Notes under the pieces: model-generated | Databases searched by the model: none | Seen by the model: the letters and a program-made list of their open reading frames with translations, nothing else | What the model was told of the DNA's origin: nothing | Shown: piece by piece, positions 1 to 64,000 of the stretch | How the letters are laid out: each line of letters begins with the position of its first letter | Position numbering within the stretch: the stretch's first letter is position 1 | Assembly (NCBI RefSeq): GCF_001879695.1 | Contig: NZ_MNBL01000016.1 | Span: 1-64,000 of the forward strand | Length of the DNA stretch: 64,000 nucleotides | Source: Nioella sediminis | GTDB taxonomy: Bacteria; Pseudomonadota; Alphaproteobacteria; Rhodobacterales; Rhodobacteraceae | Direction of reading: 5' to 3' | Program-made: the position numbers and the translations under genes

Positions 1-390
1 CTTCTCGTGTCGCGTCAACATGCGTTCCTGGCCCATGATCCGCGGCCCAGCGGCAAGGGCGAGGTGCTGATCCGCGCCCGTCACATCGTCGAGGAACTGG
101 GCAAGGCCAGCCATGCGCCCTGCCCCATTCGGGGGCTGACCTATTTCCACCTGCTGTTCGACCGGCATCAGCTGATCTGTGCCGAAGGGGTCTGGACCGA
201 AAGCGTCTTCACCGGGGCCCAGGCCCTGCGAGCCGACCCGGTGCTGCGCCTGCTGCTGCGCCACCCGTCCAGCCGCCCGATGACGGAACGGGCCCGCCCA
301 TTGCTGCTGCGCAAGCATCTGCAACGATATCGCGATCATCTGCTGGGGCGCGGGTCCGAGGCCGACAAGACCCGGAAGCGACGGGCCTGA
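1..390 (+). CDS. Hint domain protein, C-terminal end (cut by window edge)
   Basis: The frame is open from base 1, so the true start lies outside the window and about 129 C-terminal residues are visible. The stretch YFHLLFDRHQLICAEGVWTE (around residues 49-68 of the visible part) matches the end of the Hint (hedgehog/intein-like) domain that Rhodobacteraceae carry on many secreted or RTX-type proteins. What the missing N-terminal part is cannot be told. The GTG at base 7 is internal and should not be taken as the start. The basic C-terminus (TRKRRA) ends 20-30 bases before the next gene region. Domain identity is by motif recall; the role is unknown. Confidence 0.7.
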   Translation, partial: LLVSRQHAFLAHDPRPSGKGEVLIRARHIVEELGKASHAPCPIRGLTYFHLLFDRHQLICAEGVWTESVFTGAQALRADPVLRLLLRHPSSRPMTERARPLLLRKHLQRYRDHLLGRGSEADKTRKRRA

Positions 391-502
391 CCGCCGCCTG
401 ATCCGCGAATTGCCTAAAATGCACTCGGAAAAGCCGGGGCTGTCAGGACTTTCTTCACGCTTTGGCCATAGCGTCGGGCGCGATACTCGCATCCCGCAGG
501 AC

Positions 503-1981
503 ATGCATGTGACACAGACCCAAGACGACAAACCGGACCGGTCCGAGGACCACCGCCGCTATGCGGAACTGACGCTGCGCCATATTCTCGACGCGGTGCT
601 GGTGACCGATCTGGCCAATGACATCGTCTGGGTGAATACCGGATTCGAACGGATGTTCGGCCACCGGCTGGAAAACATCATCGGCCAGCCTGCGCGCGGC
701 TTGCTGGACGGCCCCGATACGGACCCCGCCGCGCGCGACAAGGTCCTGCGCGCCATTGAAGGGCGCGAAACCCTGACGGTCGATATCCTGCACTATTCCG
801 CCAGTGGCGACCCGATCTGGGTCGACAAGACCCTGACGCCCATTTTCGACGAGAACGGCAATCACACCCATCACATGTCGATCAACCGCGACATCTCCAA
901 GCGCCGCAAGATGGAGGAAAAGACGCGCGAGGTGATGGCCAACGAAGAACAGCGCCAGCATGAACGCAAGCTGCTCTCTCAGGTCAGCGAATGGCTCTAT
1001 TCCGCCAAATCGCTGGAGGAGCTGCTGAAGGTCGTGCAGAAATCCATGTATACCCTGATCCCGGAATCAGAGGGGCAGCTTTATATCTACTCCAATTCCC
1101 GCGACACGCTGGATCTGGAAACCTGCTGGGGCGATCACGAGCCTCACAAACACATAGATGCCGAGGATTGCTGGGCCCTGCGCCGCGGTCGGGCCTATTC
1201 CTATGGCACCCGCGCCATCGAATTTCCCTGCACCCATGTCGAGGGTGAAGATACCCCCTATTTCTGTCTGCCGATCATCGCCCATGGCGAAACCATCGGC
1301 CTGCTGCACCTGGCCTTTTCCGCCTTTGACAGGTCGATCATGTCGCGCGAGATGGTGGAAACCTTCCTGCAACAGCGCTGGGAACTGGGCCTGCTCTGCG
1401 CCGAGCAGATCAGCCTTGCGGTAGCCAATGTGCAGCTGAGGCAGGAGTTGATGGATCAATCCGTGCGCGACCCGCTGACCAGCCTGTGGAACCGCCGCTG
1501 GTTCCTCGATGCCGCCCATAAGGAGATTGGCCGCGCCCGGCGGCAGGGCAGCGCGTTGTCGCTCATTTCGCTCGACGTGGACCACTTCAAGAAATTCAAC
1601 GATCATCACGGCCATGACGCGGGCGATATCGTGCTGCGAGAGGTCGGCGCCCTGATGCGAGAGGTGTTTACCCCGCCGCTCGCCCCATGTCGCCTTGGCG
1701 GCGAGGAATTCGTGGCGCTGCTGCCCAGCCTCGATCACGCCGCCGCGCTGGAGATCGCGGAGCGCTTCCGCATTGCGCTAAGCGAGTTGGAACTGGCCTA
1801 TGGCGATGGCAAGCTGCCCCGCATCACCGCCTCGGCGGGCGTGACCAGCTACCCGGCCTGCGGCGATCACGTGGCCGATATGCTGAAACACGCGGATCTC
1901 GCGCTCTACCGGGCCAAGGACCAGGGCCGCAACCGCGTGGTTTCTGCCCTTGGCGACGAGGGACAGATCGCCGCCGAATAA
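503..1981 (+). CDS. PAS-GAF-GGDEF diguanylate cyclase
   Basis: Likely makes cyclic di-GMP from two GTP in response to signals sensed by PAS and GAF domains; no membrane segment is seen, so it is probably cytoplasmic. With the start used here, PAS spans about residues 19-134 (ending MSINRDISKRRKMEE, a PAC-type end), GAF about 155-305, and GGDEF about 318-490. The signature is GGEEF at about 399-403, with DVDHFKKFND upstream. The RxxD inhibitory site expected just before the signature is replaced by TPPL, so product inhibition at that site is unlikely. The start is unsure: TTG 410 and ATG 419 are in frame, and GTG 509 is best spaced from AGGA at about 497. Confidence 0.85.
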   Translation: MHVTQTQDDKPDRSEDHRRYAELTLRHILDAVLVTDLANDIVWVNTGFERMFGHRLENIIGQPARGLLDGPDTDPAARDKVLRAIEGRETLTVDILHYSASGDPIWVDKTLTPIFDENGNHTHHMSINRDISKRRKMEEKTREVMANEEQRQHERKLLSQVSEWLYSAKSLEELLKVVQKSMYTLIPESEGQLYIYSNSRDTLDLETCWGDHEPHKHIDAEDCWALRRGRAYSYGTRAIEFPCTHVEGEDTPYFCLPIIAHGETIGLLHLAFSAFDRSIMSREMVETFLQQRWELGLLCAEQISLAVANVQLRQELMDQSVRDPLTSLWNRRWFLDAAHKEIGRARRQGSALSLISLDVDHFKKFNDHHGHDAGDIVLREVGALMREVFTPPLAPCRLGGEEFVALLPSLDHAAALEIAERFRIALSELELAYGDGKLPRITASAGVTSYPACGDHVADMLKHADLALYRAKDQGRNRVVSALGDEGQIAAE

Positions 1982-2149
1982 CATCGCATCCGCACGCAGC
2001 CCCGTAACCCGATAGCGCGCCCGGATCGTGGCATTCGGGCACCACCCCCTGATCGAGTCGCGTCAAGGTTGCATACCGACCTGACAAAACGCTCCCGGCC
2101 CGCTAGCCCGTCGCTCCAATCCGATCCGCTCAACACAAGGGCCACAGCA

Positions 2150-3463
2150 ATGCGCGCCACCGGGCTAGTCATCATTGTCCTCTCCTGCCTGATCCCCGCC
2201 TATCTCTTCGCCACGCTGCCCGATATTGCCGACCCCGTGGCGCTGTTCAGCCAGTATCTTGGCACGCTGGCGCTGATCCTGATGGCCTGGGCGCAGATCA
2301 TGGCAACGCGCGCGCCCGGCATCGAGGCGCTGATGGGGCCGATGGACAAGGTCTATGTGCTGCACAAATGGTCCGGCATCGTCGCGATGACCGCGATCCT
2401 GCTGCATGATACGATTGACGCCGATATGGACGGGATCGGCCGGGAAACTGCCCTGACCGAAATCGCCGAAACCCTTGGGGAGCTGAGCCTTTACGGGCTG
2501 CTGGTTCTGGTGGTGATTTCCATCGCAACCTTCATCCCGTACCACCTGTGGCGCTGGACCCATAAGGCCATGGGCGGCTTCTTCATCGCCGGGGCCATCC
2601 ACTACCTGTTCATCCTCAAGCCCTTCGCCAATGGCTCCGCGCTCGGGCTCTATGTCGGTGCGATCTGCGGTCTGGGCGTGCTGGCCTATGCGGTCACGCT
2701 GCTGCCCCCTGCCCTGCGCCGGTCGACCGGCTATCAGGTCAGCAGTCTCCGCAAGACCGGCGGCGCGACCGAGATCACCATGACCCCGACCAGCCGCCCG
2801 CTGCGCTTTGCCCCCGGCCAGTTCGCCGTCTTCACCTTCGGATCGCGCGGCCTGACGGAACCGCACCCGTTTTCCCTCTCGGCCCCTCCGGCGGTGGACG
2901 GCACGCTCCAGATCACCGTCAAGGCGCTTGGCGATTTCACCCATCGTCTTGGCCGCGACCTGACGCCGGGCACCCCGTTGCGCGTTCAGGGGCCGTTCGG
3001 GCGGTTCCAGCGACGGACATGGGCCAACGCCGCTGAAATCTGGGTCGCCGGCGGCATCGGGATCACCCCCTTCCTGGCCTGGGCCGAGGCACTGCCCGAC
3101 ACGCTGCCCGCCCCGGTGACGCTTTTCTGGTGCGTCCGGTCCCGAGACGAGGCACCCCAGATCGAGCGGGTCGAGGCCGCCGCCAACCGCGTGGATAACC
3201 TGACGCTCCATATCCTCGCTTCCGACACGGGCGACCGGCTGACCGCCGACCGGATCGCAGCCACCGCCAATGGGCCGCTGAAGCTCTGGTTCTGCGGCCC
3301 CGCCGGGCTGCGCCGGGCGCTGCAATCGGGCCTTGCCCGCCACGGCATCAGCGCCCGTGACATCCATTACGAGGAGTTCGAGTTCCGCACCGGTATCGGC
3401 CTCAAACGCCTCGCCGCCCGGATCGCCAATCGGCTGAAGGACCGCGCCGCGCCTTCCCGCTGA
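2150..3463 (+). CDS. Ferric reductase-like transmembrane flavoprotein
   Basis: 437-residue membrane oxidoreductase. The N-terminal part has several hydrophobic helices with histidine pairs typical of b-type haem ligands (VLHKWSGIVAMTAILLH and WTHKAMGGFFIAGAIHYL). A FAD-binding barrel follows (RFAPGQFAVFTFGS, HPFSLSAPP), then a nucleotide-binding domain (WVAGGIGITPFLAW, FCGPAGLRRAL). This is the ferric reductase / NADPH oxidase-like layout, passing electrons from NAD(P)H through FAD to haem across the inner membrane. The natural acceptor (metal or other) is not shown by sequence. The start at ATG 2150 follows AAGG at 2137; an upstream TTG frame lacks a sensible N-terminus. The preceding 168 bases hold no gene. 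Confidence 0.82.
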   Translation: MRATGLVIIVLSCLIPAYLFATLPDIADPVALFSQYLGTLALILMAWAQIMATRAPGIEALMGPMDKVYVLHKWSGIVAMTAILLHDTIDADMDGIGRETALTEIAETLGELSLYGLLVLVVISIATFIPYHLWRWTHKAMGGFFIAGAIHYLFILKPFANGSALGLYVGAICGLGVLAYAVTLLPPALRRSTGYQVSSLRKTGGATEITMTPTSRPLRFAPGQFAVFTFGSRGLTEPHPFSLSAPPAVDGTLQITVKALGDFTHRLGRDLTPGTPLRVQGPFGRFQRRTWANAAEIWVAGGIGITPFLAWAEALPDTLPAPVTLFWCVRSRDEAPQIERVEAAANRVDNLTLHILASDTGDRLTADRIAATANGPLKLWFCGPAGLRRALQSGLARHGISARDIHYEEFEFRTGIGLKRLAARIANRLKDRAAPSR

Positions 3464-3554
3464 CCACCCCGGTCCTGCGGCACAACTTCCACCTGACAAT
3501 CCGGCGCCGCTTCTGTATGACGCGCGCAAACTCAAGATGAACGGACCCCATCCC

Positions 3555-4478
3555 ATGACCACGCTCGTATTCGGCCACAAATCCCCCGACACCGATTCCA
3601 CCGGCTCCCCCATCATCTGGGCCTGGTATCTGAACGAAGTGAAAGGCACCGACGCCGAAGCCGTCCTTCTGGGCGAGCCCAACACCGAAGCGGCTTTCGT
3701 GCTGCAGAAATGGGACCTGCCCAAGCCGCGCATCATCGACGCCGTCGATGCGGGCGCACCGGTTGTCATCGTCGACACCAACAACCCCGCCGAACTGCCC
3801 GACGCCATCAATGACGCCGATATTCAGGCGATCATCGACCACCACAAGCTGGTCGGCGGGATTGAGACCAAGGGCCCGATCGACATCACCATTCGCCCCG
3901 TGGCCTGCACCGCCACCATTATGCATGACCTGATGGGGGACGACGCCGCCAAGATGCCCGAGGCGATCAAGGGCGCGATGCTCTCTTGCATCCTTTCCGA
4001 CACGCTGGAATTCCGCAGCCCCACCACCACCGACCGCGACCGTGAAGTGGTCGAGGCGCTGGCCGCCGATCTGGGCATCGACACAGCCGCCTATGCCGCC
4101 GAGATGTTCGCCGCCAAATCCGACGTCTCCGCCTTCTCGGACGCCGAACTGCTGCGCATGGACTCCAAGGCCTATGAGGTCGCGGGCACCAAGTTCCGCG
4201 TCTCGGTTCTGGAAACCACCTCGCCCGGCACCGTCCTGTCCCGCAAAGACAGCCTTGTCGCCACCATGCCGCAAGTGGCCGAAGAAGACGGCGTCGATCA
4301 GGTGCTTCTGTTCGTGGTCGATATCCTGAACGAGGAATCCACCCTGCTGGTTCCCAACGATCTGGTGAAGACCGTGGCCGAGAAGAGCTTCGCCACCGTC
4401 GTGGGCGATGCCGACACCGTGGTCCTGCCCGGCGTCGTCAGCCGCAAAAAGCAGATCATCCCGAACCTGGCGCTCTGA
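3555..4478 (+). CDS. ppaC: Manganese-dependent inorganic pyrophosphatase (family II)
   Basis: Cytoplasmic enzyme that hydrolyses pyrophosphate to phosphate, pulling biosynthetic reactions forward. 307 residues, the usual size. DHH-family motifs are visible: GHKSPDTDS at residues 7-15, DTNNPAELP (about 71-79), the DHH signature in IIDHHKLVGG (about 91-100), and SDTLEFRSPTTTDRD in the second half of the first domain; a DHHA2-type C-terminal domain ends RKKQIIPNL. An in-frame ATG at 3537 would add six residues; the start at 3555 places the conserved MTTLVFGH at the N-terminus. A hairpin terminator follows closely. Monocistronic as far as can be seen. Confidence 0.93.
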   Translation: MTTLVFGHKSPDTDSTGSPIIWAWYLNEVKGTDAEAVLLGEPNTEAAFVLQKWDLPKPRIIDAVDAGAPVVIVDTNNPAELPDAINDADIQAIIDHHKLVGGIETKGPIDITIRPVACTATIMHDLMGDDAAKMPEAIKGAMLSCILSDTLEFRSPTTTDRDREVVEALAADLGIDTAAYAAEMFAAKSDVSAFSDAELLRMDSKAYEVAGTKFRVSVLETTSPGTVLSRKDSLVATMPQVAEEDGVDQVLLFVVDILNEESTLLVPNDLVKTVAEKSFATVVGDADTVVLPGVVSRKKQIIPNLAL

Positions 4479-4502
4479 TCCCGGATCGGCCAGTTTCAGC
4501 TT

Positions 4503-4538
4503 ACGCAAGGGGCGGCCATTGGCTGCCCCTTGTTGCGT
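4503..4538 (+). terminator. Intrinsic-type hairpin after the pyrophosphatase gene
   Basis: CAAGGGGCGGCC (4506-4517), loop ATT, and GGCTGCCCCTTG (4521-4532) form a 12-bp stem with one G-U pair. It is followed by a short T/G-rich stretch rather than a strong T-run. It lies 25 bases after the pyrophosphatase stop and before the next gene on the same strand, so termination or 3'-end protection is the natural reading. Confidence 0.6.
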
Positions 4539-4583
4539 CTGTGTCCCCGGCAGAAAATGAAGGCGCCCAACCAGAGGTGCCTC

Positions 4584-5105
4584 ATGCGACCCATCCTGCC
4601 CGCTGTCTTCACCCTTCTGCTGGCCACGCCCGTGCTGGCCGACAGCTACAGCCCGGCCCCCGGCGATATCGTGACCATCGGCCAGGGAGGGCTTGGCCTG
4701 TCATCCGCCGATGCGACCGCAACTGCCACCCTGCCCTTCGGCACGCCCTTTCATGAAAGCCTGCGGACCCTGACCATGATCATGGGCCATGATTTTTCGG
4801 TCTACCTGCCGGAAGACTGCCCCGCAGGCCCCGTTGTCGTCGCCAGCTTCACCCGCCAGATCGACCTGGTCTATCAAGAGGACCGATTGGCGGGCTGGAT
4901 GCTGCGCCCCGGCTCGACCCTGACCACGCAATCGGGGGTCGGCCTTGGCACGCCGCTGGCCGGACTTGGCGGTTTCGCAACGCTGGAGGTCATGGAATCC
5001 ACGCTCGGATGGGAATTCCAGGCCGGTGAGATCTCCGGCCTCCTGTCCGACAGGGAAGGCATCGTCAGCCATATCTGGTCCGGCACGGTCTGCGTGTTCC
5101 GCTAA
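4584..5105 (+). CDS. Hypothetical secreted protein
   Basis: 173 residues. The N-terminus MRPILPAVFTLLLATPVLA-DS reads as a Sec signal peptide with cleavage after ALA at about residue 19. The mature part is rich in Gly/Thr/Leu, has two cysteines (PEDCPAGP and the C-terminal TVCVFR) that could form a disulfide, and no motif I recognise. The start at 4584 follows AGAGGTG seven bases upstream; the longer frame from 4530 runs through the terminator hairpin and is not credible. It stands alone between the pyrophosphatase gene and the GTGTAC repeat. Confidence 0.7.
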   Translation: MRPILPAVFTLLLATPVLADSYSPAPGDIVTIGQGGLGLSSADATATATLPFGTPFHESLRTLTMIMGHDFSVYLPEDCPAGPVVVASFTRQIDLVYQEDRLAGWMLRPGSTLTTQSGVGLGTPLAGLGGFATLEVMESTLGWEFQAGEISGLLSDREGIVSHIWSGTVCVFR

Positions 5106-5140
5106 GCCGCCACCTTGCGAAAACAGCTTCATGTCTGAAC

Positions 5141-5184
5141 GGGGGTGTACAGGGGGTGTACGCCCGGTGCACGCCCGGCACCCC
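5141..5184 (+). repeat. GTGTAC array phased at 11 bp, copy 1
   Basis: GTGTAC occurs at 5145 and 5156, and the related GTGCAC at 5167, each exactly 11 bp apart and separated by G-rich spacers, then GGCACCCCCC closes the block. The same arrangement recurs at 54736. It sits 75 bases before the HAD phosphatase RBS, so it might be a regulatory site; it could equally be a dispersed non-coding repeat. Confidence 0.6.
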
Positions 5185-5258
5185 CCGATTTCGCCGCCCC
5201 TTCCCTTCCACGGACTGCTCCCGTAATCAGGCACCGACCCAGAAGGAGCCCGGCAAAA

Positions 5259-6131
5259 ATGACCACCATCATCCGCTCGCTATCCGAGATTTCCGACCGC
5301 TACGACGTGCTCTATTGCGACCTCTGGGGCTGCCTGCACAATGGCTACACCCCCTTTGCCGAGGCGGTCGAGGCGCTGCGCGCCTTCAAGGCCAAGGGCG
5401 GCTATGTCCTGCTTCTGACGAACTCCCCCCGCCCGCGTGCAAGTGTCGAGAAACAATTGGAAAAGATCGGCGTTCCGCGCGATTGCTGGGATGCGATCGC
5501 CAGTTCCGGCGACAGCGCCCGCGCGGCCATGCTGCGCGGTCTGGTGGGCCGCAAGGTCTGGTTCATCGGCCAGCCCCACGACCAGAGCTTTTTCGCGCCC
5601 ATGGAGGTCGTCAGCGACGCGGTCGAAATCACCCAGGTGCCGCTGGAAGAGGCCGAAGGCATCGTCTGCACCGGCCCAGAAGACCCCTCTGCCGACCCTG
5701 AGGTGATGCGCCCTAAGTTCCTGTATGCAAAACAGAAAAACCTCAAACTCCTCTGCGCGAATCCCGATATCGTCGTCGATCGTGGAGAGACCCGCGAATG
5801 GTGCGCGGGCGCGCTGGCGCAGCTCTATACCGAGATGGGCGGAGAGAGCCTCTATTTCGGCAAGCCCCACGCGCCGATTTACGAACTGGCGCGCATGCGG
5901 CTGGCACAGGCGGGGGTCGATTGCCCGCCCGAGCGCATCCTTGCCGTAGGCGACGGGCTGAAGACCGATATCCTGGGGGCACAGGGCGAACCCATTGATT
6001 CCCTGTTCATTTCCGGCGGCCTCAGCCGCGAGGATACTGGCACCACCGACCAGCCAGATCCGGAAAAACTGGACCAGGCGCTGACCGCTGCGCAGGTCGA
6101 GGCCACCTGGTCCATCGGCTTTCTGCGCTAG
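5259..6131 (+). CDS. HAD-superfamily class IIA hydrolase (TIGR01459-type)
   Basis: 290-residue cytoplasmic phosphatase-like protein. HAD motifs: DVLYCDLWGCLHNG (motif I, residues 14-27, with Trp in place of the more usual Asp two residues after the nucleophile), LLTNSPRPR (motif II, about 57-65), and VGDGLKTDILGA (motif IV, about 231-242). A class IIA cap lies between. This resembles the alphaproteobacterial TIGR01459 family, whose substrate is not established; NagD-like sugar- or nucleotide-phosphate hydrolysis is a guess. The start at 5259 has a strong AGAAGGAG at 5241. Not overlapping its neighbours. Confidence 0.88.
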   Translation: MTTIIRSLSEISDRYDVLYCDLWGCLHNGYTPFAEAVEALRAFKAKGGYVLLLTNSPRPRASVEKQLEKIGVPRDCWDAIASSGDSARAAMLRGLVGRKVWFIGQPHDQSFFAPMEVVSDAVEITQVPLEEAEGIVCTGPEDPSADPEVMRPKFLYAKQKNLKLLCANPDIVVDRGETREWCAGALAQLYTEMGGESLYFGKPHAPIYELARMRLAQAGVDCPPERILAVGDGLKTDILGAQGEPIDSLFISGGLSREDTGTTDQPDPEKLDQALTAAQVEATWSIGFLR

Positions 6132-6250
6132 GCATCAAGCAACATAGTTGCGACATAAGGGGCTAATTGCAGAACATTGTTACTTCTGCATTGCAGCATT
6201 CGCCGGTTTCCGCTATGAGACGGGTCAAGATGACTCGTGAGGTTCCAGAT

Positions 6251-6694
6251 ATGCTCGACAACTTCCCCCGTGGAACGATCTGTATCGAAGATATCGAGAT
6301 CGGCATGACCCGACACCTTATGAAACAGGTGACCGACCGCGATATCGAGCTCTTTGCCGAGGTCTCCACCGACCGCAATCCGGTGCATCTGGATGACGAC
6401 TATGCCCAGGACACGATCTTTGAAGGCCGCATCGCGCACGGCATGCTGACCGCCGGGCTGATCTCTGCCGTGATCGGCGAACAACTGCCCGGCCATGGCA
6501 CGGTCTATCTGGGCCAGAGCCTGAAATTCCTCGCCCCCGTGCGCCCCGGCGACTGGGTCCGCGCCGAGGTTGAGGTGATGGACATGGACATCGCCAAGCG
6601 CCGCGTGACGCTGAAGACCCAATGCACCATCGGCGGCAAGCCGGTTCTCAAGGGAGAGGCCATGGTGCTCGCCCCGTCCCGCAAGTTCGACTAA
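6251..6694 (+). CDS. MaoC-family (R)-specific enoyl-CoA hydratase
   Basis: 147-residue single hot-dog-fold protein. The hydratase-2 signature is clear: AEVSTDRNPVHLDDDYA with the Asp/Asn/His active-site set, then FEGRIAHGMLTAGL. Members hydrate trans-2-enoyl-CoA to (R)-3-hydroxyacyl-CoA (PhaJ-like), linking beta-oxidation to polyhydroxyalkanoate, or act on other acyl-CoA thioesters; which applies is not visible. The start at MLDNFPRGT (6251) matches the family N-terminus as I recall it; an in-frame ATG at 6230 also exists. No PHA gene lies nearby. Confidence 0.85.
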   Translation: MLDNFPRGTICIEDIEIGMTRHLMKQVTDRDIELFAEVSTDRNPVHLDDDYAQDTIFEGRIAHGMLTAGLISAVIGEQLPGHGTVYLGQSLKFLAPVRPGDWVRAEVEVMDMDIAKRRVTLKTQCTIGGKPVLKGEAMVLAPSRKFD

Positions 6695-6760
6695 CCCTTT
6701 CATCTTGGCCAAAATACCTTGGGGGGTCCGGGGGGCTAGCCCCCCGCGGATCGACGCCGA
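6695..6760. repeat. 24-bp CCCTTTCATCTTGGCC... element plus GC palindrome, copy 1
   Basis: Starts immediately after the MaoC stop. Bases 6695-6718 are identical to 41707-41730, followed by a G-run. The downstream part contains a palindrome, GGGGGGCTAGCCCCCC, at about 6731-6746, able to form a hairpin. The remaining DNA up to ribF (6873) holds no gene I can support. Function may be transcription termination or a dispersed intergenic repeat. Confidence 0.65.
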
Positions 6761-6872
6761 AGGCGGCGAAACCGGCCTGCATGGCGGCGCGGAAGGGCGA
6801 CCCATGACCAGCAAGGCAATTCCCGGTCAGCCCCCGCTTGCCCTCGCCCATCAGGCCCGCTAAGCCGGTGCC

Positions 6873-7798
<926 letters not shown>

Positions 7799-7802
<4 letters not shown>

Positions 7803-8251
7803 GCCGTTTGCGGCGCGAGTTCTGGACCCTGCCCCTGGCAAAGCTGACGCCTGCGGAATGGGAGGCGCTTTGCGACGGTTGCGGGAAGTGCTGCCTGAAC
7901 AAGCTGGAAGATGAAGACAGCGGCGAGGTCGCCCTGACCCGCGTCGCCTGCCGCCTGCTGGACGACGACACCTGCCGCTGTGGTCAGTACGAGATCCGCA
8001 AGACGCTGGTCCCCGAATGCATCCAGCTGACGCCCGAGACCATGGGCGACGTCGCCTATTTCATGCCAGAAACCTGCGCCTACCGGCTGCGCCACGAGGG
8101 CAAGCCCCTTTACCACTGGCACCCTCTGGTGTCTGGTGACCCCGAAAGCGTCCATTCCGCCGGCGTGTCGATGCGCGGGCTGACGGTGCCCGAATTCGAG
8201 GTGCCGGAAGAAGAGTGGGAAGACTACATCATCGAGGAGCCCGGCACATGA
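7799..8251 (+). CDS. YcgN/UPF0260 cysteine-cluster protein
   Basis: 150 residues. Contains the family's cysteine cluster: CDGCGKCCLNKLED near residues 22-35, then CRLLDDDTCRCGQYEIR and CIQLTPETM, with a later CAYRL. The arrangement suggests metal or iron-sulfur binding, but no activity is established for the family. It overlaps ribF upstream by four bases and the aldolase gene downstream by four bases (ATGA at 8248), so it is the middle gene of a coupled trio. Confidence 0.88.
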
Positions 8252-9300
8252 TCTTTGCCTCCGACAACACCGGCCCCGCCGCGCCCGAAATCATGGATGC
8301 GGTGATGCGCGCAAATGCGGGCTACCAGATGCCCTATGGCAATGACGACATCATGCCGGGTGTGACGCAAAAGATCCGCGATCTCTTCGAAGCACCCGAG
8401 GCATCTGTGCATCTTGTGGCAACCGGCACGGCGGCCAATGCGCTGGCGCTGGCGACGGTGGCCAACCCTTGGGACGGGGTCTTCGTGCATCGCATCGCCC
8501 ATGCCGAAGAGGATGAATGCGGCGCGCCCGAATTCTACACCAATGGCGCCAAGCTGGTGCTGGTGGACGGGCCCGATGGCAAGATGGACCCGGCGCGGCT
8601 CGATGCCACGATCAGGGCGACGGGCGACAAGGGCGTGCATGGGGTTCAGCGTGGCCCGGTCTCGATCACAAACATCACCGAGATCGGCACGGCGTATTCG
8701 CTCGATGAAATCCGCGCCGTGACGGATGTGGCGAAATCCTACGGGCTGAAGGTGCATCTCGACGGCGCGCGCTTCGCCAATGCCTGCGCGGCGCTTGGCT
8801 GCACGCCCGCCGAAATGACGTGGAAAGCCGGTGTCGATGCGGTCAGCTTCGGCGGCACCAAGAACGGCTGCATGGGGGTGGAGGCGGTTGTGTTCTTCGA
8901 CCCCGCGCAGGCGTGGGAGCTGGAATTGCGCCGCAAGCGGGGCGCGCATCTCTTCTCCAAGCACCGGTTCCTGTCTGCCCAGATGGACGCCTACGTGACC
9001 GACGGGCTGTGGCTGCGGCTGGCCGAGCAGGCCAATGCGGCGGCAGCGCAGCTCGCGGAGGGGATAAAGACCCTGCCCGGCGCCTCGCTGGAGGCGGAAC
9101 CGGCCGGCAACATGATCTTCGCCCATATCCCGCGCGGCGCCCATAAACGTGCGATGGCGGCGGGGGCGAAATACTATCTCTTCCCCTTCAATGCCTCGCT
9201 GGAGGGGCCAGAGGACGAGCCGATCCGCTGCCGTTTCGTCTGCGACTGGTCCTGCGAGCGCGAGACGGTGGAACGTCTGCTGGCCCTCTTTCGCGGCTGA
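8248..9300 (+). CDS. ltaE: Low-specificity L-threonine aldolase-type PLP enzyme
   Basis: 350-residue PLP enzyme expected to cleave L-threonine or allo-threonine to glycine and acetaldehyde. Features: FASDNTGPAAPEIMDAV at the N-terminus, HLDGARFANA (PLP-ring Asp), and SFGGTKNGCMG with the Schiff-base lysine at about residue 207. The ATG at 8248 overlaps the upstream stop (ATGA); an earlier in-frame GTG at 8215 is inside the previous gene. Substrate range across beta-hydroxy amino acids cannot be fixed from sequence. Confidence 0.88.
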   Translation: MIFASDNTGPAAPEIMDAVMRANAGYQMPYGNDDIMPGVTQKIRDLFEAPEASVHLVATGTAANALALATVANPWDGVFVHRIAHAEEDECGAPEFYTNGAKLVLVDGPDGKMDPARLDATIRATGDKGVHGVQRGPVSITNITEIGTAYSLDEIRAVTDVAKSYGLKVHLDGARFANACAALGCTPAEMTWKAGVDAVSFGGTKNGCMGVEAVVFFDPAQAWELELRRKRGAHLFSKHRFLSAQMDAYVTDGLWLRLAEQANAAAAQLAEGIKTLPGASLEAEPAGNMIFAHIPRGAHKRAMAAGAKYYLFPFNASLEGPEDEPIRCRFVCDWSCERETVERLLALFRG

Positions 9301-9356
9301 CCCTCACAACGCGGGACAGCCGCGTGTTCCGTGATTGCGTTGCCAGAGGCGCGGGC

Positions 9357-9400
9357 CAAGAGTTTTCGAAAACTCTTGCCAAGGCGCTTCGAAGCGCCTT
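9357..9400. repeat. Two adjacent perfect palindromes between convergent genes
   Basis: A 22-bp perfect palindrome at 9357-9378 (arm CAAGAGTTTTC, centre TTCGAA) is followed two bases later by a 20-bp perfect palindrome at 9381-9400 (AAGGCGCTTCGAAGCGCCTT). They lie between the stops of the + aldolase gene (9300) and the - hydrolase gene (9409), so both transcripts would end in stable hairpins. A near-identical second palindrome is at 48232. Confidence 0.75.
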
Positions 9401-9408
9401 CCCGCGCC

Positions 9409-10185
9409 CTATCCCGACCGCGCGAAAAGATCGGCAATCGCCCCGGCCACCGGCACCGGATGGGTGATGGGCACCATATGGCCCGCGCCGGGGACACTGA
9501 CGCGAGTGGTGTCTGGGATGTCCTGCTCCATCCGGTCGAGGACGGCGGCGGTAATCGGCAGGCATTCCCCCCCCTGCATAAGCAAGGTCGGAGCCCGGAC
9601 CTGTGCCAGTCGCGAGACCAGATCGGCGCTGTCATGAAACAGGGCATCATCCGACGCCTTGATGAAATGGATACGGTCGATCATGTAGCGCTGCTGGCCC
9701 TCTGGCATATCATCAAGCCCACCCGCTGCTCCCCATAGTCGCAGAAACTCCCGTGCCGCTGCCTCACGCGTCCCTGCCGCCAGCAGCCAATCGTAGTGCG
9801 AAATGGTTTCGCGGTAGGGGCGGAATTCCCCGCTGCCTTTCGCCGCCGCAAAGAGCACGGGTTCGATCAGCGTCAGGCTGCGGATGCGATCCGGCATCTC
9901 CTCGGCCAGCCTCAGCGCCAGCGTCGCGCCAAAACTGTGCCCCACGGCATCGAAGCGCCCCTCCGGCAGATGCGGCAGCACGGCCTCATGGCATTGGTCA
10001 TGCAGGTCGCGCGACGGGTCGATATCGGGGGCCTTCCCATGGCCGAGAATATCCGGGGCGGTGACGCGCAGCCCCGGCCCGAGCGCCCGAACCATGCCCT
10101 CCCACGCACCGGAATGGGCCAGCGAACAGTGCAGCGCCAGAACCTCGCGCGGGCCGTCCCCCCATGTTCGGGCAAACCCGCTCAC
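9409..10185 (-). CDS. Alpha/beta-fold hydrolase
   Basis: 258 residues. Typical alpha/beta hydrolase: ALHCSLAHSGAWEGMVRALG near the N-terminus (oxyanion region), the nucleophile elbow AVGHSFGATLAL (Ser at about residue 89), and the C-terminal GAGHMVPITHP carrying the catalytic His. Substrate unknown; epoxide, ester or meta-cleavage product hydrolysis are all possible. Its start overlaps the stop of the upstream isomerase gene by four bases (10182-10185), so the two are co-translated and may act on the same aromatic or xenobiotic intermediate. Confidence 0.83.
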   Translation of the reverse strand: MSGFARTWGDGPREVLALHCSLAHSGAWEGMVRALGPGLRVTAPDILGHGKAPDIDPSRDLHDQCHEAVLPHLPEGRFDAVGHSFGATLALRLAEEMPDRIRSLTLIEPVLFAAAKGSGEFRPYRETISHYDWLLAAGTREAAAREFLRLWGAAGGLDDMPEGQQRYMIDRIHFIKASDDALFHDSADLVSRLAQVRAPTLLMQGGECLPITAAVLDRMEQDIPDTTRVSVPGAGHMVPITHPVPVAGAIADLFARSG

Positions 10186-10781
10186 AATTTGCCCGCGAGA
10201 TGCGCGTCCAGATCGTCCAGCCGGTCATGGCCCCAGAAGCACTCGGTCCCGTCCACGATGTAGAAGGGGGAGCCGAAGACATTGACTGACACCGCGTCTT
10301 CCAGATTGCGGGCATATTCCTCGGCGGCCGTCAGCATGCCCTTATCCGCCAGGTCCGGATCAAACCCGTTTTCCGACAGAACCGCGCGGATTACCTCGTT
10401 ATCGGCGATGTCCTTGTTGCCCGCCCACACTGCCGCGAGAATGCCATGCACCAGCCCGCCCAGATTGCCGCCCCCCGCCTTCTGCGCCGAGATGATGGCG
10501 TAGGAGGACGGCGCGGGGTTGGTGGGGAAGAAGAAGGGCTGTTCGTTGATCTCCAGCCCCGTTTTCTTCGCGCCTCGCCGCAATTCCTGCAACCGGTAGG
10601 CCTTGCGCGCCGGGTGCCGGTCGGGTAGCGCCACGCCGCCGGTGCGGGTGAAGAGCGTGGCGATATCCATCGGCTTGTAGGTGATCGAAGCCCCGTGTTT
10701 CGCAGCAATTTCCTCCAACCGTGTCCCGGCGAGGTAAGTGAAGGGCGAAAGGGTGGAGAAATAGTAGTCGATGTTAGCCAT
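10182..10781 (-). CDS. 2-hydroxychromene-2-carboxylate isomerase-like protein (DsbA/kappa-GST fold)
   Basis: 199 residues. The N-terminus MANIDYYFSTLSPFTYLAG carries the serine that replaces cysteine in HCCA isomerases and kappa-class GSTs; the C-terminal FGSPFYIVDGTECFWGHDRL is the family's substrate-domain signature. Known relatives isomerise 2-hydroxychromene-2-carboxylate in naphthalene breakdown using glutathione, but many bacterial members have no known role. No other aromatic ring-cleavage gene is adjacent apart from the coupled alpha/beta hydrolase. Divergent from prs, with about 90 bases between the starts. Confidence 0.83.
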   Translation of the reverse strand: MANIDYYFSTLSPFTYLAGTRLEEIAAKHGASITYKPMDIATLFTRTGGVALPDRHPARKAYRLQELRRGAKKTGLEINEQPFFFPTNPAPSSYAIISAQKAGGGNLGGLVHGILAAVWAGNKDIADNEVIRAVLSENGFDPDLADKGMLTAAEEYARNLEDAVSVNVFGSPFYIVDGTECFWGHDRLDDLDAHLAGKL

Positions 10782-10872
10782 GCTGCGTCTTCCTTTGGTC
10801 TTTCGCGATTGGTAGCCGGATGCTAGGGGGTGTCAACGCCCTGTTACATAAGCACACCGAGAGACAGCTGCC

Positions 10873-11889
10873 ATGTCCGCATCCGATCCCAAGCTCATTT
10901 CCGGCAATTCCAACCGCCCTCTGGCCCAGGCCATCGCCCGCCGGATGTCGCTTCATCGCGGCATGTCCGTGGGTCTGGTCGATGCCCGCGTCGAACGGTT
11001 CAACGATGGCGAGATCTTCGTCGAAGTGTTCGAGAACGTGCGCGGAGAGGATATGTTCATCATCCAGAGCACCTCGAACCCGGCCAATGACAACCTGATG
11101 GAACTGCTGATCATGGCCGATGCGCTGCGCCGGTCCTCGGCCAGCCGCATCACCGCCGTGATCCCCTATTTCGGTTATGCAAGGCAGGACCGCCGTACCA
11201 AGGCCCGCACGCCGATCAGCGCCAAGCTGGTGGCCAATATGCTGGTCGGTGCGGGGATCGAACGCATCCTCACGCTCGATTTGCACGCCACCCAGATCCA
11301 GGGCTTTTTCGATATTCCCGTCGACAACCTCTATGCCGCGCCGATTTTCGCGCTGGATATTCTGCACCACTTCAAGGGACAGATGGAGGATATCATGGTG
11401 ATCTCGCCCGATGTGGGCGGCGTGGCGCGGGCCCGCGAACTGGCCAAGCGGATCAATGCGCCACTGTCCATCGTCGACAAGCGCCGCGAGAAGCCGGGCG
11501 AAGTGGCGGAAATGACCGTGATCGGCGACGTGACCGGCAAGAAATGCATCATCGTGGACGATATCTGCGACACCGCCGGGACGCTGTGCAAAGCCGCCGA
11601 GGTGCTGATGGAACATGGCGCGAAGGAAGTGCATTCCTATATCACCCATGGTGTCCTATCCGGCCCCGCGATCGAGCGGGTCAGCAAATCGGTGATGAAA
11701 TCGCTGGTCGTGACGGATTCCATCGAGGCGACAGAGGCCACCAAATCCGCGCCCAATATCCGCATCGTGCCGACCGCCCCGATGTTCGCGCAGGCCATCC
11801 TGAACACCTGGTCGGGCACGTCCGTGTCTTCGTTATTCCAGGACGAGACGCTCGCACCGATCTACGAGGGCATGTATTCGCGCGGCTGA
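10873..11889 (+). CDS. prs: Ribose-phosphate pyrophosphokinase
   Basis: 338 residues. Makes PRPP from ribose 5-phosphate and ATP for purine, pyrimidine, histidine, tryptophan and NAD synthesis. Conserved regions: [48 protein letters not shown] (ATP-binding flexible loop) and the PRPP-binding [13 protein letters not shown] (about residues 217-229). Slightly longer than the E. coli enzyme (315), as is usual in Rhodobacteraceae. Monocistronic; its start follows GAGA about ten bases upstream. Confidence 0.95.
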
Positions 11890-11959
11890 CCTCGCGGATA
11901 TCGGCTTCGGCACAGATCTGGCCTGACGTTTCAAATGCCTAGTCGGGGGGGCATGGCCC

Positions 11960-12862
11960 ATGTCGACGACCATCAAACTCGCCATTGGCAGCCTGATCTT
12001 GGGCTTCGTGGTGCTGGCCCTGAAAGGGCTGGCCTATTGGATCACCGGGTCGGTGGCGCTGCTGTCGGACGCGCTGGAAAGCACGGTCAATGTGGTCACC
12101 GCCCTTGCGGCGCTGATCGCGGTGCGGGTTGCGGCCCTGCCCGCTGACACCAACCACCCCTATGGCCATCACAAGGCAGAGTTCTTCAGTGCGGTGCTGG
12201 AAGGCGTGATGATCGTCATCGCGGCCCTGCTGATCCTGCGCGAAGCCTATGAGGGCATCCTTGCCCCCCGTGCCATTGACGCCCCGCTGGCGGGGCTGCT
12301 GATCAACGGGCTGGCGACGGGGCTGAACGGCGTCTGGTGCTGGGTTCTGCTGACCTGGGGACGGCGCGAACGGTCCCCTGCCCTTGTGGCGGACGGCAAG
12401 CACCTGCTGGCGGATGTGGTGACATCTGCGGGCGTTGCTGCGGGCATCCTGCTGGCCTGGGCCACCGGGTTCTGGCTGCTCGATCCGATCATGGCGGCGA
12501 TTGTGGCGGTGAATATCCTCTGGTCCGGGTCCAAGGTGATCAAGGATTCGCTCAACGGGCTCTTGGATGAGGCGGTGCCGGAAGAGACCCTACAGGTGAT
12601 CCGCGATGTCATCGCCTCGCACGCCACGGGCGCGGTACAGGCCCATGACCTGCGCACGCGGCACGCGGGCAGGGTGACGTTCATCGACTTTCATCTGGTG
12701 ATGCCGGGGGAAACGACGGTGACAAACTCGCATGAGATCTGCGACCGGGTCGAGGCCGCGCTGAGGGCGGCGGTGCCCGATGCCAATATCACCATCCATG
12801 TGGAGCCGGAGCACAAGGCCAAGACGACCGCCATCACCGTCCCAGACGAACCGGATCAGTAA
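11960..12862 (+). CDS. Cation diffusion facilitator (divalent metal efflux)
   Basis: 300-residue inner-membrane transporter, probably exporting Zn, Fe, Co or Mn by proton antiport. Six hydrophobic segments occupy about residues 8-195, including LLSDALESTVNVVTA and HLLADVVTSAGVAAG, which carry metal-site Asp/His positions, and the family's HPYGHHKAEFFSAVLEG after TM2. A cytoplasmic CDF C-terminal domain follows (THAGRVTFIDFHLVMPGE in outline). The stop overlaps that of the convergent lectin gene by seven bases. Metal specificity cannot be read. Confidence 0.9.
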   Translation: MSTTIKLAIGSLILGFVVLALKGLAYWITGSVALLSDALESTVNVVTALAALIAVRVAALPADTNHPYGHHKAEFFSAVLEGVMIVIAALLILREAYEGILAPRAIDAPLAGLLINGLATGLNGVWCWVLLTWGRRERSPALVADGKHLLADVVTSAGVAAGILLAWATGFWLLDPIMAAIVAVNILWSGSKVIKDSLNGLLDEAVPEETLQVIRDVIASHATGAVQAHDLRTRHAGRVTFIDFHLVMPGETTVTNSHEICDRVEAALRAAVPDANITIHVEPEHKAKTTAITVPDEPDQ

Positions 12863-13206
12863 AGATCCCAGTCGTCCTCGTAGGGCAGTTCACCGATGGC
12901 CATCCAATCGGCGCGGATACGGGCGATCTTGGTGTCTTCCCAGGTGGTAAAGACCAGCTCGAACCCGTCGCTGCGGATATTGGCGGCGCGGATATCGGCG
13001 CGCTGATTGGCCTCGGTCGACATGTCCCACATGGTGACAGAGACATGCACCGCGGGCGGCGTCTTGAACGGCTGCGCAAAGCGCACGGGATGCCAGACCT
13101 CCCGGTTGCCTGAACCGGTCCACATTTCACCGCCGACATCGTAATCCTCGAACAGCACATGACTGCCCTGATCGACGCCAACGAGGTTGTTTCTGATCTT
13201 TTTCAT
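12856..13206 (-). CDS. H-type lectin domain protein
   Basis: 116 residues consisting almost wholly of one H-type lectin domain: FAQPFKTPPAVHVSVTMWDM (conserved start of the fold) and GFELVFTTWEDTKIARIRADW with its aromatic residues. H-type lectins form hexamers and bind GalNAc in animals; bacterial members are poorly known. There is no signal peptide (MKKIRNNLVGVDQGS), so it would be cytoplasmic unless exported another way. Convergent with the metal transporter gene; upstream of it lies about 150 bases with the atpC terminator. Confidence 0.8.
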   Translation of the reverse strand: MKKIRNNLVGVDQGSHVLFEDYDVGGEMWTGSGNREVWHPVRFAQPFKTPPAVHVSVTMWDMSTEANQRADIRAANIRSDGFELVFTTWEDTKIARIRADWMAIGELPYEDDWDLY

Positions 13207-13286
13207 CTGCTCAATCGCTATGGCCGACCTGCGTTTTGGAGGATGAATACGGCAGTAGTAGGAAAAAAGCCGTTCACAAATCGGTT

Positions 13287-13327
13287 AAAAGAAAGCGCCC
13301 CGCAACCAGTCCGGCGCGGGGCGTTTC
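13287..13327 (-). terminator. Terminator of the F1 ATP synthase operon
   Basis: On the - strand CGCCCCGC (13323-13316) pairs with GCGGGGCG (13303-13296) across a short loop, followed by a pyrimidine-rich CTTTCTTTTAA. It lies just after the atpC stop at 13355. Confidence 0.65.
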
Positions 13328-13354
13328 TGTTTGTCTTGCCGCCGGGCAGCGGGC

Positions 13355-13750
13355 TTAGTCCATGTCTTCCAGAAGCTGGACCAGATCGGCGACGAATTTC
13401 TCGGCCCCGTCTTTCTGGTCGGCTTCGGCGGAAGCGGCCTTTGCACGGGCCTCTTCCAGAAGATCGGAGAGATCGTCCTTGCGAACCTCGTCCCCAGCAT
13501 GGGCGCGCTCGGCAATCACCGAGACGGAGCCTGCGGTGACCTCGACAAAGCCGGAGGTCACGACATAGCTTTTATCGCCGTCGGCCGACTGCACCCGGAC
13601 CACGCCCGGACGCAGGGTGGTGATGACGGGGCTGTGCCCCGGCATCGCCGTCAGGTCGCCGTCGGCACCCGGAATCTGGACCGAGGACGCTTCGAAAGAG
13701 GCCAGCCTCTTTTCCGGCGACACAAGGTCGAACTGCATCATATCGGCCAT
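13355..13750 (-). CDS. atpC: ATP synthase F1 epsilon subunit
   Basis: 131 residues; central-stalk subunit that contacts gamma and the c-ring and can inhibit ATP hydrolysis. Shows the N-terminal beta-sandwich (FDLVSPEKRLASFEASSVQI, PGADGDLTAMPGHSPVI) and the region SFVEVTAGSVSVIAERA in outline. Shorter C-terminal helices than in E. coli, as in many alphaproteobacteria. Last gene of the atpHAGDC operon, ten bases after atpD. Confidence 0.95.
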   Translation of the reverse strand: MADMMQFDLVSPEKRLASFEASSVQIPGADGDLTAMPGHSPVITTLRPGVVRVQSADGDKSYVVTSGFVEVTAGSVSVIAERAHAGDEVRKDDLSDLLEEARAKAASAEADQKDGAEKFVADLVQLLEDMD

Positions 13751-13760
13751 CGGTTACTCC

Positions 13761-16080
<2,320 letters not shown>

Positions 16081-16092
16081 TGCCTGACCTCC

Positions 16093-17631
16093 TTATGCGA
16101 AATCGGCGGCGAAGTCGTCGAGTGCTGCCTTGACCTTGTCTTCGAGCTCACCTTTGACCTTGCGGTCATTGTTGGTGATGTCGTCCAGCAGATCCTGGTT
16201 CTTGCCACGCAGATGTGCCAGCAGACCGGCCTCGAAGCGACCCACGTCGGACATTGCCACGTTGTCGAGGTAGCCGTTGGTACCGGCGTAGATCACGCAG
16301 ACGATCTCGGCGTTGGTCAGCGGCGAGTACTGCGGCTGCTTCATCAGCTCGGTCAGACGGGCACCCCGGTTCAGCAGGCGCTGAGTTGCGGCGTCGAGGT
16401 CGGAGCCGAACTGGGCGAAGGCGGCCATCTCGCGGTACTGGGCGAGCGACAGTTTCACCGGACCGGCAACCGAGGACATCGCCTTGGTCTGGGCGGAGGA
16501 CCCCACACGAGACACCGACAGACCGGTGTTCACGGCGGGGCGGATGCCCTGGTAGAACAGCTCGGTTTCCAGGAAGATCTGGCCGTCGGTGATCGAGATC
16601 ACGTTGGTCGGAATAAAGGCCGACACGTCGCCGCCCTGGGTTTCGATGATCGGCAGAGCGGTCAGCGAGCCAGCGCCGTGGTCTTCGTTCAGCTTGGCCG
16701 AACGTTCCAGCAGGCGGGAGTGGAGGTAGAAAACGTCACCGGGGTACGCTTCACGGCCCGGCGGGCGGCGCAGCAGCAGCGACATCTGACGATAGGACAC
16801 GGCCTGCTTGGACAGGTCATCATAGATGATCAGCGCGTGGCGGCCATTGTCGCGGAAGTATTCCGCCATTGCAGTTGCGGCGTAGGGGGCCAGGAACTGC
16901 ATCGGCGCGGGGTCGGATGCGGTAGCGGCCACGACGATCGAGTAGTCGATCGCGCCGGTTTCTTCCAGCTTCTTCACCAGCTGCGCAACGGTCGAGCGCT
17001 TCTGGCCAACGGCCACGTAGACGCAGTAGAGCTTCTTGCTCTCGTCGTCGCCGGCGGCGTCGTTGTAAGACTTCTGGTTCAGGATCGCGTCGAGCGCCAC
17101 GGCGGTCTTACCGGTCTGACGGTCGCCGATGATCAGTTCCCGCTGGCCACGGCCGATCGGGATCATGGCGTCAACGGACTTGAGGCCGGTTGCCATCGGT
17201 TCATGCACCGACTTACGCGGGATGATGCCCGGTGCCTTGCTGTCTGCAATGCGACGCTCGGCGGCTTCGATCGGGCCCTTGCCGTCGATCGGGTTGCCCA
17301 GACCGTCGACAACGCGACCGAGCAGACCGTCGCCCGCGGGCACGTCCACGATCGAGTTGGTGCGCTTGACGGTGTCGCCTTCCTTAATGTCCCGGTCGGA
17401 ACCGAAGATCACGACACCGACGTTGTCGGCTTCGAGGTTCAGCGCCATCCCCATGATGCCGCCGGGGAATTCGACCATCTCACCTGCCTGGACATTGTCC
17501 AGACCGTAAACACGGGCGATACCGTCACCAACGGAGAGCACACGGCCCACCTCGGCGACTTCGGCCTCCTGGCCAAAGCTCTTGATCTGCTCCTTGAGGA
17601 TCGCAGAGATCTCGGCTGCTTGGATAGTCAT
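16093..17631 (-). CDS. atpA: ATP synthase F1 alpha subunit
   Basis: 512 residues, usual length; non-catalytic nucleotide-binding partner of beta. Walker [19 protein letters not shown] at about residues 169-186, the [20 protein letters not shown] region and the ATP synthase alpha/beta signature [17 protein letters not shown] are present. Its ATG directly abuts the atpH stop (TAA ATG at 17634-17629), so the two are tightly coupled. Confidence 0.98.
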
Positions 17632-18192
17632 TTATCCGACCTCTTTCATAGTGTTCTGGAGGGTGTTGAGCTTGGAGCGGATCGACGTGTCGATCATCTT
17701 CGAGCCCACCTTAACGACAAGACCGCCAATGATGGATTCATCGACGGTCGCATTCAGTTTCACGTCCTTGCCAACGGCGGCCTTGAGGGCCTTTGCCAGC
17801 TTGTCGGACTGGGTTTTGGTCAGCGCCTTGGCCGACACGACATCGGCGGTCACTTCGCCTTTGTGATCCGCAATCATCCCACGCAGCGCGGCGGCCATCT
17901 GCGGCACCACGAACAGACGGCGCTTGGTGGCCATCAGTTTCAGCGTGTTGGACATGATTGCACCCAGGCCCATGGCCGAGGCAACGGCCGCAATACCGGC
18001 CTGCATGTCTTCGCGCGAATAGATCGGCGACGCGATCAGATCCCGCAGGTCTTCGCTGTCGGCCAATGCGCCTTCCAGCGTGGCCAGATCGGCCTCCAGC
18101 GCATCGAGCGCCTTATCCTCTGTGGCAAGATCGAACACCGCCGTCGCGTAGCGCGAGGCAATGCCGGTCGAGATCGAAGCTGTTTCCGACAC
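17632..18192 (-). CDS. atpH: ATP synthase F1 delta subunit
   Basis: 186 residues; peripheral-stalk connector that joins F1 to the b subunits. The N-terminus SETASISTGIASRYATAVFD, the C-terminal VTADVVSAKALTKTQSDKL and GGLVVKVGSKMIDTSIRSKL match the delta/OSCP family. I use the GTG start at 18192 with AAGGGTGG upstream; the frame is open to 18381 but the extra 63 residues do not resemble the family. First gene of the F1 operon; the F0 genes are not in the window, as expected for Rhodobacteraceae, which keep them in a separate operon. Confidence 0.93.
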   Translation of the reverse strand: MSETASISTGIASRYATAVFDLATEDKALDALEADLATLEGALADSEDLRDLIASPIYSREDMQAGIAAVASAMGLGAIMSNTLKLMATKRRLFVVPQMAAALRGMIADHKGEVTADVVSAKALTKTQSDKLAKALKAAVGKDVKLNATVDESIIGGLVVKVGSKMIDTSIRSKLNTLQNTMKEVG

Positions 18193-18491
18193 GTCCACCC
18201 TTCCGATACAGTGGCCGGGACCACATCCTGCGATGTGCCCGGCGGTTCTGTCTAAAGGCGGTATCTGTCCCCGCCCACCTGAAATCGCGCTGGATGTATC
18301 AGAGGGTTCTGCAGCCTGCAACAGCCACGGCAATTGGCACGAATCCGCTGAACCCCCTGTTTTTCCGGGGTTTTGACGCATTTTGCTGTCCTGCGACGCT
18401 TTGAAGCTAACGAATTTTCAAGCTTTTTCTGTGGATAAGGCGCGAGTCAGGTGCAACTGTATGCCTTGGCACACCACGGTATGCCCTCGAT
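18193..18491. other. Intergenic region upstream of the F1 operon
   Basis: About 300 bases between the methyltransferase stop and atpH, both on the - strand. It presumably contains the atp operon promoter, but no convincing -35/-10 pair is visible. A single perfect 9-mer DnaA-box match (TTATCCACA, - strand) lies at 18430-18438 next to AT-rich DNA. I see no gene. Confidence 0.4.
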
Positions 18492-19280
18492 TCACCCGTC
18501 CCGTGAGAGATGAACAAGCCCCTGCACGGCGTCATTATCCCTCACGCGGGCAGGCTGGGGCGCAGAATCGAGGATGCGCAGGGGGCGTTTCACCCGCTCG
18601 GCCAACCCCGGTCGCGTGGGGGCGAATGTGTGCTTGCTGGCCTCCAGCATGATGACCCCGCCCGCGTAGTAATTCGACAGCTTGCGACCCATGTTTTCGA
18701 CCAGCTCCGAGCTTTTCAGCCAGAATCGCCCGTGACTGGGCGGCGCGAACAGGGCGGCGCGATGGCGTTCTGGCTCGAACCCGTGATTGCGGATCTGCTC
18801 CTCCAGTTGCCCGAGCGAATAGGGCCGTCCGAACCCGAAGGGCGTTGCATCACGTCGCGCCCACAACCCGCCCCGGTTGGGCACAATGAACAGCGCCTTG
18901 CCCCCCGGCGCCAGAACGCGGTGGCATTCCTCCAGCACCGCCGCGGGATGCTGAGAGGTCTCCAGCCCGTGCAGGCAGACAAGCCTGTCGACAAGCCCGG
19001 CAGGCAGCGGCCAGCGGGTTTCATGGCACAGGACACTGACATTGTCCTGCCCCGCAGGCCAGGGCATTACCCCCTGCGCGCCCGGCATCAGGCCGATGAC
19101 CCGCTCCGCCTGTCCCAGATAGGGGCGCAACAGCGGCACCGCGAAACCGAATCCCACCACCGTCTGCCCCCGCGCCTCTGGCCAGAACGCCGTGACCTGA
19201 TCGCGCACCGCCTTCTGCGCGATGCGACCTAGGCGGGTCCGGTAGTAGAACTGGCGCAGGTCCAGCACGTCGAGATGCAT
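18492..19280 (-). CDS. Class I SAM-dependent methyltransferase
   Basis: 262 residues. The order fits a methyltransferase type 11 fold: a degenerate SAM loop [15 protein letters not shown] at about residues 41-55, an acidic/aromatic stretch, [20 protein letters not shown] (motif IV region), then [20 protein letters not shown] (motif VI, typical post-SAM strand). Similar genes sit divergently next to gloB in roseobacters. Substrate unknown. It is divergent from gloB with 63 bases between the starts. Confidence 0.8.
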
Positions 19281-19343
19281 TGCAACCCCCTCGGGTTTGG
19301 GCGACGGTCGGGGGGCAGCTTAACCGGGAAGAAGGAAATTGCC

Positions 19344-20111
19344 ATGCCCTTGCAGATCGTCACCGTTCCCTGCCTTGCGGACAACTATGCCTTCCTGCTG
19401 CATGACGCGGCGACCGGGGCCACGGCGGTTGTCGATGTGCCCGACCCGGAACCCATCCAGGCGGAATTGGCCGCGCGCGGCTGGACGCTGACCGACATCC
19501 TGATCACTCACCATCACTGGGACCATATCGACGGGGTCGCTCCGCTGGTTGAGGCGACGGGGGCGAAAACCTGGGGCAACGCCGCCGACGCGGGCCGCCT
19601 GCCGCCGCTGGATCACGCCATCAATCCCGGCGACACGGTGGCCATTGGCAGCGAAAGCGGCACGGTGATCGAGGTCTCCGGCCACACCGTCGGCCACATC
19701 GCGTTTCATTTTCCGGCCAGCAAAGCCGTCTTCACCGCTGACAGCCTGATGGCGCTTGGCTGTGGGCGGCTCTTTGAGGGCAGCCCCGAGATGATGCACG
19801 CAAGCCTTGCCCGCCTTGCCGCCCTGCCCCCGGAAACGCTGGTCTGTTCCGGCCATGAATACACCGCCAGCAACGCGAAATTCGCGCTGACCATTGATCC
19901 CGGCAATCCGGCGCTTATCTCTCGTAGCAAGGCCATCGAAACCGCCCGCGCCGAAGGGCGGCCCACGGTGCCCTCCACCCTGCAGGAAGAACTCGACACC
20001 AACCCCTTCCTGCGCGCACATGACCCTGCCATCCGCGCGCAGCTTGGACTGGAGACAGCCGACGATGTGGCCGTCTTCACCGAAATCCGTGCCCGCAAGG
20101 ACCGATTCTGA
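19344..20111 (+). CDS. gloB: Hydroxyacylglutathione hydrolase (glyoxalase II)
   Basis: 255 residues, usual length. Hydrolyses S-lactoylglutathione to lactate and glutathione, the second step of methylglyoxal detoxification. The metallo-beta-lactamase metal motif THHHWDHIDG is at about residues 53-62; HTVGHIAFHFP, DSLMALGCGRLFEG and CSGHEYTASN supply further ligands and substrate contacts. The start at 19344 follows GAAGGA at 19331; an in-frame ATG at 19275 adds a non-homologous tail. Glyoxalase I is not in the window. Confidence 0.93.
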   Translation: MPLQIVTVPCLADNYAFLLHDAATGATAVVDVPDPEPIQAELAARGWTLTDILITHHHWDHIDGVAPLVEATGAKTWGNAADAGRLPPLDHAINPGDTVAIGSESGTVIEVSGHTVGHIAFHFPASKAVFTADSLMALGCGRLFEGSPEMMHASLARLAALPPETLVCSGHEYTASNAKFALTIDPGNPALISRSKAIETARAEGRPTVPSTLQEELDTNPFLRAHDPAIRAQLGLETADDVAVFTEIRARKDRF

Positions 20112-20198
20112 GCGGCGCGCATTCGCACCCATTTGCCAGCCGATTAGGCGACATCACGAAAAATGGCAGGGGCGCAAAGAAAAATTGAAGAGAAATGC

Positions 20199-20230
20199 CT
20201 TGAACTGCACGGACAAAAACCGAACCTTAA
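20199..20230 (+). promoter_or_regulatory. Possible clpA promoter (weak)
   Basis: CTTGAAC at 20199-20205 followed about 19 bases later by CCTTAAC resembles alphaproteobacterial sigma-32 or housekeeping promoters. It lies 70-100 bases before the clpA GTG start in a locally AT-richer stretch. This is only a visual match. Confidence 0.25.
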
Positions 20231-20297
20231 CAGTATGAGGCCACTGTCGGACGCGAGCGCCCCACGCCCGTCCGGCGCAACGAAAGGAGCACAGGTA

Positions 20298-22628
20298 GTG
20301 CCGTCGTTTTCGAACACCCTTGAGCAGGCCATCCATGCCGCACTGGCGAACGCCAATGCGCGCCGTCATGAACTCGCAACTCTGGAACATCTGCTGCTCG
20401 CCCTTCTGGAAGAGCCTGACGCGATGAAGGTCATGCAGGCCTGTTCCGTCGATCTAGAAGAGCTTCGCCAGACGCTAGTGGAATTCATCGACGAGGAGCT
20501 GTCGACGCTCGTCACCGACGTGGAAGGCTCCGAGGCGGTGCCGACCGCCGCCTTCCAGCGCGTGATCCAGCGCGCTGCGATCCATGTGCAAAGCTCTGGC
20601 CGGACCGAAGTGACCGGTGCGAATGTGCTGGTCGCCATCTTCGCCGAACGCGAATCCAACGCCGCCTATTTCCTGCAGGAACAGGACATGACCCGCTATG
20701 ACGCGGTGAATTTCATCGCCCATGGCGTCGCCAAGGACCCGTCCTTCGGCGAATCCCGTCCCGTAAGCGGGGCCAATGAAGAGGACAGCATTCACGGCAA
20801 TGCTGAAACCGCCTCCGAGGGCGACGGCAAGGAATCGGCGCTGGCCAAGTATTGCGTCGACCTGAACGCCAAATCCGTGAAGGGGGATATCGACCCGCTG
20901 ATCGGGCGAGAGCACGAGGTGGAACGCTGCATTCAGGTGCTGTGCCGCCGCCGCAAGAATAACCCGCTTCTGGTGGGCGATCCCGGCGTAGGCAAGACCG
21001 CCATCGCCGAAGGTCTGGCCAAGAAGATCGTCGAGGGTCAGACGCCCGAGGTGCTGCAGGGCGCCACGATCTATTCGCTCGACATGGGCGCGCTGCTGGC
21101 GGGAACCCGCTATCGCGGCGATTTCGAGGAGCGGCTGAAGGCCGTGGTCAGCGAGCTGGAAGATCACCCTGACGCGGTGCTGTTCATCGACGAGATCCAC
21201 ACCGTGATCGGCGCGGGCGCCACTTCGGGCGGGGCGATGGACGCCTCGAATCTGCTGAAACCGGCGTTGCAGGGCGGCAAGCTGCGCTGCATGGGGTCCA
21301 CCACCTACAAAGAATTCCGCCAGCATTTCGAAAAGGACCGCGCGCTGTCCCGCCGGTTCCAGAAGATCGACGTGAATGAGCCGTCGGTGGACGATACCGT
21401 GAAAATCCTCAAGGGCCTCAAACCCTATTTCGAGGATCACCACGACATCAAATACACCAATGACGCGATCAAGGCGGCGGTGGAACTGTCGGCGCGCTAT
21501 ATCAATGACCGCAAACTGCCCGACAAGGCCATCGACGTCATCGACGAGGCCGGGGCCGCGCAGCATCTGGTGGCCGAATCCAAGCGCCGCAAGACCATCG
21601 GCGCGAAGGAGATCGAGGCCGTGGTGGCCAAGATCGCCCGCATCCCGCCCAAGAACGTCTCGAAGGACGATGCCGAGGTTCTGAAGGATCTCGAACGCAG
21701 CCTTAAGCGCGTGGTGTTCGGGCAGGACAAGGCCATCGAGGCGCTGGCCAGCGCCATCAAACTGGCGCGCGCGGGCCTGCGCGAGCCGGAAAAGCCGATT
21801 GGCAACTACCTGTTTGCCGGCCCCACCGGCGTCGGCAAGACCGAGGTGGCCAAGCAACTGGCCGATACGCTCGGGGTAGAACTGCTGCGCTTCGACATGT
21901 CGGAATACATGGAGAAACACGCGGTCAGCCGCCTGATCGGCGCGCCTCCGGGCTATGTGGGCTTCGACCAGGGCGGGCTGCTGACCGACGGTATCGACCA
22001 GCACCCGCATTGCGTGCTGCTGCTGGACGAGATCGAGAAAGCGCACCCGGATGTCTTCAACATCCTGTTGCAGGTGATGGACCACGGAACGCTGACCGAT
22101 CACAACGGGCGGTCTGTCGATTTCCGCAACGTGGTGCTGATCATGACCTCGAACGCGGGCGCGGCGGAACAGGCGAAATCCGCCATCGGCTTTGGCCGCG
22201 ACCGGCGCGAGGGCGAGGATACCGCCGCCATCGAGCGCACCTTCACGCCCGAATTCCGCAACCGTCTGGACGCGGTCATTTCCTTCGGCGCGCTGCCGAA
22301 AGAGGTGATCCTGCAGGTGGTCGAGAAATTCGTGCTGCAACTGGAAGCGCAGCTTCTGGACCGCAACGTGACCATCGAACTGACGCGCCCCGCCGCCGAA
22401 TGGCTGGCCGACAAGGGGTACGACGACCGCATGGGCGCCCGCCCGCTTGGCCGCGTGATCCAGGAACACATCAAGAAGCCGCTGGCCGAGGAACTGCTGT
22501 TCGGCAAGCTCGCCAAGGGCGGCAATGTCAAGGTTGGCGTCAAGGATGGCCAGATCGACCTGCGCATCGAAGAACCGGGCGCGCGGCGGATCACGTCGAA
22601 GAAACCGCCGCTTCTGACAGCGGAATAG
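20298..22628 (+). CDS. clpA: ATP-dependent Clp protease ATP-binding subunit ClpA
   Basis: 776 residues. AAA+ unfoldase that feeds substrates to ClpP. N-domain about residues 1-145 ([20 protein letters not shown] at the start), first AAA module with Walker [10 protein letters not shown] near 228, second with GPTGVGKTE near 508, sensor region and D2-small C-terminus ([20 protein letters not shown]). There is no ClpB middle coiled coil, which rules out ClpB. The GTG at 20298 is preceded by GAAAGGAGC; a longer frame from 20163 has no family similarity. No clpS lies immediately upstream. A strong terminator follows. Confidence 0.95.
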
Positions 22629-22637
22629 GAACGAAAG

Positions 22638-22663
22638 AAGGCGCCCTCCGGGGCGCCTTTTTC
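22638..22663 (+). terminator. Terminator between clpA and the convergent gene
   Basis: AAGGCGCCC (22638-22646), loop TCCG, GGGCGCCTT (22651-22659) then TTTC. The stem is perfect. It follows the clpA stop by nine bases and abuts the convergent NTF2-like gene, whose transcript would also read through the hairpin. Confidence 0.85.
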
Positions 22664-23041
22664 TCAGGGAACCGGAATGCCGGTCGCGGGCGTGTCCTGG
22701 CTGAAGATATTGACCCAACCCTCACCGCTGCGACGCCAGATGGAGGAGACATACATCTCCTCTTCCTCTGCCCGACCAACCCGCAAATAGCGCGCGCGAT
22801 AGACCAACAACGCGTGGCCTGCGCCAAGCGGTTTCACCTGCCCATCGGTCAGATGGAACCGCACCACGGTCGGTCCACCCGCCAACTGCCCGGCATGGTC
22901 CCCCTTCCCGGCGAATCCGTCCGGGTAGACGCCCAGAAAATCCGCTGACAAGGCGGCGGCATCCGCTGCGGCGTCGCCTGCCACCAGGGCCTCCCACACA
23001 CGGGTTTCACAGGCCAGCAATTCGTCCCGAAGCGCGCTCAT
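22664..23041 (-). CDS. NTF2-like / DUF4440 family protein
   Basis: 125 residues with an NTF2-like (SnoaL/DUF4440) layout: an N-terminal helix MSALRDELLACETRVWEALV, then DAAALSADFLGVYPDGFAGK and the C-terminal strand YVSSIWRRSGEGWVNIFSQD typical of the cone-shaped fold. Function of this family is not general; members bind small ligands or act as isomerases. The start overlaps the stop of the giant OmpA-like gene upstream by four bases (23038-23041), so it is co-translated with the motor-like pair and could be an accessory protein to it. Confidence 0.75.
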   Translation of the reverse strand: MSALRDELLACETRVWEALVAGDAAADAAALSADFLGVYPDGFAGKGDHAGQLAGGPTVVRFHLTDGQVKPLGAGHALLVYRARYLRVGRAEEEEMYVSSIWRRSGEGWVNIFSQDTPATGIPVP

Positions 23042-26000
23042 CGCTCGGTGAGCTTCAGCTCGATCCGGCGGTTCTGGGCCTGCCCCTCAGGCGTGTCGTT
23101 GGACGCAATCGGGCGATACTCGCCAAACCCCGTCGCCGCCAGCCGCGCGGGTGGAAAGCCGAGCTCGTCGCTCATGAACAGCACCACCGACAGGGCGCGG
23201 GCCTGGCTCAGCTCCCAATTGTTGGCGTATTCGGCGGTCGGGCGCAGCTGCTGGTCATCGGTATGGCCATCGACCCGCACGATCCAATCCACCGACAGAG
23301 GGATTTCCCCTGCCACGTCGAACAGCAATTCCGCAACATTGGCGATCTGTGCCTCCCCTTCGGGAGAGAGATCGGCGGACCCGACCTCGAACAGCACCTC
23401 GGAGGCGAAGACGAAACGATCCCCCTCGATCCGCACGCCGTCGCGGCCTTCCAGCAATTCGCGCAGGCGGCCGAAGAACTCCGACCGGTAGCGCTCCAGC
23501 TCCTGCGCCTCGGCGGCCAGCCGTTCGGCCTCGGCCTCGGCCAGTCGCCGCGCTTCCGCCTCGGCCTCGGCGCGGGCCGCTTCGGATTCCGCCAGCGCAT
23601 CGCTTTCGGCGGCCAGCCGCGCCAGCGCCGCGTTCAGATCGGCCCCGAGCGTTTCCACCTGCACCTGCGCCGCCGCATCCGCCGCCTGCGAAGCATCGAG
23701 CAGCCCCTGCAACTCGCCAAGCTGCGTGCGCAGCGCCGCCACCTGTTCGTTCAACGCCGCGATCTGTCGCTGACTTTCTGCCGAGGCCGCCTCTGCCGTT
23801 TCCAGTTCCAGATTGGCCTGTGCCAGCAATGCCGACTGCTGCTCGGCTTCGCTCAACCGGTCTTCGGCGGTGGTCTCGGCCAGCATCTGCGCGGTCAGCG
23901 CGGCGGCCAGTTGCTCCTCCAGCTCAGACAGTGCGCCTGCGGCTTCTGCTCCCGCCGATTCCCGCGCGGCCTCGGACGCCGCCAGTTCCGCCTCAAGCGC
24001 CGCAATGCGCGATTCCGCCGTTTGTTCGGCCCGCGCCAGATCCAGCAGGGCCTGTGTCAGCTCTGCCTCCATTGCGGTCAGGGCCGTCTGGTTGGCGGCC
24101 TGCTCTTCACGGAGGACAGCGCTTTCGGCCTGTGCGGCAGAGAGATCGGCCTCGACCTCCTCCACCCGGTCCGCTGCCAGCGTGGCCCGCGCAAGCGCTG
24201 CGGCCAGCTCCGCCTCCAGCGCCGTCAGTTCCGCACCGCGCCGGGCCAGCCCCTCTTCGGCGGCCTGGGATTCGGCCTGAGCGGCGACCAGATCCGTTTC
24301 CAGCGCAGCGATGCGCGCCGCATCCTCGCCGGCCTGCGCCTGTGCCGACTGAAGCGCTGCGGCCAGTTGCGTTTGCAGCGCATCGAGGCTTTCGGAGCTG
24401 TTATCGAGATCCGATTGCGCGGCGGCGGCTTCGGCCTGCGCGGTTCCCAGATCCTGTTCCAGCGCCGTGATCCGTTCTGCGTCGCGCGTGGCGCGCACAA
24501 GGGCTGCGGCCAGCTCGGCCTCCAGCCGCGTCAATGTGGCCCTGCTCTCGGTCAGTTCCGCCTGAGCCGCGGCGGCAGTGCCTTCGGCTGCGGCTACGTC
24601 TGCCTCCAGCTGCGCGAGCCGCCCGGCATCCGCTTCCGCGCGCCGGTCGGCCTGTTGCAGGGCCGTGGCAAGCTGTGTTTCCAACCCGGCGACAGTTTCC
24701 TCGCTTGCCGTCAGGGCGGCCGCTGTCGCGGCGGCATTGGCATTGGCCGCTGCGATATCCTCTTCGAGTTCTGCGATCCGCGTGCGGCTTTGCGTGGCTT
24801 GTGCTGTCAACCGGGCCAGTGCGCGCGCCAGTTCCTCCTCCAGCGATGACATCTCGCCAGCGCGCTCCTCCGCCACCGATTGCGCGGCTTCCAGCGCCGC
24901 CTGTGTCTCGGCCAGGGCAGCGGCGTCCTGCGCGCGGGCGGCAAGCGCCAAGGCCAGTTGACCCTCCAGATCCGACAAGCGTCCCGCTGCCTCGCTGGCG
25001 GCGGCGAGACTCGTCTCCAATTCCTCGATCCGGTCGCCCTGCGCGGTGTTGTCAGCCAACGCCGCGGCCAGACGGGCTGCAAAGTTCTCCCGCGCCTGAT
25101 CGGCAGCGGCCAGCAGCGTCAGGGTATCCTCCGCCTCCTGCCGCCGCTGTTCCAGCGCAAGCGCAATGGCGGTCAGTTCGGCATCGGCCTCCTGCAGGCG
25201 GGCGCGCAGGGCTTCGGCGGCGGCGGCTTCGGCCAGACGCGCGGCCTCTTCGTCGGAAAGCTGCGCCTGAGTATCCGCCAGCCGGTCGCGCAGGGCGGCA
25301 GCGGCAGCGGCCTCGGCCAGACGTGCGGCCTCCTCGCTGTCGAGATCGGTTTCCAGCACCGAGAGCCGTTCGCGCAGCGCAGCCGCCGCCGCCTGTTCCG
25401 CCAACAGCGCCGCTTCCTCTGCGGTCAGCTCCTGCTCCAGTTCTGCGATCTGCGCTTCGAGCGATGCGGTCAGGGCTTCCTCGCCTGCCAGCGCGGCCAG
25501 CGCCGTGGTCAGGTCGGTCTGCAACCCCGCCGAGTTTTCTTCCTGCGCCTGCAAGGCGGCCAGCGTGTCGGCGAGCGTCGCCTCCTGCGCAGCAGCCTCG
25601 GATTCCAGATCGGCGATCAGCGCCTCCAGCGCCTCGCGTTCGGCAGCGGCCAGGCGCGCCTGTTCGGCGGCGGCGTCGATCTCGTCTCGCGCGGTGGCAA
25701 GGGCCAGCGTCAGCGCGTCAACCTCTGACACCCGCGCCTCCAGATCCGCCTGCACCGCGTCGCGTTCCTCGGTCAGATCCGTGTTGGCCGCAATGAGCGA
25801 GGCCACCTGCGCCTCGAAATCGGCGATGCGCGCGGCCTGCCCCTCGGTTTCAGCCGTCAGCGAGGCGATCAGCGCGGCCTGCATCTGCAATTCGCCCTCG
25901 GCCTCTGACAGGCTGGCACCAAGCGTCGCAACCCGCTGTTCCAGCTGTGCCGAGCGGCTTTGCGCCAGGCCGAGTGCGTCGGCCAGTTCATTAAGCTGCG

Positions 26001-26178
26001 CGTTCAGAACGTTCAGCTCGTCATCCTGATTGTTGATCGTTTCCGACAGCACGAACTGCACGATCATGAAGATCGTCAGAACGAAGATCATCACCATCAA
26101 GAGCGCGGTGATGGCATCCACGAAACCGGGCCAGATCGAGGCGGTAAATCGCGTGCCGGAACGCCGGTGGAAGGCCAT
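23038..26178 (-). CDS. Giant MotB/OmpA-like protein with a roughly 850-residue coiled coil
   Basis: 1046 residues. Residues 12-48 form one transmembrane helix of MotB/ZorB type: SIWPGFVDAITALLMVMIFV carries an Asp (D21) at the place of the ion-binding Asp of stator proteins. Residues about 50-900 are almost purely Ala/Glu/Leu/Arg heptads (coiled coil), including three 28-residue repeats at 254-337. Residues 916-1046 are an OmpA-type peptidoglycan-binding domain: VDGHTDD (about 969-975), NWELSQARALSVV (about 987-999) and NRRIELKL. Expected topology: short cytoplasmic tail, one TM, everything else periplasmic. Three bases after the ExbB/MotA-like gene. Purpose unknown. Confidence 0.85.
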   Translation of the reverse strand: MAFHRRSGTRFTASIWPGFVDAITALLMVMIFVLTIFMIVQFVLSETINNQDDELNVLNAQLNELADALGLAQSRSAQLEQRVATLGASLSEAEGELQMQAALIASLTAETEGQAARIADFEAQVASLIAANTDLTEERDAVQADLEARVSEVDALTLALATARDEIDAAAEQARLAAAEREALEALIADLESEAAAQEATLADTLAALQAQEENSAGLQTDLTTALAALAGEEALTASLEAQIAELEQELTAEEAALLAEQAAAAALRERLSVLETDLDSEEAARLAEAAAAAALRDRLADTQAQLSDEEAARLAEAAAAEALRARLQEADAELTAIALALEQRRQEAEDTLTLLAAADQARENFAARLAAALADNTAQGDRIEELETSLAAASEAAGRLSDLEGQLALALAARAQDAAALAETQAALEAAQSVAEERAGEMSSLEEELARALARLTAQATQSRTRIAELEEDIAAANANAAATAAALTASEETVAGLETQLATALQQADRRAEADAGRLAQLEADVAAAEGTAAAAQAELTESRATLTRLEAELAAALVRATRDAERITALEQDLGTAQAEAAAAQSDLDNSSESLDALQTQLAAALQSAQAQAGEDAARIAALETDLVAAQAESQAAEEGLARRGAELTALEAELAAALARATLAADRVEEVEADLSAAQAESAVLREEQAANQTALTAMEAELTQALLDLARAEQTAESRIAALEAELAASEAARESAGAEAAGALSELEEQLAAALTAQMLAETTAEDRLSEAEQQSALLAQANLELETAEAASAESQRQIAALNEQVAALRTQLGELQGLLDASQAADAAAQVQVETLGADLNAALARLAAESDALAESEAARAEAEAEARRLAEAEAERLAAEAQELERYRSEFFGRLRELLEGRDGVRIEGDRFVFASEVLFEVGSADLSPEGEAQIANVAELLFDVAGEIPLSVDWIVRVDGHTDDQQLRPTAEYANNWELSQARALSVVLFMSDELGFPPARLAATGFGEYRPIASNDTPEGQAQNRRIELKLTER

Positions 26179-26181
26179 GGA

Positions 26182-27399
26182 TCAGCCCTCCGGGGCCGGG
26201 TCTTCGGGGGGCGCACGACGTTGCGGGGCGGGGCGTTGGCGGGGCTGCGAGGCCGAGCGCGTCAGTTCCCGGATCGCGCCGGTCAGCTCGCCGATATCGG
26301 CGCGCAGGGCGCCAATCTCTTCCTGCCGCGAACTGCCCATTTCTTCGAAGATCTTCAGCAACTGCACGTCGATGGACCGCAGCCGCATCCGGCTTTCCGC
26401 ATCAATGCCGCCCTCGCCGGACGTGGCCGACAGCACCTCGGCCAGCCGGTCCTGCGCCGCCGACAGACGTTCGGTCGCGGCAACCTGTCCGGGTCCGAGC
26501 CGTTCCGCAAGGTCCGCCAGCACGCCGGTCATCTCGCCAAGCCGTGCCTCGGTTTCCTGATGGCGCGCCTCGGATTGGGTGAAGAGACCCTGCAACGTGT
26601 CGATCTGATCGACCATGTGATCCAGCACCGTGGCAATCGCGGCCCGGTCCAGCCCGCCGCCTTCGCCCTCTCCCGATGAAAAACTGACGCGGGTGATCGT
26701 GGACAGCCATTCTTCCATTTCGCGGTAGAACCGGTTCTGGCCATGGCCCGCGAACAGTTCCAGCAACCCCACGACCAGCGACCCGGCAAGACCAAGCAAC
26801 GAGGAGGCGAAGGCCGTACCCATGCCGCCCAGTTGTTCCTCCAGCCCGCCCATCAGGCGTGAAAACACCTCGATCCCGGACTCGTCGGCAGAGGGTTGCA
26901 GCGAGCGGATCGTTTCCACCACCGCAGGCACCGTGACCGCAAGCCCGTAGAACGTGCCCAGAAGCCCAAGGAAAATCAGCAGGCTGGTGATGTAGCGCGT
27001 GATGTCGCGCGCCTCTTCCATCCGCGCGCCCACGGAATCCAGCACCGAGCGCGACGAGGCGGAGGTCAATTGCAGCCGCGAACCACGTGCCTGAAAGATG
27101 CCCGACAGCGCTGCCAGCAGAAGCGGCGGTTTGCCCTGATCCTCACCCGCACCATTGGCGATCCCCTCGATCCAGGAAATCGACGAGAACAATTGCACAA
27201 CCTGCCAGAAACAGGCCAGAACGCCCGCGAAGAACACAAGCGCGATGGTTCCATTGAGATAGGTATTGGCGGTCACGACCGGCTGGATGCTGCCCCAGAC
27301 CAGGAAGGTGCCAAAACCGACCAGCCCGCAGATCATCAGCATGATTGCGATCTGGCGGATCGGTTGCGTAAAGCGCGGCGCGTCTGGTCTGCTCGTCAC
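26182..27399 (-). CDS. MotA/TolQ/ExbB-like proton channel protein
   Basis: 405 residues. Four hydrophobic helices at about 17-36, 51-72, 136-158 and 194-217. The third contains LLIFLGLLGTFYGLAVTVPA and the fourth GGMGTAFASSLLGLAGSLVV, the paired channel helices of the ExbB/TolQ/MotA family. A cytoplasmic loop separates helices 2 and 3, and a C-terminal tail of about 185 residues with predicted coiled coil (ending in a Pro/Arg/Gln-rich low-complexity stretch) follows, as in ZorA. Encoded directly before the MotB/OmpA-like partner, so the two likely form an inner-membrane ion-driven complex anchored to peptidoglycan. No TonB/TolA-like or flagellar gene is near. Confidence 0.83.
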   Translation of the reverse strand: MTSRPDAPRFTQPIRQIAIMLMICGLVGFGTFLVWGSIQPVVTANTYLNGTIALVFFAGVLACFWQVVQLFSSISWIEGIANGAGEDQGKPPLLLAALSGIFQARGSRLQLTSASSRSVLDSVGARMEEARDITRYITSLLIFLGLLGTFYGLAVTVPAVVETIRSLQPSADESGIEVFSRLMGGLEEQLGGMGTAFASSLLGLAGSLVVGLLELFAGHGQNRFYREMEEWLSTITRVSFSSGEGEGGGLDRAAIATVLDHMVDQIDTLQGLFTQSEARHQETEARLGEMTGVLADLAERLGPGQVAATERLSAAQDRLAEVLSATSGEGGIDAESRMRLRSIDVQLLKIFEEMGSSRQEEIGALRADIGELTGAIRELTRSASQPRQRPAPQRRAPPEDPAPEG

Positions 27400-27496
27400 G
27401 GTGTTCTGGCCATCCCGTTTTTCTCGAGCACACCCTACCCCGCCCGCAGCAATCTGCCAAGCGTTGCGGGGCCGTCGCGCGTGACGCGGCGCAAGG

Positions 27497-28039
27497 TCAC
27501 CCCTGTTTCAGCGCCCGAACCCGGCGCACCAGCCAGTCGAGATCCTCATCCGCCAGATCAAGCTCGGCCAGATGGGCGGCGGTGTTATACAGGTATTCAT
27601 CATTCGGCCCGCGCCCACCGACCGCATGGGCGATGATCTGCGCCTGCTTTTCAAGGCTCATCCCCGCCACATATTGCTCATGCTCGGGGTCGATCACATA
27701 GGTGACGGCCATCGCCTCGCCGCCGCCATGGAAAGTGATCGGCAATTCGCGTTCCAGATAGGCCGAAGAGATCAGCTCCCGCTCCCTAAGATAGTCGATG
27801 GTGGCAGGCGCGTTTGCGGCCTCCACCCGGAAGGCCACACCATCGCAATGGGCCCCTTCTGCCGCGTCAAGCGCTAGCACCAGACCGGGGCTTTCCACCG
27901 TGCCGCGATGGTGGATCGAGCTCATGCAGAAGGACCGGTGCCAGCCCGGCAGCCGTGCGATCCGGGTCTCGGCCACGTCAAAACCGGGGTTCCAGATCAG
28001 CGATCCGTATCCGAACACCCAAAGATCCGCCGTGCTCAT
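27497..28039 (-). CDS. chaC: Gamma-glutamylcyclotransferase (ChaC family)
   Basis: 180 residues. Expected to cleave glutathione to 5-oxoproline and Cys-Gly in the cytoplasm. Family features: LWVFGYGSLIWNPGF (residues 6-20), the RGTVESPGLVLALD region, the catalytic Glu in YLRERELISSAYLERE and the C-terminal GPNDEYLYNTAAHL. The ATG at 28039 begins the conserved part; the frame is open far upstream but antisense to the DUF2125 gene. Divergent from that gene with 84 bases between the starts. Confidence 0.9.
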   Translation of the reverse strand: MSTADLWVFGYGSLIWNPGFDVAETRIARLPGWHRSFCMSSIHHRGTVESPGLVLALDAAEGAHCDGVAFRVEAANAPATIDYLRERELISSAYLERELPITFHGGGEAMAVTYVIDPEHEQYVAGMSLEKQAQIIAHAVGGRGPNDEYLYNTAAHLAELDLADEDLDWLVRRVRALKQG

Positions 28040-28123
28040 GCCAATACCACCTTGTCCTATGGTCACTCGTGCCCGACCCCGTATATGCAGACAGCGGACG
28101 GGATGAAACAGGAGAGTCGCGCG

Positions 28124-29125
28124 ATGAAGGTCTGGGCCTGGGTGATCGGCGCACTGGTCATGATCTGGTCGGTCGTGTGGCTGGCCGGGTCCATCGCCAC
28201 GGAACGACTCGTGACCTATTGGCTGAACGACCGCGAGGCCGCCGGGTGGGCCGTGGCTCATGACGGTGTGCAGACCTCGGGCTATCCGTTCCGCTTCGTC
28301 ACCACCCTGCCCGGTCTGATGCTGGCCGATCCGTTTAGCGGGTGGGCAGCGGAACTCGACGGGTTCCGCCTGGAACAGGACAGCTACCAGCCGCAGGCGA
28401 TCCGCGCGATCTGGCCAGCCGAACACACCCTGTCCACCCCCTATGAACGCATCACGATCCGCGCCGGCCAGTTGGAGGCGATGCTGCATGTCCGCCCGCT
28501 GGACTATCTGGCGCTGGTGCAATCCGAGACCCGCATCGCGGCGCTGGAGATGGAGAGCGACCTGGGCTGGTCGAGCCGGGTGGATCAGGCCCTGACGATG
28601 GTGGTGGAACGCGACGAACCCGGCCACCGCTATGACATCCGCATCGACGCCAGTGGCGTGACCCCGGCAGGCGAGGTTCTGGCGCTGCTCGATCCCGCCG
28701 GGCTGCTGCCACAGGAGATCGAGACCGTCCGCTTCGAGGCCGTCATGGGCTTCGCCCGCGCCTGGGACCTGACGGCGCTGGAAAGCAGCCGCCCGGCGAT
28801 CACCCGCGTGGAACTGGCCGAGCTGCGCGCCGATTGGGGCGACCTGGCGCTGCGCCTGTCGGGTGATCTGGATGTGGATGCCGATGGGCTGCCTACGGGC
28901 GATCTGTCGGTCCGGGCGCAGAACTGGCGCGAGATGATCGAGATCGGGGTGAATGCGGGGGCCATACCCGCAGGGTTCCGCGGCACGCTGGAAACCGGGC
29001 TTGGCCTGCTGGCGGGCCTGTCAGGGCGCCCCGAAGACCTCGACGCAACACTCAGCTTCTCCAACGGGCAGGTCTATTTCGGGCCGATCCCCCTCGGCCC
29101 CGCCCCGCGGTTGGTGTTGCGCTAA
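28124..29125 (+). CDS. DUF2125 domain protein
   Basis: 333 residues. N-terminal hydrophobic segment AWVIGALVMIWSVVWLAGSI (signal anchor), then a periplasmic domain beginning ERLVTYWLNDREAAGWAVAH, SGYPFRFVTTLPGLMLADPF, typical of DUF2125 in alphaproteobacteria. Function is unknown; the repeated beta-strand layout suggests a lipid- or envelope-associated protein. The start at 28124 follows AGGAGAG. It is the last gene before the gene-poor stretch that precedes the hydantoinase operon. Confidence 0.82.
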   Translation: MKVWAWVIGALVMIWSVVWLAGSIATERLVTYWLNDREAAGWAVAHDGVQTSGYPFRFVTTLPGLMLADPFSGWAAELDGFRLEQDSYQPQAIRAIWPAEHTLSTPYERITIRAGQLEAMLHVRPLDYLALVQSETRIAALEMESDLGWSSRVDQALTMVVERDEPGHRYDIRIDASGVTPAGEVLALLDPAGLLPQEIETVRFEAVMGFARAWDLTALESSRPAITRVELAELRADWGDLALRLSGDLDVDADGLPTGDLSVRAQNWREMIEIGVNAGAIPAGFRGTLETGLGLLAGLSGRPEDLDATLSFSNGQVYFGPIPLGPAPRLVLR

Positions 29126-29597
29126 CCCTCGCAACCAAAGAAACATTTTCACTGCGCTTGATGCTGGAGGTTGGTTCGGCACTCCCATGGGAAGCGGACA
29201 AATGTCAGCTGAGAGCCCTCTTTGACAAATGCTGCAGATTGATCGAATGAGTGAAATGCGGTGAAACCGGGCGTAGGTCACGGGATAAATCCCCGAAAAG
29301 CGAACACGGAGATGTGAGAAAACTGCTGCCACTTGTAGTTTACACTGCAATCGAGAGTGCTTGCTGGGCAGGTCCACATTTCTGTTGACAGACTGTCCTA
29401 TGCTCGGGCTTCATTTCTGGAGTAGGAAAGAGCGAGAGCGACCAGATATGGCGCAACGCATGATGGCAAATTTGGGGCGCCGGGCAACCGGCTGTGATCT
29501 CGTCGTATGACGTGAAGCTGGCTATTTGTCGATTCGGCAGTTGCTGGACCGGGTATTCACACCTCTTCTGACTTTCCTGCATTTTTGGTTTCTCTTC
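29126..29597. other. Gene-poor region before the hydantoinase operon
   Basis: About 470 bases of visibly lower GC than the surroundings, with no gene I can support: short frames at 29021-29377 and 29340-29603 on the - strand have no recognisable protein features. It probably holds the promoter of the operon and may mark the left edge of an inserted segment. Confidence 0.5.
29385..29413 (+). promoter_or_regulatory. Possible promoter of the hydantoinase operon (weak)
   Basis: A perfect TTGACA at 29385-29390 lies inside the inverted repeat CTGT-TG-ACAG (29382-29391). A -10 candidate CTTCAT at 29409-29414 is poor (3 of 6). The inverted repeat could be an operator. It is about 210 bases before the hyuA ATG. 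Confidence 0.25.
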
Positions 29598-31697
29598 ATG
29601 CACAACAAGAACGGGCTACGCCTTGCCGTCGATATTGGTGGCACTTTCACCGATACGGTCCTGGTTGATGGGAAGGGGCATATCCTTGCCACCACCAAAA
29701 CACCGACCACTCCTGAAAATCCGACCCTTGGGGCGCTTGCGGGCACAAAACATGTGCTGGCCGGGACCGGAGCGGACTGGTCGCGGATCGGTGGCTTCAT
29801 CCATGGCACCACTCTGGCCACCAATGCTCTTATCGAGCGGCGCGGGGCCAATGTTGCGACGGTGACGAGCGAGGGGTTTCGAGATATTCTCGAGATCGCC
29901 TATGAACGCCGCTACAGCCAGTATGATATTAACCTTGTCAAACCTGATCTGATCGTGCCGCGCACGCGCGCCTTTATCATAGGCGGGCGGATGGATGCGC
30001 GTGGGCAGGAGCTGCAACCGCTTGATGAGGAGGCCGTTCGCCGGTTGACCGGGGAGCTTGATGCCTGTGGTGCCGAGGCCGTGGCGATCTGCCTGATGCA
30101 TGCCTATGCCAACCCGGCACATGAACTGAGGCTGCGCGATCTTCTGCTGGCGGCAATGCCCGATCTGGTGATCTCGCTATCGCACGAGGTCAGCCCCGAG
30201 GCACGTGAGTTCGACCGGCTCTCAACCACCATCGCCAACGCCTATATCCAGCCTCAGATGGCCAGTTACCTGATCAATTTTCAGGCGCGATTCAGCAACG
30301 AAGGCCTGACCTGCCCGATCCTGATGATGACTGCGGGCGGTGGCATGACGACGATGGAAACCGCCGCGCGTCTGCCGATCCGGCTGGTGGAGTCCGGCCC
30401 TGCTGGGGGGGCTATTCTGGCCGCGCGCATCGCTGCCGAGACCAGCGAGCGCGAGGTGTTGAGTTTCGATATGGGCGGCACCACGGCCAAGCTGTGTCTG
30501 ATCGACCGGTTTCGCCCGCAGACCGCACGCAAGTTCGAAATCGCGCGCGCGGCGCGGTTCATCAAGGGCTCTGGCATGCCGGTGCGCATCCCGGTGATCG
30601 AGATGATCGAGATCGGCGCGGGCGGCGGATCGATCGCCCATGTGGACCGGTTGGGCCGCCTGCAGGTCGGACCAGAGAGCGCGGGGTCTGAGCCCGGACC
30701 CGCCGCCTTTGCCAAGGGCGGAACCGAGCCGACGGTGACCGATGCCGACGTGATGCAGGGGCTGATCGAACCCGGGCGCTTTGCCGAAGGGCGGCTCAGG
30801 ATCGACATGGATGCGGCGAAAAGGGCGCTTGCCTCGGGCGTTGGGCAGGCGCTGAAGCTTGACGCCGCACAGGCCGCCCATGGGGTCAGCGAGATCGTGG
30901 ATGAGAACATGGCCGCCGCCGGGCGGATGCATGCTGTGGAATCGGGCAAGGATCTGGGCGCCCGGCTGATGATCGCCTTTGGCGGCAATGGCCCCTTGCA
31001 CGCCACCCGGGTGGCGCGGCGTGCGCATGTGGACCGCATCCTGATCCCGCGCGATCCCGGGGTCGGCTCGGCGGTGGGGTTCCTGTTCGCGCCGGTCTCG
31101 TTTGAAATCATTCGCTCGCGCTATAGTACGCTCGATGCGCTCGACCTCGGCGGGCTCAACGCCTTCTTCAACGCAATGATCGACGAGGCCGAGGCTGTGG
31201 TGAGGGCAGGTGCGCCAGAGGGCCTGCTGACCCGGCGACGGCAGGCGTTCATGCGTTATCACGGACAGGGGCACGAGATTGAAATCCCACTGCCTGACCG
31301 CGCCTTGGAAGAGGCGGACATTCCCGCCCTGCGCCGAGCCTTCGAGGAGGAATACAGCCGCCAATTCAGCCGCGCTGTGCCGGGCATGAAGATCGAGATC
31401 CTGAACTGGACGCTTGAGGTCGCCTCCGAGCCGCCCGCGCTGGAGCATTACGCCAAAACCCGCGTGAAACAGCCTGCGCAACCGTCCGGGCAGCGGCGCA
31501 TCCTGTGCGATGTCACCGGCAAATGGCGCGAGGCAGAAATCCATGATCGCGCCGCACTCAGGCCCGGCGACCATCTTGACGGCCCCTCCCTGATCATCGA
31601 GCCGCAGACCACCACATTCGTCAGCGCGGATTTCTCAGCTCATGTGGATGGCGGCGGCAATATCTGGCTCACACGCAACCGGGAGGGTGACCAATGA
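29598..31697 (+). CDS. hyuA: Hydantoinase/oxoprolinase A-type subunit
   Basis: 699 residues, usual size. ATP-dependent cyclic-amide hydrolase subunit (N-methylhydantoinase A / 5-oxoprolinase / acetophenone carboxylase-like family). ASKHA ATPase motifs are visible: LAVDIGGTFTDTVLVD (about 9-24), GTTLATNALIERRGA (about 71-85), SFDMGGTTAKLCLID (about 291-305) and FGGNGPLHATRVARR. No good ribosome site precedes ATG 29598; an upstream TTG frame from 29526 would add a hydrophobic tail that does not match the family. Overlaps hyuB by ATGA. Whether it opens a hydantoin, imide or lactam, or carboxylates a ketone, cannot be decided. Confidence 0.9.
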   Translation: MHNKNGLRLAVDIGGTFTDTVLVDGKGHILATTKTPTTPENPTLGALAGTKHVLAGTGADWSRIGGFIHGTTLATNALIERRGANVATVTSEGFRDILEIAYERRYSQYDINLVKPDLIVPRTRAFIIGGRMDARGQELQPLDEEAVRRLTGELDACGAEAVAICLMHAYANPAHELRLRDLLLAAMPDLVISLSHEVSPEAREFDRLSTTIANAYIQPQMASYLINFQARFSNEGLTCPILMMTAGGGMTTMETAARLPIRLVESGPAGGAILAARIAAETSEREVLSFDMGGTTAKLCLIDRFRPQTARKFEIARAARFIKGSGMPVRIPVIEMIEIGAGGGSIAHVDRLGRLQVGPESAGSEPGPAAFAKGGTEPTVTDADVMQGLIEPGRFAEGRLRIDMDAAKRALASGVGQALKLDAAQAAHGVSEIVDENMAAAGRMHAVESGKDLGARLMIAFGGNGPLHATRVARRAHVDRILIPRDPGVGSAVGFLFAPVSFEIIRSRYSTLDALDLGGLNAFFNAMIDEAEAVVRAGAPEGLLTRRRQAFMRYHGQGHEIEIPLPDRALEEADIPALRRAFEEEYSRQFSRAVPGMKIEILNWTLEVASEPPALEHYAKTRVKQPAQPSGQRRILCDVTGKWREAEIHDRAALRPGDHLDGPSLIIEPQTTTFVSADFSAHVDGGGNIWLTRNREGDQ

Positions 31698-33343
31698 GCA
31701 CCACCGACACCCGCCTGCAGGTCATGTGGAATCGGCTTCTGGCCGTGGTTGAGGAACAGGGCCAGGCGCTGATCCGCGCGGCCTTTTCCCCAATCGTGCG
31801 CGAATGCGGGGACATTTCCGCCGGTGTCTTTGACTTGCAGGGCCGGATGCTGGCGCAGGCCGTGACCGGCACGCCGGGCCATATCAACACCATGGCCGAG
31901 GCGGTAAAGACCCTGCGCGCCCGGTTTCAGCTTCAAGATATGAAACCGGGCGATATTTACCTGACCAACGATCCATGGATCGCCTCGGGGCACCTGAATG
32001 ATTTCCTGCTGATGATGCCGGTTTTCTTTAAGGGTCACGTGGTGGGCTTTACCTCCTGCACCTCGCATCTGGTTGATCTGGGCGGGCTTGGCATGGGCCC
32101 CGAGGGTGCGGACATCTATGACGAGGGGCTGCTTATCCCGCCCTGCAAGCTGATGAACGAAGGCGCTTTGAACACCCTCCTGATGGAGATCGTCAAGGCC
32201 AACTCGCGCGAGCCCATCGCCAACGAAGGCGATATCTATGCGCTGATCGCTTGCTGTGAAACCGGTGCAGAGCGGCTTGCGGGCATGATGGAGGAATTCG
32301 GCATCGACCATCTGGATGAACTGGCCGACTATATTATCGACACCTCATATCGCGGGACCGTTGAGGCTATTGCGGAACTGCCCAAGGGGACGTGGCACAA
32401 TGTGCTGAAGGTGGACGGATATGAGCAGGAGATTGACCTGCACGCGGCCCTGACCATCAGCGAAGATCGCGTTGAACTGGATTTCACCGGCACATCTGGC
32501 CTGTCGAACAAGGGCATCAACGTACCGCTCAACTATGCCACCGCTTATTCGGTGTTTGCCCTTCGCTGCATCATCGGGCCGGACATTCCCAACAATGCGG
32601 GCTCGCTTGAGCCTTTCCGCGTCACAGGGCCAAAGAACTGTATCCTGAACGCCCAGCCCCCCGCACCGGTGGCCATGCGCCATACGCTGGGGCAGATGAC
32701 GCCCGATCTGGTCTATGGCTGCCTGTCACAGGTTCTGCCGGATCAGGTGCCTGCCGAGGGCGCATCCTGCATGTACGACCTGCCGTTGCGCCACACGCCC
32801 GAAGCGGTTTCGCGTGGCGATGCGCAATTTGCGCTGGAGCTTGTGTTCAGCGGTGGCACCGGCGCGCGGCCCGGTCTGGACGGGCTGTCGGCCACCGCTT
32901 TTCCCTCGGGCGTCTGGGGCTCGCAGGTGGAAACCACCGAGGCGGTTGCGCCGGTTCTGATCACCCGGCGCGAGCTAATACCAGACAGCGGCGGGCCCGG
33001 ACGAACGCGCGGCGGGCTGGGTCAGCATATCGAGATGCGATCCGCCGTGAATGAGGATTTCATGCTGTTTCTTTCGGTCGAACGGATTCTGAACCCTGCG
33101 CGCGGGCGTTTCGGCGGGGAGGCTGGTGCGCCGGGGCGTATCCGCATCGGCCATGGCGGATCTAACCTGCCCGGCAAGGGAGAGGTTCGGGTGAAGGCCG
33201 GAGAAACGTTGCTTTTTGAGACTCCGGGCGGCGGCGGCTTTGGCGACCCACAAAAACGCAGCCGGGACGAGGTTCGCCGTGATCTGGACGAGGGGTTGAT
33301 CAGCCGGGAAGCTGCGCGCGATATCTATGGGTTCAAACCATGA
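31694..33343 (+). CDS. hyuB: Hydantoinase/oxoprolinase B-type subunit
   Basis: 549 residues, usual size for the B subunit that works with HyuA. Family signatures: AAFSPIVRECGDISAGVFD, GTPGHINTM, DIYLTNDPWIASGHLNDFLL, VGFTSCTSHLVDLGG with metal-binding His/Asp residues, and the Gly-rich C-terminal ETPGGGGFGDPQKR. Its ATG overlaps the hyuA stop and its stop overlaps the aminotransferase start, so A, B and the following genes are translationally coupled. Confidence 0.92.
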   Translation: MSTTDTRLQVMWNRLLAVVEEQGQALIRAAFSPIVRECGDISAGVFDLQGRMLAQAVTGTPGHINTMAEAVKTLRARFQLQDMKPGDIYLTNDPWIASGHLNDFLLMMPVFFKGHVVGFTSCTSHLVDLGGLGMGPEGADIYDEGLLIPPCKLMNEGALNTLLMEIVKANSREPIANEGDIYALIACCETGAERLAGMMEEFGIDHLDELADYIIDTSYRGTVEAIAELPKGTWHNVLKVDGYEQEIDLHAALTISEDRVELDFTGTSGLSNKGINVPLNYATAYSVFALRCIIGPDIPNNAGSLEPFRVTGPKNCILNAQPPAPVAMRHTLGQMTPDLVYGCLSQVLPDQVPAEGASCMYDLPLRHTPEAVSRGDAQFALELVFSGGTGARPGLDGLSATAFPSGVWGSQVETTEAVAPVLITRRELIPDSGGPGRTRGGLGQHIEMRSAVNEDFMLFLSVERILNPARGRFGGEAGAPGRIRIGHGGSNLPGKGEVRVKAGETLLFETPGGGGFGDPQKRSRDEVRRDLDEGLISREAARDIYGFKP

Positions 33344-34422
33344 TCCGTTCCGTAGGGCATATATCCGCAATGTCGCCCTATGCGCTGGCTCAACTGGAGG
33401 CGCCAGAGGGAAAGCCCCTGATCTCACTGTCTCAGAACGAAAGCCTGCGCCCGCCCAGCCCTCTTGCGATCGAGGCCGCCGCGGAAGCGATGAAGGCCGG
33501 ACATCTCTATCCCGATCCGGACTGGAGTGAGCTTCGCGCGGCGCTTTCCGGGCTTCATGGCATCCCTGCCGAAGGCATTCTGTGTGGCTGCGGGTCGATG
33601 GAACTGATCTCATGCCTCACGCAAGCCTTTGCAGATGAACAAAACACGGTGCTGGCCCCGGCTTATGCCTACCCGTTTTTCCGAACTGCCGCTCAATTGG
33701 CGCGGGCGCGCTACGACACAGCCCCGGAGCAAGACAGATGCGCTTCGGTGGATGCCCTTCTCGCTGCCGTCCGGGACGACACTCGCATCGTCTTTGTCGC
33801 CAATCCCGGCAACCCCACCGGCACCCGTATCCCGCGCGCCGAGCTGGTACGCCTGCGAGAAGGTTTGCCGGGTGATATCCTGCTGGTGATCGACGAAGCC
33901 TATGGCGAGTTTGCCGATCATCTGGGTGAGCCAATGTTCGATCTGGTCGGATGCGGCGATACGGTGGTTCTGCGCACATTCTCAAAGGCATATGGTCTGG
34001 CCGGGATGCGGATTGGCTGGGGCCTGTTCCCGCCTGAAATCGCCCGAGAGGTGCGCAAAGTGATGAACCCCAACAACATCACGACCGCAGGGCAGGCGGC
34101 AGCCACCGCGGCGCTCGTGGATCAGGCCTATATGCGAGAGACCTGCCGGGAAACGGCGGCGTTGCGCGACGAGTTCCGCGGACGGTTGGTAAAGGCCGGG
34201 CTGGACGTGCCGGAAAGCTTCACCAATTTCATCCTGATCCGGATGAAAAGCGCCGAAGAGGCCCACCGCGCTGACGTGGCCCTTCGCGCCGAAGGCGTGT
34301 TTCTGCGTCCGCAGGGCGGCGTCGGGCTTGCCGATTGCCTGCGCGCGACTATCGGCGCCTCGGAGCGACTCGACCTTACGGCCAGTCTTTTGGAACATTG
34401 GATGAATGGAGGAAAGACATGA
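33340..34422 (+). CDS. HisC-like fold-type I aminotransferase
   Basis: 360 residues. Class I/II PLP enzyme near HisC/CobC: NPGNPTGTRIPRAEL, DEAYGEFADHL and TFSKAYGLAGMRIGWG with the Schiff-base lysine at about residue 216, and C-terminal ADCLRATIGASERL with the carboxylate-binding Arg. A true hisC lies at 40476, so this paralogue probably serves the pathway of its operon, transaminating a small keto or amino acid; a decarboxylase role (CobD-like) is also possible. Overlaps its neighbours on both sides by four bases. Confidence 0.82.
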   Translation: MIRSVGHISAMSPYALAQLEAPEGKPLISLSQNESLRPPSPLAIEAAAEAMKAGHLYPDPDWSELRAALSGLHGIPAEGILCGCGSMELISCLTQAFADEQNTVLAPAYAYPFFRTAAQLARARYDTAPEQDRCASVDALLAAVRDDTRIVFVANPGNPTGTRIPRAELVRLREGLPGDILLVIDEAYGEFADHLGEPMFDLVGCGDTVVLRTFSKAYGLAGMRIGWGLFPPEIAREVRKVMNPNNITTAGQAAATAALVDQAYMRETCRETAALRDEFRGRLVKAGLDVPESFTNFILIRMKSAEEAHRADVALRAEGVFLRPQGGVGLADCLRATIGASERLDLTASLLEHWMNGGKT

Positions 34423-35162
34423 CACAGTCACGCGGGCGTGCCCGTTTTGGAATTCTTGTCCCCTTCACCAATACCAATCTCGAACCTGACATGTCGCTGC
34501 TGCGCCCCGAAGGGGTATCACTGCATTTCGCCCGCTTGGGGGGGTATGATCAGGACGAGGTCCCCGATGCAGACCAGATGCGTGGGCTGGGTGCGTCCGA
34601 TCTGGACGAACCCCTGCGTCTTTTGGAGGGCGTCCACCCGGATGTGATCCTGTATGGCTGCACCTCGGCCACGCTTACCCATGGCCCTGCTTTCGACCGG
34701 GGGCTTGCTGAGCGGATCAAGGCCGCCAGCGGGGCCAAGACCGTGACGGCGGCAGGGGCTCTGGTAAATGCGCTGAACACTCTGGGGGTGGAGCGGATCG
34801 GCTTTGCCTCGCCTTACGTGTCCGCGATCAATGACATGGCTGTTGGATTTCTGGCTGATACCGGAATTGAAACCGTAATGCGCTCTGAAGTGGGCGATGA
34901 TCTGGACAATTACGGACAGGGCAATCTGGACCCACAGGCGGTGTTCGATCTGGGCTTTGCCGCCAACCATCCCGAGGCCAGAGCGATTGTGCTGTCCTGC
35001 ACCGACATGCGCAGTGTCGAGATCATTGCCCGTCTGGAACAGGCTGTGGACAAACCAGTCATCACGTCAAATCAAGCGATGGCTTTCCAGGCCATGCAGC
35101 TTGCCGGTATCGGCGAAGCCCTGCCGGGATATGGCCAGTTACTGGAAAGGGAACGGCTATGA
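34419..35162 (+). CDS. Maleate isomerase / Asp-Glu racemase superfamily enzyme
   Basis: 247 residues. Cofactor-free racemase fold with the two cysteines expected at the active site: LYGCTSATLTHGPAF (about residues 75-90) and IVLSCTDMRSVEII (about 191-204). RFGILVPFTNTNLEPDM at the N-terminus and VTSNQAMAFQAM-type ending (here ITSNQAMAFQAMQL) are as in maleate cis-trans isomerase and arylmalonate decarboxylase relatives. In a hydantoinase operon a hydantoin racemase is the textbook partner, but the sequence reads closer to maleate isomerase. Start 34419 with GGAGGAAA upstream; overlaps the aminotransferase stop. Confidence 0.82.
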   Translation: MTQSRGRARFGILVPFTNTNLEPDMSLLRPEGVSLHFARLGGYDQDEVPDADQMRGLGASDLDEPLRLLEGVHPDVILYGCTSATLTHGPAFDRGLAERIKAASGAKTVTAAGALVNALNTLGVERIGFASPYVSAINDMAVGFLADTGIETVMRSEVGDDLDNYGQGNLDPQAVFDLGFAANHPEARAIVLSCTDMRSVEIIARLEQAVDKPVITSNQAMAFQAMQLAGIGEALPGYGQLLERERL

Positions 35163-36505
35163 ACTTCGACCGGATCGCCGAATTCGTGCTTGCGGGCCAA
35201 GACATGCCGCAAAGCGCGCTTAACATGGCCGCGACGCTGCTGATCGACACGGTTGGCGTGGCGGCGGGGGCAGCGCGCATGGAGGCGGGGCGGATCGCTC
35301 GTGATCATGCGTTTGCGTTCCACGGCGCCGGTGCTCCTGAACACGCGGCCCATATGATGTTCGATGGCCGACGCGCCTCGATCCCGGGCGCCGCCTTTGC
35401 CGCTGCCACGCAGATCGACAATCTCGATGCCCATGATGGGCTTAATCCGACCAAGGGCCATATCGGCTGCGCCGTTGTACCCACGCTGTTCGCCTTCGCC
35501 GAAGCCCGGCCGGAGCTTTCCGCACGCGATGCGCTTTCTGCGCTTGTCATGTCCTATGAGGTCGCGGCCCGGGCTGCGTTGGCCCTTCATGCCACGGTCA
35601 TCGACTATCACACGTCCGGGGCATGGAATGCACTGGGCGTCGCGGCGCTTGGCTGCCGCCTTATGGGGTCAAGCCCCGATCATCTCCGCCATGCGCTCGG
35701 GATCGCCGAGTACCACGGCCCGCGCAGCCAGATGATGCGCGAGATTGCCAACCCGACCATGCTGCACGATGGCTCGGGCATGGGTGCGCTGGTGGGATCA
35801 ATGGCGGCGCTGATGGCGCAGGACGGGTTTGCAGGCGCGCCTGCAATTACGGTTGAGTCTGACGATGTAACCCGGCACTGGGTCGATTTGGGCGAGCTTT
35901 GGACGATTGAACAAAACTATATCAAACCCTACCCGATCTGCCGCTGGGCGCACGCAGCGCTCGATGCTCTGTCCGGTCTGCTTCGCGAGCATGGTTTCCC
36001 CGCCGATGACGTGACCCGGATCGAGGTGAACACATTCGCCGAATCCGCCGCGCTGTTTCCCGATATGCCCGCGACCACATCGCAGGCGCAGTATTCCCTG
36101 CCTTTCGCGCTTGCCGTGATGTTGGTGCATGGTCGGATCGGGCCAAAAGATATTTCCGGCGCATCGCTGAGCGACCCCAAGTTGGCCGACGTGCTTTCGC
36201 GCATCGCGGTGCGCGAGGATGCCCGCCACAGCAAACGCTTTCCCGCCGGGCGGTGGTCCGATGTCAGTGTCACGCTGAAGGACGGCACCCGGCTTGCCTC
36301 GGGCGACGTACCGGCGCGCGGCGGACCCGAGGCGCCAATGGCGTTGAGCGAGGTTGAGGCGAAATTCCGCGTGATGGCCGCGGCACTCCCCGAGAATCGC
36401 GTCTCGGCGCTATGGGAGATGCGCGAGCGGCTGATGCAGCCGGACGCCAAATTCAGTGAACTGGCGCAGCTTGTCCGCGCAACTGTGGAGGAGACCGATG
36501 CCTGA
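35159..36505 (+). CDS. MmgE/PrpD family protein
   Basis: 448 residues, usual length. All-helical N-domain with AATLLIDTVGVAAGAARMEA, the central IDNLDAHDGLNPTKGHIGCA and YEVAARAALALHATV region, and a C-terminal domain (YPICRWAHAALDAL, SQAQYSLPFALAVMLV) as in 2-methylcitrate dehydratase, cis-aconitate decarboxylase and iminodisuccinate epimerase. The family covers hydration, decarboxylation and epimerisation, so the reaction is open. ATG overlaps the isomerase stop; the end overlaps the dehydrogenase start by eight bases. Confidence 0.87.
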   Translation: MNFDRIAEFVLAGQDMPQSALNMAATLLIDTVGVAAGAARMEAGRIARDHAFAFHGAGAPEHAAHMMFDGRRASIPGAAFAAATQIDNLDAHDGLNPTKGHIGCAVVPTLFAFAEARPELSARDALSALVMSYEVAARAALALHATVIDYHTSGAWNALGVAALGCRLMGSSPDHLRHALGIAEYHGPRSQMMREIANPTMLHDGSGMGALVGSMAALMAQDGFAGAPAITVESDDVTRHWVDLGELWTIEQNYIKPYPICRWAHAALDALSGLLREHGFPADDVTRIEVNTFAESAALFPDMPATTSQAQYSLPFALAVMLVHGRIGPKDISGASLSDPKLADVLSRIAVREDARHSKRFPAGRWSDVSVTLKDGTRLASGDVPARGGPEAPMALSEVEAKFRVMAAALPENRVSALWEMRERLMQPDAKFSELAQLVRATVEETDA

Positions 36506-37466
36506 CACCCCGCGTATTGTTTTGCATAACAGCGATACGGCACCGCTTGCCCGATGGTTGCGCGCCGCGTTCCCGCAGGCGGAATATCGTGAATGCAACA
36601 GTTATGAAACGCTTCCCGCCCTGATCGACAGCTACCGGCCCGAAATTGTCTACTCGGTGCGATTCGCGGGCACGCCGGGCTTTCCGCGCGACGCGCTGTT
36701 TGGCGCGGGCGGCCCGCGCTGGGTCGCCAATGGCGGGGCGGGAACTGACCATTTCGGCCAATGGAACCCTCGGAAGACCACTGTCACCAATGCAGCGGGC
36801 GTGGCCGCTGGGATGATGGCGGAATACATCTTCGGCGGATTTTTGCATTTCACGCTGGATATCCCGGGCCTGCAACAGGACAAGGCCGCGCGGGTCTGGA
36901 ACGGCCGCACGGTCAGGCCGCTCGCAGGCAAGACGCTTCTGATTGTTGGGTTGGGTCATACCGGTCAGGCGGTGGCGGCGCGCGCTAGGGCCTTCGGTAT
37001 GAAGGTTCTGGGGACCCGCGCCCGGCCAGAGCCGATGGAACATGTCGATGAGGTGCACGCAGCGGATGATCTGCCGGGCCTTTTGGCACGCGCGGATTTC
37101 ATCGCGGTCTCGACTCCGCTTATCCCGACCACACGCGGCCTGATCGGCACGCAAGAGATTGCCACGATGAAGCCCGGCGTGATCCTCGCGGATGTCTCAC
37201 GCGGTGGCGTGGTGGATCAGACCGCCCTGCACGCAGCACTGAAAGCCGGGCATGTGGCTGCGGCGGTTCTGGACGTGTTCGAAACCGAACCCCTTCCCGA
37301 AACAAGCCCGCTCTGGGCGCATGAGAACGTGATAATCTCGCCGCATTGCTCATCGGTATTTGCCGAATGGGAGAATGCCTCGTTCGACCTCTTCATACAG
37401 AACCTTGTCCGCTGGATACGCGGCGAGGGGTTGGTCAATATCGTGAACCCGGCCCGTGGGTATTGA
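36498..37466 (+). CDS. D-isomer-specific 2-hydroxyacid dehydrogenase
   Basis: 322 residues. NAD(P)-binding motif LLIVGLGHTGQAVAARARAF at about residues 150-169, then DVSRGGVVDQTALHAAL with the substrate Arg, and the catalytic His in VIISPHCSSVFAEWE. It would interconvert a 2-keto acid and a D-2-hydroxy acid such as glyoxylate, hydroxypyruvate or a longer acid. GGAGGAG precedes ATG 36498. It ends ten bases before the aldolase gene. Confidence 0.87.
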   Translation: MPDTPRIVLHNSDTAPLARWLRAAFPQAEYRECNSYETLPALIDSYRPEIVYSVRFAGTPGFPRDALFGAGGPRWVANGGAGTDHFGQWNPRKTTVTNAAGVAAGMMAEYIFGGFLHFTLDIPGLQQDKAARVWNGRTVRPLAGKTLLIVGLGHTGQAVAARARAFGMKVLGTRARPEPMEHVDEVHAADDLPGLLARADFIAVSTPLIPTTRGLIGTQEIATMKPGVILADVSRGGVVDQTALHAALKAGHVAAAVLDVFETEPLPETSPLWAHENVIISPHCSSVFAEWENASFDLFIQNLVRWIRGEGLVNIVNPARGY

Positions 37467-37476
37467 AGGAACCGCC

Positions 37477-38370
37477 ATGACGAACCGCCTGACAGGGGTG
37501 GTGACCCCGCTGCTCACACCCTATGAGGATGACCTGAGCATCGCCGAAAGCCTCTATCTGGACCATGCCGCGTTCTGTCTGGAGGGTGGCGCACATTACC
37601 TTTCGCCCTTCGGGACCACCGGCGAAGCGACGTCGAACACCATGAACGAGCGCATGGGCGTGCTCGAGCGCCTTGTCACGTCTGGCACGGCGCGGCCCGG
37701 GCAGCTTATGCCGGGCACCGGGCTGTGCAATCTCGAGGATACCGTCACGCTCACCCGCCACGCGTCGGAACTGGGCTGCGCCGCTGCGATGGTGCTGCCG
37801 CCGTTTTTCTACCAGCCTAGCGATGACGGGCTGTATCGCTACTATGCCCAGTTGATCGAAACTCTGGGGGACAAGGCCCCGAGGATCATCCTCTATAATA
37901 TCCCGCAGAATACGGGTGTTCCGATATCCCCCACCCTGTCTGCCCGCCTAAACGAAGCCTTTCCAGAACATGTTGTCGCTTACAAAGACAGCTCGGGGGA
38001 TTGGGACAATACCGCCTCCGTGATCAAAGCGGCGCCAGGCCTGTGGGTCTTTCCCGCCTCTGAAATCCTGCTGGCCGAGGCAATGGCGCTTGGCGCTGGC
38101 GGTTGCATTTCGGCAAGCTGCAATTCGAACATCACCGCTATCCGGGCCATGTATGAAGCCGTGCGGGATGGAGACCAAGGCGAAGTAGACACGCTGCAAC
38201 AGGGATTGGAAATCCACCGCAATGCAGCACAGGAGGAAGGGTTGATCGGTGGATTAAAGAGCTTGGTAGCCCACCTGTCAAACGACCAGCGCTGGCTCAA
38301 CCTACGCCCACCGCATATTAACGCCGACCCGGCTGCCGGACCGAGACTGGCCACCACACTTCCGCACTAA
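37477..38370 (+). CDS. Dihydrodipicolinate synthase-family aldolase
   Basis: 297 residues, TIM-barrel class I aldolase. GVVTPLLTPYEDD at the start, SPFGTTGEATSNTMNER (substrate carboxylate loop), YNIPQNTGVPISP with the catalytic Tyr, and VAYKDSSGDWDN with the Schiff-base Lys at about residue 170. Members cleave or form 2-keto acids (lyase, KDG aldolase, N-acetylneuraminate lyase); housekeeping dapA is expected elsewhere. Last gene of the operon, start ATG 37477 after AAGGA. Confidence 0.87.
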   Translation: MTNRLTGVVTPLLTPYEDDLSIAESLYLDHAAFCLEGGAHYLSPFGTTGEATSNTMNERMGVLERLVTSGTARPGQLMPGTGLCNLEDTVTLTRHASELGCAAAMVLPPFFYQPSDDGLYRYYAQLIETLGDKAPRIILYNIPQNTGVPISPTLSARLNEAFPEHVVAYKDSSGDWDNTASVIKAAPGLWVFPASEILLAEAMALGAGGCISASCNSNITAIRAMYEAVRDGDQGEVDTLQQGLEIHRNAAQEEGLIGGLKSLVAHLSNDQRWLNLRPPHINADPAAGPRLATTLPH

Positions 38371-38545
38371 CCGTAGAAGCTCCCAAAAGGGCCAATGCGA
38401 TGTCCGAAATGGGCAAACGATACCCGACATTTATCCATTCCAGCTAGGTGGCAGCTATGTCCGCACTGCTGCCCCTCGCGCCACTGATCGAGCAGCTGCG
38501 TGCGACTCGAATGTGCTCTGGGAACAGGGTCTAAGCTGCCAAACG
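38371..38545. other. Intergenic region after the hydantoinase operon
   Basis: 175 bases of lower GC between the + aldolase gene and the - extensin-like gene. A short frame beginning ATGTCCGCACTGCTGCC at 38457 stops after about 25 codons and may be a decayed gene start, but this is not proved. No good terminator is seen for the operon. Confidence 0.35.
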
Positions 38546-39547
38546 CTACCGGCAATAGGCACCATTGCGGTAAGCGGCGACGTCGAAATGGAAATGGTCG
38601 CGGTGATAACGGTCCGCCCCCGGCCCCAGAACCGTGCCGAAGGTTCCGCAGGCAGCCTCGTGCAACTGCCTGAGGATGCGACCCTCTCGCCCGCCGTCCC
38701 AGTCGTCCAGCACCGAGATCTCGGACCCGTCCACCAGGCCGATCCCGGCGATATCAATGGCGTTTCCGGTGGCATGTTCCGACAGCCGCGCACCGGGCTG
38801 GTTGTTGCGCGTCCGGCAGGAATAGGAGGCGACAACGCGCAGCGACGCCACCCCGCCCCCATAGCGCCCCACTGTGGGGATGACCGCGTCGTTCAGCCAC
38901 TCCTGCACCGCCACAGCCGTATCGCAGTTGATCGTGGCTGGCTGCGCCAGGGTGATACCGTCGATCTCGCGCACCCTTACGGGTTCCGCAATGCCACAGC
39001 CGTTGATCCGCCCCGGAATCCGCTCCAGCCGGTCCCCGATGATACCGCGTTGCCCGCAGAGCGCCCCGCGCAGGCCCGGCTGCGTCACCCGCCCCGGCGT
39101 GCCCCGCGTTTCCGCCGCGCGAATGGCTGCCGCCAGCCCCGCAGGCCGTTCCACGGGGCGCAAGGACACGCGCACCGCCGTCACACCCGGCGGGTTGAGC
39201 CGGTTTTGCCCCGTCAGAAGCGCCAGCAACCCGCGCGGCGGCCCCCTCTCTTCGGTCTCTTCCGGGGGCAGTTCTGCCACGATGGTCTGATCCGGGCGGA
39301 TCTCCGTCACCTGCTCGGCCCGTCCGGGCCTGTAGATCGGCCGCAGGGACGCCGACGGCGCCAGATCGGTGGCCCGGATCGTCACCACAAGCGGATCGGA
39401 GGGGCCAACCACCCGGTCGGCCGGGCTTTGCGGTGCCGGGGTAGAGACAGGGCGCGGCAAGGGCCGCAGGGATTGCGCGGGCGCATAGGCCAGGGCTGGC
39501 AGGGCAAAGCCCAGTGCCGCCACCAATGCCGCCCGCGCCAGCCTCAT
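38546..39547 (-). CDS. Extensin-like C-terminal domain protein
   Basis: 333 residues. Signal peptide [20 protein letters not shown]; a Pro-rich linker (about 25-110); then the extensin-like domain with LCGQRGIIGDRLERIPGRIN, NCDTAVAVQEWLNDAV, VASYSCRTRNNQPGARLSEH and HRDHFHFDVAAYR, a His/Asp-bearing layout shared with D-Ala-D-Ala carboxypeptidase (VanY/MepA-like) metal sites. Likely a periplasmic peptidoglycan-active or cell-wall-binding protein. Its ATG overlaps the stop of the prephenate dehydrogenase gene by four bases. Confidence 0.85.
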   Translation of the reverse strand: MRLARAALVAALGFALPALAYAPAQSLRPLPRPVSTPAPQSPADRVVGPSDPLVVTIRATDLAPSASLRPIYRPGRAEQVTEIRPDQTIVAELPPEETEERGPPRGLLALLTGQNRLNPPGVTAVRVSLRPVERPAGLAAAIRAAETRGTPGRVTQPGLRGALCGQRGIIGDRLERIPGRINGCGIAEPVRVREIDGITLAQPATINCDTAVAVQEWLNDAVIPTVGRYGGGVASLRVVASYSCRTRNNQPGARLSEHATGNAIDIAGIGLVDGSEISVLDDWDGGREGRILRQLHEAACGTFGTVLGPGADRYHRDHFHFDVAAYRNGAYCR

Positions 39548-40479
39548 CCCGCATCCCCGCCCTTGCGCGGCTTGACCCGGCCAAAGTCGGGCGCGTCGGT
39601 ATCCTGACCGGCCTCGATAATGCCGCGCCGGATCGCCCGCGTGCGGGTGAAATAATCATGCAGCGCATCGCCATCCCCCATGCGGATCGCCCGTTGCAGC
39701 ACGAAGAGCTCCTCTGTGAAGCGGCCAAGGATATCCAGCACCGCCTCCTTGTTGGTCAGGAACACATCGCGCCACATGGTCGGGTCGCTGGCGGCAATCC
39801 GGGTGAAGTCGCGGAAACCGGCGGCGGAATACTTGATGACCTCGCTTTCGGTCACGCGCCGCAGGTGATCGGCGACGCCCACCATCGTGTAGGCGATAAG
39901 GTGCGGGGTATGCGAGGTCACCGCCAGCACGAGGTCATGATGCTCGGCGTCCATTTCCTCGACATTTGCCCCCATGCCTTCCCATAGCGCGCGCAGCTTC
40001 GCCACCGCCTCCGGGTCGCTGCCCTCGGCCGGGGTCAGCAGGGTGTAGCGGTTCTCGAACAGTTCCGCGAAGCCAGAGCGGGGGCCGGAATGCTCCGTCC
40101 CGGCCAGCGGGTGGCCGGGGATGAAATGTACGCCCTCGGGCAGATGCGGGCCAACGCTGTCGATCACGTCCTTCTTCACCGATCCCACATCGGTAATCGT
40201 CGTGCCCGGGGCCAGATGCGGCGCCATCGATTCGGCCACGCGGCCCATTGCACCCACGGGCACCGCCAGAACCACCAGATCGGCGCCTTCCACGGCCTCG
40301 GAAGCGCTGTCCACGACCCTATCACAGAGTCCGATTTCCCTTGCCACGTCGCGCGTTTCCGCCGACCGCGCGGTGCCCACGATCTCACCGGCCAACCCGT
40401 CGCGCCGCATGGCGTGGGCCATCGAGCCGGCAATAAGTCCTAGGCCGATCAGCGCCACCTTCTGGTAAATCACGCTCAT
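39544..40479 (-). CDS. tyrA: Prephenate/arogenate dehydrogenase family protein
   Basis: 311 residues. Oxidatively decarboxylates prephenate (or arogenate) on the way to tyrosine. Rossmann motif [20 protein letters not shown] at residues 8-27; [29 protein letters not shown] (substrate His region) and [14 protein letters not shown] are the family's conserved stretches. There is no ACT domain. The start at 40479 overlaps the hisC stop (ATGA), a pairing seen in many alphaproteobacteria, where HisC also acts as aromatic aminotransferase. Confidence 0.92.
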
Positions 40480-41558
40480 GCCGTGCCTCCGAAATCCGCC
40501 ATCGCATCCAGAACGCGGGTGACATCCGCCTCGGACCCGACCGTGATGCGGATGCAGTCGGGCAGGCCATAGCCCGCCACCAGCCGCACGATGATGCCCT
40601 TCGATTTCAGATGCGCGTCGGCGGCCTGTGCCGTTGCCGCATCCCCCATCCGGCAGAGGATGAAATTGCCCTCGGACGGATCGGAGGGGTAGCCAAGCGC
40701 CGCCATGCCCTCCGCCAGCCGCTTGCGCTGTGCGCTGTTCACGGCCCGGCAATGATCCACATATCCGGTATCGCGCACCGCAGCCTCGGCCCCCGCCAGC
40801 GCCAGCGTAGACAGGTTGAACGGCCCGCGAACCCGGTTCAACACGTCGATCACGGCGCGGGGGGCATAACCCCAACCGACCCGCAGCCCGCCAAGCCCAT
40901 AGATCTTGGAAAAGGTCCGGGTCATCACGACGTTGTCGCGCGCATCCACAAGGCCCGCGCCGCCATCGAACCCATCCACATATTCCGCATAGGCCCCGTC
41001 CAGAACCAGCAGGCAGTTCTCGGGCAAGCCCGCCGCCAGTCGCGCCACCTCGTTTCCGCCGATCATGGTGCCGGTGGGATTGTTGGGGTTGGCGATGAAG
41101 ACAAGCCGCGTGCGGCTGGTCACCTTGTCAAGAATCGCGTCGACATCGACCGTCCGCTCCCGTTCCGGCGCGACCACGGGCGTTGCCCCCGCCGCAAGGG
41201 CGGAGATCTTGTACATGAGGAACCCGTGTTCCGTATAAAGCACCTCGTCGTCCGGCCCCGCATAGGCCTGGCACAGGAAGGTGATGATCTCGTCCGAGCC
41301 GACACCGCAGATGATCCGGTCGGGGTCCAGCCCATGCACCTCGCCAATGGCGTTTCGCAACGCGGCATGATCGGTGGACGGGTAAAGATGCATCGCCCCC
41401 GCCGCAGCCTGAACCGCCTCCACGGCCTTCGGCCCCGGCCCGAACGGGTTCTCGTTCGAGCTGAGCTTCAGCGGCTTTTCCTGCCCCGCGATGGAGGCCC
41501 CCCCGCCCTGGTAGAGCGCGATCTCCATAATGCCGGGTTGCGGGCGGATCTGGGTCAT
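40476..41558 (-). CDS. hisC: Histidinol-phosphate aminotransferase
   Basis: 360 residues, usual length. PLP enzyme of histidine synthesis, probably also transaminating aromatic keto acids given its coupling to tyr[44 protein letters not shown] and [16 protein letters not shown] (Schiff-base Lys about residue 219) are visible. ATG 41558 follows AGAAGG; an upstream in-frame start (41633) adds a non-conserved tail. It is similar along its length to the aminotransferase at 33340. Confidence 0.93.
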
Positions 41559-41859
41559 GTTTCGGAACCTTCTGGTAACCTGTCCGGCGCGTTTTAGCGG
41601 CCCCACCCGCCCTTGGGAAGCCGCGCCCGACACTCCGGCGGCAATCAGTCTGCGACATCAATGCTTTCGTTAAGGTTAACAGGCGCTCCACCCCGAAACA
41701 CCCTCACCCTTTCATCTTGGCCAAAATACCTCGGGGGAGCCGCCGAAAGGCGGCGGGGGCAGCGCCCGCATCCCCGGTCGAAACCTGCCGCGGCCTCGAA
41801 CGCGGCCCGTCAGGGCCGCGCGGGTCGACGTGCCGAAGGCACGGCGAAATCCCTCCAGA
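41559..41859. other. Intergenic region with the second 24-bp element
   Basis: About 300 bases between the sugar isomerase stop and hisC. It carries the repeat at 41707 with GC hairpins (GCCGCC-GAAA-GGCGGC at about 41740-41755, and GTGCC-GAA-GGCAC at about 41829-41841). The AT-rich part near 41650-41700 may hold the hisC promoter, but no clear hexamers stand out. No gene is seen. Confidence 0.45.
41707..41760. repeat. 24-bp CCCTTTCATCTTGGCC... element plus GC hairpin, copy 2
   Basis: Bases 41707-41730 are identical to 6695-6718, again followed by T and a G-run and then a GC hairpin. Here it lies downstream of the - strand isomerase gene's stop side and upstream of hisC, in the opposite gene context to copy 1. 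Confidence 0.65.
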
Positions 41860-42546
41860 TCATCCCAACCAGCGCCCGTAATCCGACACCAGCAGATGCG
41901 TCGGCGCAACATCCTCTTCGATCTCTGCAAACCGCCCGATCGGATCGCGGAACCAGTTATCCGCCTCGTCGTCATTCACGGTGGACACCTCGCCGATCAG
42001 CACATCGCCGCCCTCGCCCCAGAACGCGTGCCAGTCGCCGGGCACCAGCGTGATGCTTTCACCCGGCTGAAACAGCAGCACCTCTCCGGGCGCATAGTCC
42101 CGCGCGATCCCGTCGCACAGAACCGTGCCGCCCGCCCTCTCGTCGAGACTGCCATCCGGGGCCGAGCCAAAAAGCTCGATCGCCATGACTGCCCCGCCCC
42201 GGTTGATGATATCTTCCGCCTTCAGGTAATGCCGGTGCATGGGGCTCAGCTGATCCTTGCGGGAAATCAGCAGTTTCTCGGCATAGCACATGCCGCCGCC
42301 CCGCTTCAGATCCACCTGCCGTCCGTTCCTGAGCGTAAACAGAAACAGCCCCATATCCTCGAACCGGCCCGCGCCGTAATCGGTGATGTCCCAGCCCATT
42401 CGGCCCTCGATCAGCCGCGAAATCTCCCCCCGGCGCGCCTTCATCTCTTCGGGGGTCCAATAGGCGAAAGGGGGCAGGGCAAAGCCGAAGGACCGGATGA
42501 AGGCATCTGCCTCGGCCATGATGTCGTTGATCTCGGAGCGTTTCAC
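41860..42546 (-). CDS. D-lyxose/D-mannose ketol-isomerase family protein
   Basis: 228 residues, cupin fold. The metal site is seen in SPMHRHYLKAEDIINRGG (His/His/Glu region) and the late LVPGDWHAFWGEGGD (His). FAYWTPEEMKAR and DYGAGRFEDMGLFLFTLRNG match the D-lyxose isomerase family, which interconverts D-lyxose/D-xylulose and D-mannose/D-fructose. The GTG start at 42546 with AGGAGG upstream begins MKRSEI, the family's usual N-terminus; a longer ATG frame from 42630 has no similarity. No sugar kinase or transporter is adjacent. Confidence 0.82.
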   Translation of the reverse strand: MKRSEINDIMAEADAFIRSFGFALPPFAYWTPEEMKARRGEISRLIEGRMGWDITDYGAGRFEDMGLFLFTLRNGRQVDLKRGGGMCYAEKLLISRKDQLSPMHRHYLKAEDIINRGGAVMAIELFGSAPDGSLDERAGGTVLCDGIARDYAPGEVLLFQPGESITLVPGDWHAFWGEGGDVLIGEVSTVNDDEADNWFRDPIGRFAEIEEDVAPTHLLVSDYGRWLG

Positions 42547-42671
42547 TTGAGGGGCCTCCTGTCCGCTAACTGCGTCCCCTTCTGCCCTCCGAAACCTGTT
42601 CCGGCAAATGAAAACCCCCGCCCGGATCACCGGACGGGGGCCCTCCCCGGGTCTTTGACGCGTCGCCCTGA

Positions 42672-43784
42672 TCAGGCCGCGTCACCCTTTTCTTCCTCCG
42701 TGAACAGCCCGCGTTCGATCTGTTCGGCCTCGATCGATTCAAACAGCGCCTTGAAGTTGCCCTCGCCGAACCCGTCATCGCCCTTGCGCTGGATGAACTC
42801 GAAGAAGATCGGCCCGATCACGGTCTTGGAGAAGATCTGCAACAGGATCTTCGTTTCCCCCCCATCGACCACGCCTTCGCCGTCGATCAGGATGCCGTGC
42901 TTCATCATCTTCTCTTTCGGCTCGTCATGGCCTTTCACACGATCATAAGACAGGTCGTAATAGGCCTCGTTCGGGCCGGGCATGAAACGGATACCGGCAT
43001 TCGAAATCAGGTCGGTCGAGGCATAGATATTCTCGGTCCCCACGGCGATGTGCTGAATGCCCTCGCCCTTGTAGCGCTTGAGATATTCGACAATCTGCCC
43101 CTTCTCGCCCCGGTCCTCGTTGATCGGAATGCGGATGCGCCCGCAGGGTGAGGTCAGCGCGCGGGAATAAAGCCCGGTGAACTTGCCCTCGATATCGAAG
43201 AAGCGGATTTCCTTGAAGTTGAACAGGTCGCCATAGAAGTTGAACCAGACGTCCATGTTGCCCTTGTGGACATTGTGGGTCAGGTGATCGAGGTAGTAGA
43301 AGCCTGCCCCCTGCGGATGGGCGCTGCTGATCCAGTCGAATTCCTCGTTATAGGGCGAGGTATCGAAATACCGGTCGGTGAAATAGATCAGGCTGCCGCC
43401 GATCCCCTTGATCGCGGGCCAGTCGAGCGTCTTGTCCGCGCCCTCATAGGGTTCCGCGCCCTTGGAAATCGCATGCTCATAGGCGTGCTGCGCATCGACG
43501 ACGCGCCAGGCCATGGCGGGGGCACAGGGGCCATGCTCCTCGACGAACGTGGCGGCAAAACTGCCCGGCTCGGCGTTCAGGATGTAGGAAATATCGCCCT
43601 GCTGCCACAGTTCTACCGCCTTGGTCTTGTGGTTGGCGGTGTGAACGAACCCCATCTTGGCGAAGAGATCGCGAAGCTGTTGCGGATCGGGATGGGCGAA
43701 TTCAACGAATTCGAACCCGTCGGTTCCGGCGGGGTTCTCTTTGGAAATGGTGGCGCGGGGGGCGTCATGCGGGAACGGGCCCAT
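42672..43784 (-). CDS. hppD: 4-Hydroxyphenylpyruvate dioxygenase
   Basis: 370 residues, usual length. Fe(II) enzyme converting 4-hydroxyphenylpyruvate to homogentisate in tyrosine breakdown. Two vicinal-oxygen-chelate domains; iron ligands are expected at HLTHNVHKGNM (His), IQHIAVGTENIY (His) and FFEFIQRKGDDGFGEGNFKA (Glu). The start at 43784 has a strong AGGAGG. Divergent from the Lrp-type regulator gene, which is its likely controller. Homogentisate dioxygenase and later genes are not in the window. Confidence 0.95.
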   Translation of the reverse strand: MGPFPHDAPRATISKENPAGTDGFEFVEFAHPDPQQLRDLFAKMGFVHTANHKTKAVELWQQGDISYILNAEPGSFAATFVEEHGPCAPAMAWRVVDAQHAYEHAISKGAEPYEGADKTLDWPAIKGIGGSLIYFTDRYFDTSPYNEEFDWISSAHPQGAGFYYLDHLTHNVHKGNMDVWFNFYGDLFNFKEIRFFDIEGKFTGLYSRALTSPCGRIRIPINEDRGEKGQIVEYLKRYKGEGIQHIAVGTENIYASTDLISNAGIRFMPGPNEAYYDLSYDRVKGHDEPKEKMMKHGILIDGEGVVDGGETKILLQIFSKTVIGPIFFEFIQRKGDDGFGEGNFKALFESIEAEQIERGLFTEEEKGDAA

Positions 43785-43925
43785 GGGCGTTTCCTCCTGT
43801 CTGGTGTTCGCTTGGGTCAAATTTACCGCATACACCCCGCATGAAATGCGCGAACTTCATTGCCATTGCTGATTTCTGCGCGATGAACTAGCGTAATTTT
43901 TGAATATCACGCGAGATAAACGCAT
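43785..43925. promoter_or_regulatory. hppD-Lrp divergent control region
   Basis: 141 bases between two divergent starts. Two dyads stand out: CGCAT-GAA-ATGCG (43838-43850) and GCGTAAT-N8-ATCACGC (43891-43912; 6 of 7 arm positions complementary, A/T-rich centre), the latter similar in size and make-up to Lrp-family operators and only 14 bases before the regulator start. Autoregulation and control of hppD are inferred. Confidence 0.5.
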
Positions 43926-44381
43926 ATGATCGACGACATCGACCGCCGCCTGTTGAAGGCGATTCAGCACAATGCGGGGCTGACCGCGCAGGAATTGGGC
44001 GACCGGCTGAACCTGTCGGCCAGCCAGGCAGGCCGCCGCCGCCAGCGGCTGGAACAGGCGGGCATTGTCACCGGGTCCCGCGCCGTGGTCTCGCCCGAGG
44101 CGCTCGGCCTTACCGTTCAGGCCTTCGTGCAGGTCCAGATGGCCACCCATGATCCCGCGCAGGTCCGCGCCTTCACCCGGATCGTCGATACGCGGCCCGA
44201 AATCATCTCGGCCTGGACCCTGACGGGCGAGGCTGATTACCTGCTCAGGGTCTACTGCACCGATCTGGGCGCGTTGCACCGGCTGATTCACGAGGTCATC
44301 CTGCCCACCCCCGCCGTCGCGCGGGTGCAAAGCCAGATCGTCATGGACCAGCAGAAACCCGACGCGCCGCTGCCCACCTGA
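43926..44381 (+). CDS. Lrp/AsnC-family transcriptional regulator
   Basis: 151 residues. N-terminal winged helix-turn-helix (IDRRLLKAIQHNAGLTAQEL, then LNLSASQAGRRRQRLEQAGI) about residues 4-52, linker, then an AsnC/RAM effector domain (VQAFVQVQMATHDPAQVRAF, GEADYLLRVYCTDLGALHRL). Likely senses an amino acid or keto acid; its position opposite hppD suggests tyrosine, phenylalanine or 4-hydroxyphenylpyruvate. Close relatives regulate aromatic amino acid breakdown genes (inference). Confidence 0.9.
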   Translation: MIDDIDRRLLKAIQHNAGLTAQELGDRLNLSASQAGRRRQRLEQAGIVTGSRAVVSPEALGLTVQAFVQVQMATHDPAQVRAFTRIVDTRPEIISAWTLTGEADYLLRVYCTDLGALHRLIHEVILPTPAVARVQSQIVMDQQKPDAPLPT

Positions 44382-44452
44382 CAGCCTGTCCTGTTGCCAA
44401 ACCTCCGCAGACCCGCGATGCTGCACCTGCGAACACGTCAGGACTGCTACAC

Positions 44453-46363
44453 ATGGATTCCATCCTTTTCGAGGCCACGCTCTACCTCGCCGCGATGGTG
44501 ATCGCGGTGCCGCTTTCGGTGCGGCTCGGGCTTGGGTCCGTGTTGGGCTATCTCATCGCCGGCATCGCGCTGGCCCCCATTCTCTATCAGGTTGGGGCCG
44601 ATCCGCACGGGCTGCAACATGTGGCGGAGTTCGGCGTTGTCATGATGCTGTTCCTGATCGGGCTGGAGCTGAACCCCAAGGGCCTGTGGGAAATGCGCGA
44701 CAAGCTGGTGGGGCTTGGCGGCGCACAGATCGGCCTGTCTACGGCGGTTCTTGGGGGCGGGGCCTTCATCCTCGGCCTGCCCTGGCAACAGGCGCTGGCC
44801 GTGGGGCTGATCTTCGCGCTGTCGTCAACCGCGATCGTCCTGCAAACCCTGACCGAAAAGAAACTGCTGCGCACCGGTGGCGGGCGATCCGCCTTCTCGG
44901 TCCTGCTGACGCAGGATATCGCCGTCATCCCGATGCTGGCGCTCTTGCCGCTGCTTGCCACCATACCTGCCGCCCAGTTTTCCCCCGATGGCTCGATCCA
45001 GCGCCCCGGCATGGAGGCCGCCGCCGAGACCGGTATGTCGCTGGTCGAGGGCCTGCCCGCCTGGGGCGTGACGCTGATCACCATCGCCGCCGTTGCCGCC
45101 GTCATTGTCGGGGGGCGCTTCCTGACACGGCCGTTGTTTCAGTTCATCCACATGGCGCGGCTGCGCGAGATGTACACCGCCGTGGCGCTGGTCATCGTCG
45201 TGGGCATCGCCTTCCTGATGCTGCTGGTCGGCCTCTCCCCCGCGCTTGGGGCCTTCATCGCGGGCGTGGTGCTGGCCAATTCCGAGTTCAAGCACGAGCT
45301 TGAGGCGAATATCGAGCCCTTCAAGGGCCTGCTTCTGGGGCTTTTCTTCATCACCGTGGGCGCAGGCATTCATTTCGATGTGCTCTGGACGCATCTTTTC
45401 ACGATCATTGGCCTGACGCTGGCGGTGATGATCTCCAAGGGGCTCATCCTGTACGGGATCGGCCTTGCAGCGGGCCTGCGGGGCCGCGACCAATGGCTGT
45501 TCACCCTCAGCCTGGCGCAGGCGGGCGAGTTCGGCTTCGTGCTGATCTCCTACGCGGTCGGCAGTCACGTTCTGCCCAATCACATCTCTGAAATCCTGCT
45601 GCTGGTCGTCGCCCTGTCGATGCTGCTGACGCCACTTTTCTTCATCCTCTACGAGCTCCTGTCAAAGCTGGTGAAAGACACCGCCGAGGAAGGCCCCGCC
45701 CACGATGAGATCGACAACCCCGAAAGCATCATCATCGCAGGTACAGGCCGCTTCGGGCAGGTGGTCAACCGGATGCTGCAATTGTCGGGCTTCAAGACCG
45801 TGGTGCTGGACGCGGACCTCGCCACGATCCAGCTTTTGCGCCGCTTTGGCATTCACGGCTATTTCGGCGACCCTACGCGGCCCGAACTGCTGCATGCGGC
45901 GGGGCTCGACCATGCCAAGGTGCTGGTCGTGGCCATGGACGGCAAGGAGGACGTGCTGAAACTAGTGCGCTACGCCCGCCGCCGCCGCCCCGATATCCAC
46001 ATCGTCGCCCGCGCCTATGATCGGGTGCACACCTATGAACTCTACCAAGCGGGCGCCAATGACATCGTGCGCGAGATGTTCGACAGCTCGCTGCGCGCCG
46101 GGCGCTACGTGCTGGAAAACATGGGGCTGTCGGAATACGAGGCGCATGAGATGGAAATGGCCTTCTACCGCCACGACCGTCACGTGCTGCGCGAACTGGC
46201 AGAGCTCTGGCAGCCCGGCGTTCCGCTGGCCGAGAATGACGCCTATGTGGCCCGCTCGCGCGAGTTGAACGCCAATCTGGAAACCGCCATCGCCACGCAT
46301 CTGGACGAGGCCGAGCTGCCAGAGCCGGTCGAGGACGAAGAGTCCTCGCGCGACGGCGTTTAG
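44453..46363 (+). CDS. CPA2-family monovalent cation:proton antiporter (KefB/KefC-like)
   Basis: 636 residues. An N-terminal Na/H-exchanger membrane domain of about 12 helices (residues 5-405), including [12 protein letters not shown] and [19 protein letters not shown]-type helices (here [20 protein letters not shown]), followed by a TrkA-N/RCK domain with [20 protein letters not shown] (GxGxxG near 427-432). Likely K+ efflux coupled to H+, gated by nucleotide or glutathione adduct. No kefF/kefG-type partner lies nearby. The stop overlaps that of the convergent cobT gene. Confidence 0.9.
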
Positions 46364-47376
46364 CCGTCCGACACACCGGCCTCTGCAAAGGTCGCCATGC
46401 CGGAATGACAGGCAATCGCGCCTTTCAGCACGTTGATCGCCAGCGCCGCGCCCGACCCTTCGCCAAGCCGCATGTTCAGCGCCAAGAGCGGCTCTTTGCC
46501 AAGCCGTTTCAGAACCGCGCCATGGGCGGTTTCCGCCGACAGATGCCCCGCCACCGCGTGATCCAGCGCACCCGGCACGGCCTGCGCCAGAGTGGCCGCT
46601 GCCGCCGTGCAGATGAACCCGTCGAGGATGACCGGAACGCGCAAGACCCGCGCGCGGGCAATCGCGCCCGCCATCGCCGCAAGCTCCCGCCCGCCAAGGC
46701 AGCGCAACGCCTCCAGCGCATCCTCGCCCGCCTGCGGGTTCGCCGCCAGCCCCTCGGCCACGACCTGCGCCTTCAGCGCCAGGCCCGCGTCATCGACGCC
46801 CGTGCCCCGGCCCGTCCAGTCGGCGGCCTCCCCGCCAAAGAGCGCCAGCGCGATGGCGGCGGCAGAGGTCGTGTTGCCAATGCCCATCTCGCCGGTGACC
46901 AGCAGGTCGGCCTTGGGATCGACCGCATTCCAGCCAGTCGCCAGTGCCACCAGAACCTCCGCCTCGCTCATCGCCGGGCCGGTCGAGAAATCCGCCGTGG
47001 GCCGGTCCAGATCCAGCGCATGGACCTGCATGGACGCCCCCGCCGCCTTCGACAGCTGGTTGATCGCGGCACCGCCCGCCTCGAAATTGGCGACCATCTG
47101 CACCGTGACCTCCGCCGGAAAGGCCGAGACACCGCGCGCCGTCACCCCATGGTTGCCCGCGAAGATCAACACCTGCGGGGCATTGAGCGACGGCCGCGCA
47201 TCGCCGCGCCAACCCGCATACCAGATCGCCAGATCCTCCAGCCGACCGAGCGCCCCCGGCGGCTTGGTCAGCTGCCCGTTGCGGTCCTGTGCACCCGAAA
47301 TGGCAGCGCTGTCCGGGCCGGGGGCCTCCGCCAGAAGGGCACGGAACTCGGCAAGGCTGGTGAAGGGCGTGGTCAT
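46360..47376 (-). CDS. cobT: Nicotinate-nucleotide-dimethylbenzimidazole phosphoribosyltransferase
   Basis: 338 residues. Makes alpha-ribazole phosphate for the lower ligand of cobalamin. [54 protein letters not shown] and the C-terminal [19 protein letters not shown] with the catalytic Glu are visible. ATG 47376 is preferred; ATGs at 47397 and 47403 are in frame and would reach into the start region of the divergent cobS. Named cobU in the Pseudomonas scheme. Confidence 0.93.
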
Positions 47377-47465
47377 CGGCGTCGGTCTCTCTGTCATTGC
47401 CAAAGGGGCGTTTGGGCGGATATGCCGGATTGTCCATTGGAATGCGACCGAAAGGATCCGGGATC

Positions 47466-48221
47466 ATGGCCCCGCGCGACATTCTGCAACAGATTACCGG
47501 CGATCTGCGCCTGTCCCTCGGGTTGCTGACCCGATTGCCCCTGCCGGGTGAGCCCGACCTGACCCGTGGCGCGGCGGCGGCCTGGGCCTGGCCGCTGGCG
47601 GGACTGGCCCCTGCCCTGCTGGCCGGTCTTGCGATCTGGCTGACCTCGGGTCTCGGGGCCGGGCTGTCGGCAGCCCTGGCGCTTGCGGTCATGGCGATGG
47701 TCACCGGCGCGATGCATGAGGACGGGCTGGCCGACACGGCAGACGGGCTCTGGGGCGGCTGGACGGTGGAGCGGCGGCTGGAGATCATGAAGGACAGCCA
47801 TATCGGCACCTACGGGGTGCTGGCGCTGATCCTGTCGGTATTGGCGCGCTGGTCGCTGCTGGCCGGGCTGATTGCGGCAGGGCAGGCTTTGCCGGCGTTG
47901 ATGGCGGCCGCGCTGCTGTCACGTGTGCCGATGGTGGCGCTGATGGCCTGGATGCCACCCGCCCGCGAGGGCGGATTGTCTCGGGCGGTGGGACGGCCCC
48001 CTCTGGAGGCCGCAGCGATCGGCGCAGGCGTGGCGCTATTGCTGGCCTTGATCCTGACCGGGGGGGCCGCGATCTGGGCGGCGCTGGCAGTGTCGCTCGT
48101 GGCGCTCGGCATCGGTGCGCTGGCACGGGCCAAGATCGGCGGGCAGACCGGCGATATCCTGGGGGCAAGCCAACAGCTTGCCGAAATCGCGGCGCTCGCC
48201 ATTCTGGCCACAACGCTTTGA
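47466..48221 (+). CDS. cobS: Adenosylcobinamide-GDP ribazoletransferase (cobalamin synthase)
   Basis: 251 residues. Joins adenosylcobinamide-GDP and alpha-ribazole in the inner membrane, one of the last steps of B12 synthesis. The metal-binding motif HEDGLADTADGLWGG (about residues 80-94) and KDSHIGTYGVLALIL are family hallmarks; most of the rest is hydrophobic helices. Start 47466 follows AAAGGAT; longer starts at 47397 and 47442 are in frame. Divergent from cobT, its pathway partner, with 89 bases between the starts. No cobalamin riboswitch fits in that gap. Confidence 0.92.
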   Translation: MAPRDILQQITGDLRLSLGLLTRLPLPGEPDLTRGAAAAWAWPLAGLAPALLAGLAIWLTSGLGAGLSAALALAVMAMVTGAMHEDGLADTADGLWGGWTVERRLEIMKDSHIGTYGVLALILSVLARWSLLAGLIAAGQALPALMAAALLSRVPMVALMAWMPPAREGGLSRAVGRPPLEAAAIGAGVALLLALILTGGAAIWAALAVSLVALGIGALARAKIGGQTGDILGASQQLAEIAALAILATTL

Positions 48222-48231
48222 TCCAGGCGAC

Positions 48232-48298
48232 AAGGCGCTTGCAAGCGCCTTTGGGGAAGCGGTTTCGAAACCGCTTTCAAGGGCCTTCGAAGGCCCTT
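48232..48298. repeat. Three consecutive 20-bp perfect palindromes
   Basis: AAGGCGCTTGCAAGCGCCTT (48232-48251), AAGCGGTTTCGAAACCGCTT (48257-48276) and AAGGGCCTTCGAAGGCCCTT (48279-48298). All are perfect, all begin AAG and end CTT. They lie between the convergent cobS and carD genes. The first has the same arms as the palindrome at 9381-9400 but with its two central bases swapped. Confidence 0.8.
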
Positions 48299-48306
48299 CC
48301 CCGCCC

Positions 48307-48338
48307 AGAAAAAACCCCGCCGCAAAATGCAACGGGGT
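48307..48338 (-). terminator. carD terminator
   Basis: On the - strand ACCCCG (48338-48333) pairs with CGGGGT (48319-48314), followed by TTTTTTCTG. Lies 25 bases after the carD stop. Confidence 0.7.
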
Positions 48339-48363
48339 CAATCTCTTCAACCGAAGGGACGGA

Positions 48364-48876
48364 TCAGGCGGCGCGGGCGGTCAGCACCTCATCGACGCGC
48401 TTCTGCGCCCCGGCCTCATCCATGCCGTTCACGGCAGCCAATTCGCGGGTAAGACGCTCCAGCGCCGCCTCATAAAGCTGACGCTCGGAATAGGACTGTT
48501 CGCGCTGATCATCGGCACGGTGCAGGTCGCGGACCACCTCGGCGATCGAAATCAGGTCGCCCGAATTGATCTTCTGTTCATATTCCTGCGCCCGGCGCGA
48601 CCACATGGCGCGCTTCACCCGGGCCTTGCCCTTGAGCGTATCCATGGCCTTCTTCACCACATCGGGGCTGGACAGCGAGCGCATCCCGACCTCGGTGGCT
48701 TTTGCCGTTGGCACCCGCAGGGTCATCTTGTCCTTCTCGAAGGAAATCACGAAAAGCTCGAGCGACAGCCCGGCGATTTCCTGTTCCTCGATGGACACGA
48801 TCTGCCCGACCCCATGCGCGGGGTAGACGACATAGTCGTTCGGGCGAAAGTCCTGCGATTTGCGCGATTTGCTCAT
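48364..48876 (-). CDS. carD: CarD/CdnL-family RNA polymerase-binding regulator
   Basis: 170 residues. N-terminal CarD/TRCF domain (DYVVYPAHGVGQIVSIEEQE, LELFVISFEKDKMTLRVPTA) that binds the RNA polymerase beta subunit, then a helical C-terminal domain with a basic stretch (RRAQEYEQKINSGDLISIAE) that contacts promoter DNA. In alphaproteobacteria CdnL stabilises open complexes at growth-related promoters. AAAGGAAAA precedes the ATG. Followed by its own terminator. Confidence 0.93.
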   Translation of the reverse strand: MSKSRKSQDFRPNDYVVYPAHGVGQIVSIEEQEIAGLSLELFVISFEKDKMTLRVPTAKATEVGMRSLSSPDVVKKAMDTLKGKARVKRAMWSRRAQEYEQKINSGDLISIAEVVRDLHRADDQREQSYSERQLYEAALERLTRELAAVNGMDEAGAQKRVDEVLTARAA

Positions 48877-49075
48877 ATGGTTTTCCTTTTACAACCCGGT
48901 CACGGGCGACAAAAACACCGCGAGGAAAGCGGGACTTTCCACTACGGGCTGTCATTCTTTGATTTCATGCGCGGTGTGGCACGACCGCGTCTTGTGCGTT
49001 CACGAGACATCCTTTGTAACAGGAATATAGCACAAAATTCGACCATTTCAAAGATTCGCAATGCAACTATCGCCA

Positions 49076-49100
49076 AAAGCCCTGTTTTCACAGGGTTTTG
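49076..49100 (-). terminator. Hairpin between fdxA and carD
   Basis: CCCTG (49080-49084), loop TTTTCA, CAGGG (49091-49095), with TTTTG on the + side and a weaker CTTTTGG on the - side. It could end fdxA transcripts about 60 bases past the stop. The rest of the 281-base gap (48877-49157) holds no gene and probably the carD promoter. Confidence 0.45.
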
Positions 49101-49157
49101 CCGCAGTGCAACATCACATTTGGCACCAGCAACGCCGCCGGCGCCGGGGCGAATCGG

Positions 49158-49493
49158 TCAGCCGCCCTCGCCCGGGGCTTCCGACAGAAGCGGCAGCTTG
49201 CCGTCCTTGCCGTCAAATTCCTCTGCCGTCGGCAGCGGATCCTTCTTGGAAACAATAACCGGCCACATCTCGGAATATTTCCGGTTCAGCTCCACCCATT
49301 TTTCCATGTCCGGCTCGGTATCGGGCCGAATCGCATCCGCCGGACATTCCGGTTCGCAGACGCCGCAATCGATGCATTCATCGGGATGAATGACGAGGAA
49401 GTTCTCCCCCTCGTAGAAGCAATCCACCGGGCATACCTCGACGCAGTCGGTGTATTTGCAGTTGATGCAGTTTTCGATCACGGCGTAGGTCAT
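49158..49493 (-). CDS. fdxA: 7Fe ferredoxin FdxA
   Basis: 111 residues. Electron carrier with one 3Fe-4S and one 4Fe-4S cluster: Cys at residues 9, 12, 17, 21 and 25 ([19 protein letters not shown]) and a second set at 40, 43, 46 and 50 ([13 protein letters not shown]). The C-terminal extension ([18 protein letters not shown]) is typical of FdxA. ATG 49493; the frame is open upstream to 49574 but the extra residues overlap the S4 gene and are not ferredoxin-like. Located between carD and the S4 gene. Confidence 0.95.
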
Positions 49494-49542
49494 GGCACTT
49501 CCGTTCAGCAACTCTGGGGCCGGTTTAATCCGGGCCGGGGCA

Positions 49543-49920
49543 TCATTCAAGCGGGCTGCGGCGTAAAGAACCAAGCGCCCGGCGATCCTTGCCCGAGGGC
49601 CGCCCCTTTCCCTCGTATGACGGGTTTTGCGGGACGGTTTCCTTGACCGGTGTCAAATCGTCATAGAGTTGTTGCGCTTCCGGGGCCGGTCCACGGCGTT
49701 CGCCAATGGCCACGACCCGCACAACCCGCACCTCGCGCCCCTGCGCGAAGGTCAGCACATCGCCGGGGCCGACCGTCACCGCAGGCTTGTGGACCTTCTG
49801 GGAATTCACCCGCACATGCCCACCTGACACGACGCGTGCGGCCAGGGTGCGAGTCTTGAAGAACCGCGCGTGCCACAGCCATTTGTCGAGCCGCAGCCGA
49901 GGGGTCGCCCCCTCGGTCAG
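49543..49920 (-). CDS. S4-domain RNA-binding protein (Hsp15-like), probable CTG start
   Basis: About 125 residues. The S4 domain [20 protein letters not shown] followed by [20 protein letters not shown] lies at the N-terminus. No ATG, GTG or TTG occurs in frame before this domain: the first GTG (49830) is in the middle of it (VVSGG), and a TAA stop lies about 50 bases upstream. CTG at 49920, reading (M)[13 protein letters not shown], has AAGGG eight bases upstream and overlaps the helicase stop as CTGA, where an ATGA would be expected. Hsp15-type proteins bind stalled 50S subunits; the C-terminal tail is variable. I infer CTG initiation rather than see proof. Confidence 0.75.
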
Positions 49921-52745
49921 GAGTTGCCCTTGAGCCCCGCCAGCGCCTGCGCGAACGGGTTATCGGGGTCGATCTTCTTCTCGCGACGCTCGGGCTTGGC
50001 CGAATAGGACTTGGGCTTGTCATTGCGGGGCCCCTTGGGTCCGCCTTTGCCCTGCGGCTTGCCTTTGCCACGCGGCTTGCCGCCCTGTTTGCCACCCTCG
50101 CGGCGCGGGCCTTGCGGGCCGGTCCGGCGGCGGGGTGCCCAGGTGAAGGTGTAGAAGGTCTCCATCTCGGGCTCAGCCGCCTCGGCGCTGCCCTCATCCG
50201 GTAGTTCAACGGGCGCGTCCGCCGGGGTTTCGACGGGGGCCTCGACCGGCGCTTCGACAGGCGTCTCTGCAGGGGTCTCGGCAGGTGCCTCGGGCGCTTC
50301 CGCAGGCGCATCGCCCGGCACTTCGGCGGGGGCCTCAGGCTCACCACCCGCAGCGGCAGGGGCCGCTTTCACCTTGGCGCGTTCACCCTTCTCGGCGGCA
50401 TAGCCAAGCCCGCCCATCAGATCGGCGAACTGATCGAGCGTCATGCCGGTGATTGACAGCATGTCGGCGGTTGCCTCGAACCCGCCCCGGCTGTCCTGCT
50501 GGCGCAGCATGTCGGCCAGGCGTTCCAGCATGTCGATGCGGATCGCGCGGGCGCCGGCAAGGCGATAGCCCGAATTGGTGTAATATTCGCGCGGCGCGCC
50601 CTCGACGGCAGGGATCGTCACCAGACCCGGTGGCGGGCTTTCGTGGAACTCGTCATGGTCATTGGCCAGACCCCACAGCACCAGACGCAGCCGTGTGGGC
50701 GCGGGTTTCAGCAGCAGCTGCTGGAAAATCGTGAACTGACCGAAGCGGACACCATGCTTGCGCAGCAACCCGCGCGCGTCCTGATCGAGCGCCTTCACGT
50801 CCTCGGCCACCTCGGCGCGCGGCAGCACGCCCAGCGCTTCGACCAGACGGAAGGCAAAGCCGCGGGCCAGCCCAGTGATCGCCTCGTCGCGCGACATCGC
50901 CAGCAACGGCTCGAACAGGGTCGCCACCTTGCGGTCGATGAAATGCTGCAACCGGCGCTGCACCTTCTGCATCACCTCGGGGCCGGCTTCGTCATCCACG
51001 AAGGCTTCGGCCACGGGCTTCAGAGGCTCCGCCCCCTTCACCAGCTTGCCAATCGCCTGGTCGCCCCACATCAGGCCACCCTGTTCGGTAAAGTCGAACT
51101 CCGTATCGGGGGCGTTGTAGAACCGGTCGGCGCGCAAGTGGAATTCGGGCCGCAAAGCCGCAACCGCCGCCTGGCGCAGCGTCTTTGCCTCATCCGGGGT
51201 TGCGCTGGCATCCTGCCGGAAGCGGAACCCTTCCAGACGGCCGACGAATTCGCCTTCAACCGTCACTTCACCCTTGTCGTTCACGTCGGCCACAAGGCCC
51301 TCCTTCTGCTTCAACCGGCGCATCAATACTCTTGTGCGCCGGTCAACAAATCTTTGGGTCAGACGTTCATGCAGAGCATCTGACAGGCGGTCTTCTACGG
51401 CACGCGTGGCTCCGCGCCAATGGCTTTCGTCATCAACCCAGCCGGAACGTTGCGCCACATAGGTCCATGTGCGGATATAGGCCAATCGTTTCGAGAGCGT
51501 GTCAATGTCGCCATCTGTCCGGTCCAGACGCTTCACCTGACGGGCCATCCAGTCATCCGGTACCCGGCCCACCCCGTGCAGGAATTCGTAAATCCGCGCC
51601 AGCAGGGTCGCGTGTTCGGCGTGGCTGATGCCCCGGAAGTCGGGGATACAGCAGATATCCCACAACAGGCGCACATCCTTCGCGCCGCTGATCCGGTCGG
51701 CCATTTCCGGCATCGCCGCGATGGTCTTGAGCGCGCGGATATCGTCGGCCTCGCGCGCACGGGTCAGCCATTCATCCTCCGCCGGGGCCTCCAGCGAGGC
51801 AATCAGCCGGTCCACGGTGCCGAACGCCATCCGCGCATTGCGCCAGAACAGCTTGCCCACGGGCCGGAAGGAATGGTTGGTGATCGCCTCGACCACCTCA
51901 TCCTCCAACGGACTGGCCTCGCCCGTCACCCCGAACGTCCCCGGCTGCGTATGCCGCCCGGCACGGCCCGCGATCTGGGCCAGTTCATTGGGCGCCAGCA
52001 TCCGCATCTTGCGCCCGTCGAACTTGCGCAGGCCCGAAAAGGCCACATGCCGAATATCGAGATTGAGCCCCATCCCGATGGCATCCGTCGCCACCAGGTA
52101 ATCCACGTCGCCGTTCTGGTAGAGCTCCACCTGCGCGTTCCGCGTGCGTGGGCTAAGCGCCCCCATCACCACGGCGGCCCCGCCCCGCTGTCGGCGCAGC
52201 AATTCAGCAATCGCATAGACATTCTCGACCGAGAACCCCACGATCGCCGCCCGCGTCACCATCCGGCTGATCTTCTTCGATCCGGTATAAGTCAGCTCCG
52301 AAAACCGCTCCCGCCGCATGAACTGCGCACCCGGAACCAGCGCCGCAATCGCGCTGCGCATGGTGTCAGAGCCGAGGAACAGCGTCTCATGCAGCCCCCG
52401 CGCGTGCAGCAGCCGGTCGGTAAAGACATGCCCCCGCTCGGGGTCCGCACACAGCTGGATTTCATCAACCGCCAGGAAATCGCAGCCCATGCCCGTGGGC
52501 ATCGCCTCGACCGTGCAGACCCAGTATTGGGCGCTATCCGGCACGATCCGTTCCTCGCCGGTGATCAGCGCCACCACGCGCGGCCCGCGCAGCGCGACGA
52601 TCCGGTCATAGACCTCGCGCGCCAACAACCTCAAAGGCAGACCAATAACCCCCGTGCGATGCGCCAGCATCCGCTCGATGGCGTAATGAGTCTTGCCGGT
52701 ATTGGTCGGCCCGAGAACGGCCGTGATGCGCCCCTGGCGTTGCAT
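49917..52745 (-). CDS. SUV3-like DEAD/DExH-box RNA helicase
   Basis: 942 residues. Walker A AVLGPTNTGKTHYAIERMLA at residues 9-28, Walker B-like FLAVDEIQLCAD, helicase C-terminal motifs (VDYLVATDAIGMGLNLDIRH, NELAQIAGRAGRH) as in mitochondrial SUV3, which works with RNA degradation enzymes. After a helical middle region, residues about 796-858 are Pro/Ala/Glu/Thr repeats (APAETPAETPVEAPVEAP), and about 870-925 a Gly/Lys/Arg-rich basic tail suited to binding RNA. Cytoplasmic. Directly upstream of the S4 gene, overlapping it by four bases. Confidence 0.9.
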   Translation of the reverse strand: MQRQGRITAVLGPTNTGKTHYAIERMLAHRTGVIGLPLRLLAREVYDRIVALRGPRVVALITGEERIVPDSAQYWVCTVEAMPTGMGCDFLAVDEIQLCADPERGHVFTDRLLHARGLHETLFLGSDTMRSAIAALVPGAQFMRRERFSELTYTGSKKISRMVTRAAIVGFSVENVYAIAELLRRQRGGAAVVMGALSPRTRNAQVELYQNGDVDYLVATDAIGMGLNLDIRHVAFSGLRKFDGRKMRMLAPNELAQIAGRAGRHTQPGTFGVTGEASPLEDEVVEAITNHSFRPVGKLFWRNARMAFGTVDRLIASLEAPAEDEWLTRAREADDIRALKTIAAMPEMADRISGAKDVRLLWDICCIPDFRGISHAEHATLLARIYEFLHGVGRVPDDWMARQVKRLDRTDGDIDTLSKRLAYIRTWTYVAQRSGWVDDESHWRGATRAVEDRLSDALHERLTQRFVDRRTRVLMRRLKQKEGLVADVNDKGEVTVEGEFVGRLEGFRFRQDASATPDEAKTLRQAAVAALRPEFHLRADRFYNAPDTEFDFTEQGGLMWGDQAIGKLVKGAEPLKPVAEAFVDDEAGPEVMQKVQRRLQHFIDRKVATLFEPLLAMSRDEAITGLARGFAFRLVEALGVLPRAEVAEDVKALDQDARGLLRKHGVRFGQFTIFQQLLLKPAPTRLRLVLWGLANDHDEFHESPPPGLVTIPAVEGAPREYYTNSGYRLAGARAIRIDMLERLADMLRQQDSRGGFEATADMLSITGMTLDQFADLMGGLGYAAEKGERAKVKAAPAAAGGEPEAPAEVPGDAPAEAPEAPAETPAETPVEAPVEAPVETPADAPVELPDEGSAEAAEPEMETFYTFTWAPRRRTGPQGPRREGGKQGGKPRGKGKPQGKGGPKGPRNDKPKSYSAKPERREKKIDPDNPFAQALAGLKGNS

Positions 52746-52783
52746 GGTTCTGCTCTGTCGCCCTTCACTCGGGATCGCGGTAC

Positions 52784-53344
52784 TTAAAGGGCGGTGCCCT
52801 CGGTCGCCCGTTCCAGCCGGGCTATGGCACCATGTAGGTCGGCGCGGTGCGGATGTATAGCGAAGGCGGCACGATAAGCGGCAAGTGCGGCCTCCTGATC
52901 ACCAACTTCTTCCAGAATCGCCCCGATTCCGGCCAGAGCCCCGTAGTGGCGCGGCTCCAGCACCAGAACATGGCGCAGATCGTCCAGCGCCGGCCCGATC
53001 AGCCCGGCAAGGAAATAGGCAATCGCGCGGCTGTTATAGCCCTCTGCGAACTCCGGCGCGTGGTCGGTCAGGGCGGTCAGATGGTCAATCGCCGCCTCGA
53101 AATCCTGTTCCTCAATCGCGTCCTGCCCGCGCCGCAGTAGCAGATCGGCAGAAGCCGAGCCTGACAGGCTCAACTGGATCTCGATATCGCGTTCCACCGT
53201 TTCCCAGTTTGTAGTGCCGGGGTCGGCCAGTTGCCGGAACAGCTCGTCCAGTTGATCGGCAACGCCCTGCCCCGGCAGCAGCCACAGACACAAGGCAATG
53301 GCTGCCGTCACGACACTGTTGTATGTTGAACGCATATTCCGCAT
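52784..53344 (-). CDS. Secreted tetratricopeptide repeat protein
   Basis: 186 residues. N-terminus NSVVTAAIALCLWLLPGQGVAD reads as a signal peptide, then about three TPR units (SADLLLRRGQDAIEEQDFEA, AEGYNSRAIAYFLAGLIGPA, YGALAGIGAILEEVGDQEAA). Likely a periplasmic protein-interaction scaffold; partner unknown. Start choice is unsure: ATGs at 53365, 53350 and 53335 are also in frame; 53344 has GGGA six bases upstream. It lies 38 bases before the helicase gene on the same strand and is divergent from the SCP2 gene. Confidence 0.8.
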   Translation of the reverse strand: MRNMRSTYNSVVTAAIALCLWLLPGQGVADQLDELFRQLADPGTTNWETVERDIEIQLSLSGSASADLLLRRGQDAIEEQDFEAAIDHLTALTDHAPEFAEGYNSRAIAYFLAGLIGPALDDLRHVLVLEPRHYGALAGIGAILEEVGDQEAALAAYRAAFAIHPHRADLHGAIARLERATEGTAL

Positions 53345-53420
53345 GGTCATTCCCGAACTTAGCATCTGGGGCCGGTCATTCCAGTGATTTCCGGCCTGAA
53401 ACTGACGAAGGACGCATCAC

Positions 53421-53714
53421 ATGAGCGAGATCATCACAGCAGCCGTGGCCGCACTTTCCGAAAAACTGTCGGGCGGCTTTGACGGCACCGCGAAATTCTC
53501 CATCGACGGCGAAGGCGCGATCATGGTCGACGGCAGCGGCGTGCGTGCCGCCGATGACAGCGACGAGGCCGACGTGACCCTGTCTGCCGACGCCGACACC
53601 TTTCAGGAGATTCTGTCGGGCGAGTTGAACCCGACCTCCGCCTTCATGGGTGGGCGCCTGCGCCTTGACGGCGACATGGGCACCGCCATGCGTCTGGGTG
53701 GCCTTCTGGGATAA
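53421..53714 (+). CDS. SCP2 sterol-binding domain protein
   Basis: 97 residues forming one SCP2 domain: KLSGGFDGTAKFSIDGEGAI, VTLSADADTFQEILSGELNP and AFMGGRLRLDGDMGTAMRLG are typical. SCP2 proteins bind lipids or acyl-CoA in a hydrophobic tunnel; in bacteria this class is of unknown use. It ends six bases before the lysophospholipase-like gene, so the two probably form a small lipid-related operon. Confidence 0.9.
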   Translation: MSEIITAAVAALSEKLSGGFDGTAKFSIDGEGAIMVDGSGVRAADDSDEADVTLSADADTFQEILSGELNPTSAFMGGRLRLDGDMGTAMRLGGLLG

Positions 53715-53720
53715 GCAACG

Positions 53721-54665
53721 ATGGAACCGGCCCCGTTTCTTCAGGATATCGCCGAAGGTCCCGAAGGGGCCAATGCCTACTGGCTTCGCGCCAGGGACGG
53801 CACGCGCCTGCGCGTGGGCGTCTGGCCGGCGGGACCCAAGGGCACCATCCTGATGTTTCCGGGCCGGACCGAATATATCGAGAAATACGGCCGCCTCGCG
53901 CGGGAATTCGCGGGGCTCGGCTATGGCATGCTGGCGATGGATTGGCGCGGTCAGGGCCTGTCCGACCGGCCAGCGCATCGCCGCGACATGGGCCATGTGG
54001 TCAGCTTCGATGAATACCGCGAAGACGTGGACGCCCTGCGCGCCGTGCTCGACCAACTCGACCTGCCGAAACCCTGGTTCCTTCTGGGCCATTCCATGGG
54101 CGGCGCGATCGGTCTGCGGGCGATCTATGACGGGCTGCCGGTGTCGGGCGTGATCTTTTCCTCACCGATGTGGGGCATCCGCATGTCGGGCTTCCTCAAG
54201 GCGATTTCCGGCGTGGTCATGGGACTGTCCAAACCGTTCGGGCTGGACAAGAACTTTGCCCCCACCACCGGCCCCGCCACCGCGATGGAATACAACGACA
54301 ACCCGCTGACCAATGACCGGGACATGTTCAACTACATGGAAGGTCAGGTCGCCAAACACCCGGAACTGGCGCTCGGCGGCCCCTCGATCCGGTGGGTCAA
54401 TGCAGCGCTGGAAGAAACCGCCGCGCTGATGGAGATGGACCCGCCCGATATGCCGATGTTGGTGTTTCTGGGCAGCGATGAACGCATCGTCGAACCGCCT
54501 GCCATCCACACCCGCGCCGCAAGCTGGCCGGACAGCCGGTTGCAGCAGATCGACGGCGGGCGGCACGAGATCCTGATGGAGGGCGACGCGATGCGCGGCC
54601 CGGTGGTGAAGATGATCGCCGACTGGTGCGCCGAGGTGCTGACCGTCAAACGCAAGACCGGCTAA
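53721..54665 (+). CDS. Lysophospholipase-like alpha/beta hydrolase (serine aminopeptidase S33 fold)
   Basis: 314 residues. Monoglyceride lipase / lysophospholipase L2-type hydrolase: MLAMDWRGQGLSDRP, nucleophile elbow LLGHSMGGAIGLRAI (Ser about residue 118), DERIVEPPA (acid) and GGRHEILME (catalytic His). No signal peptide, so cytoplasmic or membrane-associated. Six bases after the SCP2 gene, which could present its lipid substrate (inference). Confidence 0.87.
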   Translation: MEPAPFLQDIAEGPEGANAYWLRARDGTRLRVGVWPAGPKGTILMFPGRTEYIEKYGRLAREFAGLGYGMLAMDWRGQGLSDRPAHRRDMGHVVSFDEYREDVDALRAVLDQLDLPKPWFLLGHSMGGAIGLRAIYDGLPVSGVIFSSPMWGIRMSGFLKAISGVVMGLSKPFGLDKNFAPTTGPATAMEYNDNPLTNDRDMFNYMEGQVAKHPELALGGPSIRWVNAALEETAALMEMDPPDMPMLVFLGSDERIVEPPAIHTRAASWPDSRLQQIDGGRHEILMEGDAMRGPVVKMIADWCAEVLTVKRKTG

Positions 54666-54735
54666 GCCGTCTGCCCGCACAGCTTCTGCCAGCTCAGAAA
54701 CCAGTGCCTGTACCCGCCATCTGTCTGCACGCCCG

Positions 54736-54776
54736 GTGTACGGGGGGTGTACAGGGGGTGTACGCATGGCACCCCC
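54736..54776 (+). repeat. GTGTAC array phased at 11 bp, copy 2
   Basis: GTGTAC at 54736, 54747 and 54758, exactly 11 bp apart with G-rich spacers, then GGCACCCCCC. It is the same design as copy 1 at 5145. It lies between the convergent hydrolase and lolD genes rather than before a start, which argues against a promoter role for the family. Confidence 0.6.
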
Positions 54777-54782
54777 CTGTTT

Positions 54783-55475
54783 TCAGCCCTCGGGCTGCGC
54801 CACCAGCACCCCGTCCTGAAGGTGCAGAACCCGGTCCATCCGGGCGGCAAGCTCCAGGTTGTGGGTGGCAATCAGTGCCCCCATCCCGGTTTCCCTGACC
54901 AGCGTCAAAAGCGCGTCGAAGACCACGTCTGCAGTGCCGGGGTCGAGGTTTCCTGTTGGCTCATCTGCAAGCAAAATCAATGGCTTGTTTGCCAGGGCCC
55001 GACAGAAGGCCACGCGCTGTTGTTCGCCGCCAGACAGCGCCGCGGGCCGGTGATCGGCGCGGTTTTCCAGCCCCACGCGCGCCAGCAGCTCCGCCGCCCG
55101 CGCCTCTGCCTCAGCTCGCGGGATGCCATTGGCCAGCTGCGGCAGGATGACGTTTTCGGCGGCGGTGAACTCCGGCAGTAGATGGTGAAATTGATAAATA
55201 AATCCAACACCTTGCCGCCGCGCCGTCGTGCGTGCCCGGTCCCTTGCGCGGGTCAGGTCATCGCCCCCGATTCGCACTGTTCCGGCATCCGCCGTATCGA
55301 GCAGCCCCGCGATATGCAGCAGCGTCGACTTCCCCGCCCCAGAGGGCGCCACCAACGCCACCACTTCGCCCGGCTGAATGGCCACGGACGCACCCCGCAG
55401 CACCCGGATTTCCCCTGGTTTTCCAAGCTTGTAGCCCTTCTCGATCCCATCGAGGTCCAGCACCGGATCACTCAT
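54783..55475 (-). CDS. lolD: Lipoprotein-releasing ABC transporter ATPase
   Basis: 230 residues. Powers release of outer-membrane lipoproteins from the inner membrane to LolA. Walker [21 protein letters not shown] at about residues 43-62, signature [15 protein letters not shown], Walker [20 protein letters not shown] 55475 lies inside the end of lolC (eight-base overlap), so the two are co-translated. Confidence 0.95.
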
Positions 55476-56754
55476 AACGCAGCGCCTCCACCGGGTTCAT
55501 CCGCGCCGCCCGCCGGGCCGGGAATATGGTGATCACGAACGACAGCCCAAGCGACAGCGTCACCGCCGACAACACGTCGCTAAGTTCCAGCCGCGCCGGT
55601 AGCGTCGAGAGGAACCGCACCGACGGGTCCCAGACCCCGCCCCCCGCCATCCAGTTCACGGCGGCGAAAATGGGGTCGATCCAGATCGCGAAGGCGCAGC
55701 CAAGGGCGACGCCCGCCAGAGTTCCCGCGACGCCGATGGAGGAGCCGCAGATGAAGAAAACCCTTAGAATTGAACCCTCTGACAGCCCCATGGTGCGCAG
55801 GATGCCGATGTCGCGGCTCTTGTTTTTCACCAGCATGATCAGGCCGGACACAATGTTCATGGTGGCAATCAGGACGAGGATCGAGAGGATGATGAACATC
55901 ACGTTATCCTCCATCTGCAAGGCCCGCAGAAACGCGCCGGAACTGTCGCGCCAGGTCCAGATGATCACGTCGGCCTCAGCCGCGCGGGTCAGGGGAATGA
56001 CCATGTTCAGGACGGTATCGGGGTCCGCCACGCTGACCTCGATCTCATCGGCCACCTCGTCGCGGTTGAAATAGGTCTGCGCCTCGTCAAACGGCATATA
56101 GATGCGAATGCGATCTATGTCGTAACGCCCAACCTGAAAGATATAGGTTACTTCATAGGCGCTGATCCTTGGGCTGGTGCCAAAGGCCGTACGCGCACCA
56201 TCAGGGGAAATCAGGCGGATGCGGTCGCCCACGCTGACGCCCAGTTCCCGCGCCACGCCGACGCCCAAAGCCACGCCATAGGGAAAGTCGCTGAGCGTGC
56301 CATAGGCCAGTTCCGGGTTGGCGACCAGGGGCACCTCATCCAGATTTTCCGGCGTAATTCCAATGACTTCCACACCCGCATTGCGCCCGTTCGCAGTGGC
56401 CATGACCTGCCCGCGAATGACCGGGAAGGCGCTGGTGACGCCCTCAACGCCGCGCAGCCGTTCGGCAATGGCATCGTAGTCGGACAGCACCCGCAGGCTG
56501 CGCCCGCCCTCCACCTGCCGGCCCACCGGGATCACGCTGGCATGGGGGTTCGCGCCCAGGATGGTGCCGACGAATTCATGCCGGAACCCGGCGCGCACCG
56601 AGAGCGTGGCAATCAGCGCCATCACCGCCAGCATGATGCCTAGGAAGCTGATCCAGGTCATCACGCTGACCCCGCCTTCGGCGCGCTTGGCACGGATATA
56701 GCGCCAGGCGATCATGAACTCGAACCGGGCGAAGGGCTTGGGCGGGGTTGGCAT
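55468..56754 (-). CDS. lolC: Lipoprotein-releasing ABC transporter permease
   Basis: 428 residues. LolC/E family: N-terminal [20 protein letters not shown], first TM ([20 protein letters not shown]), a large periplasmic MacB-like domain (about 50-270), and three C-terminal helices ([60 protein letters not shown]). Only one permease gene is present, so the transporter would be a homodimer (LolF-like) unless a second copy lies elsewhere. ATG 56754 follows AGGAGC. Confidence 0.94.
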
Positions 56755-56850
56755 GGCTGCTCCTGTCTTGCGCCGCTGGTGGCTCGGGCGCTTGGGGCGC
56801 AGGTTAGCGCAAGGCGCGGGCAGCGGAAACCGCCCATTCACATGCCCGTT

Positions 56851-57345
56851 TCACGTTTCGGCGACAGGCCGCCGCCGCATCAAACGGCCCAAGCCGGACA
56901 GGAACAGAGCCAGCAGGCCATAGCCACCCACAAACCCTACCCCGGCGAAGCCCGCGCCACTGGCGGTCAGCGGCAGGGCCGGGCGGAAATCCTCCAACGC
57001 GCGGCGGCCGATTTCGGTGTCCAACCGGGCGGGCAGCAAGAGGGCGCGTTCCACCGGCCCCGCCGCGCGCAGCAGCGTCAGGTCAGAGGACAAGGCCTCA
57101 TACCGTGTGATCGTGCGGGTCATGTCGGCATTGCGGGCGGCGAGGAAGGTTGACCCGGACAGCTCCGCCAGCGCCTCCTCCCGTGTCAGCCCTGCGGATT
57201 GGGCGGAGCGGTCGAAGTCGGCCACCACGACCGACAGTTCATCCACCGCGCCCGCCAGCCGTTGCACATAATGCTGCGACGCCTCGGGGAACTGCGCCAT
57301 CGCGCCCGCGCCTGCCAGTCCGGCGGCCAGTGCCAGTAATCTCAT
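56851..57345 (-). CDS. DUF2937 family protein
   Basis: 164 residues. N-terminal hydrophobic segment MRLLALAAGLAGAGAMAQFP (signal peptide or anchor), helical middle with SQHYVQRLAGAVDELSVVVA and LTREEALAELSGSTF, and a C-terminal TM helix (VGFVGGYGLLALFLSGLGRL) before RRRPVAET. Matches the DUF2937 pattern I know from proteobacteria; function unknown. About 95 bases upstream of lolC on the same strand; divergent from the first secreted paralogue. Confidence 0.82.
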   Translation of the reverse strand: MRLLALAAGLAGAGAMAQFPEASQHYVQRLAGAVDELSVVVADFDRSAQSAGLTREEALAELSGSTFLAARNADMTRTITRYEALSSDLTLLRAAGPVERALLLPARLDTEIGRRALEDFRPALPLTASGAGFAGVGFVGGYGLLALFLSGLGRLMRRRPVAET

Positions 57346-57438
57346 GGGTCTGCCTGTTCTCTGCTTTTTGGCCAGCATAACACAGGGCGGCCCCATCTGT
57401 TGAGGCCCCTGCCCGGCCCCGGCGAAACCCTGCCGCCT

Positions 57439-57528
57439 GCATATTGGGGGATCGACCTCATGCCCCGCGTGGCCTCCCTCCGGCACAACTGGGTCATCGA
57501 AACACAGCATCCTACAGGAGACACCAAG
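57439..57528 (+). repeat. Duplicated leader, copy 1
   Basis: The 90 bases before the first small secreted gene share with 58020-58117 the block GCATATTGGGGGATCGACC, then CATGCCCCG, CCGGCACAAC and TCATCGAAACAC, and a ribosome site. It probably contains the promoter and 5' UTR of each unit. Confidence 0.7.
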
Positions 57529-57921
57529 ATGACCTTCAAGACCTTCACCAAAGCCGCCCTCGCCGCCGCTGCCCTCGCCGCCACCGCCACAACTGCCAGT
57601 GCCTGGGGCTTTGATATCTGCGAGGATGTCACGATGCGCCTCAACAACAATTCCGGTCAGGCGATCGAAATCTACGACCTCGATTATTACGATTTCGGCC
57701 AGAGCATCTGGCGGTCTGAGCCCCTGCCCGACCGCGTCATTCAGAACGGCGGCAGCTTCTCCTTCACCCGCAACTTGGAAGATGTGGAAAACGCCCAGAC
57801 AATGCTGCGCTTCCGCTACCGCGCCACGAACAGCCAGGGCCGGTGGGAAAGCGGCTATGTGGCGCAGAGCAACACCTTCACCTGCCGCCACAACCGGTCC
57901 GTCACCGTCAGCGTTCGCTGA
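57529..57921 (+). CDS. Small secreted protein, tandem paralogue 1
   Basis: 130 residues. Signal peptide FTKAALAAAALAATATTASA, cleaved before WGFDICEDV. The mature part (about 105 residues) is aromatic-rich, with beta-strand-like stretches (AIEIYDLDYYDFGQSIWRSE, LRFRYRATNSQGRWESGYVA) and just two cysteines, in DICEDV and NTFTCRHN, that probably pair. I recognise no known family. The next gene is a close paralogue of the same length. AGGAG lies eight bases before the ATG, and a hairpin with a T-run follows the stop. Confidence 0.85.
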   Translation: MTFKTFTKAALAAAALAATATTASAWGFDICEDVTMRLNNNSGQAIEIYDLDYYDFGQSIWRSEPLPDRVIQNGGSFSFTRNLEDVENAQTMLRFRYRATNSQGRWESGYVAQSNTFTCRHNRSVTVSVR

Positions 57922-57942
57922 AGATCTTTCCTTCAGTCATGC

Positions 57943-57981
57943 ACCGCGTCTTGGGGAAACCTGGGGCGCGGTTTTTCTTTT
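57943..57981 (+). terminator. Terminator of tandem paralogue 1
   Basis: ACCGCGTCTT (from 57943) pairs, with G-U wobbles, with GGGGCGCGGT (57963-57972), followed by TTTTCTTTT. The right arm and T-run resemble the terminator after paralogue 2, so the duplication covers the whole transcription unit. Confidence 0.75.
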
Positions 57982-58019
57982 GTGTCAGGGGCTTGCACCG
58001 AACTTTACCGAACAGGCGC

Positions 58020-58117
58020 GCATATTGGGGGATCGACCCCATGCCCCGTGCGGCCCCCATCCGGCACAACAGGATCATCGAAACACGGAACACACCGACA
58101 CCAAGGAGACTAGACCA
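58020..58117 (+). repeat. Duplicated leader, copy 2
   Basis: Counterpart of 57439-57528 with the same opening block and order of conserved segments, slightly longer (98 bases) because of extra bases near the ribosome site AAGGAG. Conservation outside the coding part suggests either recent duplication or a shared regulated 5' UTR. Confidence 0.7.
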
Positions 58118-58510
58118 ATGACCTTCAAGACCTTCGCCAAAGCCGCCCTCGCCGCCGCTGCCTTCGCCGCCACCGCCAGCTCTGCCAGCGCATGGGGCTT
58201 CGACATCTGCGAGGATGTCACCATGCGCTTCCACAACAACACCGGTGCCGCAATCCAGATCTACGACGTGGACTACTACGATTACGGCCAGGGCATCTGG
58301 CGGTCCGAGCCGTTCGAGAACCGCGTGATCCAGGATGGCTACTACTTCAGCTTCACCCGCAACCTCGAAGACGTGGAAAACGCCGACACCCTGCTGCGCG
58401 TCCGCTACCGCACCACCAATGGCAGCGGCCAGTGGCGGGGCAACCACCGGGCGCAGGGCAACACCTTCACCTGCCGCCACAACAGCACGGCGAATGTCTA
58501 TATCCGCTGA
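58118..58510 (+). CDS. Small secreted protein, tandem paralogue 2
   Basis: 130 residues, aligned without gaps to paralogue 1. The signal peptide (FAKAALAAAAFAATASSASA) and both cysteines (DICEDV, NTFTCRHN) are conserved, while loops differ: AIQIYDVDYYDYGQGIWRSE and DGYYFSFTRNLEDVENADTL here. Most differences lie in the mature part and are often between similar residues, which suggests both copies make working proteins. Probably periplasmic or released. Function unknown; a small beta-sandwich that binds something at its aromatic face is my guess. Confidence 0.85.
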   Translation: MTFKTFAKAALAAAAFAATASSASAWGFDICEDVTMRFHNNTGAAIQIYDVDYYDYGQGIWRSEPFENRVIQDGYYFSFTRNLEDVENADTLLRVRYRTTNGSGQWRGNHRAQGNTFTCRHNSTANVYIR

Positions 58511-58532
58511 GCCCTCCCCCCAAAAAGCAAAA

Positions 58533-58567
58533 AACCGCGCCCCAAGCTCTCGGGGCGCGGTTCTTTC
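58533..58567 (+). terminator. Bidirectional terminator (paralogue 2 / proS)
   Basis: AACCGCGCCCC (58533-58543) and GGGGCGCGGTT (58552-58562) form an 11-bp perfect stem. The + side is followed by CTTTCTT; read on the - strand it is followed by TTTTGCTTTTTGG, a good tail for proS. Confidence 0.88.
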
Positions 58568-58587
58568 TTGTCGATCCGGTCCGGCGG

Positions 58588-59931
58588 TCAGCCCATATGC
58601 GGCGCGTAGATCTCCTGCACGCGGGCGATTGCGGCCTCAAGGCTCATCTCTTCGCTCTCGCCCGTCCGGCGGCTGGTCAGTTCCACCACACCGTTTTTCA
58701 AACCTCGCGGCCCCACGGTGATCCGCCAGGGCAGGCCGATCAGGTCCATGGTGGCGAATTTGGCGCCCGCCCGCTCCTCGGTATCGTCATAGAGCGGTTC
58801 CAGCCCGGCAGCGTTCAGCGCCTTGTAAAGCTGTTCACAGGCGGCATCGGTAGCCTCGTCCCCCTGACGCAGGTTCACGATCCCCACATGGAAGGGCGTC
58901 ACGCCCTCGGGCCAGATGATGCCCTTGTCGTCATGGCTCGCTTCGATGATCGCGCCAAGCAGGCGGCTGACGCCGATGCCGTGGCTGCCCATATGGACCG
59001 GAACCTTCTGCCCATCAGGCCCCTGCACCATCGCGCCCATGGGCTCGGAATACTTGGTGCCGAAATAGAAGATCTGGCCCACTTCGATCCCGCGAGCTGA
59101 CCGACGGCGGTCTTCTGGAATCGCATTGAAGGCGGCCTCGTCATGGGTTTCATCCGTGCGGGCATAGAGCGAGGTGAACTCCTCCATCACCGCGCGGCAT
59201 TCCTCGTGGCTGTCATAGTCGATCTCGCGCGCACCCAAACGGATATCAGTCACGGCGCTGTCGTAGAACACTTCCGACTCGCCCGTTTCCGCCAGCACAA
59301 GGAATTCATGGGTGTCGTCGCCGCCAATGGGGCCGGAATCGGCGCGCATCGGGATGGCTTGCAGACCCATACGCTCATAGGTGCGCAGGTAGCTCACGAG
59401 GTGGCGGTTATAAGCGTGCAGCGCGTCCTCTTTGGTGAGGTCGAAGTTGTAGCCGTCCTTCATGTAGAATTCGCGCCCCCGCATCACGCCGAAACGCGGG
59501 CGGATCTCATCGCGGAATTTCCACTGGATCTGATAGAGCGTCAGCGGCAGATCCTTGTAGCTGCTGACATGGCTGCGGAAGATATCCGTCACCATTTCCT
59601 CGGCGGTCGGCGTATAGAGCAGATCGCGTTCGTGCCGGTCCTGCATGCGCAGCATTTCCTGACCGTAATCGTCATAGCGCCCGGATTCGCGCCACAGGTC
59701 CGCCGGTTGCAGAATGGGCATCTGGATCGCGATGTGACCGGCGCGGGCCTGTTCCTCATGCACGATGTTCTCGATCTTGCGCAGCACCTTGAAGCCAAGC
59801 GGCAGCCAGGAATAGATGCCAGCGGCCTGCTGTTTGATCATACCGGCGCGCAGCATGTAGCGGTGGCTGACGATCTGGGCCTCGGCGGGGGTTTCTTTCA
59901 GAACGGGCAGGAAGTAGCGGGACAGACGCAT
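58588..59931 (-). CDS. proS: Prolyl-tRNA synthetase (short form)
   Basis: 447 residues. Class II aminoacyl-tRNA synthetase charging tRNA-Pro. Catalytic core motifs: [40 protein letters not shown] (motif 2), [17 protein letters not shown] (motif 3), then an anticodon-binding domain. The length shows that the INS editing domain of the E. coli enzyme (572 residues) is missing, as is usual in alphaproteobacteria; a free-standing YbaK/ProXp would then do the editing. Ends at a strong bidirectional terminator. Confidence 0.95.
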
Positions 59932-59990
59932 GTGGGCAGACCTATAGGTTCGTTTGGCCCCTGATTAGGGGAAAGGGCGCGCGGGGGCAA

Positions 59991-61232
59991 TCAGGGTTGC
60001 GCGGCGCGGGCGGCAAGGCTGAGGCAGACCTTGGTGGCCAGCGCCATATCCTGCACGCTGACCCATTCCAGCGGCCCGTGGATTTCCTGCATCCCGCAGA
60101 AGATGTTGGGGCATGGCACGCCAAGCTCGGTCAGGCGAGAGCCGTCGGTGCCGCCGCGAATGGCGGTGCTGTCGGGGTCCATCCCGTGTTCCCTGTACGC
60201 TTCGCGGGCGAGGTCCACGGGCGACATGTCCTTTTCCAGCCAGTAGCGCATGTTGCGGTATTGGGGGCGGATCGCGCAAATGATCTCGGCACGCGGTTCG
60301 GTGGCGGCGACGGTCTCGCAGACCTGTTGCAGAAGCGCGCCTTTCGCGGCGAGGCCGTCGAGTTCGAAATCGCGCAGGATGAAGCTGAGTTCGGCCTCGG
60401 CTGCCGTTCCCGACATCGCATATAGATGGATGAATCCGTCGCGGTCTTCGGTCGTTTCCGGGGTCATCGTCACATGCGGCAGGGTCTGCACGATCTTGGC
60501 CGCCAGATGCAGCGCGTTGACCAGCTTGTCCTTGGCCCAACCGGGATGCGCGGCGACGCCTTTGACGGTCACAAGCGCGCCGTCGGCGGAAAAGCTTTCA
60601 TATTCCAACTCGCCCGGCATCGACCCATCGAGCGTATAGGCGAAATCGGCCCCCAGATCGGCGGGCAAGCGCGCGTCCACTCCGCGCCCGATTTCCTCGT
60701 CAGGGGTGAAGGCGATGCGGATCTTGCCATGGCTGTGCCCCGGCTCGGACAGCAGTTTGCGCGCCATGGTCATGATGATCGCGATACCCGCCTTGTCATC
60801 GGCGCCAAGCAGCGTGGTGCCACTCGCCGTGATAATGTCCTCGCCCACTTTCTCGGCCAGGTAGGGCGCGTTTTCGGGTGAGAGTTTCAGCCCCGGCGCA
60901 TCAGCGAAGGTGATGTCGCCGCCATTGTAGTGGCGATGCACCACGGGCTTCACTCCCGTCGCGTTGAAGGCGGGCGCGGTATCCATATGGGCGCAGAAGC
61001 CCACGACCGGCGCCCCCTCCACGGTGGCCGGGATCGTCGCCAGAACCGCGCCGTACTCGGTTAACTGAACGTCCGCCGCCCCGATCTCCTCCAGTTCCGC
61101 CTTCAGGACGCGCGCCAGATCCAGCTGGATCGCAGTGCTGGGAGAGGTCGGAGAAGTCTCATCGCTTTGAGTGTCGATGGCGGCGTAACGGACAAGGCGG
61201 TCCTCCAGCTCGGAATCGAATTCGGTGCGCAT
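59991..61232 (-). CDS. pepT: Peptidase T (tripeptide aminopeptidase)
   Basis: 413 residues. Zn-dependent M20B enzyme removing the N-terminal residue of tripeptides in the cytoplasm. VVGFCAHMDTAPAFN (metal His/Asp), TLLGADDKAGIAIIM (bridging Asp), FTPDEEIGRGVDARLP (catalytic Glu-Glu) and IRGGTDGSRLTELGVPCPN are the family's metal and substrate stretches; a dimerisation domain sits between. ATG 61232 follows AAAGGA; longer open frame upstream is not conserved. Divergent from the FAD oxidoreductase gene. Confidence 0.94.
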   Translation of the reverse strand: MRTEFDSELEDRLVRYAAIDTQSDETSPTSPSTAIQLDLARVLKAELEEIGAADVQLTEYGAVLATIPATVEGAPVVGFCAHMDTAPAFNATGVKPVVHRHYNGGDITFADAPGLKLSPENAPYLAEKVGEDIITASGTTLLGADDKAGIAIIMTMARKLLSEPGHSHGKIRIAFTPDEEIGRGVDARLPADLGADFAYTLDGSMPGELEYESFSADGALVTVKGVAAHPGWAKDKLVNALHLAAKIVQTLPHVTMTPETTEDRDGFIHLYAMSGTAAEAELSFILRDFELDGLAAKGALLQQVCETVAATEPRAEIICAIRPQYRNMRYWLEKDMSPVDLAREAYREHGMDPDSTAIRGGTDGSRLTELGVPCPNIFCGMQEIHGPLEWVSVQDMALATKVCLSLAARAAQP

Positions 61233-61351
61233 TTGGGGTCCTTTCTGCTGGATCGCATCAGGGCCAAGCCGCCCGGCACTGTCAAGCCGATTGACCCCGC
61301 CGCGCGGATGGTGATTGTAACCGTTTGATGACACCACAGGCGGAGCGACCC

Positions 61352-62713
61352 ATGCTGACCATCACCGAACCCGCGCGCGAGATACCAGTCGTTCATCAGA
61401 CCGAGGTGCTTGTCGTGGGCTCCGGCCCCGGCGGGCTGGCTGCAGCCCTTGCCGCCGCACGGGCGGGGGCGGAGGTGACGCTGCTCGACCGGTTCGGCTG
61501 TTTCGGTGGCAACATCACCGTGGTCGGGGTCGAGGGCTTTGCCTGGTATCGCCATGAACAGACGGTGGAGGCTGGCGGCATCGGCTGGGAATTCGAGGAG
61601 CGCGCCAAGGCCATGGGCGCGGCGGTGCCCGAAAGCCAATCGCTGTCCTATGAACTCGACAGCGAGGGGTTCAAGCTGGTCGCCGACCGGCTGGTCGAAG
61701 AGGCCGGAATTCACCCAATGCTGCATCGCGCCTTCGTCGCCCCGATCATGGAGGGCAACGTGATCAAAGGCGTGATCGTCGAAAGCAAAGCCGGACGCGA
61801 GGCTGTGCTGGCCAAACGGGTGATCGACGCAACGGGCGACGCGGACGTTGCGCATCGCGCCGGTGCCCCCACCCGCAAGACCCCGCTGGAGGAAACGCAG
61901 GCCGCAAGCGTCATGTTCCACGTTGCGGGCGTCGACAAGCAGCGCTTCATGGAGGGCGTCAAGGCCGACCCACAGACCTATGCCAACTGGTCCACCGGCG
62001 AATGGCAGGTGGAAACCGACGGCAAGGAAGACGAGATGTTCTCGCCATTCCTCGCCAAACCCTTCGCGCAGGCGATCCGCGACGGGGTGATCCCCGCGCA
62101 TCTCAATACCATCGGCGGCACCTGGGGCGCGGTGCATGACAGTGGCGAGATGACCTATATGAACCTCGTCCACCTTGCGGGCTGTGATGGGGTGGATCCC
62201 GACAGCCTGACGAGGTTCGAGATCGAGGGGCGCAAACAGGCGATGCTGGCGATCGAGGCGCTGCGCCGCTACACGCCGGGCTGCGAGGGCGTCAGGCTGC
62301 GCAATTTCGGCATGTCCATCGGCATCCGCGACAGCCGCAAGATCGACGCGGTCTACAACATGACCGAGGGGGATGTGCGCCATCAGGGCCGGTTTGAAGA
62401 TACAATCGGCATCTACCCGGAATTCATCGACGGCTACGGCATCCTGATCCTGCCCACGACGGGGCGCTACATGCAGATCCCCTATCGGTCCATGCTGCCC
62501 AAAGGGGTCGAGAACCTGCTGGTCACGGGCCGCGCCATTGGGGGCGACAAGGTTTCCCACGCGGCGGTGCGCAACATGGCCTGCTGCGCGGTCGCGGGCC
62601 AGGGCGCGGGCGTGGCGGCGGCACTGTCGCTGAAATCGAACCGGGGTCTGGCGGATGTGGACCTGTCCGCCGTTCAGGCGGAGCTGACCCGTCAGGGCGT
62701 GCGCATCCACTAG
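61352..62713 (+). CDS. FAD-dependent oxidoreductase (FAD_oxidored type)
   Basis: 453 residues. N-terminal dinucleotide-binding motif VLVVGSGPGGLAAALAAARA followed by LLDRFGCFGGNITVVGVEGF, ending in a C-terminal VTGRAIGGDKVSHAAVRNMA and CCAVAGQGAGVAAALSLK with the typical FAD phosphate loop. This matches the PF12831 group (flavoproteins fused or related to succinate dehydrogenase / fumarate reductase flavoproteins). Substrate unknown. I choose ATG 61352 with GGAG upstream over ATG 61328. Alone between pepT and a small gene on the other strand. Confidence 0.85.
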   Translation: MLTITEPAREIPVVHQTEVLVVGSGPGGLAAALAAARAGAEVTLLDRFGCFGGNITVVGVEGFAWYRHEQTVEAGGIGWEFEERAKAMGAAVPESQSLSYELDSEGFKLVADRLVEEAGIHPMLHRAFVAPIMEGNVIKGVIVESKAGREAVLAKRVIDATGDADVAHRAGAPTRKTPLEETQAASVMFHVAGVDKQRFMEGVKADPQTYANWSTGEWQVETDGKEDEMFSPFLAKPFAQAIRDGVIPAHLNTIGGTWGAVHDSGEMTYMNLVHLAGCDGVDPDSLTRFEIEGRKQAMLAIEALRRYTPGCEGVRLRNFGMSIGIRDSRKIDAVYNMTEGDVRHQGRFEDTIGIYPEFIDGYGILILPTTGRYMQIPYRSMLPKGVENLLVTGRAIGGDKVSHAAVRNMACCAVAGQGAGVAAALSLKSNRGLADVDLSAVQAELTRQGVRIH

Positions 62714-62736
62714 GCGGCCCCGAGGCCGGGCGCCCC

Positions 62737-63006
62737 CTAGTCAGGCGCGGGCAGTTCCAGAACGACAGGCCCCATGCGCCAGACCTGGCAGGCATCACAG
62801 GACCTGCCTTCATCCTTCTGAAAGCCGATATCGGCCAGCAGATGCGGCGAAAGCTCTGCAAGCCGCAACAGATCCTCATCGCAGCCGGGGCCCATATCGT
62901 GCCTTTGAATGCGGCGTACGAAATCCACCAGCACATGCAGACCGCGGGCCAAGCCCCCCGCGCGATTACCCTTGGACAAGGGTGATATTTCCTGAACGAA
63001 GGCCAT
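62737..63006 (-). CDS. Small cysteine-containing protein
   Basis: 89 residues. A helical central stretch LLRLAELSPHLLADIGFQKD recalls the end of DUF1127-type proteins, with cysteines in MGPGCDEDLL and RSCDACQVWRM that could bind metal. No signal peptide. I do not recognise a family firmly. It is divergent from the LysR gene, with 111 bases between the starts, so it may be that regulator's target; its stop is 24 bases from the convergent oxidoreductase stop. Confidence 0.6.
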   Translation of the reverse strand: MAFVQEISPLSKGNRAGGLARGLHVLVDFVRRIQRHDMGPGCDEDLLRLAELSPHLLADIGFQKDEGRSCDACQVWRMGPVVLELPAPD

Positions 63007-63117
63007 CCTGTTGCTCCAGACTTATTCGGCTAAAGGCAAATTAAATGGCCACACAGACTTGCCGCAAACCACAATTCCTCGCATCATGAGTGAGTAAATC
63101 TGATCCAAAGGCACTCT
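63007..63117. promoter_or_regulatory. LysR divergent control region
   Basis: 111 AT-richer bases between the small protein gene and the LysR gene. LysR boxes of T-N11-A type are expected; several T-N11-A matches occur by chance and none stands out as a clear dyad. Function inferred from gene layout only. Confidence 0.4.
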
Positions 63118-64000
63118 ATGCGCCTCCCCCCTCTCAACGCACTGCGCGCCTTCGAGGCGGCGGCCCGGCATAATGGCTACATCGCCGCTGCCGAAGAACT
63201 GCACGTCACACGCGGGGCCATCAGCCGGCAGGTCAAGCTGTTGGAGGAGCATCTGGGCGTGCAGCTGTTCCAGCGTGGCCATAACGGCGTGACACTGACC
63301 GAGGCGGGCGGGGACCTGCTGCCGGTGCTGACGGATGCGTTCGGCAAGATCGCCGCGCAGGCCGACCGGATGACCGAGCAGGCAACAGCATTGCGCATCA
63401 TCTGCCCGCCCACCCTGTCGATCCGCTGGCTTTTCCCGAAACTGGCGCAGTTCCGACAGGCACATCCCGAGACCCCGGTCCGCCTGACAACCGACTTCTA
63501 CGGGCAATCCGGCTTCGATGCGACGCGCTATGATCTCGGTGTTTCGCTGGAATTCTGGCCGGGTCGGTCGCCGGACATACAGATCCAGCCGGTGTTCCCG
63601 ATGCGCCTGTCCCCTGCCTGCGCGCCCGCGCTGCTGGAGGATGGCCCTCTGCTTGCCTCCCCTGCCGATCTTGGGCGTTTCACCTTATTGCACGAAAGCG
63701 CGGCGCGAAAGGACTGGCGCACATGGGTGCAGCATTTCGGCGTCGACGGGCTCGATCCCGGACAGGGGGAAGCCTTCCCAAATCTCGACATGGCGGCAAA
63801 GGCAGCGGTGATGGGGGCTGGCGTCGTCATGGCCGATCTTTCCCTCTGCCGCGAAGAGCTGGAGCGCGGTGCGCTTGTGCTGCCCTTCCCCGACATGACC
63901 TGCGCCACGCCCCATGGCCGCTATGCGCTGATCGGCGCGGCAGACCGCTGGAACGCACCCGGTGTGAAGATCTTTCGAGACTGGATCGCGGAAGCAGCCA
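63118..64000 (+). CDS. LysR-family transcriptional regulator (3' end cut by window)
   Basis: 294 residues visible; the frame is still open at the window end. N-terminal winged helix-turn-helix (LPPLNALRAFEAAARHNGYI, AAEELHVTRGAISRQVKLLE) at about residues 3-60, then a periplasmic-binding-protein-like effector domain from about 90. The start MRLPPLNALRAFEAAARH is the GcvA-type N-terminus. Ligand unknown. Likely controls the divergent small gene or itself. Confidence 0.92.
   Translation, partial: MRLPPLNALRAFEAAARHNGYIAAAEELHVTRGAISRQVKLLEEHLGVQLFQRGHNGVTLTEAGGDLLPVLTDAFGKIAAQADRMTEQATALRIICPPTLSIRWLFPKLAQFRQAHPETPVRLTTDFYGQSGFDATRYDLGVSLEFWPGRSPDIQIQPVFPMRLSPACAPALLEDGPLLASPADLGRFTLLHESAARKDWRTWVQHFGVDGLDPGQGEAFPNLDMAAKAAVMGAGVVMADLSLCREELERGALVLPFPDMTCATPHGRYALIGAADRWNAPGVKIFRDWIAEAA

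Follow-up and report, generated by a model that had tools for sequence, protein, structure and literature searches.

The window, a 64,000-nucleotide stretch of the Nioella sediminis genome, carries two adjacent genes on its minus strand, and both open reading frames were confirmed at the positions given originally. The first gene (26182..27399, minus strand; GTG start) encodes a 405-aa channel protein, hereafter A. The second gene (23038..26178, minus strand) begins 3 nt past the channel stop codon and encodes a 1046-aa coiled-coil/OmpA protein, hereafter B. From its N-terminus, B consists of a cytoplasmic tip (residues 1–15), a signature and transmembrane segment (residues 16–44; 26047..26133, minus strand), a coiled-coil region (residues about 46–905; 23464..26043, minus strand), and an OmpA domain (residues 929–1037; 23068..23394, minus strand; PF00691, E 3.8e-15). 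Directly upstream of the channel gene lies a chaC-like gene (PF04752, ~180 aa; 27497..28039, minus strand), and on the other side is a DUF4440/NTF2-like gene (PF14534; 22664..23041, minus strand), the ATG of which overlaps the stop codon of B. The closest named relative, Nioella ostreopsis, has a channel that is 98% identical and a coil protein that is 95% identical, both of equal length.

By its fold and motifs, A belongs to the ExbB/TolQ/MotA/ZorA ion-channel superfamily. In the AlphaFold model (pLDDT 80), helices 14–33, 46–81, 113–166, and 175–241 make up the channel fold, and residues 251–384 form a cytoplasmic tail. The model resembles the structures of TolQ, ExbB, ZorA, and MotA: Foldseek gave a probability of 1.00 against TolQ, ExbB, and ZorA (E 4e-3 to 1e-2), and the VIA Z scores were 11.6 for TolQ (193 aligned, rmsd 3.8), 10.1 for ZorA, and 9.4 for MotA. 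Since the scores of certain unrelated helical bundles come close to these, part of the argument for the channel fold is borne by two motifs that are invariant or nearly so, GLLGTFxGL (residues 145–153, including T149) and SLxGL (residues 200–204, including S200). The channel has no NCBIfam match and no Pfam match at a threshold of 0.001, including to MotA_ExbB (PF01618), the coverage of which may not extend to this branch. Sequence searches of the PDB returned only chance matches to coiled coils for the whole channel profile, and a single insignificant match to a MotA/TolQ/ExbB domain (8vvi, E 1.7) for the membrane part. In the window's genome, PF01618 found TolQ and MotA only, each separately encoded; the channel described here, present in a single copy, is a further one beside the Tol system and the flagellar-type stator subunit.

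We noted that four residues of the B membrane segment, W16, V20, D21, and F32, are invariant across 121 sequences. D21, on the conservation of which the original prediction had staked its motor reading, sits in the motif WPGFVDA of the single transmembrane helix and is thus retained in 121 of 121 aligned relatives; the motif containing it also occurs in all 80 further named loci. The OmpA domain of B is of the MotB type with a longer loop (GHTD...NWELSxxR). Within it, D974 and R994 are invariant in alignment A4, as are their equivalents D443 and R462 in alignment A6, and by analogy they are putative peptidoglycan-binding positions. The architecture foreseen for the pair, namely a superfamily channel with a cytoplasmic tail and a single-TM protein with a stator-type Asp and a C-terminal OmpA domain, is borne out by the open reading frames, the AlphaFold fold, the channel motifs, and the PF00691 match. 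B also scored 736.4 bits against NCBIfam NF006542 (PRK09039, "peptidoglycan -binding protein"), for which the curated cut-off is 388, and all 30 B proteins scanned from the class matched all five PRK09039 models (NF006542–NF006546). An AlphaFold monomer of full-length B was of low confidence (pLDDT 64), and its helix was broken at ~268–319, 512–519, and 739–753, which leaves room for the rod to fold back on itself.

The two genes are inherited together, as had been proposed. Among 289 alphaproteobacterial genomes, the channel was detected in 189 and the profile of the B membrane segment matched in 186; 185 genomes had both, 99 had neither, and five had only one, so that presence or absence agreed in 284 of 289 (Fisher p 2e-71). 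A and B were adjacent on one strand in all 121 regions fetched. In the window's own family the B profile matched in 149 of 149 genomes, some of these matches being merely to generic OmpA; of the six genomes with the weakest matches, four lacked the channel as well, and in the other two the channel lay in short open frames, one of them near a contig end. The pair is missing from about a third of the sampled Alphaproteobacteria and so is not universally needed; it is retained in genomes of 0.7–0.9 Mb. Outside the class, we found adjacent pairs with a shorter B (357–388 aa) in genomes that are presumably of beta/gammaproteobacterial type. No relatives of the pair were found on viral contigs.

The gene neighborhood differs between the window's family and the rest of the class. 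In the family, chaC lies directly upstream on the same strand at 60 of 60 loci (and at 75 of 80 named loci), which makes the chaC-like gene a possible operon partner, and clpA lies convergently downstream of the pair at about three quarters of loci. Elsewhere in the class, efp and suhB are followed by a gene for a secreted protein, then by the channel and coil-protein genes (suhB at 52 and efp at 48 of 60 loci). This secreted protein begins with a signal-peptide-like sequence and has a Pro-rich central part; its C-terminal domain is OmpA-like, but with the Asp of the usual GHTD motif substituted (AYA). Its gene is directly upstream of the pair at 53 of 60 class loci and at 0 of 140 own-family loci, where chaC occupies its position, and a search of seven own-family genomes yielded no clear copy. 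The two longest class coils (L164 and L172) are among the seven class loci that lack the gene; the other five have coils of ordinary length. In the class sample, coils longer than 632 aa occurred only where the secreted-protein gene does not adjoin the pair, an association across few lineages rather than a test. The DUF4440/NTF2-like gene had been offered as a third component of the machine. Its overlap with B stands, but among 200 alphaproteobacterial loci it lies beside the pair only in the window and at one Nioella locus (L183), and we rejected it as a lineage-specific neighbor. As had been stated for zorC and zorD, no zor match was found among the ten neighboring proteins, and no flagellar genes lay beside the pair at the loci examined. 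The housekeeping neighbors (efp and suhB, or chaC), together with retention in small genomes, fit with a role in the cell envelope.

Next, we investigated the coil. Residues 46–905 of the window B lack Pro, Lys, and His altogether, and their dominant hydrophobic period is 3.5. At the coiled-coil rise of ~0.1485 nm per residue, these 860 residues would span ~128 nm, close to the ~850 residues and 125 nm estimated originally. Total B length ranged from 303 to 914 aa in the class sample and from 525 to 2363 aa in the window's family, in which the window B (54th of a sample of 61) is long, not exceptional. Only six prolines occurred across 48,816 coil residues, and the top hydrophobic period was 3.47–3.53 in 117 of 117 coils. 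The rod thus varies more than tenfold in length between species with whole repeat units mostly kept, suggesting that its continuity outweighs its length.

To describe length without an alignment, we used the distance from D21 to the GHTD motif. Outside the window's family, this distance was 3 mod 7 in 39 of 56 class sequences; when each length was counted once, 25 of 39 distinct lengths fell at 3 mod 7 (p 3.5e-17, a value that, like those below, treats distinct lengths as independent although the sequences are related by descent). Moduli of 5, 6, 8, 9, and 11 were flat for the class, with nothing comparable to modulus 7. In the window's family the distances peaked at 3 and 6 mod 7 (p 2e-4), and other moduli were again flat save modulus 8 (p 0.03). 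Across 74 named loci, the commonest remainders were 3 (32 loci), 6 (16), and 0 (14), that is, whole and half heptads. The window coil itself breaks this rule, its distance of 950 being 5 mod 7; its heptad register is constant over residues ~46–466 and drifts afterwards. Two class members, L164 and L172, hold one register for ~700 residues. In pairwise comparisons, 47% of coil indels were multiples of 7. Since an aligner favors heptad-sized gaps in a heptad repeat, we do not treat indel sizes as the main evidence; total lengths are free of that bias. We found no tandem DNA repeats of note in the coil gene that could be a source of length change, and nothing clear beyond 3.5/7 when the length distribution was searched for larger periods such as a superhelix pitch.

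Collectively, we favor the reading, with a probability of roughly 0.55, that the pair represents a separate branch of the ExbB/TolQ-MotA-ZorA superfamily, passed on vertically, and forms an ion-driven module, anchored to the wall, that serves envelope upkeep. The invariant Asp and the channel motifs point to a motor, and we infer the 5:2 stoichiometry, ion flow, and rotation by analogy with the superfamily, the localization of the pair likewise being predicted. Five channel subunits would surround two B helices, and ion passage via D21 would either rotate the ring of A subunits, together with its cytoplasmic tail, against B or exert a pull on B. The B dimer would be a stiff, mostly lateral periplasmic arm, through which the motor would grip peptidoglycan at a distance. 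Its lateral course is suggested by the size of the coil: the periplasm is a few tens of nm wide, and rods of 15–320 nm exceed it, so the longer ones must bend or lie along the wall. A variable length with coil continuity and register kept is what an arm transmitting torque or tension would be expected to show. Nevertheless, heptads must also be preserved for any continuous coiled coil to fold, hence their preservation alone is no proof of torque transmission. We regard as unlikely a stronger version, in which the B dimer would serve as a phase-locked torque shaft. Such a shaft would be one continuous parallel coil of 15 to >300 nm that acts as a flexible periplasmic drive cable, passing rotation or tension from the channel to a remote site on the wall; its length could change freely, provided that each change comprises whole or half heptads and so keeps the two ends in register. 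Should B work in this manner, loss of the upstream secreted protein may have set elongation free.

We also considered that the pair might be a Tol-like force transducer, in which the channel moves B or the upstream secreted protein to pull on or remodel components of the outer membrane or wall, as TolA/TolR and Pal do, the length of the coil being excess reach. TolQ and ExbB are indeed the best structural matches of the channel, the Pro-rich protein with its OmpA-like domain is encoded directly upstream at most class loci, and a TolA reach exceeding the width of the periplasm has been discussed (PMC12204202). However, the same genome encodes TolQ separately, the secreted-protein gene never adjoins the pair in the window's family, and B has a well-conserved OmpA domain of its own, a MotB/ZorB feature; such a transducer is conceivable, if rather improbable. 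The tolerance of very large changes in coil length, together with the conserved, predicted wall-binding domain, would also suit a passive tether, with the coil protein merely joining the inner membrane to the wall and the channel merely holding it in the membrane. We consider a tether distinctly unlikely, since, unless ions pass through, it is difficult to account for the invariant buried Asp and the invariant channel motifs around T149/T156 and S200.

Membership of two known systems was weighed on similar grounds. Zorya, named originally as the nearest concept, has held up in this respect: ZorA profiles score the channel but neither TolQ nor MotA of the same genome, with E 3e-11 for ZorA1 against the channel and E 4e-23 for ZorB3 against B, and some of the distant matches outside the class, at E of roughly 1e-11 to 1e-13, are genuine Zorya III pairs. 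By contrast, true members reach far higher bit scores (ZorA3, 24.8 bits for the channel against 1000–1700 for true pairs; ZorB3, 79.9 bits for B against 375–380), and the pair, single copy in the window's genome, is spread across the window's family in housekeeping synteny, without zor neighbors or viral-contig relatives. Because of the scores and the neighbors, membership fails, and an anti-phage system akin to Zorya, or something derived from such a system, is very unlikely. An accessory flagellar stator would account for the MotB type of the OmpA domain, for weak matches to the NCBIfam MotD/MotS models, and for a weak positive association with FliM (p 0.049), which was matched in 110 of the 185 genomes that have the pair. 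Against it, 75 of the 185 had no FliM match (absences that may include misses, as Rhodobacteraceae score negative), 49 genomes had FliM without the pair, and the window's genome has a separate MotA. Flagellar membership thus fails on distribution and neighbors, and we give this explanation hardly any credence.

The genes themselves are not new, since NCBIfam already lists the B family as PRK09039, and the original description of the pair as undescribed does not hold for that family. It does hold for function: no Tn-seq, phenotype, or other experimental study of the pair was found in the literature searched. Within that literature, the pair as a motor-type module, its hypervariable yet heptad-quantized arm, and the secreted protein with a degenerate OmpA domain encoded upstream all seem undescribed. 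Roughly two in three of the Alphaproteobacteria sampled, some of them with genomes below 1 Mb, carry a two-gene, motor-like module that seems, from the literature searched, to have escaped experimental study. Such a module would be a further, non-flagellar branch of the 5:2 motors, one anchored to the wall and equipped with a periplasmic arm that is very long and variable in length. With the range of lengths that occurs naturally, the importance of reach, stiffness, and phase to a periplasmic motor can be tested directly.

Among known systems, PRK09039 is the same family as B; its models span 342–627 positions, which the long coils exceed, and we found no described function, motor partner, or mechanism for it in the literature searched. 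Outside PRK09039, the closest curated profiles with a comparable two-gene layout, and the closest-scoring described system tested, are those of Zorya type III. ZorA3/ZorB3 share with the pair adjacent A and B genes, a cytoplasmic tail on A, and a W-x-x-F-x-D motif plus OmpA domain in B. The proportions are reversed, a long ZorA tail (open frames of 698–1049 aa) accompanying a short ZorB (217–243 aa), and the pair, unlike Zorya, has no other zor genes adjacent and is neither mobile nor sporadic. TolQR and ExbBD resemble the pair in the channel, including the GLLGTxxG-type motif; the channel differs from TolQ in escaping PF01618. To our knowledge, TolR and ExbD have no OmpA domain and no long coil, unlike B. 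MotAB and PomAB share the domain order of B, a transmembrane segment with an Asp followed by a MotB-type OmpA domain, but match less well in structure (MotA Z 9.4 and below), are linked to flagella, and have a short plug/linker in place of a coil of about 100–2150 residues. ZorAB forms a 5:2 assembly with a cytoplasmic tail and wall binding (PMC11890865), and a recent survey reported non-flagellar "generic" B subunits to be without recognizable OmpA homology (PMC12505986). The pair falls outside that division, combining a TolQ/ExbB-like channel with a B subunit that nevertheless keeps its MotB-type OmpA domain.

At 53 of the 60 loci carrying the channel/B pair in Alphaproteobacteria outside Rhodobacteraceae (L121-L180), the gene directly upstream of the channel gene encodes a secreted Pro-rich protein (for example, L144:7273-8313, - strand, and L125:1708-2949, + strand), the C-terminus of which is a degenerate OmpA-like sequence (SLSRALxVRSxLIExGVxSTRxDVRALG). 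We consider this protein a candidate third component of the channel/B system; its gene was found at none of the Rhodobacteraceae loci.

The 860-residue coil of the window B protein (23464-26043) is a thin acidic Ala-coil. Its composition is strongly acidic, with 172 Asp+Glu against 56 Arg and neither lysine nor histidine, and Ala occupies many of the core positions. The longest B protein observed, of ~2364 amino acids, is encoded at L118 (4912-12007, + strand, genome G302). Its coil of ~2150 residues, also the longest seen, would span ~320 nm if straight, and its register drifts steadily along the coil (period 3.53).

Divergent pairs at L304 (G677; 3128-5668, + strand) and L302 (G761) have a short B lacking the GHTD motif, with the B gene preceding the channel gene; the channel open frame of L304 is 573 amino acids. 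These pairs are possibly a variant in which the wall-binding domain has been lost.

Elsewhere in the window, sequence resemblance suggests atpD, atpG, atpA and atpH-like ATP synthase genes (13761-18381, - strand) and, near the chaC-like gene, two adjoining hydantoinase/oxoprolinase A and B subunit-like genes (29526-33343, + strand), which, like chaC, would belong to glutathione/gamma-glutamyl metabolism.

Follow-up and report, generated by a model that had tools for sequence, protein, structure and literature searches.

A conserved hyuA-hyuB-HisC-isomerase core with an optional tail in Nioella sediminis, and its possible connection to betaine demethylation

What compound is handled by the seven tightly packed enzyme genes found at 29598–38370 on the plus strand in Nioella sediminis, and do all seven belong to one unit? 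The window, meaning the whole 64,000-nucleotide stretch of contig NZ_MNBL01000016.1 considered here, contains them in an order running from ring-opening subunits to an aldolase-type lyase (Table 1). Open reading frames and Pfam searches bear out the coordinates and gene families given in the initial annotation, and also its tight spacing: successive genes overlap by 4, 4, 4, 4, and 8 bases, with a gap of 10 bases before the DapA-like gene, and all seven products score above curated Pfam cut-offs. Two starts have alternatives, a longer TTG frame from 29526 for hyuA and a GTG start at 37456 for the DapA-like gene, the latter giving an overlap with the dehydrogenase gene. The genes on either side are read from the other strand or stand apart: 472 bases precede hyuA, and 175 bases separate the operon from an extensin-like gene running the other way. 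The 472-base stretch is probably a control region, with no element recognized in it. Rfam families were absent across the window, and a search for riboswitch control gave no Rfam match there or in the related loci L118, L126, and L048. G+C content of the operon is similar to that of the remainder of the window, and all seven genes are under purifying selection, with omega of 0.06–0.23.

Table 1. Positions of the operon genes and the upstream intergenic stretch in the window.
Feature	Position	Strand	Remarks
hyuA-like, ATP-binding subunit of ATP-dependent lactamase/hydantoinase	29598..31697	+	699 aa from ATG
hyuB-like, metal-binding subunit of ATP-dependent lactamase/hydantoinase	31694..33343	+	549 aa
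HisC-like class I/II aminotransferase, not biosynthetic HisC	33340..34422	+	360 aa
Maleate-isomerase-type enzyme, two catalytic cysteines C81 and C194	34419..35162	+	247 aa
MmgE/PrpD-family protein	35159..36505	+	448 aa
D-2-hydroxyacid dehydrogenase, ATG start	36498..37466	+	322 aa
DapA/DHDPS-family aldolase-type lyase, ATG start	37477..38370	+	297 aa
Intergenic stretch before hyuA, 472 bases	29126..29597	.	Sequence read; no Rfam match

Of 200 isomerase relatives the best 80 were kept, and 11 duplicate loci were removed before counting. The exact order hyuA-hyuB-HisC-isomerase is present in 86 of 99 distinct loci, MmgE and dehydrogenase genes follow this core directly in 27, and the complete seven-gene order is found in nine, the window counted, so the set does recur elsewhere, a point on which the initial annotation had staked its case. 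With the core in 86 loci and all seven genes in nine, the real unit is therefore a core of four genes, followed by a tail that not every locus has. DapA occurs in at most 13 of 100 loci, two of them fragments, one truncated at the end of a contig and one lying away from the operon; in eight other loci it has the same position as in the window. Two loci have TPP-dependent decarboxylases in its place, L125 with an aldehyde dehydrogenase as well and L130 with an enzyme resembling 5-guanidino-2-oxopentanoate decarboxylase, and in L113 the MmgE and dehydrogenase proteins are fused into one. The seven genes were originally read as one closed route, which does not survive this comparison, as only four of them are constant. 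The core genes are co-inherited, with Mantel r of 0.88–0.93 among them and 0.82–0.90 between the core and the MmgE and dehydrogenase genes (89 loci, those with an isomerase under 225 aa being left out of these and of the neighbor-density statistics). The stated lack of a transporter or regulator is true of the annotated neighbors within or adjoining the window operon and does not extend to the relatives, whose loci carry LysR genes, ABC transporters of SBP_bac_5 type, which adjoin the core in L040, L052, and L117, or a betaine transporter of ProVWX type. Dipeptide-type ABC transporters were seen in 8 of 100 loci, M81 in 7 of 100, and S15-type hydrolases at some.

HyuA matches Pfam Hydantoinase_A (247 bits) together with Hydant_A_N and Hydant_A_C, and HyuB matches Hydantoinase_B (491.6 bits). 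In caprolactamase, the reference residues are CapA D11 and D295 at the ATP site and CapB D41, H99, D102, and H124 as the metal tetrad (PMC8453981). HyuA D12 (in DIGGTFTD) and D291 (in DMGGT) match the two aspartates, D12 without exception in the 86 rows that span the position (three of 89 are gapped) and D291 in 89/89; HyuB D40, H100, D103, and H125 align with the metal ligands and are invariant in 92/92 homologues. Judging by domains, adjacency, and these invariant residues, HyuAB is predicted to be a member of the ATP-dependent lactamase family (oxoprolinase/hydantoinase/caprolactamase). With CapAB of Pseudomonas jessenii and the rest of this family it shares two adjacent subunit genes, the ATP aspartates, and the Asp-His-Asp-His metal site; it differs from CapAB in its partner genes and in falling far short, at 434.4 and 191.2 bits, of the 1000-bit cut-offs that the CapA and CapB NCBIfam equivalog models both have. 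The transaminase step in P. jessenii reportedly comes after lactam opening. The best match to HyuA among solved structures is an N-methylhydantoinase (360 bits). Creatinine N-methylhydantoinase and the N-methyl-2-pyrrolidone hydrolase NmpAB open N-methylated cyclic amides by HyuAB-type chemistry, but the window operon lacks the creatinine deaminase, carbamoylsarcosine hydrolase, and succinate-semialdehyde route of those pathways.

For the isomerase, the type proposed in the initial annotation is borne out by a best profile-search match to maleate isomerase 2xec (E 2.5e-27) and by a predicted fold that reaches Z 33.9 with 2xed; among the Foldseek matches listed, allantoin racemase gives 17.7 and hydantoin racemase 16.2. 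C81 is invariant in alignments A1 and A3, and C194 is invariant in A1 and kept in at least 90% of A3. Predicted fold and cysteines together place it with the maleate-isomerase type in a superfamily that includes arylmalonate decarboxylase; conversion of maleate to fumarate is only putative. It shares its fold, both catalytic cysteines, and Asn/Tyr/Asn at aligned positions with the maleate cis-trans isomerase/arylmalonate decarboxylase family and EutA, but the protein falls below the cut-offs for arylmalonate decarboxylase (79.3 vs. 225) and the EutA equivalog (115.6 vs. 318), and also below that of the Asp/Glu/hydantoin racemase family PF01177 (20.6 bits vs. 31), and the operon has no nicotinate or ectoine genes. 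Ectoine utilization was rejected for the window, given the distance from the EutA model and an operon without DoeA/EutBCE genes. One relative, L128, has ectoine-hydrolase-like and diaminopropionate-lyase-like neighbors, and on a Haladaptatus plasmid hyuA-hyuB are paired with an isomerase from the family to which the window enzyme belongs.

The remaining products can be assigned to families. The HisC-like enzyme has the Aminotran_1_2 domain and an FSK lysine kept in 85/85 sequences; at 249.7 bits it is under the TIGR01141 cut-off of 276.55 and so falls outside HisC proper. A second HisC-family gene of the window, at 40476–41558, is 42% identical to it. The MmgE protein belongs to its family by domains (MmgE_PrpD_N and MmgE_PrpD_C, both above cut-off) and by fold, with TM 0.87 to iminodisuccinate epimerase 2hp0 and 0.81 to cis-aconitate decarboxylase 7br9. 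The epimerase, to which the initial annotation had drawn attention, is its best solved match by both sequence and TM-score, and as a function is putative: identity is about 21%, and MmgE of the window type is linked to a dehydrogenase, HyuAB, and demethylases rather than to a C-N lyase. The dehydrogenase (2-Hacid_dh_C, 169.5 bits) has R235 and H283, in the numbering of the residue comparison, invariant in 52/52. The DapA-like protein (DHDPS, 140.8 bits) has GTTGEA, YNIP, and YKDSSG motifs and stays below the cut-off of every NCBIfam aldolase model.

A lead to the substrate comes from genes near the relatives. Within 20-kb loci, an MttB-type methyltransferase was found in 17 of 89 (1.2 expected from genome density) and a full-length DMGDH-like gene in 14 of 89 (1.5 expected); 72 of the 89 have no MttB inside this stretch. 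By cluster the counts are 8/50 and 6/50. Among 40 matched control loci of paralogous same-family isomerases, in which frames were taken from stop to stop where the test loci were read with a gene caller, at identical MttB/DMGDH length and score cut-offs, there were one MttB, one DMGDH, no MmgE, and no hyuA. Demethylase genes thus adjoin the orthologous operons more often than expected by chance, the cluster-level excess over the control being significant for MttB (8/50 vs. 1/40, one-sided Fisher 0.034) and not for DMGDH (6/50 vs. 1/40, 0.098).

The arrangements vary. L126 has hyuA-hyuB-HisC-isomerase-MttB-MmgE-dehydrogenase with ProVWX downstream, and L040, L056, and L143 have MmgE-SoxBDAG-dehydrogenase-MttB, in L040 with a LysR gene. 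Two 234-aa genes beside the L126 core, considered as corrinoid proteins, proved to encode an alpha/beta hydrolase and an RraA-like protein, and a 375-aa gene considered as part of a transporter is MetE-like instead. In L118 and L122, an MttB module is directly upstream of the seven-gene operon, a linkage known from these two related Roseovarius strains only. The operon neighborhood in the window contains no N-demethylase in or beside the operon. Another contig of the same genome (C181) has a module LysR-MttB-DMGDH-DMGDH-aminotransferase, with an MttB 78% identical to the one adjoining the operon in L118; its class-III enzyme is most like ethanolamine-phosphate phospho-lyase, with no obvious tie to HyuAB. 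The module is also present, unlinked to the operon, in the genome of L105, while that of L074 has no close copy (best 47%), and the L040-type MttB is matched in the Nioella genome at 44% at best.

MmgE relatives also occur in betaine loci that lack the core. Of 22 loci of MmgE relatives that were mapped, in 20 of which MmgE was called, five have a demethylase. L201 has MmgE-dehydrogenase-MttB, and MttB and DMGDH are near MmgE in L176 and L204. The MmgE locus of Paracoccus denitrificans includes a GbcA-type Rieske oxygenase, a GbdR-type regulator, and betaine ABC genes, and that of Ancylobacter has a similar gene set; the Paracoccus, Ancylobacter, Caballeronia, and Mesorhizobium proteins (45–50% identical) form a separate clade without HyuAB. 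In roseobacters, MtgB, of the MttB superfamily, carries out aerobic demethylation of glycine betaine (PMC12478193). What the roseobacter MtgBCD and the Paracoccus/Ancylobacter GbcAB-like loci have in common with relatives of the window genes are MttB-superfamily or Rieske demethylases, folate-linked FAD demethylases, betaine ABC transporters, and GbdR/LysR regulators, none of which is in the window operon itself. To our knowledge, the known betaine routes have no HyuAB, MmgE, or maleate-isomerase-type step, and we know of no betaine that accounts for a ring-opening step.

These neighborhoods favor an N-methylated substrate over the one first suggested, a cyclic imide or lactam, non-methylated and built on a C4 core of the succinimide, maleimide, or aspartate type; in that route HyuAB would open the ring, the isomerase would turn a cis- into a trans-butenedioate derivative, MmgE would hydrate it, the dehydrogenase would oxidize the 2-hydroxy acid, and DapA would split the product. 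Such a route would suit the nearest characterized relatives, which handle C4–C6 di- and tricarboxylates (maleate isomerase, iminodisuccinate epimerase, cis-aconitate decarboxylase), the fusion in L113, as expected of consecutive steps, and the lack of an adjoining demethylase in the window. It leaves unexplained both the MttB, DMGDH, and Sox genes, which occur in several independent arrangements, and the near absence of demethylases at the 40 paralogous isomerase loci, and we consider it unlikely. Distinctly improbable, in our estimate, is a route for 5-substituted hydantoins or ureides, with HyuAB as ATP-dependent hydantoinase, the isomerase as hydantoin racemase, and the aminotransferase acting on the freed amino acid. 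The N-methylhydantoinase similarity of HyuA, the Haladaptatus pairing, and C-N hydrolase genes (possible carbamoylases) near some MmgE relatives are in keeping with it, but no carbamoylase is found in the operon or among the recurrent neighbors of the core, and the isomerase is under the racemase Pfam cut-off and has a fold that resembles maleate isomerase (Z 33.9) much more than it does the hydantoin and allantoin racemases (Z 16–18).

If the substrates were iminodiacids resembling opines, together with their lactams, or else other amide-linked amino acids, HyuAB would have a lactam to open and MmgE an iminodiacid to epimerize. A precedent, likened by description, is the succinamopine Ti plasmid pTiEU6, whose hydantoinase A/B genes have been proposed to open lactam opines, with mmgE in the same opine region (PMC6733357). 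The closeness of MmgE to iminodisuccinate epimerase fits, as do the dipeptide-type transporters, M81, and S15-type hydrolases at some loci; no opine-oxidase pair was seen beside the core loci examined, the demethylases are again left over, and the proposal seems to us very improbable. Homarine catabolism, considered for its marine N-methyl chemistry, found no support, and a creatinine route, considered for the N-methylhydantoinase similarity and the Sox genes, was rejected with no deaminase or carbamoylsarcosine hydrolase among the annotated genes.

Our preferred reading, offered tentatively and with somewhat less than even confidence, is a catabolic operon built on the four-gene core whose substrate, going by gene neighborhoods, would most likely be an N-methylated, betaine-type compound. 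The initial view of a co-conserved catabolic operon combining ring opening, isomerization, transamination, and 2-oxo/2-hydroxy acid chemistry is supported in this respect, and literature searches of open-licence PMC papers gave no described pathway with the exact gene set, as it had claimed. Its methyl groups would be taken off by MttB-type and FAD/folate demethylases, whose genes adjoin the operon in relatives and lie on a separate contig in this genome. At the expense of ATP, HyuAB would cleave the ring of a cyclic amide, be it a lactam, a hydantoin, or an imide; family membership and the invariant residues support this class of reaction well. The isomerase may racemize, or isomerize cis to trans, either the ring compound or the opened acid by its two cysteines. 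The HisC-like enzyme would transaminate an amino acid, yielding a 2-oxo acid, a step supported by the 2-oxo-acid decarboxylases that come after the core in relatives. MmgE/PrpD and the dehydrogenase, fused in one relative, may epimerize or (de)hydrate and interconvert 2-hydroxy and 2-oxo acids, and DapA, optional and only where present, may cleave or deaminate a 2-oxo-acid intermediate. A more specific version, and a rather unlikely one as it stands, is a new route for a marine betaine-type compound, joining MttB/Rieske N-demethylation, an MmgE/PrpD epimerase or amine lyase working on the N-substituted amino or imino acid, and a pair of ATP-dependent lactamase and maleate-isomerase-type enzyme opening the derived ring, as a modular set moving between Rhodobacterales plasmids and chromosomes.

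A large share of the dissolved nitrogen compounds that algae and animals release is recycled by marine Rhodobacterales, and many such compounds are betaines for which we know of no breakdown route. A conserved plasmid-borne operon with ring-opening and isomerase steps, tied by neighborhood to betaine demethylation, may offer a genetic handle on one such compound, and would assign functions to widespread uncharacterized HyuAB, MmgE/PrpD, and maleate-isomerase-like proteins.

The seven genes of the operon lie on contig C68 of a draft genome (3.96 Mb, 197 contigs). Successive overlaps of 4, 4, 4, 4 and 8 bases, a final gap of 10 bases and matches above curated Pfam cut-offs for all seven products bear out the tight packing described in the initial annotation. 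Its statement that no transporter or regulator adjoins the operon in the window agrees with the annotation of the neighboring genes.

Features of the operon, its neighbors and loci around relatives of its genes (L numbers; C, contigs of the N. sediminis genome)
Feature	Position	Strand	Content
Operon (C68)	29598-38370	+	Hydantoinase_A, Hydantoinase_B, aminotransferase class I/II, arylmalonate decarboxylase family, MmgE/PrpD, D-2-hydroxyacid dehydrogenase, DHDPS
Upstream neighbors			opposite-strand ChaC-type gene, unassigned 346-aa frame
Downstream neighbors			extensin-like, prephenate dehydrogenase, HisC-family genes
Second HisC-family gene	40476-41558	-	beside prephenate dehydrogenase; distance to operon 2 kb
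L040, L056, L143			MmgE-SoxBDAG-dehydrogenase-MttB convergent to core, LysR divergent
L037, L039			MttB-MmgE, LysR
L126 (Pelagibius)			core, then MttB-MmgE-dehydrogenase with 4-base overlaps; ProVWX-type betaine transporter genes downstream
L048			core, then dehydrogenase, DMGDH, MttB
L118, L122 (two Roseovarius)			LysR-MttB-DMGDH-DMGDH-class-III-aminotransferase directly upstream of complete seven-gene operon
L157 (C181)	8597-18070		Roseovarius-type module: LysR, MttB, two DMGDH, class-III aminotransferase
L199 (C190)	14-1351		second MmgE, at contig edge
L071 (Ruegeria halocynthiae)	10741-12698		decayed tail: MmgE shortened to 252 aa, 75-aa DapA remnant; core kept
L042	8240-9132		DapA fragments; four-gene core kept
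L041 (Haladaptatus plasmid)	9195-14840		Nramp transporter, hyuA, hyuB, same-family isomerase; archaeal version without aminotransferase
L128	10877-14449		behind core: ectoine-hydrolase-like M24, second M24, diaminopropionate-ammonia-lyase-like enzyme

With the isomerase as query against 295 genomes of the same family, matches of at least 53% identity over most of the length were found in 26 (its own included), plus one partial match (58% over 126 residues); these 295 genomes held no others above 38%. The gene is also present on Ruegeria and Leisingera plasmids. The best 80 of 200 relatives from a scan of species-representative genomes, combined with the plasmid and genome loci, gave 99 loci after removal of 11 duplicates. 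The exact order hyuA-hyuB-HisC-isomerase, here called the core, is found in 86 of the 99, and in 27 MmgE and the dehydrogenase come immediately after it. All seven genes including DapA are in order in nine (the window, L053, L074, L105, L114, L118, L119, L121, and L122), so the gene set sought in other genomes does recur, but the constant part of what had been taken as a seven-gene unit is the core. Profile re-detection in 100 loci gave hyuA and hyuB in 93 each, HisC in 92, the dehydrogenase in 54, MmgE in 51, and DapA in 13, the last count taking in fragments (L042, L071), a gene truncated at a contig end (L077) and one lying outside the operon (L126). Pairwise distances correlate at r 0.88–0.93 among the four core genes and at 0.82–0.90 between these and MmgE or the dehydrogenase, values reached by none of 999 permutations, and omega between window and relatives is 0.06–0.23 for each of the seven genes. 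Given these counts, correlations and omega values, the functional unit is the four-gene core, with a common MmgE-dehydrogenase tail and an optional DapA. Variants include operons without HisC (L048, L066, L124, L131, L147), an MmgE-dehydrogenase fusion (L113) and a hyuA-hyuB fusion (L109).

The best supported step of the proposed route is the predicted reaction class of HyuAB, an ATP-dependent lactamase. By alignment, HyuA D12 and D291 correspond to ATP-site residues of caprolactamase and HyuB D40, H100, D103, and H125 to its metal residues, all invariant wherever aligned; both sets matter in caprolactamase, according to PMC8453981. Both proteins score well short of the equivalog cut-offs for caprolactamase. 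A second hyuA-hyuB pair in this genome (L068, contig C27; 47–48% identity, its hyuA truncated where the contig ends) has partner genes of 405 and 275 aa.

Next in support is the isomerase mechanism, judging by homology and a predicted model (pLDDT 92.8). Maleate isomerase is the best match both in a profile search and to the model (Z 33.9, rmsd 1.7 over 236 residues). Both cysteines (C81, C194) are kept, as are, at aligned positions, N18, Y133, and N164, three residues with roles in maleate isomerase. The aminotransferase scores under the HisC cut-off and shares 42% identity with the product of the second HisC-family gene; the DapA-like protein is under every aldolase cut-off.

Behind the core, L125 has sulfopyruvate/phosphonopyruvate-decarboxylase-like subunits and an aldehyde dehydrogenase, and L130 a 5-guanidino-2-oxopentanoate-decarboxylase-like enzyme (556 bits, cut-off 500) and another MmgE. 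Along with the dehydrogenase and DapA families, these genes suggest that the branch product is a 2-oxo acid. In the L128 lineage, the M24 and ammonia-lyase-like genes suggest a ring-opened diamino acid.

Relatives adjoin genes for MttB-family methyltransferases, DMGDH-like FAD/folate demethylases and sarcosine oxidase in several arrangements (see table). Of 89 loci, 17 have MttB, as do eight of the 50 clusters they form (1.2 and 0.6 expected from genome density); full-length DMGDH occurs in 14 and six (1.5 and 0.8 expected). A matched control of 40 loci around paralogous isomerases from the same bacterial family has one each of MttB, DMGDH, and SoxA, and no MmgE, hyuA, hyuB, or HisC (one-sided Fisher tests: MttB, 0.008 for loci and 0.034 for clusters; DMGDH, 0.023 and 0.098). 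Relatives with an added regulator or transporter, which the initial annotation proposed to look for, do exist, with LysR (L040, L056, L143, L037, L039, L118, L122), ProVWX-type (L126) or SBP_bac_5 genes. In one subgroup (L052, L107, L115, L117, L120, L054), the six-gene operon is joined to genes for a metallopeptidase of the M81 (MlrC) type and an ABC transporter of the SBP_bac_5 type; in L052 and L117 a DMGDH-like gene also immediately precedes hyuA, and an S15-type hydrolase is present in L054.

For the proposed route we infer both the substrate and the sequence of reactions, and tentatively favor a betaine-derived or otherwise N-methylated compound. Relatives of MmgE that lie apart from the core bear on this in both directions. 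Several have betaine-type surroundings: L201 has MmgE-dehydrogenase-MttB without the core, MttB and DMGDH are in the surroundings in Mesorhizobium (L176) and L204, and MttB in Leisingera caerulea (L174). The Paracoccus denitrificans relative (L177) is found with a GbcA/GbcB-like Rieske system, a GbdR-like regulator and an OsmF-like binding protein, and Ancylobacter (L175) is similar. Counting against a betaine link, just five in a set of 22 MmgE-relative loci have a demethylase, and MmgE proteins of the Paracoccus type fall into a clade of their own that lacks HyuAB. The C4 imide route of the initial annotation seems unlikely. In its favor, the MmgE model (pLDDT 91.2) has its highest TM-score (0.87) with iminodisuccinate epimerase and its best E-value with cis-aconitate decarboxylase. 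A hydantoin route is rather less likely still. In its favor, HyuA scores highest among solved structures against an N-methylhydantoinase (360 bits); next comes 6yra (319 bits), listed as 5-oxoprolinase and identified as CapAB in PMC8453981. Least probable are lactam opines, for which hydantoinase genes on plasmid pTiEU6 have been proposed, with mmgE in the same region (PMC6733357).

This genome also bears on an N-methylated substrate, the favored reading: it has nine MttB-family genes in all, and C190 carries an additional MmgE from the same clade (55% identity). The C181 module, also present in the L105, L118, L122, and L126 genomes, has an MttB 78% identical to the Roseovarius copy beside the operon in L118. 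The enzyme that ends the module, the class-III aminotransferase, most resembles ethanolamine-phosphate phospho-lyase, which makes a quaternary amine of phosphocholine- or phosphonate-like type conceivable. Since MtgB, of the MttB superfamily, demethylates glycine betaine aerobically in roseobacters (PMC12478193), MttB-type genes can work in these aerobes. No described pathway with this gene combination was found in the open-licence literature. As the enzyme families are all already known, the novelty lies in the conserved set of partners that accompanies the ATP-dependent lactamase in this operon.
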